Source: a virus. From it: a stretch of DNA of 64,000 nucleotides. Of the stretch, positions 1 to 64,000 are shown piece after piece. The stretch is taken from the IMG/VR virus record IMGVR_UViG_3300013126_000012, positions 1 to 64,000 of that record, one strand, 5' to 3'. Below the pieces are notes generated by a model that was given only the letters and a program-made list of their open reading frames with translations, had not been told where the DNA came from and made no database searches. Both the position numbers and the translations under genes were made by a program. Every line of letters starts with the position of its first letter. Within the stretch, counting starts at the first letter, position 1.

Positions 1-588
1 AATGTAATTAGTTGATTCATAAATTACTATATGGAAAGTACCTTGTGTACTAGTACACAAAAACATAGGCATATTAATCCAACTTACAACCAACTTTCTA
101 CAAGGAGCAGTACCCTGAACTTGATATCTAATTTGACCTCCAACACCAGGATGCCAATCCTGCCAAGGGCCCATAATGCAATTCTTTGGTACCGCAGCAT
201 TCATCGAAGGTATTGCCATTGATGTAAATGTTGTTGGCTGCCCTCCCGCACCTAATGATATCCAACCATTTGAACCTATTCGAAACTGAGTATAGGTTTG
301 TCCATAAAAACAAAAAGTAAATCCAATGTTAAACGTACCTGATTGTGAATCATCTGAAAGTTGAACCATTGCACCCGTATTGGTTTGTGCGACATACGGT
401 ATTGTTGAAACCGCATATGAAGTGGTTTGATTGGGATTGCTACCAGCACCGCATTGAGATAGGTCCGCTGTCAATGTAGTTGAGTTTACTCCACAAGGAA
501 GTATTTGATCTGGCCCTAATGCGGGACAATACTGAGAATAAGATAGGGTGCTAACTAGCATCCAAATAAGCGTGTATACGTGCTTCAT
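1..588 (-). CDS. Exported adhesin-like protein, partial (C-terminus beyond window)
   Basis: The frame is open from the ATG at 588 to the window edge, 196 codons, so the gene is cut by the left boundary. Residues 1-19 (MKHVYTLIWMLVSTLSYSQ) form a clear signal peptide with a hydrophobic core and an S-x-S-Q end typical of Bacteroidota exported proteins. The mature part is rich in Ser, Thr, Gly and Asn, has Cys at 21, 32 and 46, and contains GSNGWISLG and VVSWINMPMF. These resemble N-terminal regions of large Bacteroidota surface proteins that end in PKD or gliding-motility sorting domains (family memory, not a search). An AAAGG ribosome site lies before the ATG. A signal peptide on a phage protein suggests host-surface display or a captured host gene. 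The missing C-terminus would decide. Confidence 0.75.
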   Translation of the reverse strand, partial: MKHVYTLIWMLVSTLSYSQYCPALGPDQILPCGVNSTTLTADLSQCGAGSNPNQTTSYAVSTIPYVAQTNTGAMVQLSDDSQSGTFNIGFTFCFYGQTYTQFRIGSNGWISLGAGGQPTTFTSMAIPSMNAAVPKNCIMGPWQDWHPGVGGQIRYQVQGTAPCRKLVVSWINMPMFLCTSTQGTFHIVIYESTNYI

Positions 589-601
589 AACTGGCCTTTA
601 A

Positions 602-610
602 TATAAATAT
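602..610 (-). promoter_or_regulatory. ATATTTATA element before the exported-protein gene
   Basis: Coding-strand ATATTTATA lies between the terminator at 617-662 and the AAAGG ribosome site of the gene starting at 588. The same 9-mer recurs at other gene boundaries here, so it is a candidate promoter core. No start site is known. Confidence 0.45.
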
Positions 611-616
611 GTACAG

Positions 617-662
617 TAAAAAACCCAAGCAGTTTCCGTTGATCAATCGGTCTTACTTGGGT
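617..662 (-). terminator. Rho-independent terminator after tRNA-Glu
   Basis: On the minus strand ACCCAAG pairs with CTTGGGT and is followed by a run of T. The loop holds a smaller self-complementary stretch (CCG..TTGATCAA..CGG). It ends the transcript carrying the tRNA before the gene starting at 588. Confidence 0.65.
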
Positions 663-701
663 GCGTTATGTGGTTATATGGTTTCCCAACTTCCCAATAA
701 C

Positions 702-749
702 AAAAAGACCTCGTGCTAGTGCGCAGATCTTACGGTATGCGTCAGAGGT
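702..749 (-). terminator. Possible second terminator or tRNA-trailer hairpin
   Basis: Just downstream of the tRNA the minus strand has ACCTC...GAGGT enclosing CGCA...TGCG, then CTTTTT. The outer stem is only 5 bp with a long interior, so it may be a weak terminator, a processing hairpin or a small structured RNA. Confidence 0.35.
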
Positions 750-757
750 ACTTTTCG

Positions 758-829
758 TAGTCGGTACGGGATTCGAACCCGTGTGACAAGAATGAAAATC
801 TTGTATCCTAACCCCTAGATGAACTGACC
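758..829 (-). tRNA. tRNA-Glu (UUC)
   Basis: The minus strand folds into a 72-nt cloverleaf. The anticodon stem CAAGA/TCTTG encloses loop TTTTCAT with anticodon TTC, the T-arm is ACGGG-TTCGAAT-CCCGT, and the D-arm contains AGGGGTTA. The acceptor stem has one A x C mismatch (position 5/68) and a G-T pair at its end. The discriminator is A. CCA is not encoded. Confidence 0.92.
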
Positions 830-833
830 ATCA

Positions 834-1004
834 TTAAAAATCTCCTAATCGCAAATGAAAACTATATGCAGCTTGATCTTCATAATAAGTCATATCAGCT
901 AATCGCATTATGCATTCATCATGCGTACCCGTTAATAGGACTTCACCTTGAGCATTTACAAGTTGAAATACGTCCTTCTTTGAATTTACACAAACAATAT
1001 CCAT
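834..1004 (-). CDS. Small hypothetical protein (56 aa)
   Basis: An ATG-to-TAA frame of 56 residues starting MDIVCVNSKKDVFQLVNAQG. It looks like a short beta-rich protein: alternating hydrophobics in the first half, then an acidic segment THDECIMRLADM. Its stop lies 4 nt before the tRNA, so both are probably on one transcript. No family recognised. It fills an otherwise empty gap in the same orientation as its neighbours. Confidence 0.6.
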   Translation of the reverse strand: MDIVCVNSKKDVFQLVNAQGEVLLTGTHDECIMRLADMTYYEDQAAYSFHLRLGDF

Positions 1005-1049
1005 ATACTTTTTTATGTAATATATGATATTAATAGATAATATCCAAAA

Positions 1050-1385
1050 TTATTCTAAAATCTTTTCAACATAAGTGCATGTTTCTCCAGCATCAAATCC
1101 TTTTTCCAGGAGCAATGGCAACGATGCAGGTTTGCACCAAGCATAAACTTTGTAGCCTTTGTATCGTTGCCGTGCATACTCCCAACGCGTTTCCCACAAT
1201 GTTCTGTATATTCCTTTGCGTCGATGCTCTTCATGTACCCAAGCATCAAGGAATTTAATTTTGAGATCATCTTCCCGTTCCATGTAGATGTGTCCTACTA
1301 TCTCTCCGTTGATCATGGCAATCCATGTTTCTAATCGTTGTGCATTGCTTTTGAGGTGTACTATTTTAATATCATCTGTTGTCAT
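1050..1385 (-). CDS. GNAT-family N-acetyltransferase
   Basis: A 111-residue protein with the GNAT core: a beta-strand pair around INGEIVGHIYM, then VHEEHRRKGIYRTLWE, which matches the acetyl-CoA pyrophosphate-binding motif A (R-x-x-G-I/L/V-G/A pattern), and a C-terminal GFDAGETCTYVEKIL strand. The reaction expected is acetyl transfer from acetyl-CoA to an amine; the substrate is unknown. The start is taken at the ATG at 1385 because it overlaps the upstream stop as ATGA; a longer frame to 1466 would run into that gene. Phage GNATs are common accessory genes, some modifying host proteins or toxins. Confidence 0.8.
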   Translation of the reverse strand: MTTDDIKIVHLKSNAQRLETWIAMINGEIVGHIYMEREDDLKIKFLDAWVHEEHRRKGIYRTLWETRWEYARQRYKGYKVYAWCKPASLPLLLEKGFDAGETCTYVEKILE

Positions 1386-1642
1386 AAAGTTCCTAAATAA
1401 ACTGTTAATGCACCTATTGTATAACCTACAGCTGATGCCAACGCCATATGAAATCGTTCTGGCCATGTTTTTGATTCAACCATATAACCTACAAAGGGAA
1501 GACTTAGGAATGGTCCAATGAATGCCCAAAATATCATTGTGATGCTGCGATCTGCAACTGTTGCAATATACATAGTTGATGCTGTTTCTAGAATAAACGC
1601 AGCAAATGCTATGATAAAATATTTTTTTAAACTTTTATCCAT
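1382..1642 (-). CDS. Small membrane protein (86 aa)
   Basis: After a lysine-rich start (MDKSLKKYF) there are about three hydrophobic segments, near residues 8-30, 33-52 and 66-86, suggesting an integral inner-membrane protein. It overlaps the upstream gene by 16 nt and the acetyltransferase gene by 4 nt (ATGA), so it belongs to the same operon. No family recognised. Size and topology would fit a minor holin, an immunity protein or a small membrane modulator, but nothing in the sequence separates these. Confidence 0.65.
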   Translation of the reverse strand: MDKSLKKYFIIAFAAFILETASTMYIATVADRSITMIFWAFIGPFLSLPFVGYMVESKTWPERFHMALASAVGYTIGALTVYLGTL

Positions 1643-1998
1643 TTATTATCGTGATTGTATTTAAAACTTGCTATATAATTTTGTGTCCATCTATTTGATT
1701 CAATCAACGATAAAAACAATTCGCCATTGTCTCTACTATACAAATGATATGTTTCGTTAATTACTGGTTCGAAGCTAAACTTTGATTTGTATACAAGATC
1801 GTTCCATTTGTATTCGTCAATTAGCTTTTGATATTCTTGTTTGAGTTCTTCAAACTTAGATAGAAACTGTTTGTTAACATTAGCAACACGTGTTTGCTTC
1901 CAATGCTTAATATCGTCTACTATGATAGCCGGTGCTCCAACGTTGCTAGCATAAGGTAGCAAACCTGGGTTATCGGAAACGTTGTCTGGTTTTTTCAT
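1627..1998 (-). CDS. DUF2452-like protein
   Basis: A 123-residue soluble protein. PDNVSDNPGLLPYASNVGAP at the N-terminus, the central charged helix FEELKQEYQKLIDEYKWNDL, and FEPVINETYHLY and GELFLSLI match what I remember of the DUF2452 family, found in Bacteroidota and some phages. Function unknown. It is almost full length for that family and sits between the orphan ABC-type membrane protein and a small membrane protein, with a 1-nt gap on one side and a 16-nt overlap on the other. Confidence 0.7.
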   Translation of the reverse strand: MKKPDNVSDNPGLLPYASNVGAPAIIVDDIKHWKQTRVANVNKQFLSKFEELKQEYQKLIDEYKWNDLVYKSKFSFEPVINETYHLYSRDNGELFLSLIESNRWTQNYIASFKYNHDNKWIKV

Positions 1999-1999
1999 A

Positions 2000-2824
2000 T
2001 TAATGAACTCGTTTCAAAACATCACCAAGTCGAGAATACATTTCAATAGCAACAGGTACTGATAACAATGCAATTAAAAAATTATTTACATAGGAATACA
2101 CCGTAATTATGCTGCCAATAGTAATGTTGGTTGTTGTTAATACTAATAAAATTATTGCTATAAACAAAAACAAATTTTTAATCAATCCAATAACGAACCA
2201 ATTCTTTCCTTGCAGTGTGGAGTCATATATGTTTAATCGTTTCATGCGCTCAAAGAATGAAATTGATTGCAAGTATCCTAATTCAATTGCAATTGCTTTT
2301 GTTTCATAATGGTTATTGCGCAAACGTATTGATTGTTGAAGCTTTTTATAAAACTGAATACCAGTTGCTGTGATAAGAACTGCTGCTATGCTAACTAACG
2401 CACCAACACGCCAATTTTCTGAATAGATGAATCCAATTGAACCAATAATTGTAACTATGGTTGCAATATAGTAGTGAACATAACCTTCCAGTACATGCAC
2501 AATTTCATAGGCCATATCAGTTCGTGCAATTTTTGTTGAAGTATCTAATTCATCATTTTTTAAGAATCTAAACACAATACTGTTGTATATTTTAGTGTAT
2601 ACTTTTGTATCATACACCATTCTTTTGTAATTAAAAAATGTCGACAAGAAATAAGATGCACCCAACAACATCAACCACCACCAACTACCAGCAATCAATC
2701 CATCAATACTTTTACCAAGCAAGAATGGTGTTGCTAAATTAGACAATTCCGTAAGCAGCATAAATGCATATATCCACATCAATTCTAATTTGAATTGCTT
2801 GAAAATTTCAACAATTTTATTCAT
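2000..2824 (-). CDS. ABC-transporter type 1 transmembrane domain, no ATPase
   Basis: A 274-residue polytopic membrane protein with roughly five to six hydrophobic helices (about 15-35, 48-65, 118-140, 142-162, 215-235, 240-258) and long cytoplasmic loops. Layout and PFLLGKSIDGLIAG after helix 1 resemble the membrane half of ABC exporters. The chain stops where the nucleotide-binding domain would begin: there is no Walker A, LSGGQ signature or Walker B, and no separate ABC ATPase in the window. It may act alone in the membrane, borrow a host ATPase or interfere with a host exporter; these are inferences. Neighbours give no substrate clue. Confidence 0.65.
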   Translation of the reverse strand: MNKIVEIFKQFKLELMWIYAFMLLTELSNLATPFLLGKSIDGLIAGSWWWLMLLGASYFLSTFFNYKRMVYDTKVYTKIYNSIVFRFLKNDELDTSTKIARTDMAYEIVHVLEGYVHYYIATIVTIIGSIGFIYSENWRVGALVSIAAVLITATGIQFYKKLQQSIRLRNNHYETKAIAIELGYLQSISFFERMKRLNIYDSTLQGKNWFVIGLIKNLFLFIAIILLVLTTTNITIGSIITVYSYVNNFLIALLSVPVAIEMYSRLGDVLKRVH

Positions 2825-2829
2825 AACTA

Positions 2830-3216
2830 TTAGATACCAATAACAACGTCCTCTGTAATGATATCGCCATCGATCAATCTACTTATTTGTGCAAATTCAA
2901 CATGCTCTTGATATTCAAGTTTCATTTCTGCTCGAAACCGATCTGCATCTTCTGGAGTTTCTAATGAACCACACGCCGTTGCAACTTCACCTGCCATTTT
3001 ATACCGGTATGCACCATATGGATTTTTTAGTTCAGAAATTTCCCAATCTGACTCCGTTAGCTCGGTAAGCTTTTTATTTCTATTTTTAATGGTTGCTGAG
3101 TAGTGATAACCGCAGTTGTTGCAGTTAACGTATTCTTCTCCTGTTTTGTAATAAAAGTCACTATATGCTTCTGTTTTGCAATTAGGACATTCGATGTAAT
3201 CTATAACTGATCCCAT
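2830..3216 (-). CDS. Zinc-ribbon protein
   Basis: The N-terminus carries two Cys pairs, CPNC (residues 10-13) and CNNC (32-35), spaced as in a zinc ribbon. The remaining 90 residues are mixed alpha/beta and acidic, ending LIDGDIITEDVVIGI. A ribbon of this type often binds nucleic acid or another protein. The gene lies 5 nt upstream of the membrane-protein gene and 13 nt downstream of thyA in one transcription unit. No specific family recognised. Confidence 0.6.
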   Translation of the reverse strand: MGSVIDYIECPNCKTEAYSDFYYKTGEEYVNCNNCGYHYSATIKNRNKKLTELTESDWEISELKNPYGAYRYKMAGEVATACGSLETPEDADRFRAEMKLEYQEHVEFAQISRLIDGDIITEDVVIGI

Positions 3217-3229
3217 AACTTATATTTTT

Positions 3230-4327
3230 TTAATTTGATAAAACGGCTTTAATTGTTGGGTGTGATTGGTAGTTGCTTAACTGAATGTCTTCTTCTACCA
3301 AACACTTGCAGAAATTGTCATCCTTAAATCCATTAAACACAGCCGTTGCATCTAATGGACCTTCTCCACACTCGCCACTCTCCGTTGGCCACCATTCCGT
3401 ATTAATGTTAAGTTTCGGTAGTGGATACAGCTCTCGATGCATTTGTTCTTTAGCTTGCTCTGTATGATTCAAATACAAATGAGCATCGCCGATATTGACA
3501 ATCAACTCATCAGGTACCATACCAACTGCTTTAGCAATGATTTCCAGTAACAATCCGTAACTAGCTATATTGAATGGCAAACCTAAGAACATGTCTGCAG
3601 AACGTTGATTCCACATTAGAGAGATTGCTCTGGTTGGGGCATTAAAATTTTCAAGAACTTCAGCAACATTACCTTCCCATCCTAATCTATCAAAAAACTT
3701 AGGCATTTGTTGACTTCTATTTTTGATGACCCAATTTCTACGTTCACCACTACATAACTCTCTCGTATAAACTTGAAATCCATAATGACAGGGTGGTAAA
3801 ACCATTTGATCAAGTTCTCCAACATTCCAAGCTGATACCACTAATCGTCTTGAGTCAGGATTTGTTTTAAGTTCACTAATTAAATCTTGGATTTGGTCTA
3901 TTTCACCATTCCAATTACGCCAACCAGCCCCATACACAGGTCCGAGGTCGCCCCACTTCTTAGCAAACTCATCATTAGTTCTAATTTTGTTGATGAATTC
4001 TTCCATGGTATCTGGCCAATCACCTTTGTATTCATTTGTTTTACTGATGTAATTCTTATAAGCATCTCCATCCCAAATATGACAATCATTATCAACAAGG
4101 AACTTAATGTTGGTATCACCGCGGAGGAACCACAATAACTCAGTTACAATTTGTTTCCACGCCATCTTCTTAGTTGTAAGTAAAGGAAATCCTTCACTCA
4201 TATCATGGCGAATCTGTCTTCCAAACACAGAACGTGTTTTGCCATTTCTGCCTTCCTTCAATTCTCCATTCTTAAACACATCGTATAGTAGTTTAAGATA
4301 ATCGTGTTCAATATTATTCATTTCCAT
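3230..4327 (-). CDS. thyA: Thymidylate synthase
   Basis: Converts dUMP to dTMP with methylene-tetrahydrofolate. The catalytic Cys lies in LPPCHYGFQVY. The phosphate-binding Arg region is SRRLVVSAWN, the nucleotide/folate region RSADMFLGLPFNIASY, and the C-terminal HLYLNH motif is present. At 365 residues it is longer than the 264-residue E. coli enzyme, mostly through an insertion around residues 90-130 and an extended C-terminus. This is the classical ThyA type, not flavin-dependent ThyX. With dUTPase (42200) and ribonucleotide reductase (54084) it supplies dNTPs for an AT-rich genome. Confidence 0.96.
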   Translation of the reverse strand: MEMNNIEHDYLKLLYDVFKNGELKEGRNGKTRSVFGRQIRHDMSEGFPLLTTKKMAWKQIVTELLWFLRGDTNIKFLVDNDCHIWDGDAYKNYISKTNEYKGDWPDTMEEFINKIRTNDEFAKKWGDLGPVYGAGWRNWNGEIDQIQDLISELKTNPDSRRLVVSAWNVGELDQMVLPPCHYGFQVYTRELCSGERRNWVIKNRSQQMPKFFDRLGWEGNVAEVLENFNAPTRAISLMWNQRSADMFLGLPFNIASYGLLLEIIAKAVGMVPDELIVNIGDAHLYLNHTEQAKEQMHRELYPLPKLNINTEWWPTESGECGEGPLDATAVFNGFKDDNFCKCLVEEDIQLSNYQSHPTIKAVLSN

Positions 4328-4505
4328 ATTTTTTTCTCAAGTATTCTGCCCATGCAGATTGCTTACGTCCATTAACAAAGAACCAACCCAAATTCATTTC
4401 AAACCATTTGTTAATTTCATATGCCCAATAACATACAGCGTGCCAACCTAACCACAACATGGATACGATCCACGCACTAATTAACAGTATCAATAACAGA
4501 TTCAT
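4314..4505 (-). CDS. Small single-pass membrane protein (63 aa)
   Basis: MNLLLILLISAWIVSMLWLG forms a strong N-terminal hydrophobic segment, followed by Trp/Tyr-rich and basic residues ending AEYLRKKYGNE. It could be a membrane anchor or an uncleaved signal. It overlaps thyA by 14 nt and the upstream frame by 29 nt. Function unknown. Confidence 0.5.
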   Translation of the reverse strand: MNLLLILLISAWIVSMLWLGWHAVCYWAYEINKWFEMNLGWFFVNGRKQSAWAEYLRKKYGNE

Positions 4506-4719
4506 CTTCTATAATTTTTGCATCTTGTACGGTTTCACAAAATATGAAATGGGTTTCGGATCGTAAAACATGATCTGCACCAACCCATTCCATATACAAC
4601 TTAACATATTCCATATCAGGTTCATCTCCTATCTTATGAGCGAACCCTGATACGGGGTTTTTCTTGATAACAATATACATTGCATCACCATGGCGATATA
4701 ATGATTTGATCAAATTCAT
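4477..4719 (-). CDS. Hypothetical protein (80 aa)
   Basis: The frame begins 3 nt after the groEL stop, which fits coupled translation. An internal ATG at 4680 (MYIVIKKNPVSGFAHKIGDE) is an alternative start giving 67 residues. The sequence is beta-rich with an acidic C-terminus. No family recognised. Its position directly behind groEL does not by itself imply a chaperone role. Confidence 0.5.
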   Translation of the reverse strand: MNLIKSLYRHGDAMYIVIKKNPVSGFAHKIGDEPDMEYVKLYMEWVGADHVLRSETHFIFCETVQDAKIIEDESVIDTVN

Positions 4720-4722
4720 ATA

Positions 4723-6363
<1,641 letters not shown>

Positions 6364-6367
6364 TTAA

Positions 6368-6376
6368 TATAAATAT
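6368..6376 (-). promoter_or_regulatory. ATATTTATA element before groEL
   Basis: Coding-strand ATATTTATA directly follows the stop codon of the VWA gene and lies about 35 nt before the groEL ATG, upstream of AAAGGAT. Same element as at 602-610 and other boundaries. Confidence 0.45.
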
Positions 6377-8434
6377 TTACCTAGCAATTTCCAAGAATTT
6401 GGAATTCAATGTTCTTGCAACTTCTTGCATATTCTTGGGATCGATAAATTTAGCATCAAGTCCATACATGGTATGAAATGGAGTATTATCATAACTATAT
6501 CCGCTTCCGGTGATGAAATAACTAATAACATTGATACCTAATTCGCGGAATCCATTAACAACTCTGCGAGTGAATTGAACACCATCATAATGATAAGCAA
6601 CGCCTGATACATCGGTTGGGTATCCATCCGAGTAATTGATAAAGATGCATTCATCACCTTTTGCATCGCGCTTAATGTCTTGCTCAATGCTCTTGAATGC
6701 TAACCCTTCTGGAGTACACCCAAACGTATCTAAATATTTGAAATAGTTACGAATCTTACTCATTTTATCATGAGCCGAATCATATGCATAAACCGTAATT
6801 GCTTTTTCTTTGCCACCCGTCGACGATTCGGTACCACGCAATGAAATTTGCACACGGATGCCAGTTGTCATAGAAGCAGCTTGTGCAATTGCAACGGCTG
6901 ACATAATGGCATTGCGAAACTTTTCACCTGCCATTGAGCCAGATGCATCAATTGAAATGTGAATAAAATAATTTTTGAACTGATCCGTTACAATGCGATG
7001 AAACACGTTAGCATTATCATAACCCAATTGGGAAATCAATCTGCGATCAATCTTACCGGCTTGCAAACGAGTGGTCTTCAAGGTACGATCCGAATTGCGA
7101 AGCTGCAACTTGCGTCCCAATGTCTTGCCTAAAATAATACCTTGCGTAATGTTTTGATCATTTTCAATAAGCGATTTAACACGATATTGATTGGTTGCTA
7201 CATCGGCTGCATAATTTAACTTGCCTGCAACATAATCATCTGCTCTACTAGAAAATAAATGAGGCATTGCTGCAATGATACCCGGAGTCAACTTTTTAAT
7301 AACAATTGTATCAACAAAATCGGAAGTACCTGATTCATTTGTTGCCACTTGACGAACCTCCGTACCCGATTCGCGGATAGCATTAACGATGCTTGCTTGC
7401 GTTTTATTCAACTTACCTGTTTTCTTGTTGTCGCCCTTAAGGAAATCTCGTTGCTTTTCAATTGCCTTTTCTAATTTCTTAAGGTCATTTGCTGACAACG
7501 AAGACGCACTATCAACACCACCTTTAGTTGCATCATCTGAAGCTTCGTCCTCACCATCTTCATCACCATCATCGCCTTCGCCATCACCTTGACCTGTACC
7601 ACCGTCACCTTGCTGAGGGTCTCCATCTTGCGGTTGCTCTTCATCTGATTTTTCTTCTGCTTCTGCTACAGCATCCTTAACAAGCTTGTATACTTTGCAT
7701 GCAACTAACAATGCATCTTCGGTAGATTGCAATCTTTGAATGTTTCGAAGATCAATCACATTCCAAATTTCTTGCAATGCTGCAAGTGCTTTCAAATTGC
7801 GGTTAGGGTTAGTTAGATTGATGATATGAAACATGTAATCATCCCATGTCTCTTGACACTTCTCATTAGCTATCAATGCCTTATCAATAACTTTGTCATT
7901 AAAATACTTATCATACATTGCTTCATAATACATACGATATCCTGGAGCACTAGTATAGATATAAAAGTCAATGCGTCGATCTTCAATCCAATTCAATAAA
8001 TCTTTGATGATCACAAAGTCTTGGTGTTGCATTGTCATGTCCGGATCAAGTCCATTCATTCGAACAATTTGTGCCATTGGCGTACTTGCCAAGATGCCAC
8101 CTTTAAACATGTTAAAGTCAGTCAATGCAATATGCGACCCTTCATGTAATGCTAATCCAACAGCTGGATCAAAATTCTTATCATCGAGTTTGGTGCCAAT
8201 CACAACAGACTCGCCATCGGTATAGCTTGCATCTGTGGATTGAAATACTACGGGAATTGATTTGCCGGTTACAATGTTAACGAAATTGGCAATGGCCCGT
8301 TGCGTTGCAGCCAACTTGGTATAGTCAATACCATCACCTCGTTTGAAGTCTGTATCAAAATCATCACTTAACCAAAAGCTAGATGCTGATTTTGAATAAT
8401 ATCGTTTGCCATCAAATTTACCTAAAATACTCAT
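6377..8434 (-). CDS. VWA protein with metallopeptidase-like N-domain (DUF2201/CobT-like)
   Basis: A 685-residue protein. The N-terminal third contains LALHEGSHIALTDF, an HExxH-type zinc motif as in the putative metallopeptidase domain of DUF2201 proteins. Residues about 270-310 are a very acidic Gly/Asp/Glu linker. The C-terminal third is a von Willebrand A domain with the MIDAS motif DASGS (in SIDASGSMAGEKF) and a second site YSDGYPTD. Such proteins pair with MoxR-type AAA ATPases; that partner is encoded just upstream (8536-9696). CobS/CobT-like pairs occur in T4-like cyanophages. A role in remodelling a protein complex is inferred. The terminator at 8492-8517 separates the two genes. Confidence 0.85.
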   Translation of the reverse strand: MSILGKFDGKRYYSKSASSFWLSDDFDTDFKRGDGIDYTKLAATQRAIANFVNIVTGKSIPVVFQSTDASYTDGESVVIGTKLDDKNFDPAVGLALHEGSHIALTDFNMFKGGILASTPMAQIVRMNGLDPDMTMQHQDFVIIKDLLNWIEDRRIDFYIYTSAPGYRMYYEAMYDKYFNDKVIDKALIANEKCQETWDDYMFHIINLTNPNRNLKALAALQEIWNVIDLRNIQRLQSTEDALLVACKVYKLVKDAVAEAEEKSDEEQPQDGDPQQGDGGTGQGDGEGDDGDEDGEDEASDDATKGGVDSASSLSANDLKKLEKAIEKQRDFLKGDNKKTGKLNKTQASIVNAIRESGTEVRQVATNESGTSDFVDTIVIKKLTPGIIAAMPHLFSSRADDYVAGKLNYAADVATNQYRVKSLIENDQNITQGIILGKTLGRKLQLRNSDRTLKTTRLQAGKIDRRLISQLGYDNANVFHRIVTDQFKNYFIHISIDASGSMAGEKFRNAIMSAVAIAQAASMTTGIRVQISLRGTESSTGGKEKAITVYAYDSAHDKMSKIRNYFKYLDTFGCTPEGLAFKSIEQDIKRDAKGDECIFINYSDGYPTDVSGVAYHYDGVQFTRRVVNGFRELGINVISYFITGSGYSYDNTPFHTMYGLDAKFIDPKNMQEVARTLNSKFLEIAR

Positions 8435-8437
8435 ATG

Positions 8438-8463
8438 CTCTTTATTTTATATATAATATGAAA
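8438..8463 (-). promoter_or_regulatory. AT-rich leader shared by the VWA and AAA genes
   Basis: The coding strand reads TTTCATATTATATA, then AAAATAAAGAG, then the ATG at 8434. An almost identical leader precedes the AAA ATPase gene (9698-9727). Placed just after a terminator, it is probably a promoter plus ribosome site (AAAGAG). Confidence 0.5.
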
Positions 8464-8491
8464 TTACTATTCAGTTTCCAACCAAAAACAG

Positions 8492-8517
8492 AAAAAAAGG
8501 CGACATTTCTGTCGCCT
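8492..8517 (-). terminator. Rho-independent terminator after the AAA ATPase gene
   Basis: A perfect 8-bp stem, AGGCGACA/TGTCGCCT, with a 4-nt loop, followed on the minus strand by seven T. It lies about 20 nt past the stop of the MoxR-type gene. Confidence 0.9.
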
Positions 8518-8535
8518 CTTTTGAGCTATGAAAAA

Positions 8536-9696
8536 TTAGAATGGGTTTTCTTGTCCTTCACCATCAACACCAGTATTGAAGATGTCCTTCATTTCGGTTG
8601 CCATATGCTTTTGGATAATTTGCTTAACAAAGGTTCTTTCAGAATCCGTACCACCAGATGCATCAAAGAAAGGAAGGATTGATACCTCAGCGGCTTCTGA
8701 TAAAGAAAACCCATCTGCCAACAATTCACATACGCGCACCGTCATACGAGTGGATACCATTGTGGTAAGTTTACCATCTTCTGATCTCCATTCTTTACGA
8801 GTTGCATCTGCAATGTCTGCTACTGCATGAATCAAACTGCGGTTCACGGTTGGGAATCGTTTTGTCAATAAATCTTCTTCTTGGGATAGTGACAAGATAT
8901 CAACTTCAATGATTTCAAATCGATCCATTAATGCTCGGTCCAATACCCGAGTGGATGTATATTCGGTACCAATGTTTGCTGTTGCAATAAATGATACACC
9001 TGATGCAACTCGAATGGTAGGTGAATTGATATCTTCATCCAATCGCAGATACCTTTGACCCTCATCTAATACTGTCATCAAGATGTTCCAAGCCTCAGGG
9101 TGCGCACGAGACAACTCATCCAATAGAATAACGGCATTCTCGGTTTGAATTGCCTTGACAAATGCCGATTCATCAAACGATGTTTGACCATCAACGAAAT
9201 GCGTATTACCAATCAAGGTTGCTCGAGGGTCTTGCGTTGCACCCAAGTTAAAATAATAGAAAGGTCGATTGGTTGCCACGGGAAGATCTTTTGCGGCTTG
9301 CGTCTTACCACAACCTGCAGGGCCAACCATCATGATGTTTTTACCGCGCACTGCAGACCGAACCAAATATTTCCATTTGATGTCGGACATTTCCAATGTT
9401 GCAGGCTTAATTTTATAAGCATTCTGAATCAAACTAAGTACTGCATCTTGTTCTTGTGGCATAGGTTGTGGTGTTGGTTGTGATTGTTTAATGTCTTCTA
9501 ATTCAATACCGGACTTGTTCATGCGTTTGGCTCGGCCGGTTTCTTCATCAAACAACAATATCTCATCATTGTCAAATGCATGCTTAATCATGATAGGACG
9601 AAACAAGTTGGTAATGTCTTTGTTTGTACCAAACTCGATAATTTGCGGATTGCCATTTACTAAGGTTGGCACACCAATAACTTTTTTGTTTTTCAT
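8536..9696 (-). CDS. MoxR/CobS-type AAA+ ATPase
   Basis: A 386-residue ATPase. Residues 1-95 are an N-terminal extension; then Walker A GPAGCGKTQ (about 123-131), Walker B AVILLDELSRAHPE, sensor 1 region FIATANIGTEY, and an arginine-finger segment ALMDRFEI. The layout matches MoxR/CobS AAA proteins that work with VWA partners, and the VWA gene follows directly. ATP-driven remodelling of a metal-centre or virion complex is the general role of the pair; the target here is unknown. The gene has its own leader and ends in a strong terminator, so VWA and AAA levels may be set separately. Confidence 0.9.
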   Translation of the reverse strand: MKNKKVIGVPTLVNGNPQIIEFGTNKDITNLFRPIMIKHAFDNDEILLFDEETGRAKRMNKSGIELEDIKQSQPTPQPMPQEQDAVLSLIQNAYKIKPATLEMSDIKWKYLVRSAVRGKNIMMVGPAGCGKTQAAKDLPVATNRPFYYFNLGATQDPRATLIGNTHFVDGQTSFDESAFVKAIQTENAVILLDELSRAHPEAWNILMTVLDEGQRYLRLDEDINSPTIRVASGVSFIATANIGTEYTSTRVLDRALMDRFEIIEVDILSLSQEEDLLTKRFPTVNRSLIHAVADIADATRKEWRSEDGKLTTMVSTRMTVRVCELLADGFSLSEAAEVSILPFFDASGGTDSERTFVKQIIQKHMATEMKDIFNTGVDGEGQENPF

Positions 9697-9697
9697 A

Positions 9698-9727
9698 ACT
9701 CTTTTTATTTTCTATATAATATGAAAT
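9698..9727 (-). promoter_or_regulatory. AT-rich leader before the AAA ATPase gene
   Basis: Coding-strand TTTCATATTATATA, then AAAATAAAAAGAG, ends just before the ATG at 9696. It repeats the leader at 8438-8463 with small spacing changes, so it looks like a duplicated promoter/ribosome-site unit. Confidence 0.5.
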
Positions 9728-9745
9728 AAAGAGTTACATTCCAAC

Positions 9746-9859
9746 CTATTCGTCTTGTTTTTTATGTTTTTTCTTGCGAGTGTAAGTTTTTTTGCTCTTT
9801 TGTATGATTGGACGAGTTGCTTGCCAAATTTCCTGCATAGTTACTTCAATCTTTTCCAT
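9746..9859 (-). CDS. Very small basic protein (37 aa)
   Basis: An ATG-to-TAG frame starting MEKIEVTMQEIWQATRPIIQ and ending in a lysine-rich tail (SKKTYTRKKKHKKQDE). It is in the same orientation as its neighbours and fills the gap between the Arg-rich protein and the AAA gene. The net positive tail suggests nucleic-acid contact. No clear ribosome site is visible, so it may not be expressed. Confidence 0.4.
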   Translation of the reverse strand: MEKIEVTMQEIWQATRPIIQKSKKTYTRKKKHKKQDE

Positions 9860-9895
9860 GGCAAAAATATATAAAAATGTTTTGTGAAATCCAAA

Positions 9896-10258
9896 TTACC
9901 ATTTTCTACAAGACCAATATCTTGCCGAGGTTCTGTCCTTAGCAGTATGACAACGGTGTCTTGCTCTAAATGAACGCCTACGTGCGGGATTGCTCTTACG
10001 TATTCGCATATTAGGGTCGCCGAAGTTGACCTTTACAACGTTGCCTTTGGCATTTTTAACGTAGACTTTGAATTTTTTAACATCGCCACGCATTGGTTTG
10101 CCCAATTGCACTTTGCGGCCTTGATATTCGGCTTCATTGATTCCAGCTTCCTTGATGGTTACATATTCTGGATTTTCATCTGCAGATTTGATTGTTTCAA
10201 TTAAGCATTCGGCACAATATGCTTCTGCTACTGGTATTTGCGATTCATGTAATGTCAT
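9896..10258 (-). CDS. Arg-rich C-terminal domain protein (120 aa)
   Basis: Residues 1-75 are mixed, with YCAECL giving a Cys pair. Residues 78-120 form a basic block: FGDPNMRIRKSNPARRRSF, then RARHRCH and SARYWSCRKW. This C-terminal block is one I remember from many marine and Bacteroidota tailed-phage proteins of unknown function. Its Arg, Cys and Trp content suggests binding to nucleic acid or a metal. The gene lies 3 nt past the 615-residue tagged protein. It lacks the MIRLK-type tag itself. Confidence 0.65.
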   Translation of the reverse strand: MTLHESQIPVAEAYCAECLIETIKSADENPEYVTIKEAGINEAEYQGRKVQLGKPMRGDVKKFKVYVKNAKGNVVKVNFGDPNMRIRKSNPARRRSFRARHRCHTAKDRTSARYWSCRKW

Positions 10259-10261
10259 ATA

Positions 10262-12109
10262 TCACCTTAAGTATTCGTTTTTAATATTTAGTTCTAATTT
10301 GGCCTGAGCTAGCCATGTTTCTCGACTGTAACTTGCCCAATGCGTTATGGTTGGAAGTTGATTTAATATGTCTGTAACTACGCGTGCATATACAATTGGT
10401 ATAACACTATCATCGTAATTTGTAAAATTTGGTTCTTTTTGCTGCATGAGTTTCCATACATCGGCAGCTAATGGATACCGTCGGTTTGCTCGTTCAACAT
10501 TATAACCAGAATAAAAATCGCTACCTGGATTTAATTCTGTAAGGCCGGTTTGTTTTGTGTCTCGAATTAATTCGTCAACTGTCATTGACATTTCGCAATT
10601 CATTGAATATACAATGTTGACAGTTTGAGGCAATCCAGCAAAAGATTTAACCTCACTGTTTTGAATAGATAGGTTGGTAGGTCCTGCCGGCAATCCTTTA
10701 AAACTTTCAATTGTGCAGTCTTTTAATTCTAATAGACCCGTAATGTTTGTCGACAATGCTTCAAAAGAATCAATATCCATGTGTCGAAGTACTAAAGTCT
10801 TTGCAATTCGCGGAAAATTTTCAAATGATGCTGGTTGCGGAGTTATATCAAATGTATTAACTTGTTTAAATGCAATAGGCGAATATGGTATATCTACTTT
10901 GTATATGATGTTTAGATCTGGTGCAGATACATATAATTTATCTGATTCCTGAAATATCATTTCGCTTTTTATTTTTTCTAAAAGATTGGATCCGCCTTGT
11001 ACATAATGATATAAAATATATTTTACTTCATCAGTAGTCGTAGCTAAACGCCGGTCCTTAATCATTGCAGAAATTTTTTCTTGAATCTTTGGATCTGACC
11101 AACGCGTCACGGTATCTAACCCAGTATCACAATACAATGTATCTTTTAATTTGAATATGCCTTGTTTGTTTGTTTGTACTGCACCTAACAATCGATTAAT
11201 TTCGTCTAAAAATCCAATTGGCGGCGTACCATATACTTTTTGTTCTGCTTGATACAATACGTTGCTTGGATCTTCTAACGAAACAAACGGTTTGATTGCA
11301 ACGCGTGCTACAGGATTTTTAATGTTCAAATCATCATTACGAACTAAATATGCAACCAATGTTCCAGCTTCAACATCATGTTGAACATAATGTGCATTGA
11401 TTCCAGTATATAAATTCATGCAGCTTGTCCATCCACGACCCGTACTCATTCCTGCTACATCGTATCGATGTTTTGAAAATACAATATAAAACGATTTAAC
11501 TTTGTTTTCTCGATACAATTTAACTTCTGGAATTTTGTTATAATTGTCTACAAGCTTATTGATATGTTTAAGCGCTTCTTCTTTGATTTGTTTGCGAACA
11601 TCTTCCATTGGACGCTGGCCCATCAACGTTTCTCGGCCCTTTTCATCTTTTTTGATGTATTTTTCAATTTCTTTTAATTTGTGTTGAATTTCAATTTTAG
11701 TAACAAGACCAGTAATCCATTTAGACACTTTTGTTTTACGTCCATATTCATCTGCTACCGTACCCGATATCAAATCTTCCCAATCAGGCATACGCGTACT
11801 GTATTCTGGTTTACCATCTATACGGTCTATACGATTAATTATGTCTCGAATTTCATACCAAAACCCAGTATATTCATCACTCAAATCGCTAATATCCATG
11901 TCAAATTCTTTAGACTCATATGGTACGCCGATGCGATCCAATCTACGTGATGATTTAGTATCTGGCAATGCTGCCAATGCACTCAACACTGAATCTTGTT
12001 GTTGTTCAATGTTTGGATTACGTTGCATAGAAACATATTCACGTGCTTTATCTAAAGGCAGTGCTTCTTTGATCAATTGAACTTCTAAAAGTGTTTTCAA
12101 TCTAATCAC
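10262..12109 (-). CDS. Large protein with head-targeting-like tag and LRR-like segment
   Basis: A 615-residue protein starting with GTG at 12109, whose G overlaps the upstream TAG stop. The N-terminus MIRLKTLLEVQLIKEA matches the tag shared by about ten proteins here, with L-L-E at 7-9 and I-K-E at 13-15 as possible cleavage points. The middle is alpha-helical and charged. A conserved-looking patch, AGMSTGRGWTSCMNLYTG, near residue 225 has the character of an active site. Residues about 430-500 carry leucine-rich-repeat-like units such as TIESFKGLPAG and EVKSFAGLPQ. No catalytic family recognised. By the tag I infer a packaged internal head protein. Confidence 0.7.
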   Translation of the reverse strand: MIRLKTLLEVQLIKEALPLDKAREYVSMQRNPNIEQQQDSVLSALAALPDTKSSRRLDRIGVPYESKEFDMDISDLSDEYTGFWYEIRDIINRIDRIDGKPEYSTRMPDWEDLISGTVADEYGRKTKVSKWITGLVTKIEIQHKLKEIEKYIKKDEKGRETLMGQRPMEDVRKQIKEEALKHINKLVDNYNKIPEVKLYRENKVKSFYIVFSKHRYDVAGMSTGRGWTSCMNLYTGINAHYVQHDVEAGTLVAYLVRNDDLNIKNPVARVAIKPFVSLEDPSNVLYQAEQKVYGTPPIGFLDEINRLLGAVQTNKQGIFKLKDTLYCDTGLDTVTRWSDPKIQEKISAMIKDRRLATTTDEVKYILYHYVQGGSNLLEKIKSEMIFQESDKLYVSAPDLNIIYKVDIPYSPIAFKQVNTFDITPQPASFENFPRIAKTLVLRHMDIDSFEALSTNITGLLELKDCTIESFKGLPAGPTNLSIQNSEVKSFAGLPQTVNIVYSMNCEMSMTVDELIRDTKQTGLTELNPGSDFYSGYNVERANRRYPLAADVWKLMQQKEPNFTNYDDSVIPIVYARVVTDILNQLPTITHWASYSRETWLAQAKLELNIKNEYLR

Positions 12110-12858
12110 TATAACTCCTGCCGTATTGCTAATTTAGGAAGATATGCTCTCCATGTAGTTAATATGTTTTCTTTTTCTTGTGGAGTAATTGTTTCATTTT
12201 CTACCCACATAGATAAATATTCATCTACTATCATTTTGAATGGCTGTTTGCTTTTCTTTGCCTTAAAATACAATCCTTGAAGCATTGCTGGTATTTCTTT
12301 TGGCAGCGTAAAATAACGAGCTGGAGGTAGATTACCAGCTTCAATTTTATTTCTAAGTGCTGCATCCGATGAAATGTATTTGCCATCAATTGTATTCCAA
12401 CCTGATTGCGTAACATGTTCAATTTCGTGACGCAACGTATTACGCAGATTCATTGCAATGCTACTTAATACGCGAGGATATTCTGCCGGATCAATTTGGA
12501 ACCGTACTTCAATTAAAGGTGGTTGATCTGCATTGCGTTTGGAATCATTGTATGCATCGCCTCCAAATCGAAGATCATCCAAACCTTCAATCCATTGCAC
12601 TTTGAGTTGCAAATAAAATTCTACCGGGATGGTTGCGTTCTCTACCTCTTCAAAATATATTTTAGGTTGAGTTTCATCATCTTCAATTTCTGGAACCGTT
12701 TCTCCTTGCTTGTAAAAGATCTTTACACTGCCGTATCGGCCTGCTGGATCGGATGCTGCTGTGTAGCTTTCTTTAATTATACCAAGCAATTTATTTGATA
12801 CGGTGGTTACTAAAGAATCATAGCGACCTTCTAAAAATAAACTCTTCATAGATATCAT
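12109..12858 (-). CDS. Tagged zinc metallopeptidase (HEIEH)
   Basis: A 249-residue protein with the zinc-binding helix LRHEIEHVTQSGW, HExxH near residue 144-148, and a candidate third ligand in LPKEIPAMLQG about 40 residues later. This is a gluzincin-like layout. The start at 12858 gives MISMKSLFLEGRYDSL, which aligns residue by residue with [12 protein letters not shown] of the lysozyme, Glu at 10; the longer frame to 12873 would use bases of the ATATTTATTA element. The gene overlaps the next by 1 nt. By tag and neighbours I infer a peptidase carried inside the virion, activated or delivered on infection. The target is unknown. Confidence 0.75.
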   Translation of the reverse strand: MISMKSLFLEGRYDSLVTTVSNKLLGIIKESYTAASDPAGRYGSVKIFYKQGETVPEIEDDETQPKIYFEEVENATIPVEFYLQLKVQWIEGLDDLRFGGDAYNDSKRNADQPPLIEVRFQIDPAEYPRVLSSIAMNLRNTLRHEIEHVTQSGWNTIDGKYISSDAALRNKIEAGNLPPARYFTLPKEIPAMLQGLYFKAKKSKQPFKMIVDEYLSMWVENETITPQEKENILTTWRAYLPKLAIRQEL

Positions 12859-12861
12859 ATT

Positions 12862-12876
12862 AATAAATATCACTCA
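12862..12876 (-). promoter_or_regulatory. GATATTTATTAATATGAT element before the peptidase gene
   Basis: The coding strand carries GATATTTATTAATATGAT, with the ATG at 12858 inside it. The same 18 bases occur at 53864 before another tagged gene and, with one change, before the plus-strand tagged gene at 38054. Confidence 0.45.
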
Positions 12877-13424
12877 AGTAGATTGTAATTCCAATAACGT
12901 TCTTTGTCTTGATTAAATGGATTGCCTGTTTGTTGATAATAACAATTGATACAAAGCATTTGAAGATTTTCTATGCAATGATTTGTTTCATCTCCATCAA
13001 TATGGTCTAAAAGTAACGGAACGGTATCATCGGTTATTCGGCGTTCTGCATAACCACAGGAATTGCATTGTTCTGGAAGTATTGCCAATGCCAACAATCT
13101 ATTTCGTAGCTTCCAGGTAGGATAGTTAGGATGCTTGCCTGTTAGGATATTATCAATTGAATATATACCTTTATTGGCTTTGCAGACGTCTTTTGGTATG
13201 CCTACCCCAAATTGATTTTTATGTAGCTCATATAAAGTTTTTTCAGTATCGCGATCTACGTACATTCGAGCATACTTTTTATAAGTAGTAAATGATATTT
13301 TAAGAAAGCGAGCAGCTTCGGCATTAGATTTAGTATTTTCCATTGCATAGCGTATTTCGCTTTCTGGAATATCTAATGCCGTTTTGCCGATACCATAAAT
13401 GTATTTGTATTGCTTTTCTTCCAT
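12870..13424 (-). CDS. HNH endonuclease with N-terminal HTH-like region
   Basis: A 184-residue protein. Residues 25-55 (SNAEAARFLKISFTTYKKYA) look like a helix-turn-helix. The C-terminal half has CNSCGYAE, then LLLDHIDGDETNHCIENLQ and LCINCYYQQTGN, which form the H-N-H/N core with two zinc-binding Cys pairs. It is most likely a free-standing homing endonuclease. The ATG at 13424 overlaps the upstream TGA; a TTG at 13427 is an alternative. It sits between a hypothetical gene and the tagged peptidase gene. Confidence 0.85.
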   Translation of the reverse strand: MEEKQYKYIYGIGKTALDIPESEIRYAMENTKSNAEAARFLKISFTTYKKYARMYVDRDTEKTLYELHKNQFGVGIPKDVCKANKGIYSIDNILTGKHPNYPTWKLRNRLLALAILPEQCNSCGYAERRITDDTVPLLLDHIDGDETNHCIENLQMLCINCYYQQTGNPFNQDKERYWNYNLLE

Positions 13425-13810
13425 CAATACAAACCATGTGTTTTTAAAATATTAACTGCATCACGTGGAAATGTTTTTGATGCATACATTTCCTTTACCA
13501 TGTCCCCTAACTTGTTAATTTTTGATATGAAGAACGTTGGATGAACTTTGGATCGTTGTTTAACTTCGTCGAGCCAAAAAGAATATATTGGATACTTATC
13601 ATTGAAACGATCTGCATCCGTACGATTTTCCCAATATTCAATTTGATCTTGCAATGGCCACATATGGATCGGAATGTTTGGATCTTTACGTATACCAGAT
13701 AATACCGGCATATTTTTATTTCGTTTCAAGTTTTTAGTAATAAACTTGTCCATAAGTATTGCAGAACGATCTTTTGGAGACATTCCTGTGTGTGCTGATT
13801 TTTTACCCAT
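13424..13810 (-). CDS. Hypothetical protein (128 aa)
   Basis: A basic, mostly helical protein starting MGKKSAHTGMSPKDRSAILM, with a Trp-containing middle (IHMWPLQDQIEYWENRTDAD). No family recognised. It overlaps the upstream 65-residue gene by 8 nt and the HNH gene by a few bases, so it is part of the clpS operon. Function unknown. Confidence 0.55.
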   Translation of the reverse strand: MGKKSAHTGMSPKDRSAILMDKFITKNLKRNKNMPVLSGIRKDPNIPIHMWPLQDQIEYWENRTDADRFNDKYPIYSFWLDEVKQRSKVHPTFFISKINKLGDMVKEMYASKTFPRDAVNILKTHGLY

Positions 13811-14000
13811 TTTGTTTTTGTTTTTCTGTTAATATAACTATTTTACGCCATGCATCTTCTGCACGGTATGCATATGTTTTAAACTTAATGATATCAAGTT
13901 TTTTTCGAGCTGCTTCCATACGGCGCATATTGCGATGATAAGTTGCATGCAACAATGCAATTCGGAAACGAATAATGTAATTACGAATTTTTCTTAACAT
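13803..14000 (-). CDS. Small basic helical protein (65 aa)
   Basis: MLRKIRNYIIRFRIALLHAT followed by MRRMEAARKKLDIIK: one long amphipathic, strongly basic helix. It overlaps clpS by 20 nt and the next gene by 8 nt. Possibly nucleic-acid or membrane associated. No family recognised. Confidence 0.5.
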   Translation of the reverse strand: MLRKIRNYIIRFRIALLHATYHRNMRRMEAARKKLDIIKFKTYAYRAEDAWRKIVILTEKQKQNG

Positions 14001-14259
14001 GTTTTTCTAGTGTTGCAGTTAAATTGCATTTAATAAAATATTCATATACGGCTTCGCAGGCATCATGCGTATCTATAAATACTGCACAACGGCCTACGTT
14101 ATGCACAATTAAAGCACATTGATGTGCTTGAAGTTCATTGTGATTGCACGCATCCATGATGCATCCTATTACATGATCAAACGTATTGTGTGTATCGTTG
14201 TGTAACACAACTTGATGCTTGCCTCGTTTAGAGGGTTTCTTCAACACTTTCTTTGACAT
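13981..14259 (-). CDS. clpS: ClpS-like adaptor protein
   Basis: A 92-residue protein. GKHQVVLHNDTHNTFDHVIG matches the ClpS core (hydrophobic strand, then N-D, then N-T-F-D-H-V). QCALIVHNVGRCAVF follows, and the end LTATLEKHVKK fits ClpS. ClpS delivers N-degron substrates to ClpAP/ClpCP; the conserved Asn-Asp and the HVxxxG region bind the N-terminal residue. A short N-terminal extension is present, as needed for ClpA control. The start at 14259 is chosen because upstream Met codons run deeper into the previous gene. Inference: the phage redirects host Clp proteolysis. Confidence 0.85.
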   Translation of the reverse strand: MSKKVLKKPSKRGKHQVVLHNDTHNTFDHVIGCIMDACNHNELQAHQCALIVHNVGRCAVFIDTHDACEAVYEYFIKCNLTATLEKHVKKNS

Positions 14260-14431
14260 CGCGTATAATTGCACATTGTTCATATAATTCTCGATCCGTA
14301 GCATAACGTAATGATTCAGTTAAAAAACGAATTCGTCGTTGTTTATCCCATGGGTCAGGCCATTCCCAATCTCCGGTTGCCATTACATTGATTGAATCAA
14401 TAAATAATTGTTCTATGAAATTCTGATTCAT
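14228..14431 (-). CDS. Small protein with UVR-like motif (67 aa)
   Basis: Residues about 40-64 (SLRYATDRELYEQCAIIRDV) fit the UVR motif pattern (A-x-x-x-E-x-Y/F-E-x-A-A-x-x-R-D) seen in UvrB, UvrC, McsA and ClpC partners. The N-terminus MNQNFIEQLFIDSINVMATG is helical. It overlaps clpS by 32 nt. Since UVR motifs also mediate Clp interactions, a link with the ClpS neighbour is possible but unproven. Confidence 0.55.
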   Translation of the reverse strand: MNQNFIEQLFIDSINVMATGDWEWPDPWDKQRRIRFLTESLRYATDRELYEQCAIIRDVKESVEETL

Positions 14432-14466
14432 AACTTATTATATATAAATTTGTATGTTAATCCAAA

Positions 14467-15246
14467 TTATTTAATAATTAGCTTTTGGCCAATTTGAATA
14501 GTATCTGATTTTAATCCATTAATTTTTTTAAGTGAATCAACTGTAGTACTATATTTTTGCGCAATTACACTTAACGAATCTCCAGACTTTACAACGTACG
14601 TTTTACTAGTCTTAGATTTTGTAGTAACTTGTGAATATGTTTTCCCTTTATTTGGTCCTTGTTCGTATTTGTTTGTTTTAGGATTAAATCCAAACCATTT
14701 ACTTGATTCGGGACGACCCCAATTATCTTTAACTGTTTGTTTAAAACTTAAGAATTGTTCTCTGTTCCAATCCATTCGTTTACGAACTCCCGAATTTGAT
14801 TTATAATCAACTCGATTGATATACTCGTCAGCTGCAGCTTTCCAATTACTAGCATTCATTAACTTTACTGTTTTGTTTGTGGATTTCAATTCTCCACGAT
14901 ATGCAGCATTGATTAATGCTTGCCGTACATTTACAGGTAATGATTGATATGAATCGATTAATCCGGCAGCTTTTTGCGATGCTGCAAATAAATCATTTTT
15001 TAGTAATTCAATTGCTTCTGATTGTGTAACACCATTTTTAAATCGATTACTACGAATGTCCTGATCTGTTACTTTGTGTCCATATGCAATAGTAGGATTG
15101 CCTCCTTCAAAACTTTTATGTGGAAACCAACGTTGTTTTTTATCGTTCCATCCTGACTTAATACTATTCTCCCATTGCATTATTTTTTTCATGAAATCAT
15201 CAGTAAGTGCAGAACCTTCAGTCAATAATGATTTTAACCGTATCAT
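14467..15246 (-). CDS. GH24 lysozyme with LysM domain and head-targeting-like tag
   Basis: A 259-residue protein. Residues 1-10 ([10 protein letters not shown]) are the shared tag, ending in L-T-E. Residues about 20-170 are a phage-type lysozyme: [11 protein letters not shown] holds the candidate catalytic Glu and [11 protein letters not shown] the second active-site region, followed by [15 protein letters not shown]. Residues about 214-259 are a LysM peptidoglycan-binding domain ([20 protein letters not shown], then [10 protein letters not shown]). The chemistry is hydrolysis of the MurNAc-GlcNAc bond. A separate holin/amidase cassette lies at 22001-23414, so this enzyme may serve entry, packaged in the head or virion. 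That role rests on the tag and is inferred. Confidence 0.85.
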
Positions 15247-15647
15247 GATTTTTTACCCCAATTTTTTGCACCTTTCTTTCTGCATGCTGATAATGCTAAT
15301 GATCCATATGCCGATGGCCATGTTCCTCCATTGCGAGTGTATCGTGCTTTTACTTTGTAATAACATGAATCTCGTTTTGCTTTCTTTTCTTCTTCAATTG
15401 CACCTTCTGCCTTAGGAGTACGTTTACCCATTCCTACTTTTCGCTTCTGTGCGACTAAAGATGTCTTTTCTTTTTTATCAAATGAACTCCATGTTTTAGG
15501 AGTATCTTTAGAAACTTTACGAGATGGTCGGCATTTTTTAACGCCTTTGGTTTTATCATTACCGCAAGGACGTCCATGTTGATCTGTCCATTTTTCCTTT
15601 ACCCATCGGCGAAGGTCTTCTGACAATAAATCAACTAAACGTATCAT
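15243..15647 (-). CDS. Tagged basic DUF5872-like protein
   Basis: A 134-residue, very Lys/Arg-rich protein. It starts [15 protein letters not shown], the shared tag. Then comes [19 protein letters not shown], a basic middle and [15 protein letters not shown] at the end, as in DUF5872 proteins ([10 protein letters not shown] preceding). Six Cys may bind metal. The charge suggests DNA condensation in the head, like T4 internal proteins. It overlaps the lysozyme gene by 4 nt (ATGA). The start at 15647 follows AAGGATAAC at good distance and an ATATTTATA element. Confidence 0.75.
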
Positions 15648-15663
15648 GTTATCCTTAATTTAA

Positions 15664-15672
15664 TATAAATAT
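15664..15672 (-). promoter_or_regulatory. ATATTTATA element before the DUF5872-like gene
   Basis: The 9-mer overlaps the TGA stop of the upstream gene (TGATATTTATA) and is followed by AAGGA 8 nt before the ATG at 15647. Confidence 0.5.
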
Positions 15673-16334
15673 CATAATGTAGGAATCAATTTATATGATT
15701 TGCATCCAAACAATAACATGGATCTAAAATCAGCTTGTTGAAATGCATCTAATGAATGTTTTGATAATCTGTTGAATCGTTTGATAACAGATATTATTTC
15801 ATTCCAATCCGTATATTCTAATACCGTTTCTACATAACTAACATCAACTAACATATCTGATACATTAGCATAGTCCCATTCAATATGTACTACGGGCATA
15901 ACTCGGTCATCATCTATATAATCAATACATAAATCTAATCCGCATTTGAAACTGGTACTTAAAATGCGAAGAAGTTCGGGACGTTGTTTTGCATATCGGC
16001 GTACTTGATCTGCTGCATCTCCTGATAATGGATATCTAAAAACAAATTGACTATGATCAAGAATCAATGCAGATTGTTCATGTTGAGTAAGCCATGGCTG
16101 AATGATAGCATGAGCGCCCTTTGCTGCATCGCCGTCTTTATACCATGTTGTATCATGTTCTAATGAGATGTTATTATGTGCGTAATATGCTTGTTCTATT
16201 TCGTTTAAATCAAATCCTTCATGATCTACATGACACGTATAATTTAATAATACATGTTCGGCAACGTCATCGGGCAATGGTTTAGAAATTTGAATATCAG
16301 AGTATACGGGTTTTGATATGTTATAACTTAACAT
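15672..16334 (-). CDS. Hypothetical protein (220 aa)
   Basis: An acidic soluble protein starting MLSYNISKPVYSDIQISKPL, with SLLFGCKSYKLI-like hydrophobic and Cys-containing C-terminus and a run of acidic residues CIDYIDDDRVMPVVHIEWDY. No family recognised. It has no tag. Its start overlaps the upstream tagged gene by 1 nt, placing it in the same operon as the tagged proteins. A structural or regulatory role cannot be told apart. Confidence 0.55.
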   Translation of the reverse strand: MLSYNISKPVYSDIQISKPLPDDVAEHVLLNYTCHVDHEGFDLNEIEQAYYAHNNISLEHDTTWYKDGDAAKGAHAIIQPWLTQHEQSALILDHSQFVFRYPLSGDAADQVRRYAKQRPELLRILSTSFKCGLDLCIDYIDDDRVMPVVHIEWDYANVSDMLVDVSYVETVLEYTDWNEIISVIKRFNRLSKHSLDAFQQADFRSMLLFGCKSYKLIPTL

Positions 16335-16732
16335 TACATCATGTTTTTTATTATGTTAGCAAAATTTGTTTTTGAATTGTTAAACTCAGAGTCAGCATCA
16401 TCAAACAATTTGGTTTCAAATGAATTCTTTGATTTTTTTATCAAGCAAACCGTTGCATCAAATTGTTCTAATCCATTAAGCAAATATACAATACCGAAGT
16501 ATGCATACGTATCACAAACTTTAGCAACAAATTCTGCTTTTGAAAATATTAATTTCAATGTACCCAAATCTTCAATAGGTGCACTAAATACATGTTCTTT
16601 GCGTTTTAATCCTAAATATGAAAACTTAGGAGATGTTTTCATTTGTTTTGCAAATTCTTTGAAAAATGGTTTTGCTAATTCTTTTGGATCAACAACATTC
16701 TTTTCAATCAATATGTTTTTTAGTTTCATCAT
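16334..16732 (-). CDS. Tagged hypothetical protein (132 aa)
   Basis: Begins MMKLKNILIE|KNVVD, matching the shared tag with Glu at 10 after L-I. The rest is mixed: FFKEFAKQMKTSPKFSYLGL, then a beta-rich middle around DTYAYFGIVYLLNG and an Asn/Lys-rich C-terminus. No catalytic motif recognised. It overlaps the upstream tagged gene by 4 nt (ATGA). Inferred internal head protein. Confidence 0.6.
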   Translation of the reverse strand: MMKLKNILIEKNVVDPKELAKPFFKEFAKQMKTSPKFSYLGLKRKEHVFSAPIEDLGTLKLIFSKAEFVAKVCDTYAYFGIVYLLNGLEQFDATVCLIKKSKNSFETKLFDDADSEFNNSKTNFANIIKNMM

Positions 16733-17148
16733 CGTGTTAGATCCTTATCATCTAGAGCTCCACCTGTTACCCAAGCCGTACAACTTCTAGATCCTGCACA
16801 TTTGAAATGAAGAAAATTGCAATATCCCAAATCAGCTTTTTCAACTGTTGCCATGGCATCTACGTTTTTTTCATTGCCTTCGATGCCCTTTTGCATACAC
16901 TTCCACATTTTATCTGAAACATCAAATGCTGCACAATTACCACATTTCATAGTTTTTGCTGTAGTTTCATCTATCTTCCAACGCTTAGCAGCAGTTTTCC
17001 AATAGTTGCCTGGTTTATCTGGATTAGCTGGACCATAATAGTATTTATCAATTGCAGTTTGCCGATTCTTAAGATTCATATCGATGTCCTGTGTTGCAAT
17101 GGGGCAACCTGTTTTTGCTTCAATCAATAAATGTTTTAGCTTTTCCAT
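16729..17148 (-). CDS. Tagged Cys-rich protein (139 aa)
   Basis: Begins MEKLKHLLIE|AKTGC, the shared tag. Nine Cys follow, notably MKCGNCAAFDVS, KMWKCM, GYCNFLHFKC and SRSCTAW. The spacing suggests a metal or Fe-S site reminiscent of HiPIP-like small proteins, though I cannot assign one. YYYGPANPDKPGNYWKTAAK forms a conserved-looking aromatic/proline patch. It shares the operon with the tagged genes on both sides. If packaged, it could bring a redox or metal centre into the cell. That is inference. Confidence 0.65.
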   Translation of the reverse strand: MEKLKHLLIEAKTGCPIATQDIDMNLKNRQTAIDKYYYGPANPDKPGNYWKTAAKRWKIDETTAKTMKCGNCAAFDVSDKMWKCMQKGIEGNEKNVDAMATVEKADLGYCNFLHFKCAGSRSCTAWVTGGALDDKDLTR

Positions 17149-17630
17149 TATTTTCGATGTTTCGAAATCTCTACCACAGCAAGTTGTTTAAGTGCTGCAC
17201 GTTTTGATTTTGGACGTTTAGATAATCTGCGTCCTGATTTAGTAGTAGCAAAATATCCTGCTTCTGTTTTTTCAATGCGTTCTGGCATCATTTGTTTAAG
17301 TTGATCTTTAAATCCAACGGGAACGAATTGTGGTTGTGTGGTATTGCCTCCGAAGCCATGCATTTCATTATCGTGATGCCCTATAGCATTCATTAAGAAA
17401 TCGCCTACTTCTTGAATGTCATCTTTTGAAGTAGCAACATGATCTGCTGCCCAATCGTGCCCATTACTCAACATGCGTTGAACTTGACTCGGATCCATTT
17501 GCAACATGGCATCCACATATTTTTTGATTGTTTTTAAATTGCCAAAAAACATGTAATTGGTGTTTTCGGAATCTTGACATCCGCCTTTGGCTCCGCCGCA
17601 ACCACAACCACATTCGTTCAATCGTTTCAC
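17148..17630 (-). CDS. Hypothetical protein with CGCGC N-terminus (160 aa)
   Basis: Starts with GTG: MKRLNECGCGCGGAKGGC. The Cys/Gly-rich stretch may bind metal, and MKRLNE is a weak echo of the shared tag without the L-x-E. Residues 28-110 are helical with HDWAADHVATSKDDIQEVGD, and the C-terminus is basic (KSGRRLSKRPKSKRAALKQL). The GTG lies 1 nt past the stop of the upstream small membrane protein. No family recognised. Confidence 0.6.
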   Translation of the reverse strand: MKRLNECGCGCGGAKGGCQDSENTNYMFFGNLKTIKKYVDAMLQMDPSQVQRMLSNGHDWAADHVATSKDDIQEVGDFLMNAIGHHDNEMHGFGGNTTQPQFVPVGFKDQLKQMMPERIEKTEAGYFATTKSGRRLSKRPKSKRAALKQLAVVEISKHRK

Positions 17631-17631
17631 G

Positions 17632-17802
17632 TTAGTCCTTTGCTAATACTGACCAGATTGTTCCAGTTAGTGAAATAATGCCGCCGACTATTTCCGTAGC
17701 AGCAGTTTCATCAATAAGTCCTTTGGCAATCAAGATACCACCTACAAATGTTAAGGTGTGTCGAAGAATTCCAAGTAATTGTTCTCGTGTTAAACGTTTC
17801 AT
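17632..17802 (-). CDS. Small two-helix membrane protein, holin-like (56 aa)
   Basis: MKRLTREQLLGILRHTLTFV starts a protein with two hydrophobic segments (LTFVGGILIAKGLI and EIVGGIISLTGTIWSVL) around a short turn, DETAAT. Size, topology and the G-rich helices resemble small phage holins. An AAAGGAACAT ribosome site and an ATATTTATA element precede it, so it may head its own transcript. The main lysis genes lie at 22-23 kb, so this could be a second holin or an unrelated membrane peptide. Confidence 0.6.
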   Translation of the reverse strand: MKRLTREQLLGILRHTLTFVGGILIAKGLIDETAATEIVGGIISLTGTIWSVLAKD

Positions 17803-17816
17803 ATGTTCCTTTTTTA

Positions 17817-17825
17817 TATAAATAT
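17817..17825 (-). promoter_or_regulatory. ATATTTATA element before the small holin-like gene
   Basis: Coding-strand CATATTTATATAAAAAAGGAAC: the 9-mer is followed by AAAGGA 6 nt before the ATG at 17802. It lies 18 nt past the stop of the repeat-rich structural gene. Confidence 0.5.
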
Positions 17826-17842
17826 GATGATTATAATATTAG

Positions 17843-18562
17843 TTAAGTTAATTGAACTCGTTTCCATAGGCCATTATTTGCATTGTATACATATAGGTAT
17901 TCAGTGGCGTCATCCCAATATATTGAACCTGCAACTGGTTGATCTGGTCGATCATTTGGTAATACAAACTTTCCTGTAAACCCAGACCCGCCAAGTCCGG
18001 CCAAGTTTATTATGCCATCTTTATTTGCAGTTAGGTTTGTATTCGTATCAAGTTGTCCAGCAAACCCAACGAGTGATCCAGATATAAATGTTGATCCAGT
18101 AATGGTTAGTGCATTTTGAGCGAATGGGGTGCCTATTCTTAACGACCCCGATACCGCTAATGAACCTGTAATGCCCATCGACCCTGTTACTTGAGCTGAA
18201 CCTGTAAACGGAAAGCCTACTCCCGAACCTCCACCTGCATTAAGAGCAAATGATGCTGTTACTGCATATGATGAACTCAATGCCGATAATGCATAACTTG
18301 ATGTGGCTGGAACGTTACTAGCAAATGATGCTGTGGTTGCATAAGAAGCACTCAATGCAGTTGTAGCAAATGATGCTGTTAAAGCACTAGTAGCAAATGA
18401 TGCCGTGCCTGTTAGAGTGCCAACTAACGATCCACTAAATGAACCTGTTGCAACAACGGTTGTAGTTGTGCTAGTTCCATCCAATGCATCAATGATATTT
18501 GTTATGTGCGTAGGTTGTATCGTTCCGCCGCCGGTGATACCCGTTCTACTTATTGTTCCCAT
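17843..18562 (-). CDS. Repeat-rich structural (fibre-like) protein
   Basis: A 239-residue Ser/Thr/Ala/Gly-rich protein. Residues about 40-115 are repeats of the type T-A-S-F-A-T-S/T-A-L and S-A-S-Y-A-T-T. At DNA level a 15-nt block GCAAATGATGCTGTT-like recurs about five times between 18245 and 18420. Residues 120-165 are G-S-x-x-x-G-S-L beta-repeats (GSMGITGSLAVSGSLRIG), and the end YWDDATEYLYVYNANNGLW resembles phage fibre/attachment C-termini. I have seen this repeat style in uncultured tailed-phage structural proteins. It is likely a tail fibre or virion decoration protein. Confidence 0.75.
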   Translation of the reverse strand: MGTISRTGITGGGTIQPTHITNIIDALDGTSTTTTVVATGSFSGSLVGTLTGTASFATSALTASFATTALSASYATTASFASNVPATSSYALSALSSSYAVTASFALNAGGGSGVGFPFTGSAQVTGSMGITGSLAVSGSLRIGTPFAQNALTITGSTFISGSLVGFAGQLDTNTNLTANKDGIINLAGLGGSGFTGKFVLPNDRPDQPVAGSIYWDDATEYLYVYNANNGLWKRVQLT

Positions 18563-18743
18563 TTACGTCCTTGTTTCGTTTTTTGTATATTGGCCAATTC
18601 TTTGTTTTTTCGTTGAGCCACGCTTGTCGTTCATCACAACCACAATCTTCATCTAAAAGTTTAGCAATTTGTTCTGCTAATTTATCTAAACGAGTTGCAC
18701 TTGTTATGCGTTTGATATCATCGCCTAATCCTTTACTTGACAT
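18546..18743 (-). CDS. Small conserved phage protein with DCGCDER motif (65 aa)
   Basis: With the start at 18743 it reads MSSKGLGDDIKRITSATRLD, and later LLDEDCGCDERQAWLN. The GLGDxIxxIT...EDCGCDxR pattern is one I recall from small proteins of Bacteroidota phages, near structural genes. The Cys pair may bind metal. It overlaps the repeat-rich gene by 17 nt. A slightly longer frame starts at 18755. Confidence 0.65.
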   Translation of the reverse strand: MSSKGLGDDIKRITSATRLDKLAEQIAKLLDEDCGCDERQAWLNEKTKNWPIYKKRNKDVNGNNK

Positions 18744-19770
18744 ATTTACTCCCATTTCTTATTTTGTTTAATAATTGCATCATAACCGTTTGCCATTGAG
18801 GCGTATGTGGTATTTCAAATACTCGAGTGCCCGGATATGTATAAGATTGTTCCGGATGCATCAATTGCATATGGCCCGTATCATCAATGCCTAATACTTT
18901 ATATGGTACCCGTTGCATTGTAATTTGATTACCCGGTATCATGGTACATCGTCCGGGATGTTTCCATTGTCCTTGCGAATCAGAAACGCCGCCGGTTTTT
19001 TTAATAATCATGTTCCATTCTGTTTCTGATAATACGCGTTGTTTTGTTACGTGTTGAGCTAACGATTCGAGTACCGATTCATCCATAATCATTTGACTCA
19101 TTGAAGATTGCTGTAACATTTCTTTTAATCTATCTACTAAACCTTTATTACGAAGATATTTAAATGCTAAATTTTCAATTGAATATTCACCAGCTGCATC
19201 TAATCCAGTTTTGCGCAAATTCTGCAATTTTATCAATAATCGTTTTATTTTTTTATTAATATTTGGATCTTGCATTGATAACTGTTCAATTTCATGTACA
19301 TATGGTTGTGCTTTTTGCTGAATCAAATCATCATCAATTGAAATAACATCTGCATTTGGTTTTTGAATCCATTTGTTTTTCATCAACGAAAATATTCCTA
19401 CCGAACCATGCAAATCTTGATTTGAATCTTGTGCATATAATTCAATATCCATTCCTTTGAATTTTAATGGATATTTTGAACTCCATATACTTTTTTTAGC
19501 ACGAAGGTAATTTTCTACTAAAAATAAATTGCTTCCAATTTCTAAATAATTTACAATAATATGAATATCAATATCGCTATTATCCGTCCAATTATAATTT
19601 GCATTGCTACCAATTAGTACAATATCTATTATCGATGCATCAATTTCTAAAAACTTATAGAATTCATTTGCAATCTTTAAAAAGCCACTACGAACTTTAT
19701 CTGGCATCGTTTGATCAGATGTCCAAAGCTTTGGATTAAGTTCATTATGTGTTTGATATTCATGTAACAT
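18733..19770 (-). CDS. Nucleotidyltransferase-fold protein (345 aa)
   Basis: Residues about 45-80 contain IVLIGSNANYNWTDNSDIDI, the G-S...S-D-I-D motif of the polymerase-beta nucleotidyltransferase superfamily, with a further acidic residue in GMDIELY. The middle is helical, and the C-terminus (about 255-345) is a separate beta-rich part beginning KKTGGVSDSQGQWKHPGRCT. The reaction would be transfer of a nucleotide to protein, RNA or a small molecule. Location among virion and tagged genes is unusual. It could modify a host molecule on entry. No tag is visible. Confidence 0.7.
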   Translation of the reverse strand: MLHEYQTHNELNPKLWTSDQTMPDKVRSGFLKIANEFYKFLEIDASIIDIVLIGSNANYNWTDNSDIDIHIIVNYLEIGSNLFLVENYLRAKKSIWSSKYPLKFKGMDIELYAQDSNQDLHGSVGIFSLMKNKWIQKPNADVISIDDDLIQQKAQPYVHEIEQLSMQDPNINKKIKRLLIKLQNLRKTGLDAAGEYSIENLAFKYLRNKGLVDRLKEMLQQSSMSQMIMDESVLESLAQHVTKQRVLSETEWNMIIKKTGGVSDSQGQWKHPGRCTMIPGNQITMQRVPYKVLGIDDTGHMQLMHPEQSYTYPGTRVFEIPHTPQWQTVMMQLLNKIRNGSKYVK

Positions 19771-21632
19771 TAATCAATATCCAATTGTTTTTTCAATGTT
19801 TCAATTTCATCATCAGACCAACCCATTTCTTGCAATTTAGCTAATTTTTCGGAGGTAGTGCCCGGAGCATTAAGAAAATCATTTTTAATTGTCGACAGTT
19901 CTGCTTCCGGTTGATTTGTTTGTACAACTTCGCCGCCCGGTACTGTTTCATCCGGACTCAATATATCGCCAACTGCCGATACAACTGTTCCAACTACTCC
20001 GGCCGTTGCAAGCTGCGGAGCAATGTTTTGTCCTTTTTTATATGCATCAACTATATACTTGTTAAATCCATAAAAAATAGCTGGCATAATTACGCCTTGC
20101 GGATTGTCTTCGGTATCAATTCCTAATTTTTCTCCTAAATCTTGAATTTCATTTGAAACAATATCTAAATTCTTTGGATTTGAAAGTCGATATGAATCCA
20201 GTTTAAATATTCTAGCAAACATATCAGGTGCACCTGTTTTAAATACAGCACCCGGTCTAAATATATTTGAAGCTTGTTGAAATGCATCACCAATAAATGC
20301 CATATAATATGGATTTTCAGCATTAGCTGCACGTCGTGCAATTCCATTTGAAACTTGTTTATAACGCAATGGATCGCTTTTTTTCAATTGATTTAACCAT
20401 TCAGTCATACCTCTTGTTTTTCTTCGCCAAATGTTTGCTGGTATTCCTAATCGCGAAAGTTCTGCCGCATTCATACCCGGTGTTGATTTTAATATACCTG
20501 CAAGCGTTAAAGGACTTTTTTCTAATTTTTTTATAAATCGGGTATCCATTGTTTGTTTTAACAAATTCATTTCTCGTTTTGAAATTCCTAATTTTCTTAT
20601 CAAATTAATTGCAGCCTCAGATCCTCCGGCTGTAAATAATGCTAAGCCACTTCGGCCGATTACTGTAGTATAATTTATAACACCACCGGCACCCTTCTTT
20701 CCAACGTCAGCTATTTTATCAACAACTTTTCCAATAAATGAACGTTCAATCGGCGTTACTGTTAAATTACGGACCGTATCAGAAACATCGTCCATTTGTT
20801 TTGCTACTGCTCTACCGTTAACGCCGAATGCTTGAATTGCTAATTGATTTTTACGAACATATGCTGAGCCTCGTTTTAATAGTTTGGCAATTTCATCGCC
20901 TTTTCTAGCCATTGTTCGCAATTGAATTGAACTCAATCTGCCCGTACGGGCAGCTTCTCGATAAAAGTTTGCTAAATCATTAACGCTACCCGTTGCAGCT
21001 TTTGCCCAGATCTTTTCAGCTTTATACAACCCACCTAATGCTTCGATTGAACCCTTTAAACCTAATTTTATTCCAGACCCAACTACTGGTATGATGGCTA
21101 CTAAAGATAAAGAACCATCGATCCATTTACCGCGAGCAAAATATATAATAGCATTAATTGCATCGATAATATCACCATATCCTGGTATAAATCCTAACCA
21201 ATCTAATACGGTTTGAAAGATATCAATTTCATACATTTCAGAATCTTTATCTCGCTTTCGTTCTACTTCTTTAAATCGATCGCCTAAAGATTTTGTTGAA
21301 TCTAATTTAGTATCTTTTTCTATTGTATTTACAACCAATTGGTTGCCATCGATACTTAATGCGGCTGTGGGGCCTGTTCCGGTAAATATCCACGATGTTT
21401 GTTTTTTTGAATTTTTTATATATGCAGTACCATCATCCATAATATAAACCAAACCCAAGTTTGGATCGGTTAATTCATATGTTTCTGCATTATTAACATA
21501 TAATACTTTAGCATCTGAATTCTGTAAATATTTATCAACAGCTGACCAATTAGATACTGCTTCTGACAATTGCAAACGAACTTGCGCAAGTTCTTCAGAA
21601 ATTATTTGTTTTATATATGATTTATTGTACAT
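19770..21632 (-). CDS. Large putative internal virion protein with pretoxin-like region
   Basis: A 620-residue protein. The N-terminus MYNKSYIKQIISEELAQV has an I-S-E and then L-S-E, which fit the L/I-x-E cleavage pattern, though it lacks the MIRLK core. Residues about 140-190 (LDWLGFIPGYGDIIDAINAI, then SLVAIIPVVGSGIK) resemble the hydrophobic pretoxin segment placed before toxin domains in polymorphic toxins. The rest is helical and basic, with amphipathic stretches, ending in LQEMGWSDDEIETLKKQLD. Size and membrane-active segment suggest an ejected or membrane-penetrating virion protein. This is inferred. It overlaps the next gene by 1 nt. Confidence 0.6.
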   Translation of the reverse strand: MYNKSYIKQIISEELAQVRLQLSEAVSNWSAVDKYLQNSDAKVLYVNNAETYELTDPNLGLVYIMDDGTAYIKNSKKQTSWIFTGTGPTAALSIDGNQLVVNTIEKDTKLDSTKSLGDRFKEVERKRDKDSEMYEIDIFQTVLDWLGFIPGYGDIIDAINAIIYFARGKWIDGSLSLVAIIPVVGSGIKLGLKGSIEALGGLYKAEKIWAKAATGSVNDLANFYREAARTGRLSSIQLRTMARKGDEIAKLLKRGSAYVRKNQLAIQAFGVNGRAVAKQMDDVSDTVRNLTVTPIERSFIGKVVDKIADVGKKGAGGVINYTTVIGRSGLALFTAGGSEAAINLIRKLGISKREMNLLKQTMDTRFIKKLEKSPLTLAGILKSTPGMNAAELSRLGIPANIWRRKTRGMTEWLNQLKKSDPLRYKQVSNGIARRAANAENPYYMAFIGDAFQQASNIFRPGAVFKTGAPDMFARIFKLDSYRLSNPKNLDIVSNEIQDLGEKLGIDTEDNPQGVIMPAIFYGFNKYIVDAYKKGQNIAPQLATAGVVGTVVSAVGDILSPDETVPGGEVVQTNQPEAELSTIKNDFLNAPGTTSEKLAKLQEMGWSDDEIETLKKQLDID

Positions 21633-21656
21633 AATATCTTTTTTAAATAAATATCA

Positions 21657-22004
21657 TTACTTCCAAAAGAGCTGTACTAAAATAAGTGACAGCGCTAACA
21701 TTAATGATACTGCAGTTTTTAGATTGATTGCCTCACCTTTAAACATGTATGTCATTATGGTAAAAATAAAGATACCTGCAACAAATGATGTAAATCGTCC
21801 AGGCCAAAATTGTCCTCCGAAGCCTGATACTGCATAACGAGTTGCTTCCATAAACGCCCATGTTATAGGAACTCCTAAAAACATTAAACCTAATTTATAG
21901 TTTCTTGCCCACTGCCAAAGCAATGGTCCATTTACTTGAACCCAAACAACAATTTGACCCAATAAGAATATTGTTATTGATAGTGCAATGTGTCGATAAT
22001 TCAT
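21657..22004 (-). CDS. Four-helix membrane protein, DMT/EamA-like (115 aa)
   Basis: With the ATG at 22004 (ATGA overlap with the amidase stop) it reads MNYRHIALSITIFLLGQIVV. Four hydrophobic segments alternate with short loops; RYAVSGFGGQFWPGRFTSF lies in the middle and TAVSLMLALSLILVQLFWK ends it. It resembles half-size drug/metabolite transporters, but in a lysis cassette a holin or antiholin role is equally possible. The next gene downstream has its own ATATTTATT-type element. Confidence 0.6.
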   Translation of the reverse strand: MNYRHIALSITIFLLGQIVVWVQVNGPLLWQWARNYKLGLMFLGVPITWAFMEATRYAVSGFGGQFWPGRFTSFVAGIFIFTIMTYMFKGEAINLKTAVSLMLALSLILVQLFWK

Positions 22005-22681
22005 TGCAAAGATTTTAGCATTGCAATCATACGAGGACAAGGATAAATGTCCGATTTATCTTTGCGATAAGAATTATGAGTATAAACACCCCGTTCTCCT
22101 TGTAAAGCTCGTGTTGATACTGTCCATAAGTCATCGTGTCGGTATGTTAAGTCAATGCCATACGTTTCATTCCAATATACCAATAATTGACGAGTTGATT
22201 CAATTTGTGCATCAGTATATCGATGATAAAATTTATGTCCTTTATAAGGTGTTTCTAATTCAGTTACTTGATCGGCAGATATTTCTCGATCTACATAGTT
22301 ATAAAATTTGCCATTAACTCGATCCAATGGCCCCCAGTTACAAATCTCAATACCAATTGCATGTTTATCTAATGCTCGGTATGGTAAACCTTTTGATTTG
22401 AATACATCTGGTTTGATTCCTAGATGATACCCCCAATGCTTAGATGAAAATGCTTGACAAATTTCACCATCATATGTATCTTTTGATTGACCTTTGCCTG
22501 AAATTGTAACGCAAGTTGCAATGCGACCTCTATCATCCGTATCCCACATTCTAATAGTTCCAACGCCAGAAGAGTTACCTGCAGTATGATGAAGTACAAT
22601 TTGTTTCTTTTCGGTTGCTTCTTTTATGTATTGCGATTCTCGCAATGGAACTTGTTTGATTTTTGATGTATCTAGTTTCAT
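22001..22681 (-). CDS. N-acetylmuramoyl-L-alanine amidase (Amidase_2)
   Basis: A 226-residue endolysin candidate. Zinc ligands are expected in IVLHHTAGN (His about 32) and in the C-terminal THNSYRKDKSDIYPCPRM, where H and the D-x-x-P element match the T7-lysozyme/PGRP family. HAIGIEICNWG and the Tyr in KFYNYV fit the family core. It cuts the bond between MurNAc and the peptide stem. It is encoded 3 nt past the holin-like gene and overlaps the four-helix membrane gene, forming a lysis cassette. No signal peptide, so release needs a holin. Confidence 0.9.
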   Translation of the reverse strand: MKLDTSKIKQVPLRESQYIKEATEKKQIVLHHTAGNSSGVGTIRMWDTDDRGRIATCVTISGKGQSKDTYDGEICQAFSSKHWGYHLGIKPDVFKSKGLPYRALDKHAIGIEICNWGPLDRVNGKFYNYVDREISADQVTELETPYKGHKFYHRYTDAQIESTRQLLVYWNETYGIDLTYRHDDLWTVSTRALQGERGVYTHNSYRKDKSDIYPCPRMIAMLKSLQ

Positions 22682-22684
22682 AAC

Positions 22685-23137
22685 TTAATCTTTTTGTCTT
22701 TTACCTTTATGTAAATCAATTTTATCTAATATGTCTGTTAGTAATTTGCCTTCAATGAATCCTGCCATTGAAGCATTTTTCAAAGCACTAATGATTTGGA
22801 AGAATACAAATGGTAACAATATTGTTTCACTCAGCCAACTTGTTCCTGGAAATCCTTTTTCGATAATTAACAACGTTGTTAAAAACATGATCCAAACTAT
22901 ACCAGTTCTTAAAATTTTAAGAGCTTTATATGTTTTAAATCCTTCCTTTCGAGTTCCTGCAATAATTCCGAATATACCATCTAATGCTACAGTAACAACG
23001 ATTGCTAAGTATTGTTCTGCATTATCCATGGTTAGATTTAATAAATACGTGCAAAGAAATGATACTGTTGTTGCTACTGACATCAATAATCCTGTTTTCA
23101 TTCTACTCATACCTTTTTCATACAGTTGGTTCATCAT
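22685..23137 (-). CDS. Holin, phage_holin_4-like
   Basis: A 150-residue membrane protein with about four hydrophobic helices. The second region, VVTVALDGIFGIIAGTRKEG, and the later LPFVFFQIISALKNASMAGF correspond to the D-x-x-x-G and E/Q-x-x-S-x-x-x-N elements of the phage_holin_4 family. The C-terminus is charged (DKIDLHKGKRQKD). Directly followed by the amidase. A start at 23110 (MSRMKTGL) is also possible. Confidence 0.7.
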   Translation of the reverse strand: MMNQLYEKGMSRMKTGLLMSVATTVSFLCTYLLNLTMDNAEQYLAIVVTVALDGIFGIIAGTRKEGFKTYKALKILRTGIVWIMFLTTLLIIEKGFPGTSWLSETILLPFVFFQIISALKNASMAGFIEGKLLTDILDKIDLHKGKRQKD

Positions 23138-23414
23138 CTTGTTTCTTTTGTTGGTTTGAAAACTTGTCTACTACAGTTCCAAACATGGCAGCAATAACAA
23201 TATATTCTATAGCATCAACTAAATATTCTGCAGGTGCAATAGATTTTGAATAAAGAGCGTTAACAAACATTATAACAAGCAAAGACACAAATCCAACTAC
23301 GCCGATAACACGTTTAGACGATACATCGCCTGATCGAGCATCTGATAACATGCGTTGAAAAAAGTTTTTGCTTTTACTCAATGTATTCCTTAGTTTTGAT
23401 AACATTTGTTTCAT
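23118..23414 (-). CDS. Small membrane protein of the lysis cassette (98 aa)
   Basis: A basic N-terminus (MKQMLSKLRNTLSKSKNFFQ) precedes two hydrophobic helices, VIGVVGFVSLLVIMFVNALY and AIEYIVIAAMFGTVV, then a charged tail (QQKKQDDEPTV). It overlaps the holin gene by 20 nt and the truncated dehydrogenase-like frame by 4 nt. Could be a second holin or antiholin. No family assigned. Confidence 0.6.
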   Translation of the reverse strand: MKQMLSKLRNTLSKSKNFFQRMLSDARSGDVSSKRVIGVVGFVSLLVIMFVNALYSKSIAPAEYLVDAIEYIVIAAMFGTVVDKFSNQQKKQDDEPTV

Positions 23415-23587
23415 GTATAAATATGATGTTGATTCAGTTTAATTAGATTTTTTTCATAAGTATTAATGTTCATTATGGTAATTTTAAGATTCCCTAATTC
23501 AAATTGCTCACCTGTTTGTGCTGAGAATCCGAATTCTACTGCGGATCCTACAAATCCTTTTCCAATAATACCAATTTTTAATTTCAT
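23411..23587 (-). pseudogene. Truncated UDP-sugar dehydrogenase-like remnant (58 aa)
   Basis: MKLKIGIIGKGFVGSAVEFG is a typical first strand and G-x-G-x-x-G dinucleotide-binding turn of UDP-glucose/GDP-mannose dehydrogenases. After about 25 residues the similarity ends, and the frame closes at residue 58. The full enzymes are about 400 residues, so this is a remnant or a small derived protein. It is still joined to both neighbours by ATGA overlaps, so it is probably translated. It lies exactly where the sugar operon meets the lysis genes, which fits a deletion of the operon's end. Confidence 0.65.
23416..23424 (-). promoter_or_regulatory. ATATTTATA element before the lysis cassette
   Basis: The 9-mer sits 2 nt before the ATG at 23414, inside the last codons of the remnant gene. 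If it is a promoter core, the transcript would be almost leaderless, so this copy may be coincidental. Confidence 0.3.
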
Positions 23588-24360
23588 AATGTTACTATAA
23601 ATTTTTGATTTGTTTGTGGATTAGAATAAATGGGGCTTCCCCATTTGTATTTAGCATATTCATGCCCAGCAATTTCCGAATTAATTCGTTGCTGTTCTTT
23701 TTCAGGTGTCATGGTTGTTAATGAAACAAAATGATAAAAATGCAAATTCCACGTTCTAATCATTTTTAAACCTGACATAGAACATTTTAAAAAGAAGTCC
23801 CAATCTGCTACCATACCCATTTCATAATTTTCATCCCATCCGCCTAAACGAATATAATCATACTTATTTATGAATATAGGTAATGTAGATCCACTTTCAT
23901 CTTGTTTATCGCCAGATGCATAATGATAATCAAATTGCCAAAATGCTTCTAAATCAAATGTTTTAGGATCTCTGCCTAGATCTTCTATAATAAATTGTTT
24001 AAATATGCTAGCATATGGTTCAATTTGATTAGGCGTAATTACCGAATTCGGTTCCCATTCTTCTTCTAGTGTTGTATCCCAAAATCTAGGAAATACATTA
24101 TCATCATTTACTATTAATATTTTATCATATTTAGCATTATATACGCCTAGGTTAGTTCCCCGACATAGACCTTGATTAATTTCTAAATTCAGTATATCAA
24201 TTGAATGTTTCCATCGTTCTAAAACATCTTTATTTAAGTCATAAAAGCCATCAACAACAACTATTATTTGATTTTTATTACGTTGGCCAGTAATAGCTGA
24301 TTTTAAGCACAAATCTAAAGCATCTGGACTTTTATATGTTGGTATAATTACTGATATCAT
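23584..24360 (-). CDS. Family 2 glycosyltransferase
   Basis: A 258-residue GT-A enzyme. MISVIIPTYKSPDALDLCLK is the usual start, IVVVDGF the nucleotide-contact strand, ILIVNDDNVFP the D-x-D metal site, and GGWDENYEMGMVADWDFFLK the acceptor/catalytic region with the E/D-D pattern. It transfers a sugar from a nucleotide donor to a growing glycan. The ATG at 24360 overlaps the upstream stop (ATGA). First of the left end of the surface-glycan operon. Confidence 0.88.
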   Translation of the reverse strand: MISVIIPTYKSPDALDLCLKSAITGQRNKNQIIVVVDGFYDLNKDVLERWKHSIDILNLEINQGLCRGTNLGVYNAKYDKILIVNDDNVFPRFWDTTLEEEWEPNSVITPNQIEPYASIFKQFIIEDLGRDPKTFDLEAFWQFDYHYASGDKQDESGSTLPIFINKYDYIRLGGWDENYEMGMVADWDFFLKCSMSGLKMIRTWNLHFYHFVSLTTMTPEKEQQRINSEIAGHEYAKYKWGSPIYSNPQTNQKFIVTL

Positions 24361-25046
24361 ATTGAAGCCCAATCAGTTAATGGGGATAACCATGCAGTTT
24401 CTCCATGAGTTGAATATCCTGGTATTGATGTTATTAATAATTCATTTAAATTGCGCAATTCTAAAAACATCTGATAATCATTAGGATGCGTAGATGCTGT
24501 ATGTTTTCTTAATATGTGTTCTATTCGTTTTAATGTAGATACTTTAGATGCAAATGTCATAGTAGTACTATTTGTAATTTTCCAATGGCATGAATTAGTT
24601 AAATACACGCGTGTATCTTCTGCACCCCCGTCGCAATATGGATTTCCACCATTTTGTGGACTCAAGTATTTATCTGGATGATCATATAATGAAACAAATG
24701 ATGCTCCCAATATAAAACCTTCCTGCAATATATTCAGCGAATCTTTCTTATGTAAATAATCATTTTCTACAAAATATACTATCTCATCATCGTCCCATTG
24801 CAACGCATTGTCTAAAGCTAAATTAAATGTTCCCGCACCATGTCCTATAGATACTTTTTGAATGTTATCGGGATGAACATACTTAGTGATCATCTTTAAC
24901 GTAACATCGCTGCAATTATCAGCTATGATATAAAGATCACAATTAGTAAATGTATTAACAAAATTATTTAAACATTTTTCATTATCAATGTAATTTGGTT
25001 TTTCCTTTTTGTAACCAGCATCGGATATTCTATAAACTATTTTCAT
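24357..25046 (-). CDS. GT-A-fold glycosyltransferase-like protein (229 aa)
   Basis: MKIVYRISDAGYKKEKPNYI at the start, LYIIADNCSD and GAGTFNLALDNAL follow, then EIVYFVENDYLHK, where E-N-D takes the place of the D-x-D metal motif. TNSTTMTFASKVSTLKRIE and PGYSTHGETAWLSP lie near the end. This fits a family 2-like glycosyltransferase fold. Donor and acceptor unknown. It overlaps both neighbours by 4 nt. Confidence 0.7.
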   Translation of the reverse strand: MKIVYRISDAGYKKEKPNYIDNEKCLNNFVNTFTNCDLYIIADNCSDVTLKMITKYVHPDNIQKVSIGHGAGTFNLALDNALQWDDDEIVYFVENDYLHKKDSLNILQEGFILGASFVSLYDHPDKYLSPQNGGNPYCDGGAEDTRVYLTNSCHWKITNSTTMTFASKVSTLKRIEHILRKHTASTHPNDYQMFLELRNLNELLITSIPGYSTHGETAWLSPLTDWASI

Positions 25047-26059
25047 ATCAGTGTTTTTATATATTTAACATAATTTTGGGAAGATTGAAATATATCCCCC
25101 CCAGATATTGTATTTTTTATATATTCATTAAATTTACCATGATCTATTTGATATTGAATAGAATCAAAAATTTGTTGTTTATTTAATTCTACTAATCCGG
25201 GATATGTATCAAATTTACCAATTTGCCCGCAGCCTTTAATTAAAACTGTAGGAATTCCTAATTGAATTGGTTTAAATGCTAATGTTGATGGGGCTGATAT
25301 AACCACCGCGGACTTTGCTATCAATTCGTCGATATTTTCTGAATTTGTTATAACATCGCATTCTAATAAACTGTTTACATATTGAACATCATTATGATAA
25401 TCTGGTTTATCAAGTCGTGCTTTAATTTTTACCTTTATTGGTAAATTAAAATGACCTGATAATTCTAAAATTCCAGATTCGTAAATAAATTCATGATTAA
25501 AATTAATAGGAAATATGGAACCTCTATTTCCTAGAAAATTAGTTATAACTAATATATGTTGAGGTTCAATTTTTACATTAGATAATGAATCGTTAGCAGG
25601 AATACCTCCATTACTAAATTCTATTTTAAAATCATAACTAGTACCAGATGCATCTTTTGTAACGTCTTCATTTCCATGAACATTGCCAATTACTTTAATA
25701 TTCCTACGTTTACATTCATTATAAAAATGCGGAATATTAAATTCTTGCATTTCTCGATTGTCGTCATAAATTACAAACTTATATGAACTTATATCAATAA
25801 AATCTAATAATGATTGATGAATACTATCACCATGATATTTTATGCCAGGCCCTTGAATTATGTTATTAAAATATTGTTTGTATTTATTAATTGCAACGAT
25901 TCGTTCGTCAATATCACCAATCCATGGCGTATTTAAACTAAACAATCCAACGCAAAATAAATCAATTTCATATTCATTAGATAGCAATGGTATTATAGGC
26001 CATAGTTTTTCTGCAACTCGATGATTTGTAAATAACAATAAAATTTTATTTTTTGACAT
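25043..26059 (-). CDS. GT-B-like protein (338 aa)
   Basis: Two Rossmann-like halves: KILLLFTNHRVAEKLWPIIP at the start and a C-terminal half with ELIAKSAVVISAPSTLAFKP and GIPTVLIKGCGQIG, as in GT-B enzymes (CDP-glycerol transferases, UDP-GlcNAc 2-epimerases, and relatives). It could be a glycosyltransferase or a NeuC-type epimerase that would supply the sialic-acid-like pathway; key residues do not decide. In operon with ATGA overlaps. Confidence 0.6.
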   Translation of the reverse strand: MSKNKILLLFTNHRVAEKLWPIIPLLSNEYEIDLFCVGLFSLNTPWIGDIDERIVAINKYKQYFNNIIQGPGIKYHGDSIHQSLLDFIDISSYKFVIYDDNREMQEFNIPHFYNECKRRNIKVIGNVHGNEDVTKDASGTSYDFKIEFSNGGIPANDSLSNVKIEPQHILVITNFLGNRGSIFPINFNHEFIYESGILELSGHFNLPIKVKIKARLDKPDYHNDVQYVNSLLECDVITNSENIDELIAKSAVVISAPSTLAFKPIQLGIPTVLIKGCGQIGKFDTYPGLVELNKQQIFDSIQYQIDHGKFNEYIKNTISGGDIFQSSQNYVKYIKTLI

Positions 26060-26759
26060 ATCGATTAGATCTAGGTAAACATTTAAATTGATCAGTTAAT
26101 GGCAAATAGGTGTTTTTATAGTTATGCAAAACAAATGTTTGATTTAATGCATTAACTTTAACATCTGGGTGTTTCCATAATGAATACATCATTGAAATTT
26201 GATCTTCAGTGTTCCATTTTGCTGTTTCAGAAAACCATGTTTTATTAAAATTACGTACGGTTTCGTTATTTCTTCGATATAATATACCATTTTCATATAA
26301 TCCGTTATTTGTTGGATATCCTTGTTGTTGGTATTCCGATCCTTGATTGAGAATCATTTCTTTTGGATCGCGAGGCGGAGTTCTATTAACAGTTTCATTT
26401 ACTTCTTGATATAAACAGGTACGATCACAATGTTTATGCACTGCCAAATCATAACCATCTAGATGCAATGAAAATAAATCATGCGGATCGTATGTAAAAT
26501 ATATTTCGTTATCCATCCATAACCAAGCATCATATTCTGGTAGCAATTCTTCTGGCGATGTTTTACATTTTCTAGCAGTCCATCTACCCGACCGCCATAT
26601 ATCCATTTTACGAATATCCCAAAAATCAGATTCTAAATAATCGCTATTAGTAAATGCAATATAATCTATACCATTTTTGTCATGTACATATGGTATAAGA
26701 TCTCCATATAAATAATCTGGTTGATCTGTGAATAATGCTGTATAAACTGCTAATTTCAT
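26046..26759 (-). CDS. DUF616-like glycosyltransferase
   Basis: With the ATG at 26759 (ATGA overlap) it reads MKLAVYTALFTDQPDYLYGD. AWLWMDNEIYFTYDP holds the D-N-E metal-site variant, and DLAVHKHCDRTCLYQEVNE and NNGLYENGILYRRNN match the DUF616 (TOD1/MUCI70-like) glycosyltransferase pattern. About 237 residues. A sugar donor cannot be named. Part of the glycan operon. Confidence 0.75.
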   Translation of the reverse strand: MKLAVYTALFTDQPDYLYGDLIPYVHDKNGIDYIAFTNSDYLESDFWDIRKMDIWRSGRWTARKCKTSPEELLPEYDAWLWMDNEIYFTYDPHDLFSLHLDGYDLAVHKHCDRTCLYQEVNETVNRTPPRDPKEMILNQGSEYQQQGYPTNNGLYENGILYRRNNETVRNFNKTWFSETAKWNTEDQISMMYSLWKHPDVKVNALNQTFVLHNYKNTYLPLTDQFKCLPRSNRYVKK

Positions 26760-27397
26760 GCTAAGCCTTTCCACGTTGCACCATTTTTTGTCCAATAATG
26801 GTTAATTTCTATTTTTGGCGTATAAAGATATGTATATCCAAGTTTAACTTGATCAATTGCCCAATATCTATCTTCTTTCCCTACTAATTTTTCATCAAAT
26901 GGATATTTTATTAAATGTTCTTTAGTATAAAAACAAAATGCATTATGTAAAAAATATCGTTCTTCAATATTTGAAAATAAATTAACAACGGGGTTATTTC
27001 CAAAATGACTCCAAATATATCTAGGTGTTATTTTTTTACCTTTGTATATCGGAATTTGCTTACCAAATACAGCAACATGCTCCTTTAAACATGTTTGAAC
27101 ATATTCATAATCCATTTGATGAATTTGCGAATGGGCAGATAAAATTAAAATGATATCGTTGTTACATTGGTTCGCCGCTTCATTGATAGATCGACCTGGA
27201 CTATAATTATCAATATTGAATATTCGTATATTTGTATTAAGCGAAAACAAATTTACAATTTCTATAGAATCATCATTGGAATTATTATCCATTATAATGA
27301 TTTCTGGATCTTTAAAATGATCAATAACTGATTGAATTGCAAAACCTATATATTCGGATTCATTTCGATTCCTAATTATAACTGAAATCTTATCCAT
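26756..27397 (-). CDS. Family 2 glycosyltransferase
   Basis: With the start at 27397: MDKISVIIRNRNESEYIGFA, then EIIIMDNNSNDDSIEIVNLF (donor loop) and ILSAHSQIH replacing the usual D-x-D. GKEDRYWAIDQVKLGYTYLY is the acceptor-side G-x-x-E-D motif. 213 residues. It overlaps the NeuB-like gene's stop by 8 nt; longer starts at 27412 and 27430 are possible. Confidence 0.82.
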   Translation of the reverse strand: MDKISVIIRNRNESEYIGFAIQSVIDHFKDPEIIIMDNNSNDDSIEIVNLFSLNTNIRIFNIDNYSPGRSINEAANQCNNDIILILSAHSQIHQMDYEYVQTCLKEHVAVFGKQIPIYKGKKITPRYIWSHFGNNPVVNLFSNIEERYFLHNAFCFYTKEHLIKYPFDEKLVGKEDRYWAIDQVKLGYTYLYTPKIEINHYWTKNGATWKGLA

Positions 27398-28187
27398 TAA
27401 ATCTGCCTGCATAGTTTGTTCTCGAATCATATTCTAATTCATTATAACCGGTACCGTGATCTATCATCATATCATTAATATAATTAATATATTTACGTAA
27501 TCCAAGTAGTTCATTTGGAAGTATTGCAAATTTATTATCTCTCCCTGGTAGATTGTTATCAATAGTAAAATGTTTTTCAATAACAACTGCGCCTAATCCT
27601 AAAGCAATTTTAGCGGATTCAATTCCTTCAATATGATCACTGTATCCAATTAGATTATGAATTTTTTTTAATTCAATCATTTTTGGAAGATTTGCAATTT
27701 CATATTTACCTGGATATACGGAAACGCAATGCATTAAATACAACGTTGATTTATTAAAAAAACTTATACTATGTTTAATTTCATCTAAAGTAGATGTACC
27801 GGTGGACATAAATACTGTTTTGAAATGATTATTACAATATTTTATTAAATTAATATTTCTAGATTCAAAACTAGGTATTTTAACAGCATCGCAATTTAAT
27901 TCAACTAATAATTTAGCATCATCGATACTAAAAACTGATGATAAAAATGAGATATTCATTTCATTGCAATATGCTATTAATTCTTCGTGCCGTTCCTTTG
28001 TTAGTTCAGCTTGTTCATATATTTCACGGCGGCCATCAGTATCCCAATCTCCTGATTTTAATCTCGATACAGACCAAGTTTGAAATTTTGCATAATCTGC
28101 ACCTGATTCTGCAGCTTCATGAATCATACGTTTTGCTAAATTCATATCACCGCAATGATTCCAACCAATTTCTGCTATTATTTTCAT
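27390..28187 (-). CDS. neuB: NeuB-like nonulosonic acid synthase, no SAF domain
   Basis: A 265-residue TIM-barrel enzyme. MKIIAEIGWNHCGDMNLAKR, YAKFQTWSVSRL, AVKIPSFESRNINLI, STGTSTLDEI, IGYSDHIEGIESAKIALGLG and VIEKHFTIDNNLPGRDNKFA match NeuB/LegI/PseI synthases, which condense PEP with an N-acetylated hexosamine to a nine-carbon acid. The usual C-terminal SAF (antifreeze-like) domain of about 70 residues is missing, so activity or oligomer may differ. With the NeuA-like gene (28779) it points to sialic-, legionaminic- or pseudaminic-type sugar. Confidence 0.88.
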   Translation of the reverse strand: MKIIAEIGWNHCGDMNLAKRMIHEAAESGADYAKFQTWSVSRLKSGDWDTDGRREIYEQAELTKERHEELIAYCNEMNISFLSSVFSIDDAKLLVELNCDAVKIPSFESRNINLIKYCNNHFKTVFMSTGTSTLDEIKHSISFFNKSTLYLMHCVSVYPGKYEIANLPKMIELKKIHNLIGYSDHIEGIESAKIALGLGAVVIEKHFTIDNNLPGRDNKFAILPNELLGLRKYINYINDMMIDHGTGYNELEYDSRTNYAGRFNG

Positions 28188-28188
28188 A

Positions 28189-28776
28189 TTATTTTCTTTT
28201 TAATAACCATATAAAATATGCAGAATCTTGTTTGCTTGTCGTTTCATATAGTAAATCATATGTTTGTAAAATTTGATCATAATTATGATATAATCTAGGA
28301 TGTTTTGGAGTTTCAAATTCTTTTTTCAATTCTCGTATCATGATAAAGTTAGGTTGCCAATTACTAATTAATTTTTTGATAATATAATCGGCTTTTTCGT
28401 ATTGTAAATGCATGAAATGGTCTGACACTAGAAATAAATCTAACTTTTCGATGCTAATAGTATCGATAATATCTTGAGAATCTCCTTCGAAAAAATTTAC
28501 TATATTTTTAATATCTGGATGCATATTTTCATATGATGCATCTTTAAATAAATCACTACAATTTAGATTCAATGATTTTTTTGCTAACCACATATAATAT
28601 AAATTTCGAGCAGGACCTGATCCTAATTCGAATACAGAGTTTAATTCTTGTATAATATTCTGTTGTTTTAATATATCAACTAATTCAATTGAATTTTCAT
28701 GTAATAATTGTCTAGCCGACATTCCGACTGCTGATTGATAGTTAGCAGGGAATCTTTCTTTTCCAAATTTTGCCAT
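28189..28776 (-). CDS. SAM-dependent methyltransferase-like protein (195 aa)
   Basis: NSVFELGSGPARNLYYMWLA near residue 47 is the SAM-binding motif I (hydrophobic-E-x-G-x-G). CSDLFKDAS and KLDLFLVSDHFMHLQYEK fit motifs II-IV of class I methyltransferases. It would methylate a sugar or sugar precursor in this operon. Lies 1 nt from neuB and 2 nt from the cytidylyltransferase gene. Confidence 0.75.
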   Translation of the reverse strand: MAKFGKERFPANYQSAVGMSARQLLHENSIELVDILKQQNIIQELNSVFELGSGPARNLYYMWLAKKSLNLNCSDLFKDASYENMHPDIKNIVNFFEGDSQDIIDTISIEKLDLFLVSDHFMHLQYEKADYIIKKLISNWQPNFIMIRELKKEFETPKHPRLYHNYDQILQTYDLLYETTSKQDSAYFIWLLKRK

Positions 28777-28778
28777 TA

Positions 28779-29345
28779 TTAACCTATTATTTTTTGTTTA
28801 ACTTGTTCTAAATCACTTTCATAATGAATATCGGTTGCGTGATCTTGAATACAACCAATTCTTTTACTAACCATTCCGTTTTTTAAATAATCAAACTTAA
28901 AAATTCTTACAGAACCACTTCTTTTATATGTTGGATTGATTGTAATTAAATCATCATAATTATTATCAATCATATATTTAATACACTCATCTAATGTATG
29001 TGTTCGATCCGGATTGTCTGGTTGTAACGCTATAACTAGATCGTATACTCCATTTTCAATTTTACTGCAAAAATCAATATACACGTCAGTAACCTCTGCA
29101 TCTTTTAATAAATGTTCGGGCCTAGCTGTCCATAATACATCATTTTTCAAAGCAATATCCCAAACTTCTGGACTTTCTGATGATACTACGATAGTAGGTT
29201 TGTATTTACTAGCTTTTGCATATTCAATTGAATATTCAATCATTGGTCTGCCATTTATTTCTTGAATATTTTTATTTTGTAGTCTAGTTGAATCTAATTT
29301 TGCTGGTATTAGTACTAATACATTTAAAATTTGTTTATCGCCCAT
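28779..29345 (-). CDS. neuA: NeuA-like CMP-sugar synthetase
   Basis: A 188-residue cytidylyltransferase. LVLIPAKLDSTRLQNKNIQE is the CTP-binding start (IPARxxSxRLxxKN in the family), followed by RPMIEYSIEYA, TIVVSSES, ALQPDNPDRTHTLDECI and SGSVRIFKFDYL. It activates a nonulosonic acid to the CMP form. It is about 40 residues shorter than usual enzymes of 220-230. Downstream of the hydroxyacid dehydrogenase with a 22-nt overlap. Confidence 0.82.
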   Translation of the reverse strand: MGDKQILNVLVLIPAKLDSTRLQNKNIQEINGRPMIEYSIEYAKASKYKPTIVVSSESPEVWDIALKNDVLWTARPEHLLKDAEVTDVYIDFCSKIENGVYDLVIALQPDNPDRTHTLDECIKYMIDNNYDDLITINPTYKRSGSVRIFKFDYLKNGMVSKRIGCIQDHATDIHYESDLEQVKQKIIG

Positions 29346-30274
29346 TCATATGCCTTTTTTTGTCCTTCCCACGTCATTCCTCCAACGTGTGGCGTAATTA
29401 ATATATTTTTTCCACTATTCATTGCTCGAAGTATTGGTGAGTTTGCAATGTTATCAAATTCATTTTCAATTACATCTGTTGCATACCCCGATATTAAATT
29501 TTCATCTAATGCCGTTACAATATCATCCTCATTTACAATTTCTCCGCGCGATGTATTTATAATATATGGTTTTTTTATACTATATCCAAGTAACTGTTTA
29601 TTAATCATATACTTGGTTTCATCAGACACATGTACATGAATTGATATGACATCGCTATGTTCTATCAGTTTACGTAATGAACTACATGTATAGTTTAATC
29701 GAAATCTATCATCTAATTCTGATGTTATAAATGGATCATATATTTTTACATTTGCGCCAAATGCATCACAATACTTAAACATTAATTTACCCAATCGACC
29801 ATATCCGATAATTCCTATATTAAGGTCTTTAATTTGACGTCCGATAAATTTAGTATAGTCCCAATTATAATTTGCTACATGTTGATTGGCAGTTGGTATT
29901 TTTCTCAACATTGCTAACATCAACCCAAAGGCCAATTCTGCAGTTGATGGTAATTCATTAATTAATTCATAATCATTGGTTAATGAATATATGTTGATAT
30001 TATGATTTGCACAATATTGGATGTCGATATGATTCATTCCAGTCGAACATGTATTAATTAATGATATCTTAGTATCTCTAAGTAATTCTTCATCAATTTT
30101 ATATGTTTGTTGATTAGGATTACAGAGTATAGTATCGATATCATGGTTCAAAAGAAATGTTCGTACTTCAGATTTCATTCCTTCTTCTAAATAAAAAATT
30201 TCACCTTTAGTAGATAATAATTCTAATATACCATCTAAATGTTTAACGGGAGTAATAACTGCTATTTTCATCAC
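29324..30274 (-). CDS. D-2-hydroxyacid dehydrogenase (SerA/PdxB-like)
   Basis: A 316-residue NAD(P) enzyme. LNIGIIGYGRLGKLMFKYC is the G-x-G-x-x-G NAD site, INTSRGEIVNEDDIV contains the catalytic-site Arg, and ITPHVGGMTWEGQ the catalytic His. The catalytic Glu is expected in VIENEFD. Oxidises D-2-hydroxyacids; the substrate is not identifiable. In this operon it may make or recycle a sugar-acid precursor. Overlaps its neighbours by 32 and 22 nt. Confidence 0.85.
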   Translation of the reverse strand: MMKIAVITPVKHLDGILELLSTKGEIFYLEEGMKSEVRTFLLNHDIDTILCNPNQQTYKIDEELLRDTKISLINTCSTGMNHIDIQYCANHNINIYSLTNDYELINELPSTAELAFGLMLAMLRKIPTANQHVANYNWDYTKFIGRQIKDLNIGIIGYGRLGKLMFKYCDAFGANVKIYDPFITSELDDRFRLNYTCSSLRKLIEHSDVISIHVHVSDETKYMINKQLLGYSIKKPYIINTSRGEIVNEDDIVTALDENLISGYATDVIENEFDNIANSPILRAMNSGKNILITPHVGGMTWEGQKKAYEWAINKF

Positions 30275-31214
30275 TGAATTCTTTTATAATTTGATCTATA
30301 ACTTGATATGTTGTATGGTTGACTTTAAAATCAATTAATTGTTTTGCCTTTTCTGTGTTTGCAAATCGTTTTAATATTTCATTATAATTTCCAAATACAA
30401 CATCACGAGATTCAAATATTAATTTAGATTTTGAATTCGTTTTATGTAAAATATATTCAGCAACTTCTTTTACAGTCGACTGTTCATCTGTTCCTAAATT
30501 AATTATTTCGCCATTGACAGTATTTAAATGTTGCGATAAGTTGTATAATCCATTCGCAATATCTAATGCATGACTAATCGATCGTGTTTGCATACCATCT
30601 CCATGAATTGTAATTGATTCACCTTTAAGAGCTTTATCGACAAATAATGGGATATGGCCGCCTGACCATGTTTTATTAGAACGCCATGATGCACAACCAA
30701 AAACTCTAACAACACAAGCACGTAAATTAGATTGTTGAATTTCATTAAAAATAAATTGCTCTCCATATAATTTAGATAATGCATACGAATACCGTTCATT
30801 AGTTGGAGGCCCTATAGTAATTGGCTCAGATTCTAAAAATGTTTGCGAATTACCATATACATCTGATGTTGATGTAAATATTAAAAATGCTCCAGTTTTA
30901 ACCGATTCGGATACCACCATTTCTATCATATGATAGTTTTCTTGCAAAACGCTAGAAGATTTAATAATGCCGTTAGCCGGCTTTTTCATCGAGGCTAAAT
31001 GATAAATAATATCAAATTTTTCTTTCCATAGATTTAAAAATTGAACTCGAGTTTTTTTTAATTCAAAATTTTTGTTAGACAACGCAGTTTTTAAATTTTC
31101 TGTATTTCCATATGACATATCATCTACGCCAATGACTGTATGTCCATTGTCTAATAAAAAATCTACTAAATGACTGCCAATTAATCCGGCTGCCCCTGTT
31201 ACTAATATTTTCAT
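30243..31214 (-). CDS. NAD-dependent sugar epimerase/dehydratase
   Basis: Extended SDR, 323 residues. MKILVTGAAGLIGSHLVDFL gives the G-x-x-G-x-x-G site, IYHLASMKKP the substrate loop, FTSTSDVYG the catalytic Ser/Thr, and ERYSYALSKLYGEQF the Y-x-x-x-K pair. HALDIANGLYNLSQ and STVKEVAEYI close the family pattern. Acts on a nucleotide sugar; likely a UDP-sugar 4-epimerase or dehydratase-type reaction. Confidence 0.88.
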   Translation of the reverse strand: MKILVTGAAGLIGSHLVDFLLDNGHTVIGVDDMSYGNTENLKTALSNKNFELKKTRVQFLNLWKEKFDIIYHLASMKKPANGIIKSSSVLQENYHMIEMVVSESVKTGAFLIFTSTSDVYGNSQTFLESEPITIGPPTNERYSYALSKLYGEQFIFNEIQQSNLRACVVRVFGCASWRSNKTWSGGHIPLFVDKALKGESITIHGDGMQTRSISHALDIANGLYNLSQHLNTVNGEIINLGTDEQSTVKEVAEYILHKTNSKSKLIFESRDVVFGNYNEILKRFANTEKAKQLIDFKVNHTTYQVIDQIIKEFSDENSSYYSR

Positions 31215-32167
31215 AAATTATATTTCCTTAACGGTCCTGTTTGTATATCGTGTTTATAATACTCGCCGATTAACGTATTTTCGTAGTTTTGTTTGATATT
31301 ATCGAATGTATTAGTATTTTCATAATCCCATCCCCATCTAGAACGCCATGCATCAAAATTTGAATATTTTCCAAAATGATATTCATCTCCTGATTTAGCT
31401 CCCGTTGCTGAATTAGCATTAATATTATATTTTTCTTTAAGGAATTGATTATTTAAACAATATAGTGATGGAATTGTTAAACATGGAAAATTTAAATAAT
31501 TAAATTGCATAGCAATATCAGGTAACCATAAATGAAAATGATATTCATTTGTTGGTTGTATATGTTTATTCCACAACATAATATTGATACCGATAGCAGC
31601 CCACATCGGAAACTCTGAAATGAATGGTTGATTCCAATGTCCTGAATTAATTAATGCATCTTGTTGTTTAGGACATAGCCATCGACCTGAATTTGATCGT
31701 ATGGATAAATGTGCCATTCCTATCATGCCTAATGGTTGTTCTCCATTATTAAACCGCTCTAATGCATCATTTGTATAGTCTCCATTGTCTAAAACATTAA
31801 ATCCAACTAATCCGAAATCATTTAATTTTTTATTATCGATATGATTAGATAATGTTTTAAAAAAATCTATCGATAAAGGATATATATCATGTTGAAAACA
31901 AATAATCCATTTACAATTTGGACGATTTTCGTTAATAAAATCAATTAATGTTTGCGTTGCCATTTGAACGCCGCGATCTTTATTCTCTAAAAAAATAATA
32001 TTGCGCGCATTACATATATGTTTTCCTTTTTCCTTTTCTTCTTTTGAAGAATTATCATCTACATTAATTAATTCAAATCCATCTAAATTGATGTTTTTTA
32101 GTACTTCGCCTTCGAGCATATCATAATTATTCCTCGAAGATACATATATAATTAAATTATCTTTCAT
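31211..32167 (-). CDS. GT-A-fold glycosyltransferase-like protein (318 aa)
   Basis: NLIIYVSSRNNYDMLEGEVL at the start, ELINVDDNSSKEE as donor loop, KWIICFQHDIYPLS in place of D-x-D and FISEFPMWAAIGINIMLWNK on the acceptor side. This is a distant family 2-like fold. No precise family. ATGA overlaps on both sides place it in the glycan operon. Confidence 0.6.
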   Translation of the reverse strand: MKDNLIIYVSSRNNYDMLEGEVLKNINLDGFELINVDDNSSKEEKEKGKHICNARNIIFLENKDRGVQMATQTLIDFINENRPNCKWIICFQHDIYPLSIDFFKTLSNHIDNKKLNDFGLVGFNVLDNGDYTNDALERFNNGEQPLGMIGMAHLSIRSNSGRWLCPKQQDALINSGHWNQPFISEFPMWAAIGINIMLWNKHIQPTNEYHFHLWLPDIAMQFNYLNFPCLTIPSLYCLNNQFLKEKYNINANSATGAKSGDEYHFGKYSNFDAWRSRWGWDYENTNTFDNIKQNYENTLIGEYYKHDIQTGPLRKYNL

Positions 32168-33017
32168 TGTTACTGATATATGTTGTAATATAATGTTTAA
32201 TATTTGATGTACATTTCCATTCTAATATAGAATTAGCTAATGATGCATCACATAATGTAGAAATTGCTTCACCTGGTTTATCGGCTTCATAAATAATGTT
32301 ATTATAACAAAACATATCAGCAATTTCTTGAATTGAATAATTCGTACCCGTTCCTAATTCAAAAATATGACCCCATGCAGATTTTTTAAAAATTAATAAC
32401 AATGCATTAACGATATCATCAACATGGGTGAAATCTCTACGTTTTGTGCCATCTCCATATATAACAATTGGTTGATTTGTTTCAATAGCACGTTCCCATT
32501 TACCGATTACGGTACAATAACCGCCTTCTTTAAGATGATGCGGACCATATACATTGTAAAATCTAGTAACAGATGCATTTAAATTGTAATGTTCTTGAAA
32601 TAAGTTAATTATTTCTTCCCCAACATCTTTACTAAATGTATACGGATTCTTAAATTTACCAGAATGATGTGAGCTAGAACCAGCATATACTAATGGTATA
32701 TTATTAGTTGCACAAAATTTTGCAATTTTCATTGTAGCAACTGCATTATTTTCAAAATATTCAACTGGCAAATTAAAAGATGGTTGTATTCTAGCAATTG
32801 CAGCTAAATGAAATACAACATCAAATTTATTATCCCAATTATCTGTTATATTTAAAATATCTTCGTTGATATATGTAGCACCTGGAATATGATTATATTC
32901 AAACCCAGTAAAATAATTGTCGATCGAAACTACATCGATATTATTTTTAATAAGCAATTTAATTAAATTAGTTCCGATAAAACCAGCACCGCCGGTTACT
33001 AATGCACGTATTTTCAT
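32157..33017 (-). CDS. NAD-dependent sugar epimerase/dehydratase (second copy)
   Basis: Extended SDR, 286 residues. IRALVTGGAGFIGTNLIKLL is the NAD site, VFHLAAIARIQPS the substrate loop, YAGSSSHHSG the catalytic Ser and NPYTFSKDVGEEI the Y-x-x-x-K. RRDFTHVDDIVNALLLIFKK and ELGTGTNYSIQEIADMF are typical. Only about a third identical by eye to the enzyme at 30243, so they likely act on different steps. Confidence 0.88.
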   Translation of the reverse strand: MKIRALVTGGAGFIGTNLIKLLIKNNIDVVSIDNYFTGFEYNHIPGATYINEDILNITDNWDNKFDVVFHLAAIARIQPSFNLPVEYFENNAVATMKIAKFCATNNIPLVYAGSSSHHSGKFKNPYTFSKDVGEEIINLFQEHYNLNASVTRFYNVYGPHHLKEGGYCTVIGKWERAIETNQPIVIYGDGTKRRDFTHVDDIVNALLLIFKKSAWGHIFELGTGTNYSIQEIADMFCYNNIIYEADKPGEAISTLCDASLANSILEWKCTSNIKHYITTYISNNER

Positions 33018-33643
33018 AATGTGTTATAATATTCATTTTGTTTAATTTGTCGATCAATTGTTTTTGGGTGATATAAAGAATACTCTTCTTCTAATGGTAA
33101 AGTTGAATATTCTTTAAAACCTTGTAGTACTTCGTGCACTTTATTTTTCCAAGTAATGTTATCGTCATTGCGGTAAATTCTCCATTGGTAATCTGGCCAA
33201 TTGATCCACCCATGTTCATTAACATTCCACCCCCATTGTTGCATATGATCTTGATTCATACCTTCCACAGTATTTACTCTAGGTACTAGAACAACATCTA
33301 CCGTAGAATTTGTTTCTAGTATATTTGGTAGTTGTGTTATCAAAGTTTCATTTGGTATTTCATCTGCATCAATCTGAAAAATAAAATCGCCAAAGCAATA
33401 TGATGATAATTTATTTTTCCAATCAGCAAAATGTCCTTGAAATTTATCTTGCCATATGGTTATATGATCGTCATAATGTCGTTCATAATGTCGCAGCGTT
33501 GATATCATTTCATCATCTGTGTTTGTTATATCTAACAACACAACAATTTCATCAGTTTTCTGTTTATGTTTAAGTAAAAAATCAAGCAAACGTTGTATTT
33601 CTTGCAATTCGTTACATACCGTTACCGCATAACTTATTTTCAT
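33014..33643 (-). CDS. Family 2 glycosyltransferase
   Basis: A 209-residue protein: KISYAVTVCNELQEIQRLLD, EIVVLLDITNTDDEM and FIFQIDADEIPNETLI, where D-A-D is the metal motif. KVHEVLQGFKEYSTLPL and YSLYHPKTIDRQIKQNEYY resemble lipopolysaccharide-type glycosyltransferases (WaaE/KdtX-like). Overlaps by 4 nt with both neighbours. Confidence 0.82.
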   Translation of the reverse strand: MKISYAVTVCNELQEIQRLLDFLLKHKQKTDEIVVLLDITNTDDEMISTLRHYERHYDDHITIWQDKFQGHFADWKNKLSSYCFGDFIFQIDADEIPNETLITQLPNILETNSTVDVVLVPRVNTVEGMNQDHMQQWGWNVNEHGWINWPDYQWRIYRNDDNITWKNKVHEVLQGFKEYSTLPLEEEYSLYHPKTIDRQIKQNEYYNTL

Positions 33644-34893
33644 GCTTCGATTTTCTTTAATTTAGGTAACGTTAATTTAGGCAATGACAATTCTACTTGT
33701 TTTGGTACCGATGCTAATGCTTCATCAACGTTACCTAATACTTTTTCATATACAGCTGCCACTGCAGTTTTTGTAAATGTTGAATTAACAAAATAACGTT
33801 GGCGTTTTGCTAATTCTTGCCATTTTTTATAATTCTTTTGCACTTCTTTCATCATTTTACTAGCATATGTATAATCTGGAGTAAACCACTTTGCATCTTT
33901 AATTAAAAATTCGTTACGAGCCGATTCGTGTATTTCAGTCAAACCGCCTGGCAATGCACAAATGAAATCTTTTTTAAGAAAATCAGCTTGACCAGAATAA
34001 TGAGGTGCAATTACGGGTTTACCTGTAGTTGAAAATTCAAGTAATGGACGACCAAACCCTTCTGCTTTTGTAAATGATATCATAGCTTTTACTTTAGGAT
34101 GATTGTAAAGCAAATTCATTTCTTCATCTGCTAAATCTCCGTGCAATAAGTATACGTTTGGTAACTTAGCTCCCGGAAATAATTCTTGAAGCTGAATTAT
34201 TTTGTTTTCAATATCCATGCGATCCATTACTGAATATGTGGCTCCGCTTGTTTTCAATACAAGTGCTGGCGCATCTTTTTGATTTTTATATGTATTGAAA
34301 AAACAATGAATAAGACCGCTAATATTTTTACGATCTTCGCCAGCTTGACCTTGCAACCAATGGCCAACTGATAAAAATGCAAATGTTTCGGGAATTGAAT
34401 CTAGAATCGATAACTGGCCAGTTGTTTTATTAGTATATACATTTTCATCAAAATATTCTGGAATTACTTCTAGTTTAGATGTAATAGGTTTGTTATTCTT
34501 TTGGGATGTATTAATAAATACTTGTTTTGTAAATTCGCTTGGTACAATGACCAATTGCATTGCATTAAGTTTGTCAATCCATTCTGCAGGACAAATATCT
34601 CCTTCGGTGCCAGCAGTAACTCCAATATTATACTTTCCAACTGCTTGAAATTCATTAGGCACTGTAACTTGTACCCAAACGTCTGGTTGTGATGTAAGTG
34701 GTAGCGGAACAATGCGTTGATTCCAATCTTGTGGTATTGGATATGTAAATGGAGTATGTCCCCATGGCAAAGACACGAGTTTAACGTCCCATTCTTGCCC
34801 TCGTTGTTCTATAATGTTTGCAATAATTTCGCGGGCATGATGACCATATCCCGATTGTGTTGCTACTGGTGACGCTATTATAACTGATCGCAT
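33640..34893 (-). CDS. Family 4 glycosyltransferase (GT-B)
   Basis: A 417-residue retaining GT-B enzyme. SGYGHHAREII is the N-terminal acceptor loop, FAFLSVGHWLQGQAGEDRKN the hinge, and FTKAEGFGRPLLEFSTTGKP the C-terminal donor site with the E-x7-E pattern. The end is Lys/Leu repeats (KQVELSLPKLTLPKLKKIEA). A transferase of a sugar from a nucleotide donor. The same LPKLKKI-like tail appears at the N-terminus of the next gene product (MQLPKLKKIDPNKPKKK). Confidence 0.88.
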   Translation of the reverse strand: MRSVIIASPVATQSGYGHHAREIIANIIEQRGQEWDVKLVSLPWGHTPFTYPIPQDWNQRIVPLPLTSQPDVWVQVTVPNEFQAVGKYNIGVTAGTEGDICPAEWIDKLNAMQLVIVPSEFTKQVFINTSQKNNKPITSKLEVIPEYFDENVYTNKTTGQLSILDSIPETFAFLSVGHWLQGQAGEDRKNISGLIHCFFNTYKNQKDAPALVLKTSGATYSVMDRMDIENKIIQLQELFPGAKLPNVYLLHGDLADEEMNLLYNHPKVKAMISFTKAEGFGRPLLEFSTTGKPVIAPHYSGQADFLKKDFICALPGGLTEIHESARNEFLIKDAKWFTPDYTYASKMMKEVQKNYKKWQELAKRQRYFVNSTFTKTAVAAVYEKVLGNVDEALASVPKQVELSLPKLTLPKLKKIEA

Positions 34894-36377
34894 ACTATTC
34901 CTGTTTTTTCATATTTTTTTGGTGTAACTTTAGTTAGTGTATATCTTGCACGGGTTTCTAATTTAGATTCAAATAAATAATCAATCATTTCAATCATTTT
35001 GTTGCCCATTTGTTCGGCCGTTAGTCCATTTTTTAATGCCCATTCTCTACCAGATTGACCCATTTGATTTCGAAGCGTTTCTGGCGTGTCATACCAATAT
35101 CGAATTGCATCAGCAACATCTTCATATCGAACTCGATCGTCAAAGATATATGGAGTAGCTGGCGAACCTTGAAGTGATCTATTACTTGGAAATACTGGTT
35201 TAACCCAAACGCCATGTAATTTATATTTACCTGTATGATTAGTTGCAAATTCTCCATTAAATCTAATCCACTCGTCATTTTCATCCACAAATCCACATTG
35301 GTCTTGTAATCCACCAGTTACATTGTTAATAATCGGAGTGCCTGATAATATTGCTTCAGTTGAACTAAGTCCCCATCCCTCGTTGCTACCAATGTTAACA
35401 ACAACATCGGCAACATTATACATAGCATTCAATTCAGCATGAGACAATTTTTGTTCCGAAAATATTATTTTGCAATCTGGTGCCAATGTTTTAAAAATGG
35501 CTCGGAGATCTGTTCCGTTTTCATCTACAATCTGTGTATGCATTAGCAATGCTACTCGTTGCTTTTGCTCTGCAGGCAATCCGTCAACAAATGTTTTAAA
35601 CGCTAAAATTAAATCGCCTGGTTGTTTTCGTCTAATATTTCGATTGTTCCAAAACACTACAAAGTCTACACCATGTTTCGTTTTAATGTTTTCATAAACA
35701 TGTTTGTATGTTGCATCATCTACAGGCAATGGTTTGAATGTATTATGATTTAATCCGTGAGGAACAAACCCGGTAACAATTTGATTCCATTTTACATCCG
35801 TTGGTACTGAATCTTGAGCATCATAATTTACAACATCAAATCCATTTTGTGCGAGTACTTCTCGATGAATATTGTCTGATTGTTTGCTAATACCCATAAT
35901 TAAATCGCAACTTGCATAAAATGGTGCGTTCCACATTGGATAAGGTAAATCATCCCAAATTGAATAATAAATAATAGGTATGTTGAATGTTGTTTTAATT
36001 TCGTGCTCAATAGCATATAACCAAGTCCAATATCGCGGATCGGTAAAATGAAATATTGCATCTGGACGTTCATTGTTTATAAGTGCCATTAGAATATTTC
36101 GGTCTCCATAACCATTCCATGGAATAATTTTAACTGATGCATCTTCTATGCCCGTTTCTTGTGCAACTTGTGCTGACAAATCAAATGCTTGACCTGCTTC
36201 TGGGTGTTTTAATGCGCCGCCTAATTGTACCCAATCATAATGTCGTACGGTATTGAATATAATCTCTCGGCTGATGGTACCAATACCCGAAGGCAATCGG
36301 AAATCATCTGCTAATAATAAAATTTTCTTTTTCTTGGGCTTGTTGGGGTCGATTTTTTTTAGTTTTGGTAACTGCAT
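34878..36377 (-). CDS. Family 4 glycosyltransferase (GT-B), first gene of the glycan operon
   Basis: A 499-residue GT-B protein. KKKILLLADDFRLPSGIGTI forms the acceptor-side strand-loop, VVFWNNRNIRRKQPGDLILA the inter-domain region, and NIGSNEGWGLSSTEAILSGT the donor-binding E-x7-E site. Preceded by an ATATTTATA element and AAAGGAT, so it most likely heads the operon that runs to 23.4 kb. Confidence 0.88.
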   Translation of the reverse strand: MQLPKLKKIDPNKPKKKKILLLADDFRLPSGIGTISREIIFNTVRHYDWVQLGGALKHPEAGQAFDLSAQVAQETGIEDASVKIIPWNGYGDRNILMALINNERPDAIFHFTDPRYWTWLYAIEHEIKTTFNIPIIYYSIWDDLPYPMWNAPFYASCDLIMGISKQSDNIHREVLAQNGFDVVNYDAQDSVPTDVKWNQIVTGFVPHGLNHNTFKPLPVDDATYKHVYENIKTKHGVDFVVFWNNRNIRRKQPGDLILAFKTFVDGLPAEQKQRVALLMHTQIVDENGTDLRAIFKTLAPDCKIIFSEQKLSHAELNAMYNVADVVVNIGSNEGWGLSSTEAILSGTPIINNVTGGLQDQCGFVDENDEWIRFNGEFATNHTGKYKLHGVWVKPVFPSNRSLQGSPATPYIFDDRVRYEDVADAIRYWYDTPETLRNQMGQSGREWALKNGLTAEQMGNKMIEMIDYLFESKLETRARYTLTKVTPKKYEKTGIVCDQL

Positions 36378-36397
36378 TTTATCCTTTATAACTTTTG

Positions 36398-36406
36398 TAT
36401 AAATAT
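36398..36406 (-). promoter_or_regulatory. ATATTTATA element before the glycan operon
   Basis: The 9-mer lies 4 nt past the stop of the SLOG-like gene and about 20 nt before the ATG at 36377, with AAAGGAT between. Candidate promoter for the 13-kb operon. Confidence 0.5.
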
Positions 36407-36409
36407 GGT

Positions 36410-36814
36410 TTAACCTAAGATAACCACAGGTTTTTGTAATTTTTTAGTTCGCGTCCATGCTGTTTGAAGCACTGGATCTAGTTGCGGTTGATTGCTTAAA
36501 ATCATCATGTAATCGCATCGTTCTGCAATAAGCTGCATGCGGTGATGAAGCTGCGAAAAATGATATGGTTTGCCATAATATGATTCTGGCATTGCTGAGT
36601 ACATATTATGTCCCGAAAATGATGGATTATATTCTTCGTAACTTAAACCAAACTCTAACGCATACTTTCTAACCATATTGTTGGCTCCTTCATTACCACC
36701 TGCACCAACAACAATCAAATCGTCACCAAACTTCTTTTTTACAAGTTGCAAAGTTTCTTGTATTTTCCTTTTGTTTTGCCAATCTGTATTTCCGATAATT
36801 GCAATTCGTTTCAT
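36410..36814 (-). CDS. SLOG/DprA-like nucleotide-binding protein (134 aa)
   Basis: KRIAIIGNTDWQNKRKIQET is the first Rossmann strand and LIVVGAGGNEGANNMVRKYA the characteristic G-G-N-E-G-A loop of SLOG proteins (as in YspA/DUF2493 and TIR-like nucleotide sensors). SLOG domains bind or process nucleotide-derived ligands. Whether it is a sensor in defence or in modification is unknown. It overlaps the small gene upstream by 4 nt. Confidence 0.7.
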   Translation of the reverse strand: MKRIAIIGNTDWQNKRKIQETLQLVKKKFGDDLIVVGAGGNEGANNMVRKYALEFGLSYEEYNPSFSGHNMYSAMPESYYGKPYHFSQLHHRMQLIAERCDYMMILSNQPQLDPVLQTAWTRTKKLQKPVVILG

Positions 36815-37029
36815 CGTCGTTCTCGTACAAATTTAACACCTTTTGGATAATGCCCGTATACTAAACGAAGCATTTGCTCCAACGTTTTTCTATTTTCTTT
36901 ATGATCGGGGCCATCTATGTTTGTACACAACGAATACTCCATGACACATGTTTTAGTACCTGGCCATGTTGGATGATTTTGCATCTGAAATTCGTAAACG
37001 TATACATGTTTATGTGTCCACTTAATCAT
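36811..37029 (-). CDS. Hypothetical protein (72 aa)
   Basis: MIKWTHKHVYVYEFQMQNHP, then WPGTKTCVMEYSLCT and a basic end (PKGVKFVRERR). Trp/His/Cys content may bind metal. The leader ATTATAATAAAGTATG is shared with the gene starting at 47444. Function unknown. Confidence 0.55.
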   Translation of the reverse strand: MIKWTHKHVYVYEFQMQNHPTWPGTKTCVMEYSLCTNIDGPDHKENRKTLEQMLRLVYGHYPKGVKFVRERR

Positions 37030-37047
37030 ACTTTATTATAATGAATT

Positions 37048-38001
37048 TTATTCACGAATCCTATTTTCTTTAGGACAACGTTCATAATCTGTTTTGAACG
37101 GACAATACTTACAATTTACAGCACCTTTGCCGGCAACAGCAACATAGTTTCTATCAGCATTCTTATTGCCTTCTGCATCAAAGCATGCATCAACAAAAGA
37201 TTCAATCTGCCGTTGAACTTTCTTTTGAGTTACTGAACCAGCTGCGGGTTTATGATTTTGAATTCGTTTTTGTGGAAACATTGATTCTTCAACAATCTTA
37301 CGCTTAACGATAAAAAATTCAACTTCAATCTTGTCACGCGATACACCAAATTGCTCTGCAAAGTAATTTTTGTATGCAATCAATTGTGCTGACTTCATTG
37401 CATCTGATTTAGCTGGTTGCTTCCAACCATTGCGAGATGTTTTAATATCAAATAATTTGAAAGTATTAGTAGGAACGTGTCGCATAACAACATCAATAAA
37501 ACCATACCAGTATACCGATGAATTCTTGGATGATGCTGGATGACATAATTCAATTTCAATGCCAACTAATTCCCAATCTTTACTTGAAAAGTATTGTCCT
37601 CGACGTTTGCTAAACCATTGTAAAATAGCCGCTCCATCTTCTAAATATTCTGCTAATTGTAATGGATTTGAAAAATGCTCTCCACCAAACTCTTGTACAC
37701 ATCGGGCATATTCTTCTCGAAGTTTGTTTTGCAATATTCCACGCAAATCTAATGCTTCTGCCTTCTTAACAGATTCTGTATACATTACGGTTAAGAAATA
37801 CTGAAATGTCTCGTGGAATGCCGTTCCAAACACTGTTTCAATTGATGCTTGGAACGGCGCTAGACCATCGATATATGATAATTTCCAAGAAAGCGGACAA
37901 CGTTCATACATCGACCATTGCGAATAAGAAATCTTTCTTGGTACAGATGTTGCATCTCGTACTGCTAATCTATATACCGGATTAATGTATGTACCTTTCA
38001 T
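37048..38001 (-). CDS. PD-(D/E)XK nuclease, RecB/Cas4-like with Cys cluster
   Basis: A 317-residue exonuclease-fold protein. ISYSQWSMYERCPLSWKLSY carries the first Cys, FGTAFHETFQYFL the His motif, GFIDVVMRHVPTNTFKLFDI followed by KTSRNG the D...D-x-K catalytic site, and QLIAYKNYF the Q-x-x-x-Y motif. VNCKYCPFKTDYERCPKENR holds three further Cys for a 4Fe-4S site, as in Cas4/AddB nucleases. Expected role: 5'-3' or end-processing exonuclease in replication or recombination. It starts divergently from the plus-strand gene at 38054. Confidence 0.85.
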   Translation of the reverse strand: MKGTYINPVYRLAVRDATSVPRKISYSQWSMYERCPLSWKLSYIDGLAPFQASIETVFGTAFHETFQYFLTVMYTESVKKAEALDLRGILQNKLREEYARCVQEFGGEHFSNPLQLAEYLEDGAAILQWFSKRRGQYFSSKDWELVGIEIELCHPASSKNSSVYWYGFIDVVMRHVPTNTFKLFDIKTSRNGWKQPAKSDAMKSAQLIAYKNYFAEQFGVSRDKIEVEFFIVKRKIVEESMFPQKRIQNHKPAAGSVTQKKVQRQIESFVDACFDAEGNKNADRNYVAVAGKGAVNCKYCPFKTDYERCPKENRIRE

Positions 38002-38035
38002 ACTATATTATATAAAAAAATACATATAAATCCAA

Positions 38036-38056
38036 TATACGATATATATTAATATG
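38036..38056 (+). promoter_or_regulatory. AT-rich start element of the plus-strand gene
   Basis: GATATATATTAATATGATAC spans the ATG at 38054 and differs by one base from the element before tagged genes at 12858 and 53864 on the other strand. It may be part of a transferable gene cassette. Confidence 0.5.
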
Positions 38057-39388
38057 ATACGTCTAAAAAAATTACTAGAACAATTGGGCGGTAAAAATGC
38101 AGTGTTTAAACAATCACCTATTGATAAATCAATCGTAATAACTCCATTTGATGCTAAAAAGGTAGCTAAATTATTATATAATTCAAAGGGATATATTAAC
38201 GATGATGAATCGTTAGCTAAAGATTCAATTATTAAAAATATTAATAATATTGAACAATACAAACAAGTAAATAAAGAATTACAGTCACTAACATCTGGTA
38301 GAGGTATTGGTGCATATCTTCGATCGTTTTTAAATAACGTAGATAGATTTAAAATTGTACGATCGTTAGTTTATAAGCTTCCGAAAACTGATTGGAAATG
38401 GACTATTGCAAAGATTATGCCATTTAGTGATTTTAAATTGTTAGTTAGCAAAAATCCTTCATATTGGAACGTTATAGTTGGAAATTCAATGTCAAACCAG
38501 CCAGTGACTAACGCAGAATTACAATTAATTCAATTTTATGAACCTGAAAAAATTAAGGATTCTAATTACGGATTCTGGGATAGAGTTATTGACACATTTC
38601 TATCCGTATCCGGAACACCAATTAAAGATGCTAGAGATTTACTATCAGATTTTGATGCTATCATTAAAAGAAGAATTGATTACAATAAGAAACATAATTT
38701 ACCAATTGATACCTTAACACCAGAAGAAAAAACTTTTAGGGAGAAAATTTTAAAGGCCACCCCAAACTATGGGTATCCTAACATTTTCGGTTTGTCCAAA
38801 ATTATACAAGATATAAATCAAGGTAAAAATATCCAACCTCAAGAATTCGAAAGATACAAAAAGATTGGAACATATGATTATGGTAATATTGGTAAACAAA
38901 AATATAGTGACCAAAAACTAAAGACGCTGCTGGGTTCCAGAGAAGAACTTAAAAGAATGTGGTTGGGAATTGATGAACCTGATGGGGAAAGTAAAGGTTT
39001 TTGGGTTAAATCGGAATTCAAACCAAAAGACTCAACAAACCCAAACGCTGTTTATTATAAACCAAAAGATATTCCAAAATTAACGCCACAACAATTTGAT
39101 GAATTATACAATGCAATTATGGATACTAAAAAACCAGATGGTAAATTTCCTGGGGGAAATAGTTCTATATTATTTGATAACAAATTCAAATTTATTAACG
39201 CAAGTATTAAAGAGAAAATAAGGGGTGATTTAGGTCATTTTAAATTTGGTGCGGGAAAAGAAAATGGAAAAACATATATTTCTATATATGATGAATGGGA
39301 CTTAATGCCACCTTCCGCCAAAAAATTCGGTGTTAATGTTCAAAAATACGGTAAAACACCATTAATATATTATCGTATTTTTAAATAA
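38054..39388 (+). CDS. Tagged protein of 444 aa, the only plus-strand gene
   Basis: Begins MIRLKKLLEQLGGKN, the shared tag (L-L-E at 7-9). Residues 10-230 are helical and charged. The C-terminal part (about 385-444) has FKFGAGKENGKTYISIYDEW, then DLMPPS and KTPLIYYRIFK. This Y-I-S-I-Y-D-x-W-D-L style C-terminal domain I recall from phage internal proteins; it may be a functional (toxin-like) unit, but no active site is assigned. It is inserted against the direction of all neighbours, converges on the gene at 39362-39535 and overlaps it by 27 nt, so it looks like a recently gained cargo gene. Confidence 0.75.
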   Translation: MIRLKKLLEQLGGKNAVFKQSPIDKSIVITPFDAKKVAKLLYNSKGYINDDESLAKDSIIKNINNIEQYKQVNKELQSLTSGRGIGAYLRSFLNNVDRFKIVRSLVYKLPKTDWKWTIAKIMPFSDFKLLVSKNPSYWNVIVGNSMSNQPVTNAELQLIQFYEPEKIKDSNYGFWDRVIDTFLSVSGTPIKDARDLLSDFDAIIKRRIDYNKKHNLPIDTLTPEEKTFREKILKATPNYGYPNIFGLSKIIQDINQGKNIQPQEFERYKKIGTYDYGNIGKQKYSDQKLKTLLGSREELKRMWLGIDEPDGESKGFWVKSEFKPKDSTNPNAVYYKPKDIPKLTPQQFDELYNAIMDTKKPDGKFPGGNSSILFDNKFKFINASIKEKIRGDLGHFKFGAGKENGKTYISIYDEWDLMPPSAKKFGVNVQKYGKTPLIYYRIFK

Positions 39389-39535
39389 ATGCAAATCTTG
39401 TATAAATGAACCTTTATGCCGGCATCTTACAATGCGTTTAACGATATCAAATTCATAGGTATTCAATCCCCATTCTTCTGCAAATTTATAAAGGCTATCT
39501 TTACCTTTGTAATGTGTCTGTGTATTTACGCTCAC
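39362..39535 (-). CDS. DUF3310-like small protein, probably C-terminally truncated
   Basis: Starts with GTG at 39535, overlapping the TGA of the upstream clamp-loader gene (GTGA). It reads SVNTQTHYKGKDSLYKFAEE, then YEFDIVKRIVRCRHKGSFIQ. The Y-x-G-K-D-S-L-Y...Y-E-F-D-I-V-K-R pattern matches DUF3310 proteins of many phages. In those, a C-terminal helix (D-L-x-K-T-x-x-L-I-x-x-Y-L) follows; here the end after residue 45 is unrelated and lies over the 3' end of the plus-strand gene. The insertion seems to have replaced it. 57 residues. Confidence 0.75.
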   Translation of the reverse strand: MSVNTQTHYKGKDSLYKFAEEWGLNTYEFDIVKRIVRCRHKGSFIQDLHLFKNTIIY

Positions 39536-39981
39536 TTGATTCCTTTTAACATACGTTTTTTCTCAGCATCGCTATATCCATACATTGTTATGATGCGTTC
39601 TAACGTAACCTTATCCATTAAATCTGCATAATCTACAGCTTCGGATTTGCTAATCTGATAATGTTCTGCAAGTTGTGTGATTAAATCTTTATCAAATTTA
39701 TCTTCAGTTTTGCCTTTAATGTATTTTGCAAAGCTTTTATTGGTAGGCAGAAGTTCATAGTACAATCGATATGTTTCTTGTGGTCTAAGTAATCCAATTG
39801 TATATGTTTGCAATTCATTGACTAATTCCGTTAATTCCATTCGCATCGATAACCAACGATTAACGATAAATGGAGAAAATTTCTTTTGATCGGTTTCAGA
39901 CCATTTTTTCCATTCACGTTTTTTATCCGTTACGCCACCAATCAAATCAAAAATCGTTGCACCTTTTTTTTCTTCTGCCAT
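39532..39981 (-). CDS. 62: Clamp-loader small subunit, gp62-like
   Basis: A 149-residue helical protein. FSPFIVNRWLSMRMELTELV resembles the conserved start of T4 gp62 (F-M-V-N-x-x-L-S), and LITQLAEHYQISKSEAVDYA matches T4 gp62 (L-L-A-K-R-Y-Q-V-N-T-N-D-A-I-N-Y). gp62 bridges four gp44 ATPases in the T4 clamp loader. It is downstream of the gp44-like gene with two small genes between, the same relative order as in T4. Shorter than T4 gp62 (187). Confidence 0.82.
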   Translation of the reverse strand: MAEEKKGATIFDLIGGVTDKKREWKKWSETDQKKFSPFIVNRWLSMRMELTELVNELQTYTIGLLRPQETYRLYYELLPTNKSFAKYIKGKTEDKFDKDLITQLAEHYQISKSEAVDYADLMDKVTLERIITMYGYSDAEKKRMLKGIK

Positions 39982-39984
39982 TCG

Positions 39985-40200
39985 TTATAATTTATATTTT
40001 TTACGATATTGTTGTTCTAAATATTCACCCATCCCTGCTTCTAAAATAACAGCAGTATCTGGTATTCCTATGATTCGTTTTGCATTTAAGATATCATCCA
40101 TTGATTTGTTTCGAAACGTTTTGATTTTAGTTTTTGCGTTGCTACGATTTGATGTTTTAAATACAATTGTAACTAAATCTTTATGATATGGTGCAGACAT
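39985..40200 (-). CDS. Hypothetical protein between gp44 and gp62 (71 aa)
   Basis: MSAPYHKDLVTIVFKTSNRS, then KTFRNKSMDDILNAKRIIGI and an end rich in basic/aromatic residues (EYLEQQYRKKYKL). Not RegA: it is too short and lacks its motifs. Small, probably an alpha/beta RNA- or protein-binding fold. Function unknown. Confidence 0.55.
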   Translation of the reverse strand: MSAPYHKDLVTIVFKTSNRSNAKTKIKTFRNKSMDDILNAKRIIGIPDTAVILEAGMGEYLEQQYRKKYKL

Positions 40201-40418
40201 TACTTTTTAACTTTTATGGGTTGAAATTCTTCTGGAATAGAACCACAGTCATCGCATCTAAATACTGGAATTGGTACCATGGTATCTTTATCGGCACCCG
40301 TTAAAAATTTAGATACTTTGTTGATAGCCATTACTTGTCGAAAATACATTCCGTTGCATTCGGCGCACGTAATTGGTTGCATATCGTTTGGACCAATATT
40401 AACATTTAATTTACTCAT
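40200..40418 (-). CDS. Zinc-ribbon protein near the clamp loader (72 aa)
   Basis: TCAECNGMYFRQVMAINKVS and VFRCDDCGSIPEEFQPIKVK give two Cys-x-x-Cys pairs about 35 residues apart, a zinc ribbon. The start follows the gp44 stop with a 4-nt overlap. Many T4-like phages carry such a small ribbon protein beside the clamp loader. A role in transcription or the replisome is possible. Confidence 0.6.
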   Translation of the reverse strand: MSKLNVNIGPNDMQPITCAECNGMYFRQVMAINKVSKFLTGADKDTMVPIPVFRCDDCGSIPEEFQPIKVKK

Positions 40419-41341
40419 AATTCTCCTAATAAATTTACAAACATTGCCATTATGTTGATTTCTTTATCTACTACACTTGCATCTTTAAACTGCGATTCTG
40501 CTATAATCAAAATGCACGGAGCAATATGTCCATGTGCAAAATCATCTAAATTGTCATAAAGAAAAGTATACAATGGCGTAAAATCTTTTACTTTGCTATC
40601 AGCAATAACCTGACGTATTTTATTGAATGCAGCTTTTTTGTCTTTAGCATTTTTCAAAACTTCCAATATTTCCGTCATGTAATTTGCTTGAATTGCACTT
40701 GCTTTATCTAATTGCAATTTACCGTTAACAACAGATGCTTGTGCTGCATTGATTGCTCGGCGAATATCTGGATATGATGCATTGATGATTGCTGCTACAT
40801 CTTTAATATCATATGTAACACCCTTTTCATCTAATACCACAACCAATCGCTTTGCTACATCTGATTTGCTTGGAGGCGTAATAGCAAATGTTTGACAACG
40901 AGATTGAATTGGATCAATAATTTTTTCAACATAGTTACATGTTAAGATGAAACGCGTTGTTTTGCTATAAGTCTCCATTAAATTGCGAAGAGCAGCTTGA
41001 GCATTTGCGGTCATAAAATCGAATTCGTCGAGAATAATAACTTTCCAACGTTTAAAGCCGACCGACGATGCAAATCTAGATATTTTATCTCTAACGACAT
41101 CTACGGAATTTTCATCGGATGCATTAATATACATGGTTTGGCTATCAACTGCATTTGCTAAAATTTTAGCTAATGTAGTTTTACCCGTACCTGCCGATCC
41201 GTAAAATAATAAATGGGGCAATTCACCATTTTGTATCCAAATATTTGCTTTTCCTATTAACGCTTCGTTCCCGATATAACCATCTAATGTATTTGGTCTG
41301 AACGCCTCTGTCCACAAATCATGTTCTTTTTCTTGTTGCAT
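40415..41341 (-). CDS. 44: Clamp-loader ATPase, gp44-like
   Basis: A 308-residue AAA+ protein. Walker A LLFYGSAGTGKTTLAKILAN, Walker B KVIILDEFDFMT, sensor 1 TRFILTCNYV and the SRC motif PIQSRCQTFAI, with sensor 2 near DIRRAINAAQ. Loads the sliding clamp onto primer-template with gp62. The 23-nt overlap with a homing endonuclease gene upstream is typical of phage replication regions. Confidence 0.92.
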   Translation of the reverse strand: MQQEKEHDLWTEAFRPNTLDGYIGNEALIGKANIWIQNGELPHLLFYGSAGTGKTTLAKILANAVDSQTMYINASDENSVDVVRDKISRFASSVGFKRWKVIILDEFDFMTANAQAALRNLMETYSKTTRFILTCNYVEKIIDPIQSRCQTFAITPPSKSDVAKRLVVVLDEKGVTYDIKDVAAIINASYPDIRRAINAAQASVVNGKLQLDKASAIQANYMTEILEVLKNAKDKKAAFNKIRQVIADSKVKDFTPLYTFLYDNLDDFAHGHIAPCILIIAESQFKDASVVDKEINIMAMFVNLLGEL

Positions 41342-42146
41342 AACATTTATTCAATTGTAATTTATTTTGACCTTCGAAGATTGTTTCATTTATATAATCT
41401 CGTATGATATCTTCACTTATAATAAGGAATTCTATATTATTCTCCAAGCAATATTGCTTAGCAGCTGATGTTTTATAATGATTATCTTTTATGTTAGATA
41501 ACGGTTTAACTTCAATTAAAATTCGATTAATTGGATCATAAAAATCTACAATATATGTTTTAGATTCATTATTGTTATCAATATATGGAATACGGATTGT
41601 TTCATATTGCCAATGTTGATTAGAAAACCATAAACATGCTTCCCAACTACTCCGAAATTTTTTAATTTCATTATCTATTTCTATAACAGCATCCCAATGC
41701 GTGAAACTATTTGTAATTTTTGGAGTAAATTCGTTATTTAAAATTTTTTGTTTTAAAATTTTTGAATTCTTAATGCCTACTCGTTTTTTAGTCTCAATTC
41801 CAACAGCTGTTTGGTAATATGTTTTAAGTTTTTCAGAATTTTGTCGTCCTACTGATTTTGCTGTATCTTTACCATAATCTGTTTGAAAAAATTTCAACTT
41901 AGATTTGGAAATTTTCTTTCCAATATCAGTCGTACGTTTACCTCTTTGCCAAACTCTATTTTCAGTGCAAGTTAAACAATAACTACGGTACCGTTGAGTA
42001 TTGATATATTGTATATTACAATGTGAACATATATGATCATAACCTTGTGTTTCACATTCAATACATAATGTTTTATTCCACACTCCAAAAAACGAAGTAT
42101 TGCACCTATTACAAATTTTTTTAATTGGTTTATATCCACCGCTCAT
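41319..42146 (-). CDS. Homing endonuclease with PD-(D/E)XK-like C-domain
   Basis: A 275-residue protein. N-terminus: Cys pairs CNRCNTSFFG and CSHCNIQY (zinc fingers). Residues about 90-145 contain NUMOD3-like G-K-K-I-S-K-S units. C-terminal: FRSSWEACLWF, then YIVDFYDPINRILIEVKPLS with D and E-x-K catalytic candidates as in VSR/EDxHD endonucleases. It lies between dut and the gp44 gene, a common homing site. It overlaps gp44 by 23 nt. Confidence 0.75.
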   Translation of the reverse strand: MSGGYKPIKKICNRCNTSFFGVWNKTLCIECETQGYDHICSHCNIQYINTQRYRSYCLTCTENRVWQRGKRTTDIGKKISKSKLKFFQTDYGKDTAKSVGRQNSEKLKTYYQTAVGIETKKRVGIKNSKILKQKILNNEFTPKITNSFTHWDAVIEIDNEIKKFRSSWEACLWFSNQHWQYETIRIPYIDNNNESKTYIVDFYDPINRILIEVKPLSNIKDNHYKTSAAKQYCLENNIEFLIISEDIIRDYINETIFEGQNKLQLNKCYATRKRT

Positions 42147-42159
42147 AACTAATCTTTAT

Positions 42160-42168
42160 TATAAATAT
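42160..42168 (-). promoter_or_regulatory. ATATTTATA element before the homing endonuclease
   Basis: The 9-mer (CATATTTATAATAAAG) lies about 14 nt before the ATG at 42146, in the gap behind dut. Confidence 0.45.
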
Positions 42169-42199
42169 GAGTATTCAGAATAAAAAAATCTGTTTCTAG

Positions 42200-42625
42200 T
42201 TATTTACCTGTTGATCCAAATCCTCCTAGCCCACGTTTTGTATCTGATAGTGAATCGGTTATTTGCCATTCTATTCGTTCTACACGAGACATAACCAGTT
42301 GTGCAATTCGATCGCCCTTTGCAAATTCGGCAACTGTGCTACTATGATTTATTAAAATAACACCAATTTCTCCTCGATAATCTGAATCAATAGTTCCTGG
42401 CGTATTCAACACGGTTACTCCATGTTTTAAAGCTAAACCACTGCGAGGTCTTACTTGAATTTCAAATCCTGCAGGAATTTCTACAAATAGACCCGTTTTT
42501 GCTAATAGTCGTTCTCCTGGATTCAATACAACTGATTCTGTACATCTTACATCCATACCGGCACTTTGTGGCGTTTCATATGCCGGTAACATATTTTCTG
42601 ATTCGTTTATTACTTGTACTTGCAT
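42200..42625 (-). CDS. dut: dUTPase
   Basis: The five dUTPase motifs are present: AGMDV, PRSGLALKHG, TIDSDYRGEIGVILIN, DRIAQLV and RGLGGFGSTG. About 141 residues, a trimeric enzyme that removes dUTP and supplies dUMP to thymidylate synthase. Start taken at 42625 (MQVQVINESENML), 12 nt past the clamp stop; a longer frame to 42661 overlaps the clamp gene. Confidence 0.93.
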   Translation of the reverse strand: MQVQVINESENMLPAYETPQSAGMDVRCTESVVLNPGERLLAKTGLFVEIPAGFEIQVRPRSGLALKHGVTVLNTPGTIDSDYRGEIGVILINHSSTVAEFAKGDRIAQLVMSRVERIEWQITDSLSDTKRGLGGFGSTGK

Positions 42626-42636
42626 ATTAATTTTAT

Positions 42637-43347
42637 TTAGTTCTGGAGCATCACTAACCAATAAGTTGATTCAAAATCTGCACCCGTAAATTCAATTCGA
42701 GCTAAACCATCTGGTGATACTTTTAATTCTCCGCTATCTCCACGATTTGCTACTAATACTTCTTTTAACTTATCTGCAGAAAAACAAACTGGATCCATTG
42801 TGGCCATTGTTGTTGGACCTACTTCAAATGAAATGTTATCTGCATTGACCGTTGTGTAATTAATAATAAATTTAACTTGTCCGTTAATAACTTGCACTGC
42901 AAAGTTTTTTGCATCTGGTAATGCATTTTTTGCTTTGATAAATTTGCTAACAAATTCTTCATTAACTGGAATAGTAATTTCATAATTAGGTTCTGCATTG
43001 ATTGAAGGTACTGCGGGAATAACTGTTGTGTCAGCTAACATAAAAGTTGCCTGCGTGCTACCTTCTGAAATTTTCATTGCATAATTTTTACCTGCTGCAT
43101 CTTTAACATCGATTGCAATATTCTCACCTAATGCACCTAGCATTTTAATCAAAGCGCCAGTATGATTAATTCCTAACATACCTGTCATGAATGGTGTTGT
43201 ATTCCATTTAATTTTACCTACGATGGTTTGATCTGTATCAATCAATTCGCATCCGATTGAATCTGTTTGTTCTTTTAAAATAACCGCTTCGCAATTGCCT
43301 GCTAAATAATAACGATTAATGAACGATTGTAACTTGCTTTTTTCCAT
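42637..43347 (-). CDS. 45: Sliding clamp, gp45-like
   Basis: A 236-residue protein with two clamp-like halves: LQSFINRYYLAGNCEAVILK and EFVSKFIKAKNALPDAKNFA. MLGINHTGALIKML and FSADKLKEVLVANRGDSGEL are typical of T4-type clamps, and the end TYWLVMLQN is a terminal strand. Between dut and the TGT-like gene, upstream of gp44/gp62. Tethers polymerase to DNA and in T4 activates late transcription. Confidence 0.85.
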   Translation of the reverse strand: MEKSKLQSFINRYYLAGNCEAVILKEQTDSIGCELIDTDQTIVGKIKWNTTPFMTGMLGINHTGALIKMLGALGENIAIDVKDAAGKNYAMKISEGSTQATFMLADTTVIPAVPSINAEPNYEITIPVNEEFVSKFIKAKNALPDAKNFAVQVINGQVKFIINYTTVNADNISFEVGPTTMATMDPVCFSADKLKEVLVANRGDSGELKVSPDGLARIEFTGADFESTYWLVMLQN

Positions 43348-43360
43348 TATTTATTCCAAT

Positions 43361-44620
43361 TTAAAATGTAAAGAATTTATTAAAATTTTCTGCATCAGTG
43401 GTTGATATACTGCTACCACCGAATTTTTTATATGTTTTGATGTATTTTTCATATACTTGCGGAGCCGAGTCTGGATCGGCAAACATTTCGTGCAAAGATA
43501 ATATTACATCATATAAGTCTCTAGGTATTACTGTTTCTAACAATTCAACGTGACTATCAACCATTTGATTGATTTCATTTGCAGCTTGTACATACAAATG
43601 CGTATTGTGAACTACCATTCGGGGCATTGCTTCTTGCGAATAGCGATCCAACCCGTCTGCTGTCTTACCGCCTAAATATTCATAAGTAAAATCTGCACAA
43701 GCCGGGCATCCCATAGAACACGGTACATGTTGAGTTAAGTCAATTGCAACCTCTCCGGTTTTGCCTTGCTTGATATGTGACTTTCTTCGATATTCGGCAT
43801 TCTTTGGAAAATACAATTCAGAGAATGATTGTGACTTGTAATTTGTTGAATGAAGATATGTTCCAAATACTGGATATTGTCCTGGAGATGAAGAATCTGT
43901 TGTGATATAAATTCTATTACCAGTTAATTCATTCATTAATTTTTGCAATGTAGCCAAAATAAAGAAATCTGAAATTTTACTAATACCAAGTAAGTGAACA
44001 TATTCTAATCGTTTATTTTCAAATTCTCGCTCTTTGAGCATCAAAGAAACTGCAAACATGAAATCAACTAATTTCTGCGGACCTCCAATTGCCCAACCTT
44101 GAAAATCAAAATGCTTAAATTTATGATACCACCAAGTATACTCATCTGCATTTGAACCTTGCAACATGTTTAAGAATTTTGTCTTGCCGCTTTGATTTTT
44201 TTCAAACCAAGCAAAATTATCAAAACTAATGTCAGCACAAAGTGCAAATTGATTTTTGTATTTTGTCTTAGGTGGGATATCTAAATTAGCTGCAACATCG
44301 CTGTTTGCTTCTAACCAATGAAAAATCTTTTCTCGCAATTCATTGCTATATGGTAATGCACCCGTTGCAATCTGATACCCGCCCGAGTCACCAAATACTA
44401 GCACATCTTTTTCTAATCCCATTTGATCGCGGAAATCCATTTTCTTGTAATGATGTCCTGCTGTAACCAGAAAGTATGGATGTCTCCAATCTGCAGGATA
44501 TCTAGAATCAAAGAATTTTACCGGATCGCCGCTTGTAAATTTCATATCTTTCTTAAATGCAGATACCATGCTGCCTGCAGATAAAGATGGAAAGTATATG
44601 AATCTTTTATTTTCGCTCAT
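43361..44620 (-). CDS. dpdA: DpdA-like (TGT-fold) DNA 7-deazaguanine transglycosylase
   Basis: A 419-residue TGT-like protein. VFGDSGGYQIATG contains the active-site D-S-G-G-Y/F-Q element of tRNA-guanine transglycosylases, AANLDIPPK a further conserved Asp, and GWAIGGPQKLV the G-x-A-I-G-G motif. CSMGCPACADFTY, with VVHNTHLYVQA downstream, supplies the Cys3His zinc site. DpdA enzymes exchange guanine in DNA for a preQ0-type base. The queE, queD and folE genes in the same window support this over a tRNA enzyme. Situated between clamp and glycosyltransferase. Confidence 0.85.
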   Translation of the reverse strand: MSENKRFIYFPSLSAGSMVSAFKKDMKFTSGDPVKFFDSRYPADWRHPYFLVTAGHHYKKMDFRDQMGLEKDVLVFGDSGGYQIATGALPYSNELREKIFHWLEANSDVAANLDIPPKTKYKNQFALCADISFDNFAWFEKNQSGKTKFLNMLQGSNADEYTWWYHKFKHFDFQGWAIGGPQKLVDFMFAVSLMLKEREFENKRLEYVHLLGISKISDFFILATLQKLMNELTGNRIYITTDSSSPGQYPVFGTYLHSTNYKSQSFSELYFPKNAEYRRKSHIKQGKTGEVAIDLTQHVPCSMGCPACADFTYEYLGGKTADGLDRYSQEAMPRMVVHNTHLYVQAANEINQMVDSHVELLETVIPRDLYDVILSLHEMFADPDSAPQVYEKYIKTYKKFGGSSISTTDAENFNKFFTF

Positions 44621-45635
44621 CGTAGTCCTTTAAAGTATTAATTAATTTAGTTGCTGAAAAAAAGTTATTATGTAATTTTATTGCCAATTGTGCAATAGGT
44701 TCCGTTAAATCTTGTTGTTCGTATTGCAAAATTGCTTTTACTGCAGAATCAACGCTGTCTGCTTGTTTAAACATATAATCATACATTTCTACATATGACA
44801 ATCTATTTGGAACTATAGGGCATGCACCGGCACAAGCTGATTCATACATTGAAATGCCCAATGTTTCTTGATCTGCAAATGAAACTGCAAATCGTGCACG
44901 TTGAAGCAATTCATGATATTGTTGTTTATTTAAATTCATTTCCATTGCAACGCAAAATTGATAATGTTGCAATTCTGGACGAGCTGCCAATTCTAAAAAT
45001 AAATCTAAACGTTTTTCTGGTGCAATGCGATGCGGGAATACAATGATATTTTCTTTTTGTGACCAAATGCGAGATGCAATCATATTGTGGGTATATTCCA
45101 TTGGCCAACCTGTTTTGTTAAAAGATCTGTCGTGTGAAATATAATATGTTTTACTCATTAATTTAAAATGTGCTGCAGTTGCAATCCAATTATGATCATA
45201 TGCCGCAATCATTGCTTGTTCAGCGTGTCTAATCCATGGTTTATCTCCTACGAGACGACCTAAAAAGTCATTTGGGTCATATGAACCCGCGTGCCAAAGT
45301 CCGTGCGTTACAACGGGAATATTTAGGAGTTCGCTCATGTATTTAACATTGATAATACCTGGATGCCAAGCATCTGTAAATATGATATGATCGCCTTCTT
45401 GTATGTGTCCGCGAGTAAACATATATGACAATGTATGTACTTGTTTTGCTTTATACATATTAGTGCCACCAAAGTTTAAAAATGCACCTGGTGTCGTTGC
45501 TTCCGGAATATTTGAATCTCCTTCTACTACAACTACTTCAAAACCAACGTCTTCTAACAATTTAGGTATATGTGTCTTCCATTCGCAAGTATAACGCGTA
45601 GGAACTGATTCTATGTCAACTAAAAATATTTTCAT
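44607..45635 (-). CDS. GT-B glycosyltransferase next to dpdA
   Basis: A 342-residue GT-B protein. MKIFLVDIESVPTRYTCEWK opens it, GDHIIFTDAWHPG the N-domain, IIVFPHRIAPEKRLDLFLEL the linker strand, and FADQETLGISMYESACAGAC the C-domain donor site. It overlaps dpdA by 14 nt, far from the surface-glycan operon. Its coupling with dpdA raises the idea that it could act on modified DNA, as T4 glucosyltransferases do; this is inference. T4 beta-GT similarity is not evident. Confidence 0.8.
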   Translation of the reverse strand: MKIFLVDIESVPTRYTCEWKTHIPKLLEDVGFEVVVVEGDSNIPEATTPGAFLNFGGTNMYKAKQVHTLSYMFTRGHIQEGDHIIFTDAWHPGIINVKYMSELLNIPVVTHGLWHAGSYDPNDFLGRLVGDKPWIRHAEQAMIAAYDHNWIATAAHFKLMSKTYYISHDRSFNKTGWPMEYTHNMIASRIWSQKENIIVFPHRIAPEKRLDLFLELAARPELQHYQFCVAMEMNLNKQQYHELLQRARFAVSFADQETLGISMYESACAGACPIVPNRLSYVEMYDYMFKQADSVDSAVKAILQYEQQDLTEPIAQLAIKLHNNFFSATKLINTLKDYDERK

Positions 45636-45654
45636 AACTTATTATATAAAATTA

Positions 45655-46239
45655 TTATATCATATCCAAATAATGTTGAATATGTTCTGGAATATAAATA
45701 ATTTTTTCTCGTTTTTTTGAATTTTCAATTCCTGGTATGATTTGTAAATTTTTTATATCTCCTATTAATTCAGCAGGAATTTTATTATCAAATCCTTTAG
45801 ATTTAGGATAAATATGATCAATCGCATATCCGCCAATTGATATATGTCCAATTTTATCAAAATTTTCTAATGTGTGTAATGGTTGTTTTTTTGTAATTCG
45901 TAAAACTTCTAATATATACAAATATCTGTCATCTTTTGTTTCGGCCCATTGTTCTGCTGTCATTCCAAATTGTGCCAAAAAATATTTATCCCGATACTGT
46001 AAATCAAACATTGGATTATTTTCTTTTAACCATTTACTATGCTCTGGGCGTTGTTTTCCTTTACTCCAAGCAGGTTTACCATACATTGGATTATTTTGTC
46101 CCGTAGATGAACAACTTTTACATACTCTAAATTTTTTTTCAGCTTCCCGGGACGTTTTTATATGATTTTTTCCATTATACTTTAATTCAGTATTACAAAG
46201 AGGACATGAACGTAAACTATATGTATCTAAATGTTTCAT
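45655..46239 (-). CDS. HNH homing endonuclease with NUMOD3-like motif
   Basis: A 194-residue protein. CPLCNTELKYNGKNHIKTSR and FRVCKSCSS form a zinc site; NPMYGKPAWSKGKQRPEHSK is a NUMOD3-like DNA-binding segment. IGGYAIDHIYPKSKGFDNKI and LIGDIKNLQIIPGIENSKKR are the H-N-N/H nuclease core. Free-standing gene between glycosyltransferase and T-fold genes. An ATATTTATA element lies 6 nt before its ATG. Confidence 0.85.
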   Translation of the reverse strand: MKHLDTYSLRSCPLCNTELKYNGKNHIKTSREAEKKFRVCKSCSSTGQNNPMYGKPAWSKGKQRPEHSKWLKENNPMFDLQYRDKYFLAQFGMTAEQWAETKDDRYLYILEVLRITKKQPLHTLENFDKIGHISIGGYAIDHIYPKSKGFDNKIPAELIGDIKNLQIIPGIENSKKREKIIYIPEHIQHYLDMI

Positions 46240-46243
46240 TTAA

Positions 46244-46252
46244 TATAAATAT
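46244..46252 (-). promoter_or_regulatory. ATATTTATA element before HNH gene
   Basis: The 9-mer lies 4-13 nt upstream of the ATG at 46239, in the 44-nt gap behind the T-fold gene, with no ribosome site between. Confidence 0.4.
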
Positions 46253-46283
46253 AACATATGTTCAAAATCTTCCCTAATCTTCC

Positions 46284-46637
46284 CTAATCTCGCTCAACAA
46301 CACAACCATTTTCCCAATCTTCCCAAACTTCTACTTTGTAAAGAGCCGGAAAACGTTCTAATAACCATTCTCCGATTGCTTCGCACGACATTGAACCAAA
46401 CTCTAATACATTGGGAGTTTCTTTTGTAAATCCAATTCGAAGTTCTTTTTGTATTTTTCTATTTAACAGGATAAATTCTTCATCGCGATCTGTATGTGTT
46501 ACTCGTGCATAACAACGAAATCCAAACATATGTCGATGTCGATCTGATAAGAATTCTACTTCCGGAAAAATGTCTTTTGCATCGGGCCAACAATGAAACC
46601 CTTCAATATTAAATGTTACTACTACGCTGTACTTCAT
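46284..46637 (-). CDS. T-fold (PTPS/QueD-like) protein with HxH motif
   Basis: A 117-residue protein. SVVVTFNIEGFHCWPDAKDI, then VEFLSDRHRHMFGFRCYARV, resemble the PTPS/QueD fold: one His in the first strand region (FHCW) and an H-x-H (HRH) in the second, equal to the three zinc His of QueD. FGSMSCEAIGEWLLERFP and VEVWEDWENGC match the family C-terminal helix and Glu. The catalytic Cys before H-x-H is absent. Function uncertain: a second carboxytetrahydropterin-type enzyme or a repurposed T-fold. Confidence 0.65.
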   Translation of the reverse strand: MKYSVVVTFNIEGFHCWPDAKDIFPEVEFLSDRHRHMFGFRCYARVTHTDRDEEFILLNRKIQKELRIGFTKETPNVLEFGSMSCEAIGEWLLERFPALYKVEVWEDWENGCVVERD

Positions 46638-47025
46638 CTGCTATTAATTTTTTATATTTAGTTGTTGACCAACCATGGTCTCTGTTTAAGTATCGAATTG
46701 GAAGATCTAAATCATCGCCAGTAAATGATTTACCAATGTAATCATCGCCTAGGAATCTAACATTAAAGTTTCCTTTAACTAGAGCTTCATATAACTGAGC
46801 TTCCGTTTTATATGGAAATACAAAATCAACTTGTACAAGTGAATCAAGTATTTTTACTCGGTCGCTCCAATGTAATATTGGTTTAAGTTTTTCTGGTCGT
46901 TCAATGGATGGATCTTCGTGTAAACATACTATTAATTTATCGCAGTGCTTTTTGCATTCATCAAACATTGCAATATACCCGGGGTGTATTACGTCAAAAT
47001 TTCCTGCTATAACTCCTCTTATCAT
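46609..47025 (-). CDS. Cytidylyltransferase-like nucleotidyltransferase (TagD/RfaE-C type)
   Basis: MIRGVIAGNFDVIHPGYIAM holds the G-x-F-D-x-x-H-x-G-H/Y element of the cytidylyltransferase family. HWSDRVKILDSLVQVDFVF, RFLGDDYIGKSF and DHGWSTTKYKKLI (S-T-T-x-x-x-x-x-I) complete the pattern. 138 residues, the size of glycerol-3-phosphate cytidylyltransferases. The alcohol substrate is unknown. Overlaps both neighbours; the final bases overlap the T-fold gene by 29 nt. Confidence 0.85.
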   Translation of the reverse strand: MIRGVIAGNFDVIHPGYIAMFDECKKHCDKLIVCLHEDPSIERPEKLKPILHWSDRVKILDSLVQVDFVFPYKTEAQLYEALVKGNFNVRFLGDDYIGKSFTGDDLDLPIRYLNRDHGWSTTKYKKLIADEVQRSSNI

Positions 47026-47444
47026 TGTCTATCAAATTTGTAATCATCTGGAGTAACATGTTGCATATTGTGCACGGTTGTACAATACAATGAATAATCT
47101 GCATATACAACTTTGATGCTATCTGTTTTCTTTAACAATGCAGCATCTTCACAATCTAACATCAATAAGATGTGTGCTCGAATTCTAATCATCGGCGGAA
47201 CATGTTTCAACATGCCCGGAGTAACTTCTATGGTAACAAATGTAGTATCCGTTATCATATCAAATATTGAACTCCACGCTTTACGATCAACTAATTGCTG
47301 CGTTGCAGGCGAACAAATATAAATGTGCGCGCAAGGAGTCAATTTTTCATGTGTTGCTTTCATATCCGCAATGAATAGCGTTTCGATATCGGTAAATCGT
47401 CCTTCAACTTCTTTACCATACCAATGTGTCTTATAACCAATCAT
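47022..47444 (-). CDS. Hypothetical protein (140 aa)
   Basis: MIGYKTHWYGKEVEGRFTDI, LIADMKATHEKLTPCAHIYI and SPATQQLVDRKAWSSI: an alpha/beta soluble protein with DSIKVVYADYSLYCTT near the end. Not recognised. The leader ATTATAATAAAGTATG matches that of the gene starting at 37029. In operon with the cytidylyltransferase by a 4-nt overlap. Confidence 0.55.
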   Translation of the reverse strand: MIGYKTHWYGKEVEGRFTDIETLFIADMKATHEKLTPCAHIYICSPATQQLVDRKAWSSIFDMITDTTFVTIEVTPGMLKHVPPMIRIRAHILLMLDCEDAALLKKTDSIKVVYADYSLYCTTVHNMQHVTPDDYKFDRQ

Positions 47445-47467
47445 ACTTTATTATAATAAATTTATTC

Positions 47468-49984
47468 TTATTTTCCAAATGAAAAAAACTTTGCCACTGA
47501 ATTATTTTCTGGAAATGCTCCCCAATTCATTGCAGCATAAAAATCATCCAATTTATTTTTTAATTCTTTTTCAAATATTTTGTTTCGATCTATATATTGT
47601 GTAACAAATTCTTCAATTTCTTTTGGATCTTGATAGCCTCGCAATGCCATTGTATCAAATCCATATGGATTATCTGATAAGTATGCCCATTTTACTTTTT
47701 CTCCGTTTTGAATAGGTTGGATGTCTCGGATTTTATGCAATGTTAATAAATCATTGAAATTGATTGCTGACTTAACATGTGCCGGAGTTCCAGATACATA
47801 TCCAGTAAATGGTTTGCGACCTTTTGTGAATTTTGATATTTCTTTGACACCTGAATTCTTCATTACATTGAGTACGGGTGATTTCTGTATGTTGCGTTTA
47901 AATTCATGTATCATATCCGTTGTAGCAGTCTTATCTCGTTCTTTAAGAATATGCCACAATGTTTCTTTCATGATTTTTTTGAAATCTTCTGGAAATGATG
48001 ATCTAACAACATCTAATCCTTTGATATCTAATTTATCCGTAGGTTTGCCTTCCTTAAAAATTACCCATTGTGCATATCGTTTCTTTGCAATCCATAAACC
48101 AGATTTTGCAACATATTCTTGTTTGATTTGCCAACGATGCGATGTGGTATTATGAAATACTTCAGCATATCGATCATACATTTGATTTACCAATGCTTGT
48201 ACTTCTGATGCAATTGCATTGGTTTGTGCAATCATAAATTGTTCGTCTGATTCATCATATCCAGGAAACCGTTTTGCAATAAGTGGCAAGCTAGATACAA
48301 ATGTTGAATCTGTATCTGTATAAAAAGCAAATTCTGCTTTGCCATTAGTTGCATTAACAAAATGATCTTGTCCCGTCTCTTTTGCATAATGATTGTTAAT
48401 TACCTTTGCTGAAAATTTGATTACTGCTTGACCAGTTGCCGTAATAGCACCTGCATTATCTAAATCATGAAACCGAAACGTTTTAAGTCCCAATACTCCA
48501 TAAAATGAATTAAGAAGTACTTTTTGTGTTAACTGCATTGCATCGTAGAATTTATATTCTTCTGACCCTACTTCATATTCATCTCGTTTGTCTTTAAATT
48601 CAACCCGTTCATTAAACCATTTTTCTAGAATGGTTGGTAAGAATCCTCTTCGGTCATTTGTGTAAACTGTGCCATTACTTGCAACTGTATAATTATTATC
48701 AGATAACCATGCTTTAACGTGTGGAACATAAGTACCATTTTGTAATGTTATTTGTTGTGGGTCTGATTTCAATAAGCATTCTTGGTCCCAATTTTGAATT
48801 ACGCCTAATTTAGTTTCAGGAGAAATATTCAAACTCATAATGATGCTTGGATAAAGTGACGTTAAATCTAAGTCATAAATCCATTTGTATAATCCTGGTA
48901 CGGGATCTTTTACATATGCTCCAGCAAGTGCATCTGCTTCCGTTTCTTCTTCAACAAATCTAAATTGTTTGTTAGGAGCAACTAATCCATTGCGTTTCAA
49001 ATCTACAATTGCAGCACCATCCAAATATTTGGATGCATAATATACATCCTCATATGGAACGTGCCCTTTATGGCATATGGTTCTTGCAAGTGCAATTAAT
49101 TGCAATTTGTCATCCATTTCATAAATAAGATCAACGTCGGTAACGTTATATTCTACAAATTTATGAATGTCTTCTGCAAACAATTGATCTAAATCTCCTT
49201 CATATTCAACCTTACCTCTGCCCAATTCCTTTTTAGCAACCGTGTCTAATCGATAATTTGGTAATTCAGTGTATGTAAACTTTTTATACAATGTTAAATA
49301 ATCTAAACTAGATACGCCAAATATTTTGTATCGACCTCTATTTTTATTCCATTCAACGATACCTGCAGGAGATAACTTTTTAATTGCCTGTGCACCTAAT
49401 ACTTTTTTAATGCGATTGATCAGATATGGAATATCGAAATTATCCGTATTCCAACCTGTAATTACTGTGGGTTGTATTTCTGCAAATGCATTGATAAAAC
49501 GCATCAACATGTTTGCTTCTGAATCAAATATTTCTACCTGATATTTATTAGTAGCAAATGAATCGTGTTTCACTCTTCTTTCTTCATCTAACAGCAAAAC
49601 TTGCATGGTACGCCCAGCTTTATCATAATATGCAATGGACGTTATTCGCGAACGAGCTTCTTCAGGAGTCGAATACCCATCTTCGTCCCGCTCTACTTCG
49701 ATATCAAAGAAAAAGTCTCTATGTCCTTTGGAAACTAAATCGCTTTCGTAATAAAGGTCGATAAGCGTACGCATTTCTTCGTTTAAATCAGATTCATATG
49801 CAGTAGCATTGTCTTTCCAATTGCCATCAACCCGATCCAATCGCACGCCATCTAATGATTGATATTGTCCTGTATCTGATGGTAAATATGCATACGGTTT
49901 GAATGGGAACTTTTGATGTCCTAACTCATCATCCCATACGTGCATAATACCAGTTTTTTTATCGTAACCTATTGCTTGAAACAT
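47468..49984 (-). CDS. 43: Family B DNA polymerase, gp43-like
   Basis: An 838-residue replicative polymerase (T4 gp43 has 898). Exonuclease motifs: FFFDIEVERDEDG (ExoI), VITGWNTDNFDIPYLINRI (ExoII) and YNVTDVDLIYEMD (ExoIII). Polymerase motifs: YDLDLTSLYPSIIMSLNIS (A), KVLLNSFYGVLGLKTFR (B) and EFAFYTDTDSTFVS (C), and KKRYA. The C-terminal DFYAAMNWGAFPENNSV and the clamp-binding end ASLFFSFGK-like (VAKFFSFGK) fit T4-type enzymes. 5'-3' synthesis with 3'-5' proofreading. Confidence 0.97.
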   Translation of the reverse strand: MFQAIGYDKKTGIMHVWDDELGHQKFPFKPYAYLPSDTGQYQSLDGVRLDRVDGNWKDNATAYESDLNEEMRTLIDLYYESDLVSKGHRDFFFDIEVERDEDGYSTPEEARSRITSIAYYDKAGRTMQVLLLDEERRVKHDSFATNKYQVEIFDSEANMLMRFINAFAEIQPTVITGWNTDNFDIPYLINRIKKVLGAQAIKKLSPAGIVEWNKNRGRYKIFGVSSLDYLTLYKKFTYTELPNYRLDTVAKKELGRGKVEYEGDLDQLFAEDIHKFVEYNVTDVDLIYEMDDKLQLIALARTICHKGHVPYEDVYYASKYLDGAAIVDLKRNGLVAPNKQFRFVEEETEADALAGAYVKDPVPGLYKWIYDLDLTSLYPSIIMSLNISPETKLGVIQNWDQECLLKSDPQQITLQNGTYVPHVKAWLSDNNYTVASNGTVYTNDRRGFLPTILEKWFNERVEFKDKRDEYEVGSEEYKFYDAMQLTQKVLLNSFYGVLGLKTFRFHDLDNAGAITATGQAVIKFSAKVINNHYAKETGQDHFVNATNGKAEFAFYTDTDSTFVSSLPLIAKRFPGYDESDEQFMIAQTNAIASEVQALVNQMYDRYAEVFHNTTSHRWQIKQEYVAKSGLWIAKKRYAQWVIFKEGKPTDKLDIKGLDVVRSSFPEDFKKIMKETLWHILKERDKTATTDMIHEFKRNIQKSPVLNVMKNSGVKEISKFTKGRKPFTGYVSGTPAHVKSAINFNDLLTLHKIRDIQPIQNGEKVKWAYLSDNPYGFDTMALRGYQDPKEIEEFVTQYIDRNKIFEKELKNKLDDFYAAMNWGAFPENNSVAKFFSFGK

Positions 49985-49997
49985 TAATCCTTTTGTT

Positions 49998-50219
49998 TTA
50001 TGATTTTTTCAGTAATCTATAAATTCCATAAACATTGATTGCAATTATAACTAAACTTAAAACTAGATGACTGTAATTGTCAATAAAAAAATCATATGTA
50101 ATCCAACCAGTATCACCAACGATCCATGTAATCATTGCGGCTTTTGTCCAGCCTCTTGCATTTGAAATGTATCCAGCTAATACCAAAGCTGTACTAAACC
50201 ATCCTAACGTTTCTATCAT
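49998..50219 (-). CDS. Small multi-helix membrane protein (73 aa)
   Basis: Three hydrophobic stretches (IETLGWFSTALVLAGYIS, AAMITWIVGDTGWITYDFF, LVLSLVIIAINVYGIYRLL) in a 73-residue protein. Resembles small PnuC-like or DUF-type membrane proteins seen in phage genomes. Overlaps the co-chaperonin stop by 1 nt. Function unknown. Confidence 0.6.
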   Translation of the reverse strand: MIETLGWFSTALVLAGYISNARGWTKAAMITWIVGDTGWITYDFFIDNYSHLVLSLVIIAINVYGIYRLLKKS

Positions 50220-50512
50220 TATTGTTTAATTAAAGCAATTTCAGATTCTCGAACCAATTGATATTTTTCTCCGGCAATTGAAACTTCTTTGTGATCTCCA
50301 ATTTGGTTGGAATGAATCATAACTTCATCGCCTTCTGCAACAGTCATTGGAATTCTGGTACCTGTAGCAGTAAAAAGTCCTGGTCCTATTTTTACAACGT
50401 CTGCATAACGATAATCATTTGTGCCGGTCATTATGATAATGCCGCTGGTTGTTTTGTCTGTTTTTTCGTGTAATTTTAGTAACACTTGATCTCCGGTTGG
50501 TAACCAATTCAT
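50219..50512 (-). CDS. groES: GroES/gp31-like co-chaperonin
   Basis: A 97-residue protein: WLPTGDQVLLKLHEKTDKTT at the start, SGIIIMTGTNDYRYADVVKI across the mobile-loop region, EGDEVMIHSNQIGDHKEVSI and KYQLVRESEIALIKQ at the end. This is the GroES fold; the mobile loop carries G-I-I-I-M, the hydrophobic GroEL-contact triplet. Likely partners the phage GroEL (4723-6333) or host GroEL. T4 encodes only gp31, so carrying both subunits is notable. Confidence 0.85.
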   Translation of the reverse strand: MNWLPTGDQVLLKLHEKTDKTTSGIIIMTGTNDYRYADVVKIGPGLFTATGTRIPMTVAEGDEVMIHSNQIGDHKEVSIAGEKYQLVRESEIALIKQ

Positions 50513-50526
50513 AACTTATTCCTTTT

Positions 50527-50772
50527 TTAATTAAACATTTTTCTAATTGCATCTTCCGTAATGATATTGCCTACAATGCGACCAATTCCATAGTCATCCA
50601 TCGTAATAATTACACACGGAACACTTTTTACTCCATACTTATCACAAGTTAATTTATTTGCATCAACATCAATAATTTGTATAGGAAGTTCTGCTGCCAA
50701 TTTTTCTATTCTAGGTCTTAATGCCTTGCAAGGTTCACACCATGATGCTGTAAAATAAAGTATTTTTTTCAT
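50527..50772 (-). CDS. Thioredoxin/glutaredoxin-like protein
   Basis: KKILYFTASWCEPCKALRPR contains the W-C-x-x-C redox site (CEPC), and GVKSVPCVIITMDD the cis-Pro loop. 81 residues, shorter than typical thioredoxin (105). Could reduce the class II ribonucleotide reductase (54084) in the same region. Ten or so bases before the groES-like ATG. Confidence 0.88.
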   Translation of the reverse strand: MKKILYFTASWCEPCKALRPRIEKLAAELPIQIIDVDANKLTCDKYGVKSVPCVIITMDDYGIGRIVGNIITEDAIRKMFN

Positions 50773-50824
50773 CGTATCTCGTATATTATTTTAACGTCGC
50801 CAAACGTTGTTGTGGTTGTCCAAT

Positions 50825-50986
50825 TCATTTTTCTTCCAATTGATCAATTAAAAATCGTAATCTGTTAATTTCTGTAATAACATCATCACCCAACTCTATT
50901 TTAGACATCATGGATAAATCTATTACTTGCGTTTCTAAAACTTTGATTAATTCTCGTTGCGCGTTTATTAAATCTTCTTTATTCAT
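50825..50986 (-). CDS. Small helical protein after queE (53 aa)
   Basis: ATG overlaps the queE stop (TAATG). MNKEDLINAQRELIKVLETQ and IELGDDVITEINRLRFLIDQ form a probable two-helix coiled coil ending LEEK. No family recognised. Overlap and orientation support translation. Confidence 0.55.
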   Translation of the reverse strand: MNKEDLINAQRELIKVLETQVIDLSMMSKIELGDDVITEINRLRFLIDQLEEK

Positions 50987-51798
50987 TATACTCCTCGTTT
51001 AGTGTCAAATGCAATGATATGATCTCTGCCTGTCATATTATATCCTTTCTCAGCACACATATCAAATACCACAGGATACATTTTTATTAATTCTTCTCTG
51101 TTATCACCCGCGGGCATTATAAATGTTTTAGATTTTGGAATATTATGTAATACTCTAAATTCTTCAATTTCTTCTAGATTATACGCTGTGCCATCCCATA
51201 CTGGTTTATAATGATAATCTGCGTGAAATGCAATCATCTGTTTGATTGCTTCGTGATTGAGACGAAATTTATTGTGTTGCGCCACCATCTTTTCATCCGT
51301 AATCGTCCCTTGCGGCGTAGCAACACCCACACGGGGAACGCTATTATCAAACTTAGGACTAAGACTAATAAGCCCAATAGGATAATCGGTAGCAATAAAA
51401 TGCGAGCCTTCTGTTTCAATCGTGATAAGAATGTTTCTTTCATGTGCAAAATGAGTTAATTCATTTACCAAAGCCGGATGCATTGTCGGCGAACCACCAG
51501 TTAACATCATTTCTTTGATGTGTGGATTTTCATCGTATATCTTTATGATATCATTGAATGTAAATGTGCCTTTTTCTGGATGGATACTTGTATACCATGA
51601 ATCGCACCAACCGCCTTCACCAAACCAACATCTATGCGTACAGCCCGTAGTTCGTACTGCAATTGTTGGTCGTCCAAATCGGCTACCCTCTGACTGTACG
51701 CATCGATACAATTCTACTATTGGTAGTGTTTTGTTGTAATCTGTTATTCTTTTAGAAGGGGAGGTCGTCATCGTGGTACTCATTACTATTGGTAACAT
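50986..51798 (-). CDS. queE: 7-carboxy-7-deazaguanine synthase QueE (radical SAM)
   Basis: About 270 residues. The cluster-binding sequence is GCTHRCWFGEGGWCDSWY, a C-x3-C-x7-C form of the radical-SAM motif, followed by MMLTGGSPTMHPALV (the G-G-E/S-P loop). VRTTGC and the N-terminal LPIVELYRCVQSEGSRFGRP are typical of QueE. It converts 6-carboxytetrahydropterin to 7-carboxy-7-deazaguanine. The start is not settled: 51798 gives the long form, 51783 and 51771 are alternatives; all overlap the previous gene. Next step QueC is not seen in the window. Confidence 0.88.
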   Translation of the reverse strand: MLPIVMSTTMTTSPSKRITDYNKTLPIVELYRCVQSEGSRFGRPTIAVRTTGCTHRCWFGEGGWCDSWYTSIHPEKGTFTFNDIIKIYDENPHIKEMMLTGGSPTMHPALVNELTHFAHERNILITIETEGSHFIATDYPIGLISLSPKFDNSVPRVGVATPQGTITDEKMVAQHNKFRLNHEAIKQMIAFHADYHYKPVWDGTAYNLEEIEEFRVLHNIPKSKTFIMPAGDNREELIKMYPVVFDMCAEKGYNMTGRDHIIAFDTKRGV

Positions 51799-52123
51799 TG
51801 TTTTCTAATTTTTTTAATAAAGTTGCAAATTTGAATTCTAATTCTTCAAGTCGTTGATGTATTTCGATTAACGCAGATCGTCTTACAATTGGCGTCAAAT
51901 CCATCTCAGGTTTAGTTGCAAAGAATTCATCCAAAAATGATACAGGATACAGTTGCACCTGATTGTATTCTGGTTTTTGTGCTTCTTTTGGTAGCATTCT
52001 ATATTTGATATCAACGCCCCGTTTAATAGCTTCCGCTGTTACTTCTCGACCAATGTTTGATCCACCAGAGCCTTTACCTAAATATTCAAAAAGCGATATA
52101 TAAGTGTCATCATTATTCTTCAT
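51752..52123 (-). CDS. Protein with SSB-like C-terminal tip DDDLPF
   Basis: With the ATG at 52123 it has about 123 residues (52150 would give 132). MKNNDDTYISLFEYLGKGSG, AIKRGVDIKYRMLPKEAQ, VQLYPVSFLDEFFATKPEMD, and a long helix LIEIHQRLEELEFKFATLLK. The end is SNEYHDDDLPF, close to the acidic tip of bacterial SSB (D-D-D-I-P-F) that recruits repair and replication proteins. No OB-fold is evident. It sits between queD and queE in the same operon. Could mimic SSB to recruit host enzymes. Confidence 0.6.
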   Translation of the reverse strand: MKNNDDTYISLFEYLGKGSGGSNIGREVTAEAIKRGVDIKYRMLPKEAQKPEYNQVQLYPVSFLDEFFATKPEMDLTPIVRRSALIEIHQRLEELEFKFATLLKKLENNVTNSNEYHDDDLPF

Positions 52124-52577
52124 AACTTGCTGAGTTTCTTTCGTGTTCATATACTTCTACTTTTATTGCTTGAACTCTGCCTTCGGTTTCTTCAAACAAA
52201 AATTTATTAATTACTGCGTACAAATATTCAGCAAACCGTTCACAACCTGTAGCAGGTAATACACGTAATTGAATTACGCCATCTTCATACATTTGTTTAA
52301 ATTTTTCTAAATATGGATCGTCTTGTGCTATGATTGTAGTGTGGTCTAAAAGATAATCAAAATATGCTTTTGGAGACATACCATTTATTTTAGCTTTTGC
52401 ACGTTTCATGCCGCCAAAATCAAATACCCAATTACGATGATCTAAATCTCCTTCAAACCATACTCGAAATGATACTGCATACCCATGTAAAAATTTACAA
52501 TGAGTTCCTTCTGCTCGCCATTGGCGAAAACATGTTGAATATCCATCAAATAGTTTTGTTGATGTAAATTGTGCCAT
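52113..52577 (-). CDS. queD: QueD-like 6-carboxytetrahydropterin synthase with altered zinc site
   Basis: A 154-residue T-fold protein. EGTHCKFLHGYAVSFRVWFE shows the catalytic-type Cys and the first His of H-G-H, with the second His replaced by Tyr (HGY). The first-strand His is not evident: STCFRQW stands where F-S-A-A-H-R-L is usual. FDFGGMKRAKAKINGM, DDPYLEKF, PATGCERFAEYLYAVI and IKVEVYEHERNSASY match the rest of QueD/PTPS. Converts dihydroneopterin triphosphate to 6-carboxytetrahydropterin if active. Operon folE-queD-(SSB-tip)-queE. Confidence 0.82.
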   Translation of the reverse strand: MAQFTSTKLFDGYSTCFRQWRAEGTHCKFLHGYAVSFRVWFEGDLDHRNWVFDFGGMKRAKAKINGMSPKAYFDYLLDHTTIIAQDDPYLEKFKQMYEDGVIQLRVLPATGCERFAEYLYAVINKFLFEETEGRVQAIKVEVYEHERNSASYEE

Positions 52578-53278
52578 TAATTATAACCTTTTACAAATTG
52601 ATAAAATTCTGATCTTGCATTTCCATCATCTAAAAATGCTCCAGATAACTTTGCAGTCTTCATTGAAGCTCCGCCATGTTTAACTCCACGACATTGAACA
52701 CAATTATGTGTTGCTTCAATCATAACTGCTACACCTTTATTGCGTTCAATAAGCTCATCTATTGCGTGATGAATTGCTACTGTTAATTGTTCTTGAATTG
52801 CACCTCTTCTACCAAAGTGTTCTACAACGCGATTCAATTTACTTAAACCAATAACATTGCTATTCTCACCTGGAATGTATGCAACATGAACTAAGCCCAT
52901 AATTGTTTGATGATGATGTGAGCACATTGAAGTTAATGGAATGCCTCCTTCAAATACAATGCCATCATATCCGTCACTAGGAAATGCTGTGATTCCCGAC
53001 ATTGGTTCATATCTGCCAGCCCATAAATCATTAACATATGCCTTTGCAACTCTACGTGGAGTATCTGCAGAATTTGGATCTGATTCCCATGTAACGCCTA
53101 GAGCAGTTAAAAATTGCCCATAATGATAAGCTGCTTTATCAATTATTGCTTGTTTTTCTTGTTGCGTTAATTTAGCATCCGGACCTTCTAACGATTGTTT
53201 TGTTGCTAATTGAATTGAAACGCCATTAGCAAAACCAGGATGCACTAATTCTAAATTTTTTCTTTGTTTGTCTGTCAT
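52577..53278 (-). CDS. folE: GTP cyclohydrolase I
   Basis: A 233-residue FolE. SMCSHHHQTIMGLVHVAYIP holds the zinc Cys and catalytic His residues, GLSKLNRVVEHFGRR and QEQLTVAIHHAIDEL the core, and EATHNCVQCRGVKHGGASMK the second zinc Cys and substrate pocket. Makes dihydroneopterin triphosphate from GTP, the entry to 7-deazaguanine synthesis. It overlaps queD by 1 nt. Confidence 0.95.
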   Translation of the reverse strand: MTDKQRKNLELVHPGFANGVSIQLATKQSLEGPDAKLTQQEKQAIIDKAAYHYGQFLTALGVTWESDPNSADTPRRVAKAYVNDLWAGRYEPMSGITAFPSDGYDGIVFEGGIPLTSMCSHHHQTIMGLVHVAYIPGENSNVIGLSKLNRVVEHFGRRGAIQEQLTVAIHHAIDELIERNKGVAVMIEATHNCVQCRGVKHGGASMKTAKLSGAFLDDGNARSEFYQFVKGYN

Positions 53279-53330
53279 AACTTAATTCTTATTTTTAATA
53301 TAATAAAACTTATTGAAATTCCAAAGTTTT

Positions 53331-53864
53331 TTACATGTTTGGGTCACCCGGAGTATCTATACCAGATGCATCGTATTTTGGTGTATTGCTATTTAACTTT
53401 ACGTACACACTACCTCTATTTCCTGATGTTATAGTTGCATTAGGGTAAGCATTTTTAATATACCTTATATAAAGATTTAATCTAGATATATTTGTAGTTT
53501 CGCCTTCTTTTTTTGCTGGGGTAAATGTTATGGTATCAATTTCAGGATGGTCTTGCAAATCTTTTTTAATAATTGCAGTTACAGTTGCCATAACTCTAAA
53601 TAGTTCACCTTTATTTGCTACTATATTGTCTCTTTCTATATCCGGGTCATCTTCATCGGGGATATAAAATCTTACTCCTAATATGTTAGTTGTATCTTCA
53701 TCATAGGCATCGAAATCAGCATATTGTAATTCTACAGTATATGGATAATTTTCAGTATCAAACCCATAAATTCTCATATTATCATAATCGCCATAAAAAT
53801 CAAATCGATATGGTTGTGAACTTGCATCACCTATTTCTTTAAGTATTGTTTTTAATCGTATCAT
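53331..53864 (-). CDS. Tagged hypothetical protein (177 aa)
   Basis: Start taken at the ATG 53864, giving MIRLKTILKE|IGDAS, the shared tag with Glu at 10. The longer frame to 53951 would run across the DUF5522-like gene. The mature part is beta-rich (YGDYDNMRIYGFDTENYPYT, then ADFDAYDEDTTNILGVRFYI), very acidic in the middle, with a C-terminal YIRYIKNAYPNATITSG. No family recognised. The leader is the element shared with 12858 and 38054. Confidence 0.65.
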   Translation of the reverse strand: MIRLKTILKEIGDASSQPYRFDFYGDYDNMRIYGFDTENYPYTVELQYADFDAYDEDTTNILGVRFYIPDEDDPDIERDNIVANKGELFRVMATVTAIIKKDLQDHPEIDTITFTPAKKEGETTNISRLNLYIRYIKNAYPNATITSGNRGSVYVKLNSNTPKYDASGIDTPGDPNM

Positions 53865-53865
53865 A

Positions 53866-54084
53866 TTAATAAATATCTTTGAATGCAGTATTGCCTTTTT
53901 CATGTGCCGGTTCATACGCACAATGTCTACAACCCGATCCACAACAAGCACCTCGTTTACGATGATATGCTTCAGTCATTACCATTCGACCATTTTCCCA
54001 ATAAAAATCCTCCGGAGAGAGCTTGTTTCCAAACTCTCTCACAAAGGCTTGTTGTATCCAATCTTTTGATGCTGGCTGTATCAT
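53866..54084 (-). CDS. DUF5522-like small Cys-rich protein (72 aa)
   Basis: MIQPASKDWIQQAFVREFGN, then YHRKRGACCGSGCRHCAYEP: the R-G-x-C-C-G-S-G-C-R-H-C pattern is the DUF5522 signature, seen in Bacteroidota proteins. Four Cys and a His likely bind metal. The start overlaps the ribonucleotide reductase stop (TAATG). Supports Bacteroidota ancestry. Confidence 0.78.
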   Translation of the reverse strand: MIQPASKDWIQQAFVREFGNKLSPEDFYWENGRMVMTEAYHRKRGACCGSGCRHCAYEPAHEKGNTAFKDIY

Positions 54085-55940
54085 TAGCGCACCTCACATG
54101 CCCCATTCGCGCAGGCCAACTCACCAGCTAAATCCGTATTATCATCTAATTCAATTACCTTACTTAAATCAATGTTATGAAGTGATTTCATCATTGTTTC
54201 ATATGTTTCTTGGGTGATATCCTCGAAGGGCGCTTGAGTGTAGGTGCCCCCGTCGAATGGCAGAACTGATAATCCATTGTAATGTGCACGCTCCGTCCAC
54301 ATCCATTCTCCTGCCAATTCCCATTCGTCAGCCTTTAAGGAAACCGTTGCAGATACATTATGTGTATTATTTCCACTTCTATGTCCTGGTTTAACCCATT
54401 CTAAGTGCACCTTTTTAATACGATCTAATAATGCAAATGGAGATTCTGTTCTTAGTATAGCGCCTTCTGGTGCTTTTTGTGGAATTGAAATTACCGCAGT
54501 ATCATGAGGACGGAAATATTCATCTTCAACGAGCTCTGGATGATATTCTGCTAAATATGTGTAAATAGCTTCATTTTTTCCAACACGTATTCTTCTTACA
54601 TAATAATCATTGTGCCAAGCATGAATACCTGATGATGTTCCTAATGCTAAAGATGTTGTTCCTGCAGGCTTAACCGTTGTGGTACGAGCTGAACGATTAA
54701 TACCAATCAATTCTGCTACTCGTTGATTTTCTTCTTTAACTGCCTTTGCAGCCGCTTTCATATCATATCCTAATACCGTGCCAGATCCGATACCTGTCAT
54801 TGATACGCCAATAAGTGCATCTTTCTCAGTTGTGCGTTTCCATATTGGACGAAGATAATGAAAGTCTGTATATCCTGCTTGAAGTGTTCCGATAAATGCT
54901 GCAGCACGTACTCGTGCCATTAAATCGTCTTGCGATTCAACGTCCGATGCATTTACTTCACATAGGTTACAAAATTGAAATGGTCGAAGTGCAATTTCGC
55001 AACATGGGTTAGTTCCCCAATCTTTGTCATTGCTCAAATAAATTCCAGGTTCTCCTGCATTTGATAATTCAACTCGTTTCCATAAATCCATGAAAAATTC
55101 TTTGGTAACTTTGTGACGAATCAATACTGCAGAATTATTTGCTCGACCTCGTTGTGGATTTGTTTCCCACCATGCACCTGATTTACATGCAATCATTTCT
55201 TCATCGTCTGCACTAAATAAAGATATAAGTGCTGCTCTACGAATTCCACCTGCTAATACTGCATCTGCAACGTGACATACCATATCATGTACTTCAATTG
55301 GAGAAAGTTTATCGCCATCTTCTTTAGCATCTAAAATACCTTGCAATTTAATCAAACATTCTTTTAAAGGTTGTGGGCCTGGAGCTTTTCCTCCTGATGT
55401 AACCAATCTAGCACCTTTAGCTCTAATGTCTGAAAAATCAAATGCATATGATGTTCCGCCTTCAAAATAAGATTTAACTAGAACTTTTACTGCATCTGCC
55501 CATCCTTCAATTGAATCTGCAATCAAATATCTTCGAGTACGTTTTAGGTTTGGTTTACGAATTTCCGGTAATGCTTCAACATGATGTTTTTGCACAGAAT
55601 AACCAACGCCTGTCCCGCCTAGCAATAAAAACATTGCCTCTGCAAAAGCACGATAATCATCTATAGGAAGATATGCACAATTATAAATTCGATTAGGAGA
55701 GATTTCAATTGGTTTGCCTCCAAATTGTAAACTACGCATTGAAGGTAATACTTTTTTATTATATACAAATTGATATGCAGATTCAATTTCTTCCCGTAAG
55801 TTGGGATATTTTTTGATGTGCATTTCTTTGTTTCTTGTAACTAGTTCTTCCCATGTTTCTCTGCGGTTAAGCTCGGGAAGATATTTTGAATATTTCATGT
55901 AGACTGTAATTTCACTTAAGATTTGATTTGAAATCTCCAT
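54084..55940 (-). CDS. nrdJ: Class II (adenosylcobalamin) ribonucleotide reductase
   Basis: A 618-residue RNR large chain. LPSMRSLQFGGKPIE, MFLLLGGTGVGYSVQKHHVE, TNPCCEIALRPFQFCNLCEV (the N-x-C-x-E active-site triad), and GTSSGIHAWHNDYY are of the monomeric coenzyme B12-dependent (RtpR/NrdJ) type. TTVKPAGTTSLALG is the phosphate loop. The C-terminal CANGAC is the redox tail. No small subunit (NrdB) is needed for class II, and none is in the window. Reduces ribonucleotides to deoxy forms; thioredoxin is nearby. Confidence 0.93.
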   Translation of the reverse strand: MEISNQILSEITVYMKYSKYLPELNRRETWEELVTRNKEMHIKKYPNLREEIESAYQFVYNKKVLPSMRSLQFGGKPIEISPNRIYNCAYLPIDDYRAFAEAMFLLLGGTGVGYSVQKHHVEALPEIRKPNLKRTRRYLIADSIEGWADAVKVLVKSYFEGGTSYAFDFSDIRAKGARLVTSGGKAPGPQPLKECLIKLQGILDAKEDGDKLSPIEVHDMVCHVADAVLAGGIRRAALISLFSADDEEMIACKSGAWWETNPQRGRANNSAVLIRHKVTKEFFMDLWKRVELSNAGEPGIYLSNDKDWGTNPCCEIALRPFQFCNLCEVNASDVESQDDLMARVRAAAFIGTLQAGYTDFHYLRPIWKRTTEKDALIGVSMTGIGSGTVLGYDMKAAAKAVKEENQRVAELIGINRSARTTTVKPAGTTSLALGTSSGIHAWHNDYYVRRIRVGKNEAIYTYLAEYHPELVEDEYFRPHDTAVISIPQKAPEGAILRTESPFALLDRIKKVHLEWVKPGHRSGNNTHNVSATVSLKADEWELAGEWMWTERAHYNGLSVLPFDGGTYTQAPFEDITQETYETMMKSLHNIDLSKVIELDDNTDLAGELACANGACEVR

Positions 55941-55986
55941 TGTTGTAATCTCCTTAGATGTTTTATTAACTTAAATTTTTTAGATG

Positions 55987-56010
55987 AAAAAAGGAAGGAG
56001 TACTCCTTCC
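55987..56010 (-). terminator. Rho-independent terminator between helicase and RNR genes
   Basis: An 18-nt perfect palindrome, GGAAGGAGTACTCCTTCC, followed on the minus strand by six T. Just beyond the helicase stop. Confidence 0.85.
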
Positions 56011-56022
56011 CAATTTCTTTCA

Positions 56023-56031
56023 TATAAATAT
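56023..56031 (-). promoter_or_regulatory. ATATTTATA element between helicase stop and terminator
   Basis: The 9-mer lies 5 nt past the helicase stop and 12 nt ahead of the terminator at 55987-56010. A promoter here would give a very short RNA unless the terminator is read through. Confidence 0.3.
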
Positions 56032-56035
56032 CATT

Positions 56036-57391
56036 TTATCCCAAAGTTCCTCCAAGATCTTTAAACTTTTGTGCTAAATTTTTCTTAACTAAATTCTCGC
56101 CCGTTTTCATGATCTGCGTAGTTTGTTTGCCTTGAGTTGTTTGTGGTTCAAAGAATTGAAATTGACCATTATTTGTGTTGATTTTACTTGGTAGTGTAAT
56201 ACCATCTGGTCCAAATCGATTCTTAATAACATGTCCTCTACCAGTTCCTGATAATTTATCTTCTACTTTTCTAGATAGTGACATTAAAAAATCAGCAACC
56301 ATTACTTTTCCATACGATGATGCAATTTTGTCTGCTTCAATTACATCTTCTTCCAATGCACTACGACCTGCCTGCGATGCTGTCCATACTGGAATTTTAT
56401 ATTCTCCTGCCATACCTCGCAACTCTTCATATAAATCTTCCAATGCTTCGTGCTTATCTTTTTTAGTATTTACTTTGAGCAAGTCACCGTAATCTACAAT
56501 AATCAAATCAGGTGTTTTGCCTTGCATCATTGTTTTTTCAATATGTGCTTTAAGTGCCATTACTCCTACCGACTTTGTAGGGTAGTATTTAACAATCAAA
56601 TCTCCCGTTAGAGACTGCATCTTTTCTTCCACAGTTTCTTGATGATGCTTAAGTGTTTGTGCGTTTATACCAGTTAAAACCGAGTCATATCGCTGTCCTA
56701 CATAGTTCTCATTGAGCTCTAATGTATAATGTATAACTGTTTTTCCTGCTCTAACTGCATTAGCACCGATGTTGATAAGCATCCAAGATTTACCAATACC
56801 TGCAGGAGCCATCACTACTCCTAACTCACCAGGAGCCAATCCGCCATCCATTAAATCGTCAATAACATCCCAACCCGTTGTGATTGTATGTCGAGCAGCT
56901 TCATTGTATCGTGCAGCTACATTATTAATGTAATCTAATCCAATGTCAGTATCAGCACCAGCTTTCATGGCACTATCCATTTTGGTTTTAATTGCATCAT
57001 AGTTACCCATTTTGAGTAACGATACCGAATCCATAATGGCTCGTTTGATTTCTTGATTCTTGCAAAATTTAAGAATTTCATCTTTTACAAAAGAAAGGTC
57101 ATCAGATTCCATGTAACGGAATACTTCTTTCAATTGTTCTAATACTGCAGTTTTTAAGATGTCATTTTCAATTTCGGTTATTTTGACTTTAAGTACATCT
57201 TTAGATGGCGGAGCTTTGTATTGTCTAAAATGTTCCAATACAATTTCTAACAACCAACTGTTTGCATCTGATTCAAAATAATCAGGTTGAATGATATCTG
57301 CAATTTGTTGTAAAAATATTCGGTCTGTAAATAATGCGGCTATGACTTTGACTTGAAAGCCAAAACCATACTCCGATAAACGATCAGTCAT
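56036..57391 (-). CDS. 41: Replicative DNA helicase, DnaB/gp41-like
   Basis: A 451-residue hexameric helicase. The N-terminal third is helical (LFTDRIFLQQIADIIQPDYF). The RecA-like core has Walker A VMAPAGIGKSWMLINIG, Walker B DLIIVDYGDLLKVN, and GMAGEYKIPVWTASQAGRSA as the sensor region. FGPDGITLPSKI is the C-terminal strand. Unwinds DNA 5'-3' ahead of the polymerase. Behind the nuclease gene with a 35-nt gap. Confidence 0.92.
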   Translation of the reverse strand: MTDRLSEYGFGFQVKVIAALFTDRIFLQQIADIIQPDYFESDANSWLLEIVLEHFRQYKAPPSKDVLKVKITEIENDILKTAVLEQLKEVFRYMESDDLSFVKDEILKFCKNQEIKRAIMDSVSLLKMGNYDAIKTKMDSAMKAGADTDIGLDYINNVAARYNEAARHTITTGWDVIDDLMDGGLAPGELGVVMAPAGIGKSWMLINIGANAVRAGKTVIHYTLELNENYVGQRYDSVLTGINAQTLKHHQETVEEKMQSLTGDLIVKYYPTKSVGVMALKAHIEKTMMQGKTPDLIIVDYGDLLKVNTKKDKHEALEDLYEELRGMAGEYKIPVWTASQAGRSALEEDVIEADKIASSYGKVMVADFLMSLSRKVEDKLSGTGRGHVIKNRFGPDGITLPSKINTNNGQFQFFEPQTTQGKQTTQIMKTGENLVKKNLAQKFKDLGGTLG

Positions 57392-57426
57392 ATAACCATT
57401 ATATAAAAAACGTTGATAAAATCAAA

Positions 57427-58494
57427 TTATTTGTGTGTTTGTTTTGCAAATGCATTTAAAGACAACCAAGTATTGTTCAACCAATCTGGTAAATTCTTCA
57501 TGATAGCCCACATCTTATCTTCATAAAATAATCTTTGAAACTCAGAACGATTTAATTCAGGTATAGGTTGTTCCATAATACCACGAATCTTTGTTGCAGT
57601 TTGTGCTGGTATATCAAGCAATTTGATATTCATTAATTGATAATTTTGTTCGATGATGCGACTATTATCAAGAATTTTTTGATATGACTTAGATTCTTTA
57701 AGCAATGCCGTGCTTTTGTCAAACAATTGTTGTGTCGAATATGGTGCTGCAGCAGCTAATTCCGGAATCAATTTCAATATAGTTTTTGGACCTATTCCAT
57801 TAACACCTGGAATGTTGTCTGATGCATCGCCCGTAAATGATCTATAAATAACCATGTTAGCAGGATGCACTCCAAATTCTTCTTGCACCGTGTCTACATT
57901 ATACATTTTCTTTTTAATAGGAGACCATACTTGAATATGATCATCTACCAATTGGTAAAAGTCTCTATCTGTAGATACAATTGTAATTTTTTTGCATTCC
58001 GTTTCATACATTTGTGCAATATACGCAATAGTATCATCTGCCTCAATTCCATCCATTGAAATAAATGTAACAGGCAAATTGTCTAGATAAGAAATCAAAC
58101 GACTAAATTGATGTCGCATTGATTCTTGTTCTTGCTCCAAAGTAGATTCATGATGATCATGACGACGCAATTTGGTTTTATTTGCCCTATTTGCTTTGTA
58201 ATCACCATAAATACGTTTTCTTCGTGCAGAACCCCCGCGACCATCAAAAACGATAATGCATCGAGTTGGTTTAAAATCTCGTATGGTTTTGCCTACCGAA
58301 TATAAAAATCCGGTAATACCACCAATATGATCGCCATCTTCATTGTATGCGGGAGTTGCGCCGAAGCTTCTAATAAAAGTGTTCAGTCCGTCAAACACCA
58401 TGAGATGATCATTGACGCTTGACGGAGCAGAACTCTTTTCTTTTTGTAACTCTTTGAATAGCTGTTGATACTTATTCTTCATCATAAACTTCAT
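57427..58494 (-). CDS. rnh: 5'-3' exonuclease / RNase H, FEN-like
   Basis: A 355-residue 5'-nuclease. LMVFDGLNTFIRSFGATPAY and TRCIIVFDGRGGSARRKRIY are the first metal-site Asp and the D-G-R motif; MDGIEADDTIAYIAQMY and ITIVSTDRDFYQLVDDHIQV carry the second acidic cluster. SFTGDASDNIPGVNGIGPKT is the helix-hairpin-helix. Removes RNA primers and flaps, like T4 RNase H (305). It overlaps uvsX by 23 nt. Confidence 0.92.
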   Translation of the reverse strand: MKFMMKNKYQQLFKELQKEKSSAPSSVNDHLMVFDGLNTFIRSFGATPAYNEDGDHIGGITGFLYSVGKTIRDFKPTRCIIVFDGRGGSARRKRIYGDYKANRANKTKLRRHDHHESTLEQEQESMRHQFSRLISYLDNLPVTFISMDGIEADDTIAYIAQMYETECKKITIVSTDRDFYQLVDDHIQVWSPIKKKMYNVDTVQEEFGVHPANMVIYRSFTGDASDNIPGVNGIGPKTILKLIPELAAAAPYSTQQLFDKSTALLKESKSYQKILDNSRIIEQNYQLMNIKLLDIPAQTATKIRGIMEQPIPELNRSEFQRLFYEDKMWAIMKNLPDWLNNTWLSLNAFAKQTHK

Positions 58495-59632
58495 CTACGA
58501 CAATTACGTCATCAATACCACCATCAACACCGGCTTGATATTTGAAGATATAAGCATCGCATATTCTTTGATATAACCTTTCTTTTGCTTCTGAGTTATT
58601 AATAACCTTTTCCACAAAATCTTTGCTTTGAAATTTGAATTCGCCAAACGATTCTCCGGTTTCAATATCTACGTCATCCATAGTATACCAAGCACCTGAT
58701 TGTTTAACAATATCAAAATTCTTCATGATGTTTAACCAACCACCATAATTGTCAATACCAGAATCATAATAGATTTCATAATCAACTTTGCGATGTGGAG
58801 GACCCATCCTGTTTTTTACTACTTGTACATTTGTTTTGCTACCCACAACTTGTTCTACACCACTTACTTTGGCTTTGATCATTCCGGTATTTTTCAAACG
58901 CAATCTAACCGAAGCATGAAATGGAATTGCTTTACCGCCTGCAGTTGTCCATTGGTCACCAAATGATACGCCCATTTTGGTACGTAATTGATTGGTAAAT
59001 ATGAGACAAATACGTTCGCGTGCAATCCAATTGGTAACTTTTCGCATTGCCTTTGATAATATAATGGATTTGCTTGTTGCATAACCATCCTTATCATACT
59101 CAGCTGACATTTCAATTTTTGTAGATGCACCCATGATTGAATCCACTACAATTGTAACTAAACGATTTTTGTCTGATTTACGTACTCCTTCAACAATAGT
59201 TTCAATTGTTTCAAAAATTTCTTCAATTGTCTCTAAAGGAACATAAAGCATTGTTTTCAAATCAACGCCAATTGCTGTTAAAAATTCAGAACTCACTGCG
59301 GCTTCTGTATCAATATATACTGCTAATCCGCCTTTCTTTTGTGTTTCTGCTAATGTGTGTGCAGCTAACAACGATTTACCAGATGCTTCCAATCCGGTAA
59401 TTTCAGTGATGCGCCCAACGGGAAAACCTCCATGGGCGCGATTTGAAATTGCTAAATCGAGCATCGAGCAACCAGATGATACCCACTCTGTTACATTGCT
59501 TGGAGCATCTTCATCGCCATCTAAAAAGAATGCAGTTTTGAGTGCTTGACCTTTAAATTGCTTGTTGATACTTTCTGCCAATGTTGATGCTAGAGCATCT
59601 TCTATTTCCAGTTTACTTTTACTCTTTGCCAT
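58472..59632 (-). CDS. uvsX: RecA-family recombinase, UvsX-like
   Basis: A 386-residue RecA/UvsX protein. ITEITGLEASGKSLLAAHTL carries Walker A (G-L-E-A-S-G-K-S), LVTIVVDSIMGASTKIEMSA Walker B, and CLIFTNQLRTKMGVSFGDQW the L1/L2 region. The acidic C-terminus (GGIDDVIVVDEVYDEE) is typical. Forms the presynaptic filament for recombination-dependent replication. Between gp32 and the nuclease. Confidence 0.93.
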   Translation of the reverse strand: MAKSKSKLEIEDALASTLAESINKQFKGQALKTAFFLDGDEDAPSNVTEWVSSGCSMLDLAISNRAHGGFPVGRITEITGLEASGKSLLAAHTLAETQKKGGLAVYIDTEAAVSSEFLTAIGVDLKTMLYVPLETIEEIFETIETIVEGVRKSDKNRLVTIVVDSIMGASTKIEMSAEYDKDGYATSKSIILSKAMRKVTNWIARERICLIFTNQLRTKMGVSFGDQWTTAGGKAIPFHASVRLRLKNTGMIKAKVSGVEQVVGSKTNVQVVKNRMGPPHRKVDYEIYYDSGIDNYGGWLNIMKNFDIVKQSGAWYTMDDVDIETGESFGEFKFQSKDFVEKVINNSEAKERLYQRICDAYIFKYQAGVDGGIDDVIVVDEVYDEE

Positions 59633-59647
59633 TTTATAACCTCACTG

Positions 59648-60418
59648 TTAGTTGTTGAATAAATCATCAAATGCAGAAGCAACATCATCAACTTTTTTAG
59701 TTGCAGCCGGCTTAGCAGCTTTTGCTGGAGCAGGAGCTTCTTCTTCATCATCCGAATCAACATCTGAATCTGCATTTTCTGGATTCATCCATTCTGCTAA
59801 TGCTTTTTCTAGTTCTTCATAAGATGGTTCTGGAAATAAATCAGTAATCGTAGGTTGATTCATGATTTTTTGTGCAATCTCTTTGTCTTCGGTTGCAGGT
59901 TGTGTATTAGGCTTAACACGAATTGCAGTCTTTGGATAAGCTCCGCCTTCTGCTGGCGTAAATTCTACATCAATATCACGACCATTCATCAAATCCGTAA
60001 TGTCGCCATAATCTGGATCAGAGATAATTGAAAGCAATTCTGTGTAGATTGTTTTACCAAATCCCCAAAACTTAACACCTTCAGATTCTTTACCGCGAAC
60101 AATTACAGGAACATAAGTACGCATTTTAGGTTCAATCTTACGACCCATTAGCCAATCTTCTTTATCTCCGGTCTTTTTAAGCTTATCTGCAAATTCTACG
60201 ATTGGATCTGCGTTGCCAAATGTGATCGGCGATAACATGGATTTCTTTCCGATGTCATAATGAAAATACAATTCTAAAAACGGATTTTCTTTGCGGTGGA
60301 CGTATGGTACAATGCGCACCCTCGTTTTTCCTGCTTCGGGTTTCCAAAGATTCTGTTTTTTGTCATCGGCTTTGTTTAATTGATTAAGTTTTGCTTTGAT
60401 AGCGTCTAAGTTTAACAT
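59648..60418 (-). CDS. 32: Single-stranded DNA-binding protein, gp32-like
   Basis: A 256-residue protein. LNLDAIKAKLNQLNKADDKK is the cooperativity domain, RVRIVPYVHRKENPFLELYF and GFGKTIYTELLSIISDPDYG are the OB-fold core. The C-terminus is acidic (ADSDVDSDDEEEAPAPAK) and ends DDVASAFDDLFNN, as in gp32 tails. No zinc-binding Cys cluster is present, unlike T4 gp32. Coats ssDNA during replication. Confidence 0.9.
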   Translation of the reverse strand: MLNLDAIKAKLNQLNKADDKKQNLWKPEAGKTRVRIVPYVHRKENPFLELYFHYDIGKKSMLSPITFGNADPIVEFADKLKKTGDKEDWLMGRKIEPKMRTYVPVIVRGKESEGVKFWGFGKTIYTELLSIISDPDYGDITDLMNGRDIDVEFTPAEGGAYPKTAIRVKPNTQPATEDKEIAQKIMNQPTITDLFPEPSYEELEKALAEWMNPENADSDVDSDDEEEAPAPAKAAKPAATKKVDDVASAFDDLFNN

Positions 60419-60493
60419 AAATTTCCTTTTTGTTAAGTTGTTAATAAAAAATAATTAATAATAATATAATTGATTTACCGGTTAAATCCAAGT

Positions 60494-61186
60494 TTATAAT
60501 TTGTTTTTTTTTAAATTCATCGTTTGTTTAAATGATTCGAGACGCTTTCGTTTATGTTCTGCAGATTGTGGCCCAGTTTTACGACCTAGTAACGTATTGC
60601 TAATTTTTTGTTTTATTTCGTCAGTTTTAGGTTTACCATAATTATGATTTTTTTCACCTTTTTTTGCATCGCTTAGTTTTTTCTTTATCTCATTAGATAA
60701 CGGTTTACCCATTTGAGATTCGCTCTTTTGTAGTCGTCGATCTTTTGTCCAAGCTGCACTTAACTTTTTTTTAGTTTCGTTAGTATGTTGCTTACCTTTA
60801 TTCCAAGCTTCTCGGCCTTTACTTGATTGACCAATTTTAAGTTTAGTTTCATCAGAATGAGTGAATGATTTTCTTGCGTCACTAATTAATAGTTTAATAT
60901 GCTCGTATTCTCGACTACTAACCGTATAATTGCGTTGTTGCGTATTACTTTGTGTTTTATTTGCCATTAACCAATATGCATATAATAATTTATGATCATT
61001 AGGATAAATTTCACAAAGAAGTTTATGTGCGATAAAATGTTCTCGAGCTGTTAAATCAACTAAATTTGATGCATTATTGCTCCCGCCTATACAACGTGGT
61101 ATGACATGATGTCTTTCTTTGTAACCTAGCAATGTTCTTGTTCGAGCTCGATTAATTAATTGTGTATAAATTCGTTCATAATTCAT
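60494..61186 (-). CDS. HNH homing endonuclease with NUMOD3 repeats
   Basis: A 230-residue protein. YKERHHVIPRCIGGSNNASN, then LVDLTAREHFIAHKLLCEIY are the HNH core (H-H...N...H). The C-terminal half has at least four NUMOD3-like segments (for example SDETKLKIGQSSKGREAWNK). Free-standing, upstream of gp32 in a clear intergenic space. Confidence 0.9.
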   Translation of the reverse strand: MNYERIYTQLINRARTRTLLGYKERHHVIPRCIGGSNNASNLVDLTAREHFIAHKLLCEIYPNDHKLLYAYWLMANKTQSNTQQRNYTVSSREYEHIKLLISDARKSFTHSDETKLKIGQSSKGREAWNKGKQHTNETKKKLSAAWTKDRRLQKSESQMGKPLSNEIKKKLSDAKKGEKNHNYGKPKTDEIKQKISNTLLGRKTGPQSAEHKRKRLESFKQTMNLKKNKL

Positions 61187-61267
61187 TTAATTAGTATCCT
61201 TAGTTAATTAATTATAATTTAATTAGTTATGTCGTTAATTCAAAGTTAATTGTTAAGTTTTTTATTT

Positions 61268-61617
61268 TTAAATTATGATATACCCACCGTAAGCGCCTAA
61301 ACCTCTATCTGCACGTTCTAATTCATTACTAATTTTATCTGCTATTTCATTTGATAAAGTACTTTAAATTCTACAATTCCATCATTTGGATCATATGAAC
61401 GATTAATTGAAGTTTTATCAAAACCATATTTCTTAAATACATTAACGGCAATTCTATCCATGAAGTTATCAGTGCCAGAAAATAAAATCATTAGACTATC
61501 AGCTGGCCTTTCGGTTTCATCTGGATATCCGTTGTTATTTTGATCAGAATCTTCACTCAAATTCTTAGTACCGAACCTTCTCATGTTTTCTGCTAAGATG
61601 TTTTTTAATTTAATCAT
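61268..61617 (-). CDS. Tagged small protein, frameshifted near its end
   Basis: MIKLKNILAE|NMRRF is the shared tag. The uninterrupted frame runs 61342-61617 (91 residues), ending after VEFKVLYQMK. Just past this stop, a frame offset by one reads SNEIADKISNELERADRGLG, then AYGGYIII and a stop at 61268-61270, with protein-like composition. A one-base deletion or -1 slip at CTTTATC would join the two parts. So either an error, a recent mutation or a programmed frameshift. Residues before it (DSLMILFSGTDNFMDRIAVN) look like a small alpha/beta domain. Confidence 0.6.
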
Positions 61618-61646
61618 GACTGTTCCTATGTATAAATTTAAATTTT

Positions 61647-62039
61647 TTAGAATAAATAATCAGAAAGTACTTGATCATTTATTCCGTGTTTTTTTGCAAC
61701 AAGTTCATCTTGTATTTCTACATTTTGAATATCGCCATCTTCATCGAAGGTAACAGTAAAATCAATAGTATCGGATCCTACTTTTAATTCGCAATCAAAT
61801 TTAATATCAGACACTAAACGTGTTTGATCATATGCACCTGTTGGATCATTTTCACTTTCAATTTCTTGTTTGATGTCGTTTATCAGATCTTGGAAATCGC
61901 TTTTATCAGCTACGCCGCCACCTTGATATGTTACATACGAATATCCGCCAATATTTTTATCATATTCTGCACGATTAATAACAATTTGAAAATCTTTATT
62001 TTCTTGATCTTCTCGCAATAAATTTTTCAATTTAATCAT
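61647..62039 (-). CDS. Tagged acidic protein (130 aa)
   Basis: MIKLKNLLRE|DQENK is the shared tag with Glu at 10. The mature part is acidic and beta-rich: YDKNIGGYSYVTYQGGGVAD, IKQEIESENDPTGAYDQTRL and DTIDFTVTFDEDGDIQNVEI. It ends in LVAKKHGINDQVLSDYLF. No family recognised. A TAGGACAAC ribosome site is at good distance, with an ATATTTATA element upstream. Confidence 0.65.
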   Translation of the reverse strand: MIKLKNLLREDQENKDFQIVINRAEYDKNIGGYSYVTYQGGGVADKSDFQDLINDIKQEIESENDPTGAYDQTRLVSDIKFDCELKVGSDTIDFTVTFDEDGDIQNVEIQDELVAKKHGINDQVLSDYLF

Positions 62040-62055
62040 TTGTTGTCCTATATAA

Positions 62056-62064
62056 TATAAATAT
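62056..62064 (-). promoter_or_regulatory. ATATTTATA element before the tagged 130-aa gene
   Basis: The 9-mer touches the stop of the upstream gene; TAGGACAAC and the ATG at 62039 follow. Confidence 0.5.
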
Positions 62065-62450
62065 TAGTTCCATGTAATTTTCTTGAAAAAGATCAAGTCA
62101 ATTACGCGATATCCCGCATCATCGGTTAGGATGAAAGAATTTTGATATTTGGTCCAATCCAATCGATATGATTTGTCTAATACGCCATTATTAACAACCC
62201 GAATAACTTCATTAAGTGCATTGACAGTATATAAAGTATTGGTTTCTTTTTTGCGGTGAATGCTAATTGTATTCTGTCCCCGTTGCGTTCCTGCATCTGC
62301 ATTGTATGTGCAATATAAATTGTCTGCGGCTTCTGCATTGGCAAATACAAAGATTCTGCGTTCTGGTATGGTATAGCTTTGTTGTATGTAATCTGATATT
62401 ATGTTTAAATCTGACTTATGTGCAAATGTGCAAAGTAATTGTGTTTTCAT
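62064..62450 (-). CDS. Hypothetical protein (128 aa)
   Basis: MKTQLLCTFAHKSDLNIISD, FVFANAEAADNLYCTYNADA and GQNTISIHRKKETNTLYTVN: a soluble alpha/beta protein. I recall similar small proteins near structural or recombination genes in T4-like phages, but no function. A 6-nt gap separates it from the 359-residue gene upstream. Confidence 0.6.
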   Translation of the reverse strand: MKTQLLCTFAHKSDLNIISDYIQQSYTIPERRIFVFANAEAADNLYCTYNADAGTQRGQNTISIHRKKETNTLYTVNALNEVIRVVNNGVLDKSYRLDWTKYQNSFILTDDAGYRVIDLIFFKKITWN

Positions 62451-62456
62451 TCTTCA

Positions 62457-63536
62457 TCAATCCTGCGGTTTTTTTGTTACTTTAGTGTTTAATTGGCTAC
62501 CTAATACAAATAATTTATTTTGGTGAAAATTTGCGATTGCTGGCGATAATCGATCCTTGCGACATTTTAAAATAGGTGCCAATTCATCGGCAGCTTCTAA
62601 AAACAACGTTTCATTTGACTTGATTATCATGCCCCACCAATTTACTGATGTAATTTTTTCAACAACCATTTTATCTACAATGTTGCAAAATGCATGAATC
62701 ATAGTATCTAAATTATCATCTAATTGATAAAATGATTGTAGTTTTTTGCTTATATTTTGTAACATTGGAATATCTGAATCGTTGCCTAATTTAATAATAC
62801 GACGAATATCTGTTTCGGTTTTTTCTGTATCTAAAAAATCCAAAACCGAATTAATTTGTTCTCGACCTTTCGATTTGCTAATATCTTGACCAGTTAATAG
62901 TTTTGCCATTTCTAAAAAACTATTCAACAATTGTACGCCTTCAGAAGATAATGATCCAAAATCAAAAGTGATCTTTTCATAGTTTTTCAAAGAAACTGTT
63001 TGATCGCCAACTTCGATATCTGCTTCGATGCCAGATTCGCCAGCAACTGCCCCTTTAACTAAGCCGCCATATGAAATTGCAAACCATAATTCTGATTCAT
63101 CGCCATTTGGAATTTTAATCGTATTTTTGATTATATTATACAATGTACTATAAACTCCGCGAATAGGTACAACTCCGGTTGCTAATCGCATTTTTACTGG
63201 ACCAGTAATTAAATCAATTAATTGATCTGATTCGCTACTACTCATAACTGCATCATACATTGCAGATAATCCGATTATTTGCTGGCCTTCGACACTAAAC
63301 TTTGTTTTAATATATTGTTCAAATGATGTAGCATCATTAAATAGCGAATTAATATCAACTAATTCAGTTGCTTCCGTAATACCTTGAGCTCGATTAACAA
63401 CGCGTTGCGCTTCAAGTGGTGAAAGGTCTGTCATTTCTAAAATGATATCATACAACATCTTGTAATCTCGAGATTGCGTTGGATATCCTTTTGGTAATCT
63501 ATAACTCCATTCTGTTAATATTGAATCTATAGTCAT
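62457..63536 (-). CDS. 359-aa protein with L-T-E start and possible nuclease-like motif
   Basis: Begins MTIDSILTEWSYRLPKGYPT; the first nine residues end L-T-E, like a short tag, and E-W-S-Y-R-L-x-K-G-Y-P is a sequence I remember from various phage proteins. Near residue 165, VKGAVAGESGIEADIEVGDQ, then TVSLKNYEKITF could form a D/E...(S)-L-K site of the PD-(D/E)XK type. The C-terminal half is helical. Could be a packaged nuclease, but this is a weak call. An ATATTTATA element precedes it. Confidence 0.55.
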   Translation of the reverse strand: MTIDSILTEWSYRLPKGYPTQSRDYKMLYDIILEMTDLSPLEAQRVVNRAQGITEATELVDINSLFNDATSFEQYIKTKFSVEGQQIIGLSAMYDAVMSSSESDQLIDLITGPVKMRLATGVVPIRGVYSTLYNIIKNTIKIPNGDESELWFAISYGGLVKGAVAGESGIEADIEVGDQTVSLKNYEKITFDFGSLSSEGVQLLNSFLEMAKLLTGQDISKSKGREQINSVLDFLDTEKTETDIRRIIKLGNDSDIPMLQNISKKLQSFYQLDDNLDTMIHAFCNIVDKMVVEKITSVNWWGMIIKSNETLFLEAADELAPILKCRKDRLSPAIANFHQNKLFVLGSQLNTKVTKKPQD

Positions 63537-63558
63537 AATGAGATAGTTTTCATTTTAT

Positions 63559-63567
63559 TATAAATAT
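63559..63567 (-). promoter_or_regulatory. ATATTTATA element before the 359-aa gene
   Basis: The 9-mer (TTATATTTATAATAAAA) lies about 23 nt before the ATG at 63536 and 17 nt past the upstream stop. Confidence 0.45.
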
Positions 63568-63583
63568 AATGTACTTTATTTAC

Positions 63584-64000
63584 TTATTTTTTTTTACAGT
63601 TATCAAAATGCCATCTATACATATTTGCTGTACTTTTGCTAGATTTTTTACAATGTGGACATATAACATGTTTTTTAAAAAGCCAAGCATTTGACATATT
63701 TAATTTTTCTAGTTCTGATTTAGGTCTTTTATTTTTATTTCGTATTTTTTCTATAGATTCTGCGGAATGATTCCATGTACCTTTTCGTTTTCTCAAAACT
63801 TCCTTATGTTGTTCGGATATAATTTTTCCAGAATGTATAATTTTATTACGTAATGCTACATCTGGCCTAGGCCCTTTTGGTTTTCCTTTTTGCGTTAAAC
63901 CGCGTTTAATATTAGATTCTATAGAATTTTTCCCAGATTTAGATTCCGATGTGGTTAATCTACAATTTAATCCATTTGGTCCTAAAACATTATATAAATC
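63584..64000 (-). CDS. Homing endonuclease, partial (N-terminus beyond window)
   Basis: The frame is open from the right edge, 138 codons plus stop. It contains repeated K-G-x-x-G-P-R / N-I-K-R-G segments of NUMOD3 type (TQKGKPKGPRPDVALRNKII and GTWNHSAESIEKIRNKNKRP). It ends with the zinc-binding CPHCKKSSKSTANMYRWHFD, then NCKKK, a C-terminal finger common in phage GIY-YIG and HNH homing endonucleases. The nuclease domain itself must lie outside the window, so GIY-YIG versus HNH is open. Confidence 0.78.
   Translation of the reverse strand, partial: DLYNVLGPNGLNCRLTTSESKSGKNSIESNIKRGLTQKGKPKGPRPDVALRNKIIHSGKIISEQHKEVLRKRKGTWNHSAESIEKIRNKNKRPKSELEKLNMSNAWLFKKHVICPHCKKSSKSTANMYRWHFDNCKKK

Follow-up and report, generated by a model that had tools for sequence, protein, structure and literature searches.

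A large T4-like phage, as placed by its sequence, carries a conserved block of small overlapping genes in which a gene for the ClpS adaptor lies next to a gene for a 67-aa protein with a weak resemblance to the UVR motif. It is proposed, with a probability of about one half, that the phage ClpS docks on the ClpC of a Bacteroidota host and alters degradation by ClpCP, and that the UVR-like hairpin most likely acts on the same enzyme. The ClpS assignment rests on family membership and predicted fold, while we infer the host phylum, ClpC as the target, that either protein binds and how the host is affected.

The gene block and its conservation

The window, i.e. the whole stretch of 64,000 nt that was analysed, belongs to a viral sequence record 159,586 bases long. 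The closest match to the DNA polymerase was that of Microcystis phage Mel-JY01 (45.5%) and the matches were T4-like phages; together with the reading of the ORFs, they provide the basis for the placement given above. The two overlapping ORFs of the preliminary description (13981-14304 and 14228-14431, both on the minus strand) are present, and are part of a series of four small minus-strand genes, each overlapping the next, in the order UVR-like, clpS, p3 and p4, followed by an HNH-like gene (Table 1). The last of these has the same position in loci L035, L040 and L042, and is probably a conserved neighbour outside the function of the block. Neither p3 nor p4 gave a confident family match in Pfam or PHROG, and no relatives of the UVR-like protein or of p4 were found in named phage records. 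The product of p3 was considered as a second UVR-like protein and rejected, its score being 16.3 (shuffled maximum, 14.8) with a poor alignment.

Table 1. Positions of the block genes, the neighbouring gene and the leader-bearing ORFs in the window
Feature	Position	Strand	Details
UVR-like protein, 67 aa	14228..14431	(-)	N-terminal helix, W-x-W-P-x-x-W loop, predicted helical hairpin with [Y/F/W]-E-Q-C-A-I-I-R-D
ClpS adaptor, 92 aa from probable MSKK start	13981..14259	(-)	PF02617, fold match; ORF open from 14304
UVR-like gene/clpS overlap, 32 nt (probable)	14228..14259	(-)	ORF coordinates and start choice from relatives
p3, 65-aa basic protein	13803..14000	(-)	Overlaps clpS end by 20 nt; next in block
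p4, 128 aa	13424..13810	(-)	Overlaps p3; final gene of conserved block
HNH-endonuclease-like protein	12870..13427	(-)	PHROG HNH endonuclease, E=1.4e-15; downstream of p4
MIRLKxLLxE-like leader ORFs	10262-12109, 12109-12858, 14467-15246, 15243-15647, 16334-16732
MIRLKxLLxE-like leader ORFs (remainder)	16729-17148, 38054-39388, 53331-53864, 61342-61617, 61647-62039

All four genes were present in 12/12 of the viral loci recovered in the first search, and wider searches found the block conserved down to approximately 45% ClpS identity; as loci overlap between searches, independent phages are fewer than locus identifiers. In the non-redundant set the UVR-like gene is upstream of every UVR-linked ClpS, and p3 and p4 follow clpS in all of the UVR-linked loci except L145, where the contig ends just after clpS. 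The dN/dS analysis (approximately 0.08-0.26 for clpS and the UVR-like gene) indicates that each of the four genes is under purifying selection. A tree of ClpS built on 71 columns places the UVR-linked phage proteins to one side of a branch, with a weak support of 52%. A second group of phage ClpS (L185, L187, L188, L190 and L194-L196) is without the UVR-like gene, p3 and p4; the neighbour of one of its members (L188:4962-5246) reads as a large terminase. As none of the UVR-linked ClpS lineages that were examined has lost the pair, the link between the UVR-like gene and ClpS is stronger than could be known from the window alone.

Several other features of the window were noted. The T4-like late promoter TATAAATA was considered as an indicator of timing and set aside, with 16 matches against 13.7 by chance and no overall excess. 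The total for TATTTATA is likewise no higher than chance; 15/16 copies are on the minus strand, and many of these precede a gene on that strand by a short distance (e.g. 15664, 17817 and 62056). Ten ORFs, one of them a lysozyme/LysM protein, begin with a MIRLKxLLxE-like leader similar to those that target proteins to the capsid and carry a T4-type cleavage site, and their products may be packaged in the virion. ClpS and the UVR-like protein are without such a leader. It was also considered whether ClpS might handle phage proteins trimmed by a prohead protease, and this was rejected: cleavage after the Glu of MIRLKxLLxE would give new N-termini of G/D/K/A/N/I/V, not F/L/W/Y. One leader-bearing protein (12109-12873) has a HEIEH (HExxH) motif and is possibly a metallopeptidase, with no Pfam match. 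A GroEL-type chaperonin of 536 aa is encoded at 4723-6333 (Pfam Cpn60_TCP1, E=1.6e-85), and the ORFs at 23584-34893 read as glycosyltransferase- or sugar-metabolism-like genes, the G+C content being approximately 0.29 over 24-34 kb.

The phage ClpS and its N-terminal tail

The ORF at 13981-14304(-) matched PF02617 with an E value of 4.9e-15 and 55.5 bits, against a curated cut-off of 23. Its AlphaFold model (pLDDT 88.9) has the strand and helix order of ClpS, its best matches are solved ClpS structures (TM, normalised to the target, as high as 0.97), and the rmsd is 0.8 A to the structure in which M. smegmatis ClpS holds an N-degron dipeptide. Judged from family and modelled fold, the ORF certainly encodes ClpS, and the original assignment was right.

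At the positions of E. coli N34, D35 and H66, which we take to be residues of the N-degron pocket, the window ClpS has N, D and H; loss of N-degron-binding residues, which the preliminary description had named as a result that would count against it, was looked for and not observed. Among the UVR-linked phage proteins the three residues are present in 37/43, 42/43 and 38/43, respectively, and in the cellular relatives each is present in 74/74 (these counts ignore relatedness). Asn is replaced by Asp in 6/43 of the phage proteins and His by Asp in 5/43. An Asp at the His position need not abolish binding, because UBR1 in the alignment also has Asp at or near the position of His66.

The protein resembles the Bacteroidota-type ClpS in its core fold, in the N-D...N-T-F-[DE]-H-V signature and QC[AST]..[VIT]H, and in an identity of approximately 43-49% to its best relatives. 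It differs in several respects. Where E. coli ClpS has T83, the phage proteins have Cys (43/43) in place of the Leu found in 70/74 of the cellular relatives, counted again without regard to relatedness; most phage members have 'C-x-[VI]-[FY]-x-D' where the hosts have 'C-x-V-K-x-G'; some have the Asp residues described above; and the phage tail is short and basic, while the host tail is longer and mostly acidic.

The length of the tail depends upon the start codon. The ATG at 14304 is located within the UVR-like gene but is read in a different frame. Since an MSKK or MLKK start is found in nearly all of the relatives, and since an in-frame stop codon occurs shortly before it in six (L155, L162, L166, L183, L184 and L204), translation of clpS probably starts at 14259, with MSKK, giving 92 aa. 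The overlap with the UVR-like gene is therefore probably that given in Table 1, not 77 nt. In L139, L141 and L142 there is a Leu at the place of the Met, possibly encoded by TTG. Counted from MSKK, the phage tails comprise approximately 13-20 residues before V30, with a net charge of +3 to +7, as compared with a median of 22 residues and a charge of –4 in the cellular relatives. The tail of the window ClpS has approximately 14 residues before the core, as compared with residues 1-26 for the E. coli extension, is basic, and is of low confidence and unstructured in the model. In E. coli, the ClpA channel accommodates residues 2-15 of the ClpS N-terminal extension (NTE) in D2 and residues 16-26 in D1; delivery is inhibited when entry of the NTE is blocked, but it tolerates changes to most of the NTE sequence (PMC9663308). 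The short basic tail of the phage ClpS may change or abolish delivery.

Resemblance of the 67-aa protein to the UVR motif

The UVR motif assigned to the neighbouring protein was borne out only in part. Neither the 33 family members nor the phage record, when searched, contained a match to Pfam UVR (PF02151), and the protein was accordingly rejected as a member of that family. What stood was a resemblance at the level of profiles and residues. A profile of 27 phage sequences was compared with a profile built from four Bacteroidota genomes, which contributed 15 UVR sequences. The score was 23.4, whereas none of 60 controls with shuffled columns exceeded 13.5. By UVR subtype, the names of which are an interpretation from ORF length and context, the scores (shuffled maxima in parentheses) were 29.3 (13.4) for the bifunctional-nuclease type, 20.4 (12.8) for ClpC, 16.5 (10.9) for UvrB and 9.9 (17.3) for UvrC. 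The profile probability was 87% for the bifunctional-nuclease type vs 21% for the ClpC type.

The predicted structure (pLDDT 92.9) has three helices, of which H30-46 and H50-65 form a hairpin. Comparison of the hairpin with structures using Foldseek gave no significant match, a result to be expected because the hairpin is short, and sequence searches of the family against solved structures gave no credible hit. An aromatic residue at position 50 and E51 are conserved in 33/33 of the family, and R57 and D58 in 30/33. In the window protein, Y50, E51, R57 and D58 align with ClpC F436, E437, R443 and D444, numbered as verified against ClpC of B. subtilis; a stricter '[E/D]-aromatic-E' form was not found, position 49 being L/F/M/Y. 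The residues held in common with ClpC are general UVR residues. In S. aureus ClpC, F436, R443 and D444 are reported to participate in head-to-head contacts of the M-domain (PMC5699869). The profile scores above those of the shuffled controls and the predicted hairpin point to a weak resemblance to UVR.

The likeness to the ClpC M-domain/UVR motif therefore consists of the predicted helical hairpin and the aligned aromatic-E...R-D residues. The phage protein differs in being free-standing, in having an extra N-terminal helix and the W-x-W-P-x-x-W loop, and in lying below Pfam detection. McsA and MecA are small partners of ClpC in Gram-positive bacteria. Chains of McsA were among the non-significant Foldseek matches of the hairpin, with E values above 1, and no metal-binding Cys motif was seen in the phage protein.

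Proposed action on host ClpC

The nearest cellular ClpS found were those of Bacteroidota, mostly Flavobacteriales, and the 80 cellular loci kept from the genome scan, a pattern-based search aimed by the phage sequences, were by title nearly all Bacteroidota. The host is thus probably a member of that phylum, as judged mainly from ClpS similarity. Genes of the window have A-rich leaders with a weak enrichment of Shine-Dalgarno-like words (29% vs 12%), which is compatible with such a host. UVR and Clp_N were searched for in three Flavobacteriaceae genomes (Dokdonia pacifica, L061; Tenacibaculum aiptasiae, L067; Aequorivita sinensis, L124) and in a Sphingobacteriia MAG (L090). In all four, one ORF of 850-864 aa has both the Clp N-domain and the UVR motif (ClpC), while the other Clp_N ORF, of 870-876 aa, is without UVR and, by its size, is probably ClpB. 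As only a single Clp ATPase has both features, the natural partner of ClpS in the genomes tested would be the M-domain-bearing ClpC, and both phage proteins may therefore act on it. No match to ClpP was found in the phage record, and its sole AAA_2 match, a 386-aa ATPase (8536-9696), was rejected as a Clp-type unfoldase; the phage proteins would thus depend upon the host protease.

The phage ClpS would dock on the host ClpC unfoldase and thereby shift the substrate choice of ClpCP. The role of the hairpin is the speculative part of the mechanism: it might mimic the surface through which the UVR/M-domain of ClpC makes contacts, or bind ClpS where ClpS meets that domain. A precedent for ClpS meeting a UVR hairpin, by analogy and not as evidence for these phage proteins, comes from M. 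tuberculosis, in which inhibition of ClpC1 by ClpS reportedly needs the M-domain residues D440 and R451, binding of ClpS to N-domain-deleted ClpC1 is lost when these are changed, and one of the two matches B. subtilis R443 (PMC6274998). Phage control of host proteolysis, as put forward in the preliminary description, is thus supported in part, by the ClpS call, the N-degron residues and the conserved pair, but not by Pfam UVR membership; its effect might be to degrade host proteins, to protect those of the phage or to inhibit the host protease. Counting against the proposal are the short basic tail of ClpS, the general UVR character of the residues shared with ClpC, the higher score of the bifunctional-nuclease-type UVR than of the ClpC type and the lack of a significant Foldseek match.

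The last two observations also favour a hairpin unrelated to Clp, i.e. a small helical phage protein that may interact with UvrB/UvrC or with some other protein of the phage, and that stays beside clpS only through co-translation of the four overlapping genes. The absence of a Pfam UVR match and the two further uncharacterised genes that travel alongside are also in keeping with this explanation, which is a substantial possibility although somewhat short of an even chance; it fits less well with the retention of the pair in every UVR-linked lineage, with a ClpC-type resemblance that exceeds the shuffled controls (20.4 vs a maximum of 12.8), and with the lack of any for UvrC (9.9 vs 17.3). A more novel possibility, a two-component device in which ClpS brings new substrates to ClpC and the partner is a free-standing imitation of the M-domain that either breaks the head-to-head contacts or caps the contact between ClpS and the M-domain, is quite unlikely; broken contacts would switch ClpC on without a host signal.

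ClpS itself could be an inhibitor or decoy that occupies ClpC, and perhaps N-degrons, without delivery, so that host proteolysis would be damped and phage proteins would survive. The short basic tail (+3 to +7, against the cellular median of 22 residues and –4), the need for the E. coli NTE to enter the ClpA channel (PMC9663308) and the M. tuberculosis work (PMC6274998) all speak for such a role. It is nevertheless unlikely, as a pure blocker would not need the N-degron pocket residues that the window ClpS and most of its relatives have kept, and as most of the E. coli NTE can be altered without abolishing delivery (PMC9663308). That a host ClpS is carried passively, without a selected function, is highly improbable: ClpS genes do occur in several unrelated phages, but the dN/dS of 0.08-0.26, the conservation of the block to approximately 45% ClpS identity and, with a weak support of 52%, the position of the UVR-linked proteins on one side of the branch argue against it.

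Phage-encoded ClpS has been reported previously. Two reports propose that the ClpS proteins of jumbo phages (e.g. AMM43882.1 and gp708 of Agrobacterium phage Atu_ph07) feed targets to host ClpAP (PMC7824862, PMC6102473). The present protein, compared by description only, is similar in being a ClpS encoded by a phage; Atu_ph07 differs in encoding further Clp proteins of its own, and the passages concerned mention no UVR-like partner. No description of the UVR-like/clpS pair was found in full-text literature searches covering mainly open-access papers, and the conserved block appears to be new.

Earlier records of ClpS concern a few jumbo phages, and its function there is a proposed one. The occurrence of ClpS locked to a UVR-like partner in a widespread T4-like group provides a compact, testable case of phage control over host ClpC, in a phylum, the Bacteroidota, with little-studied ClpS/ClpC biology. 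Uncontrolled activation of ClpC is toxic to cells (PMC5699869), and a hairpin that acted on the M-domain would represent a natural means of regulating this protease. The presence of ClpS, in a fixed block of four genes, beside a protein resembling the ClpC hairpin suggests that these viruses redirect the destruction of host proteins.
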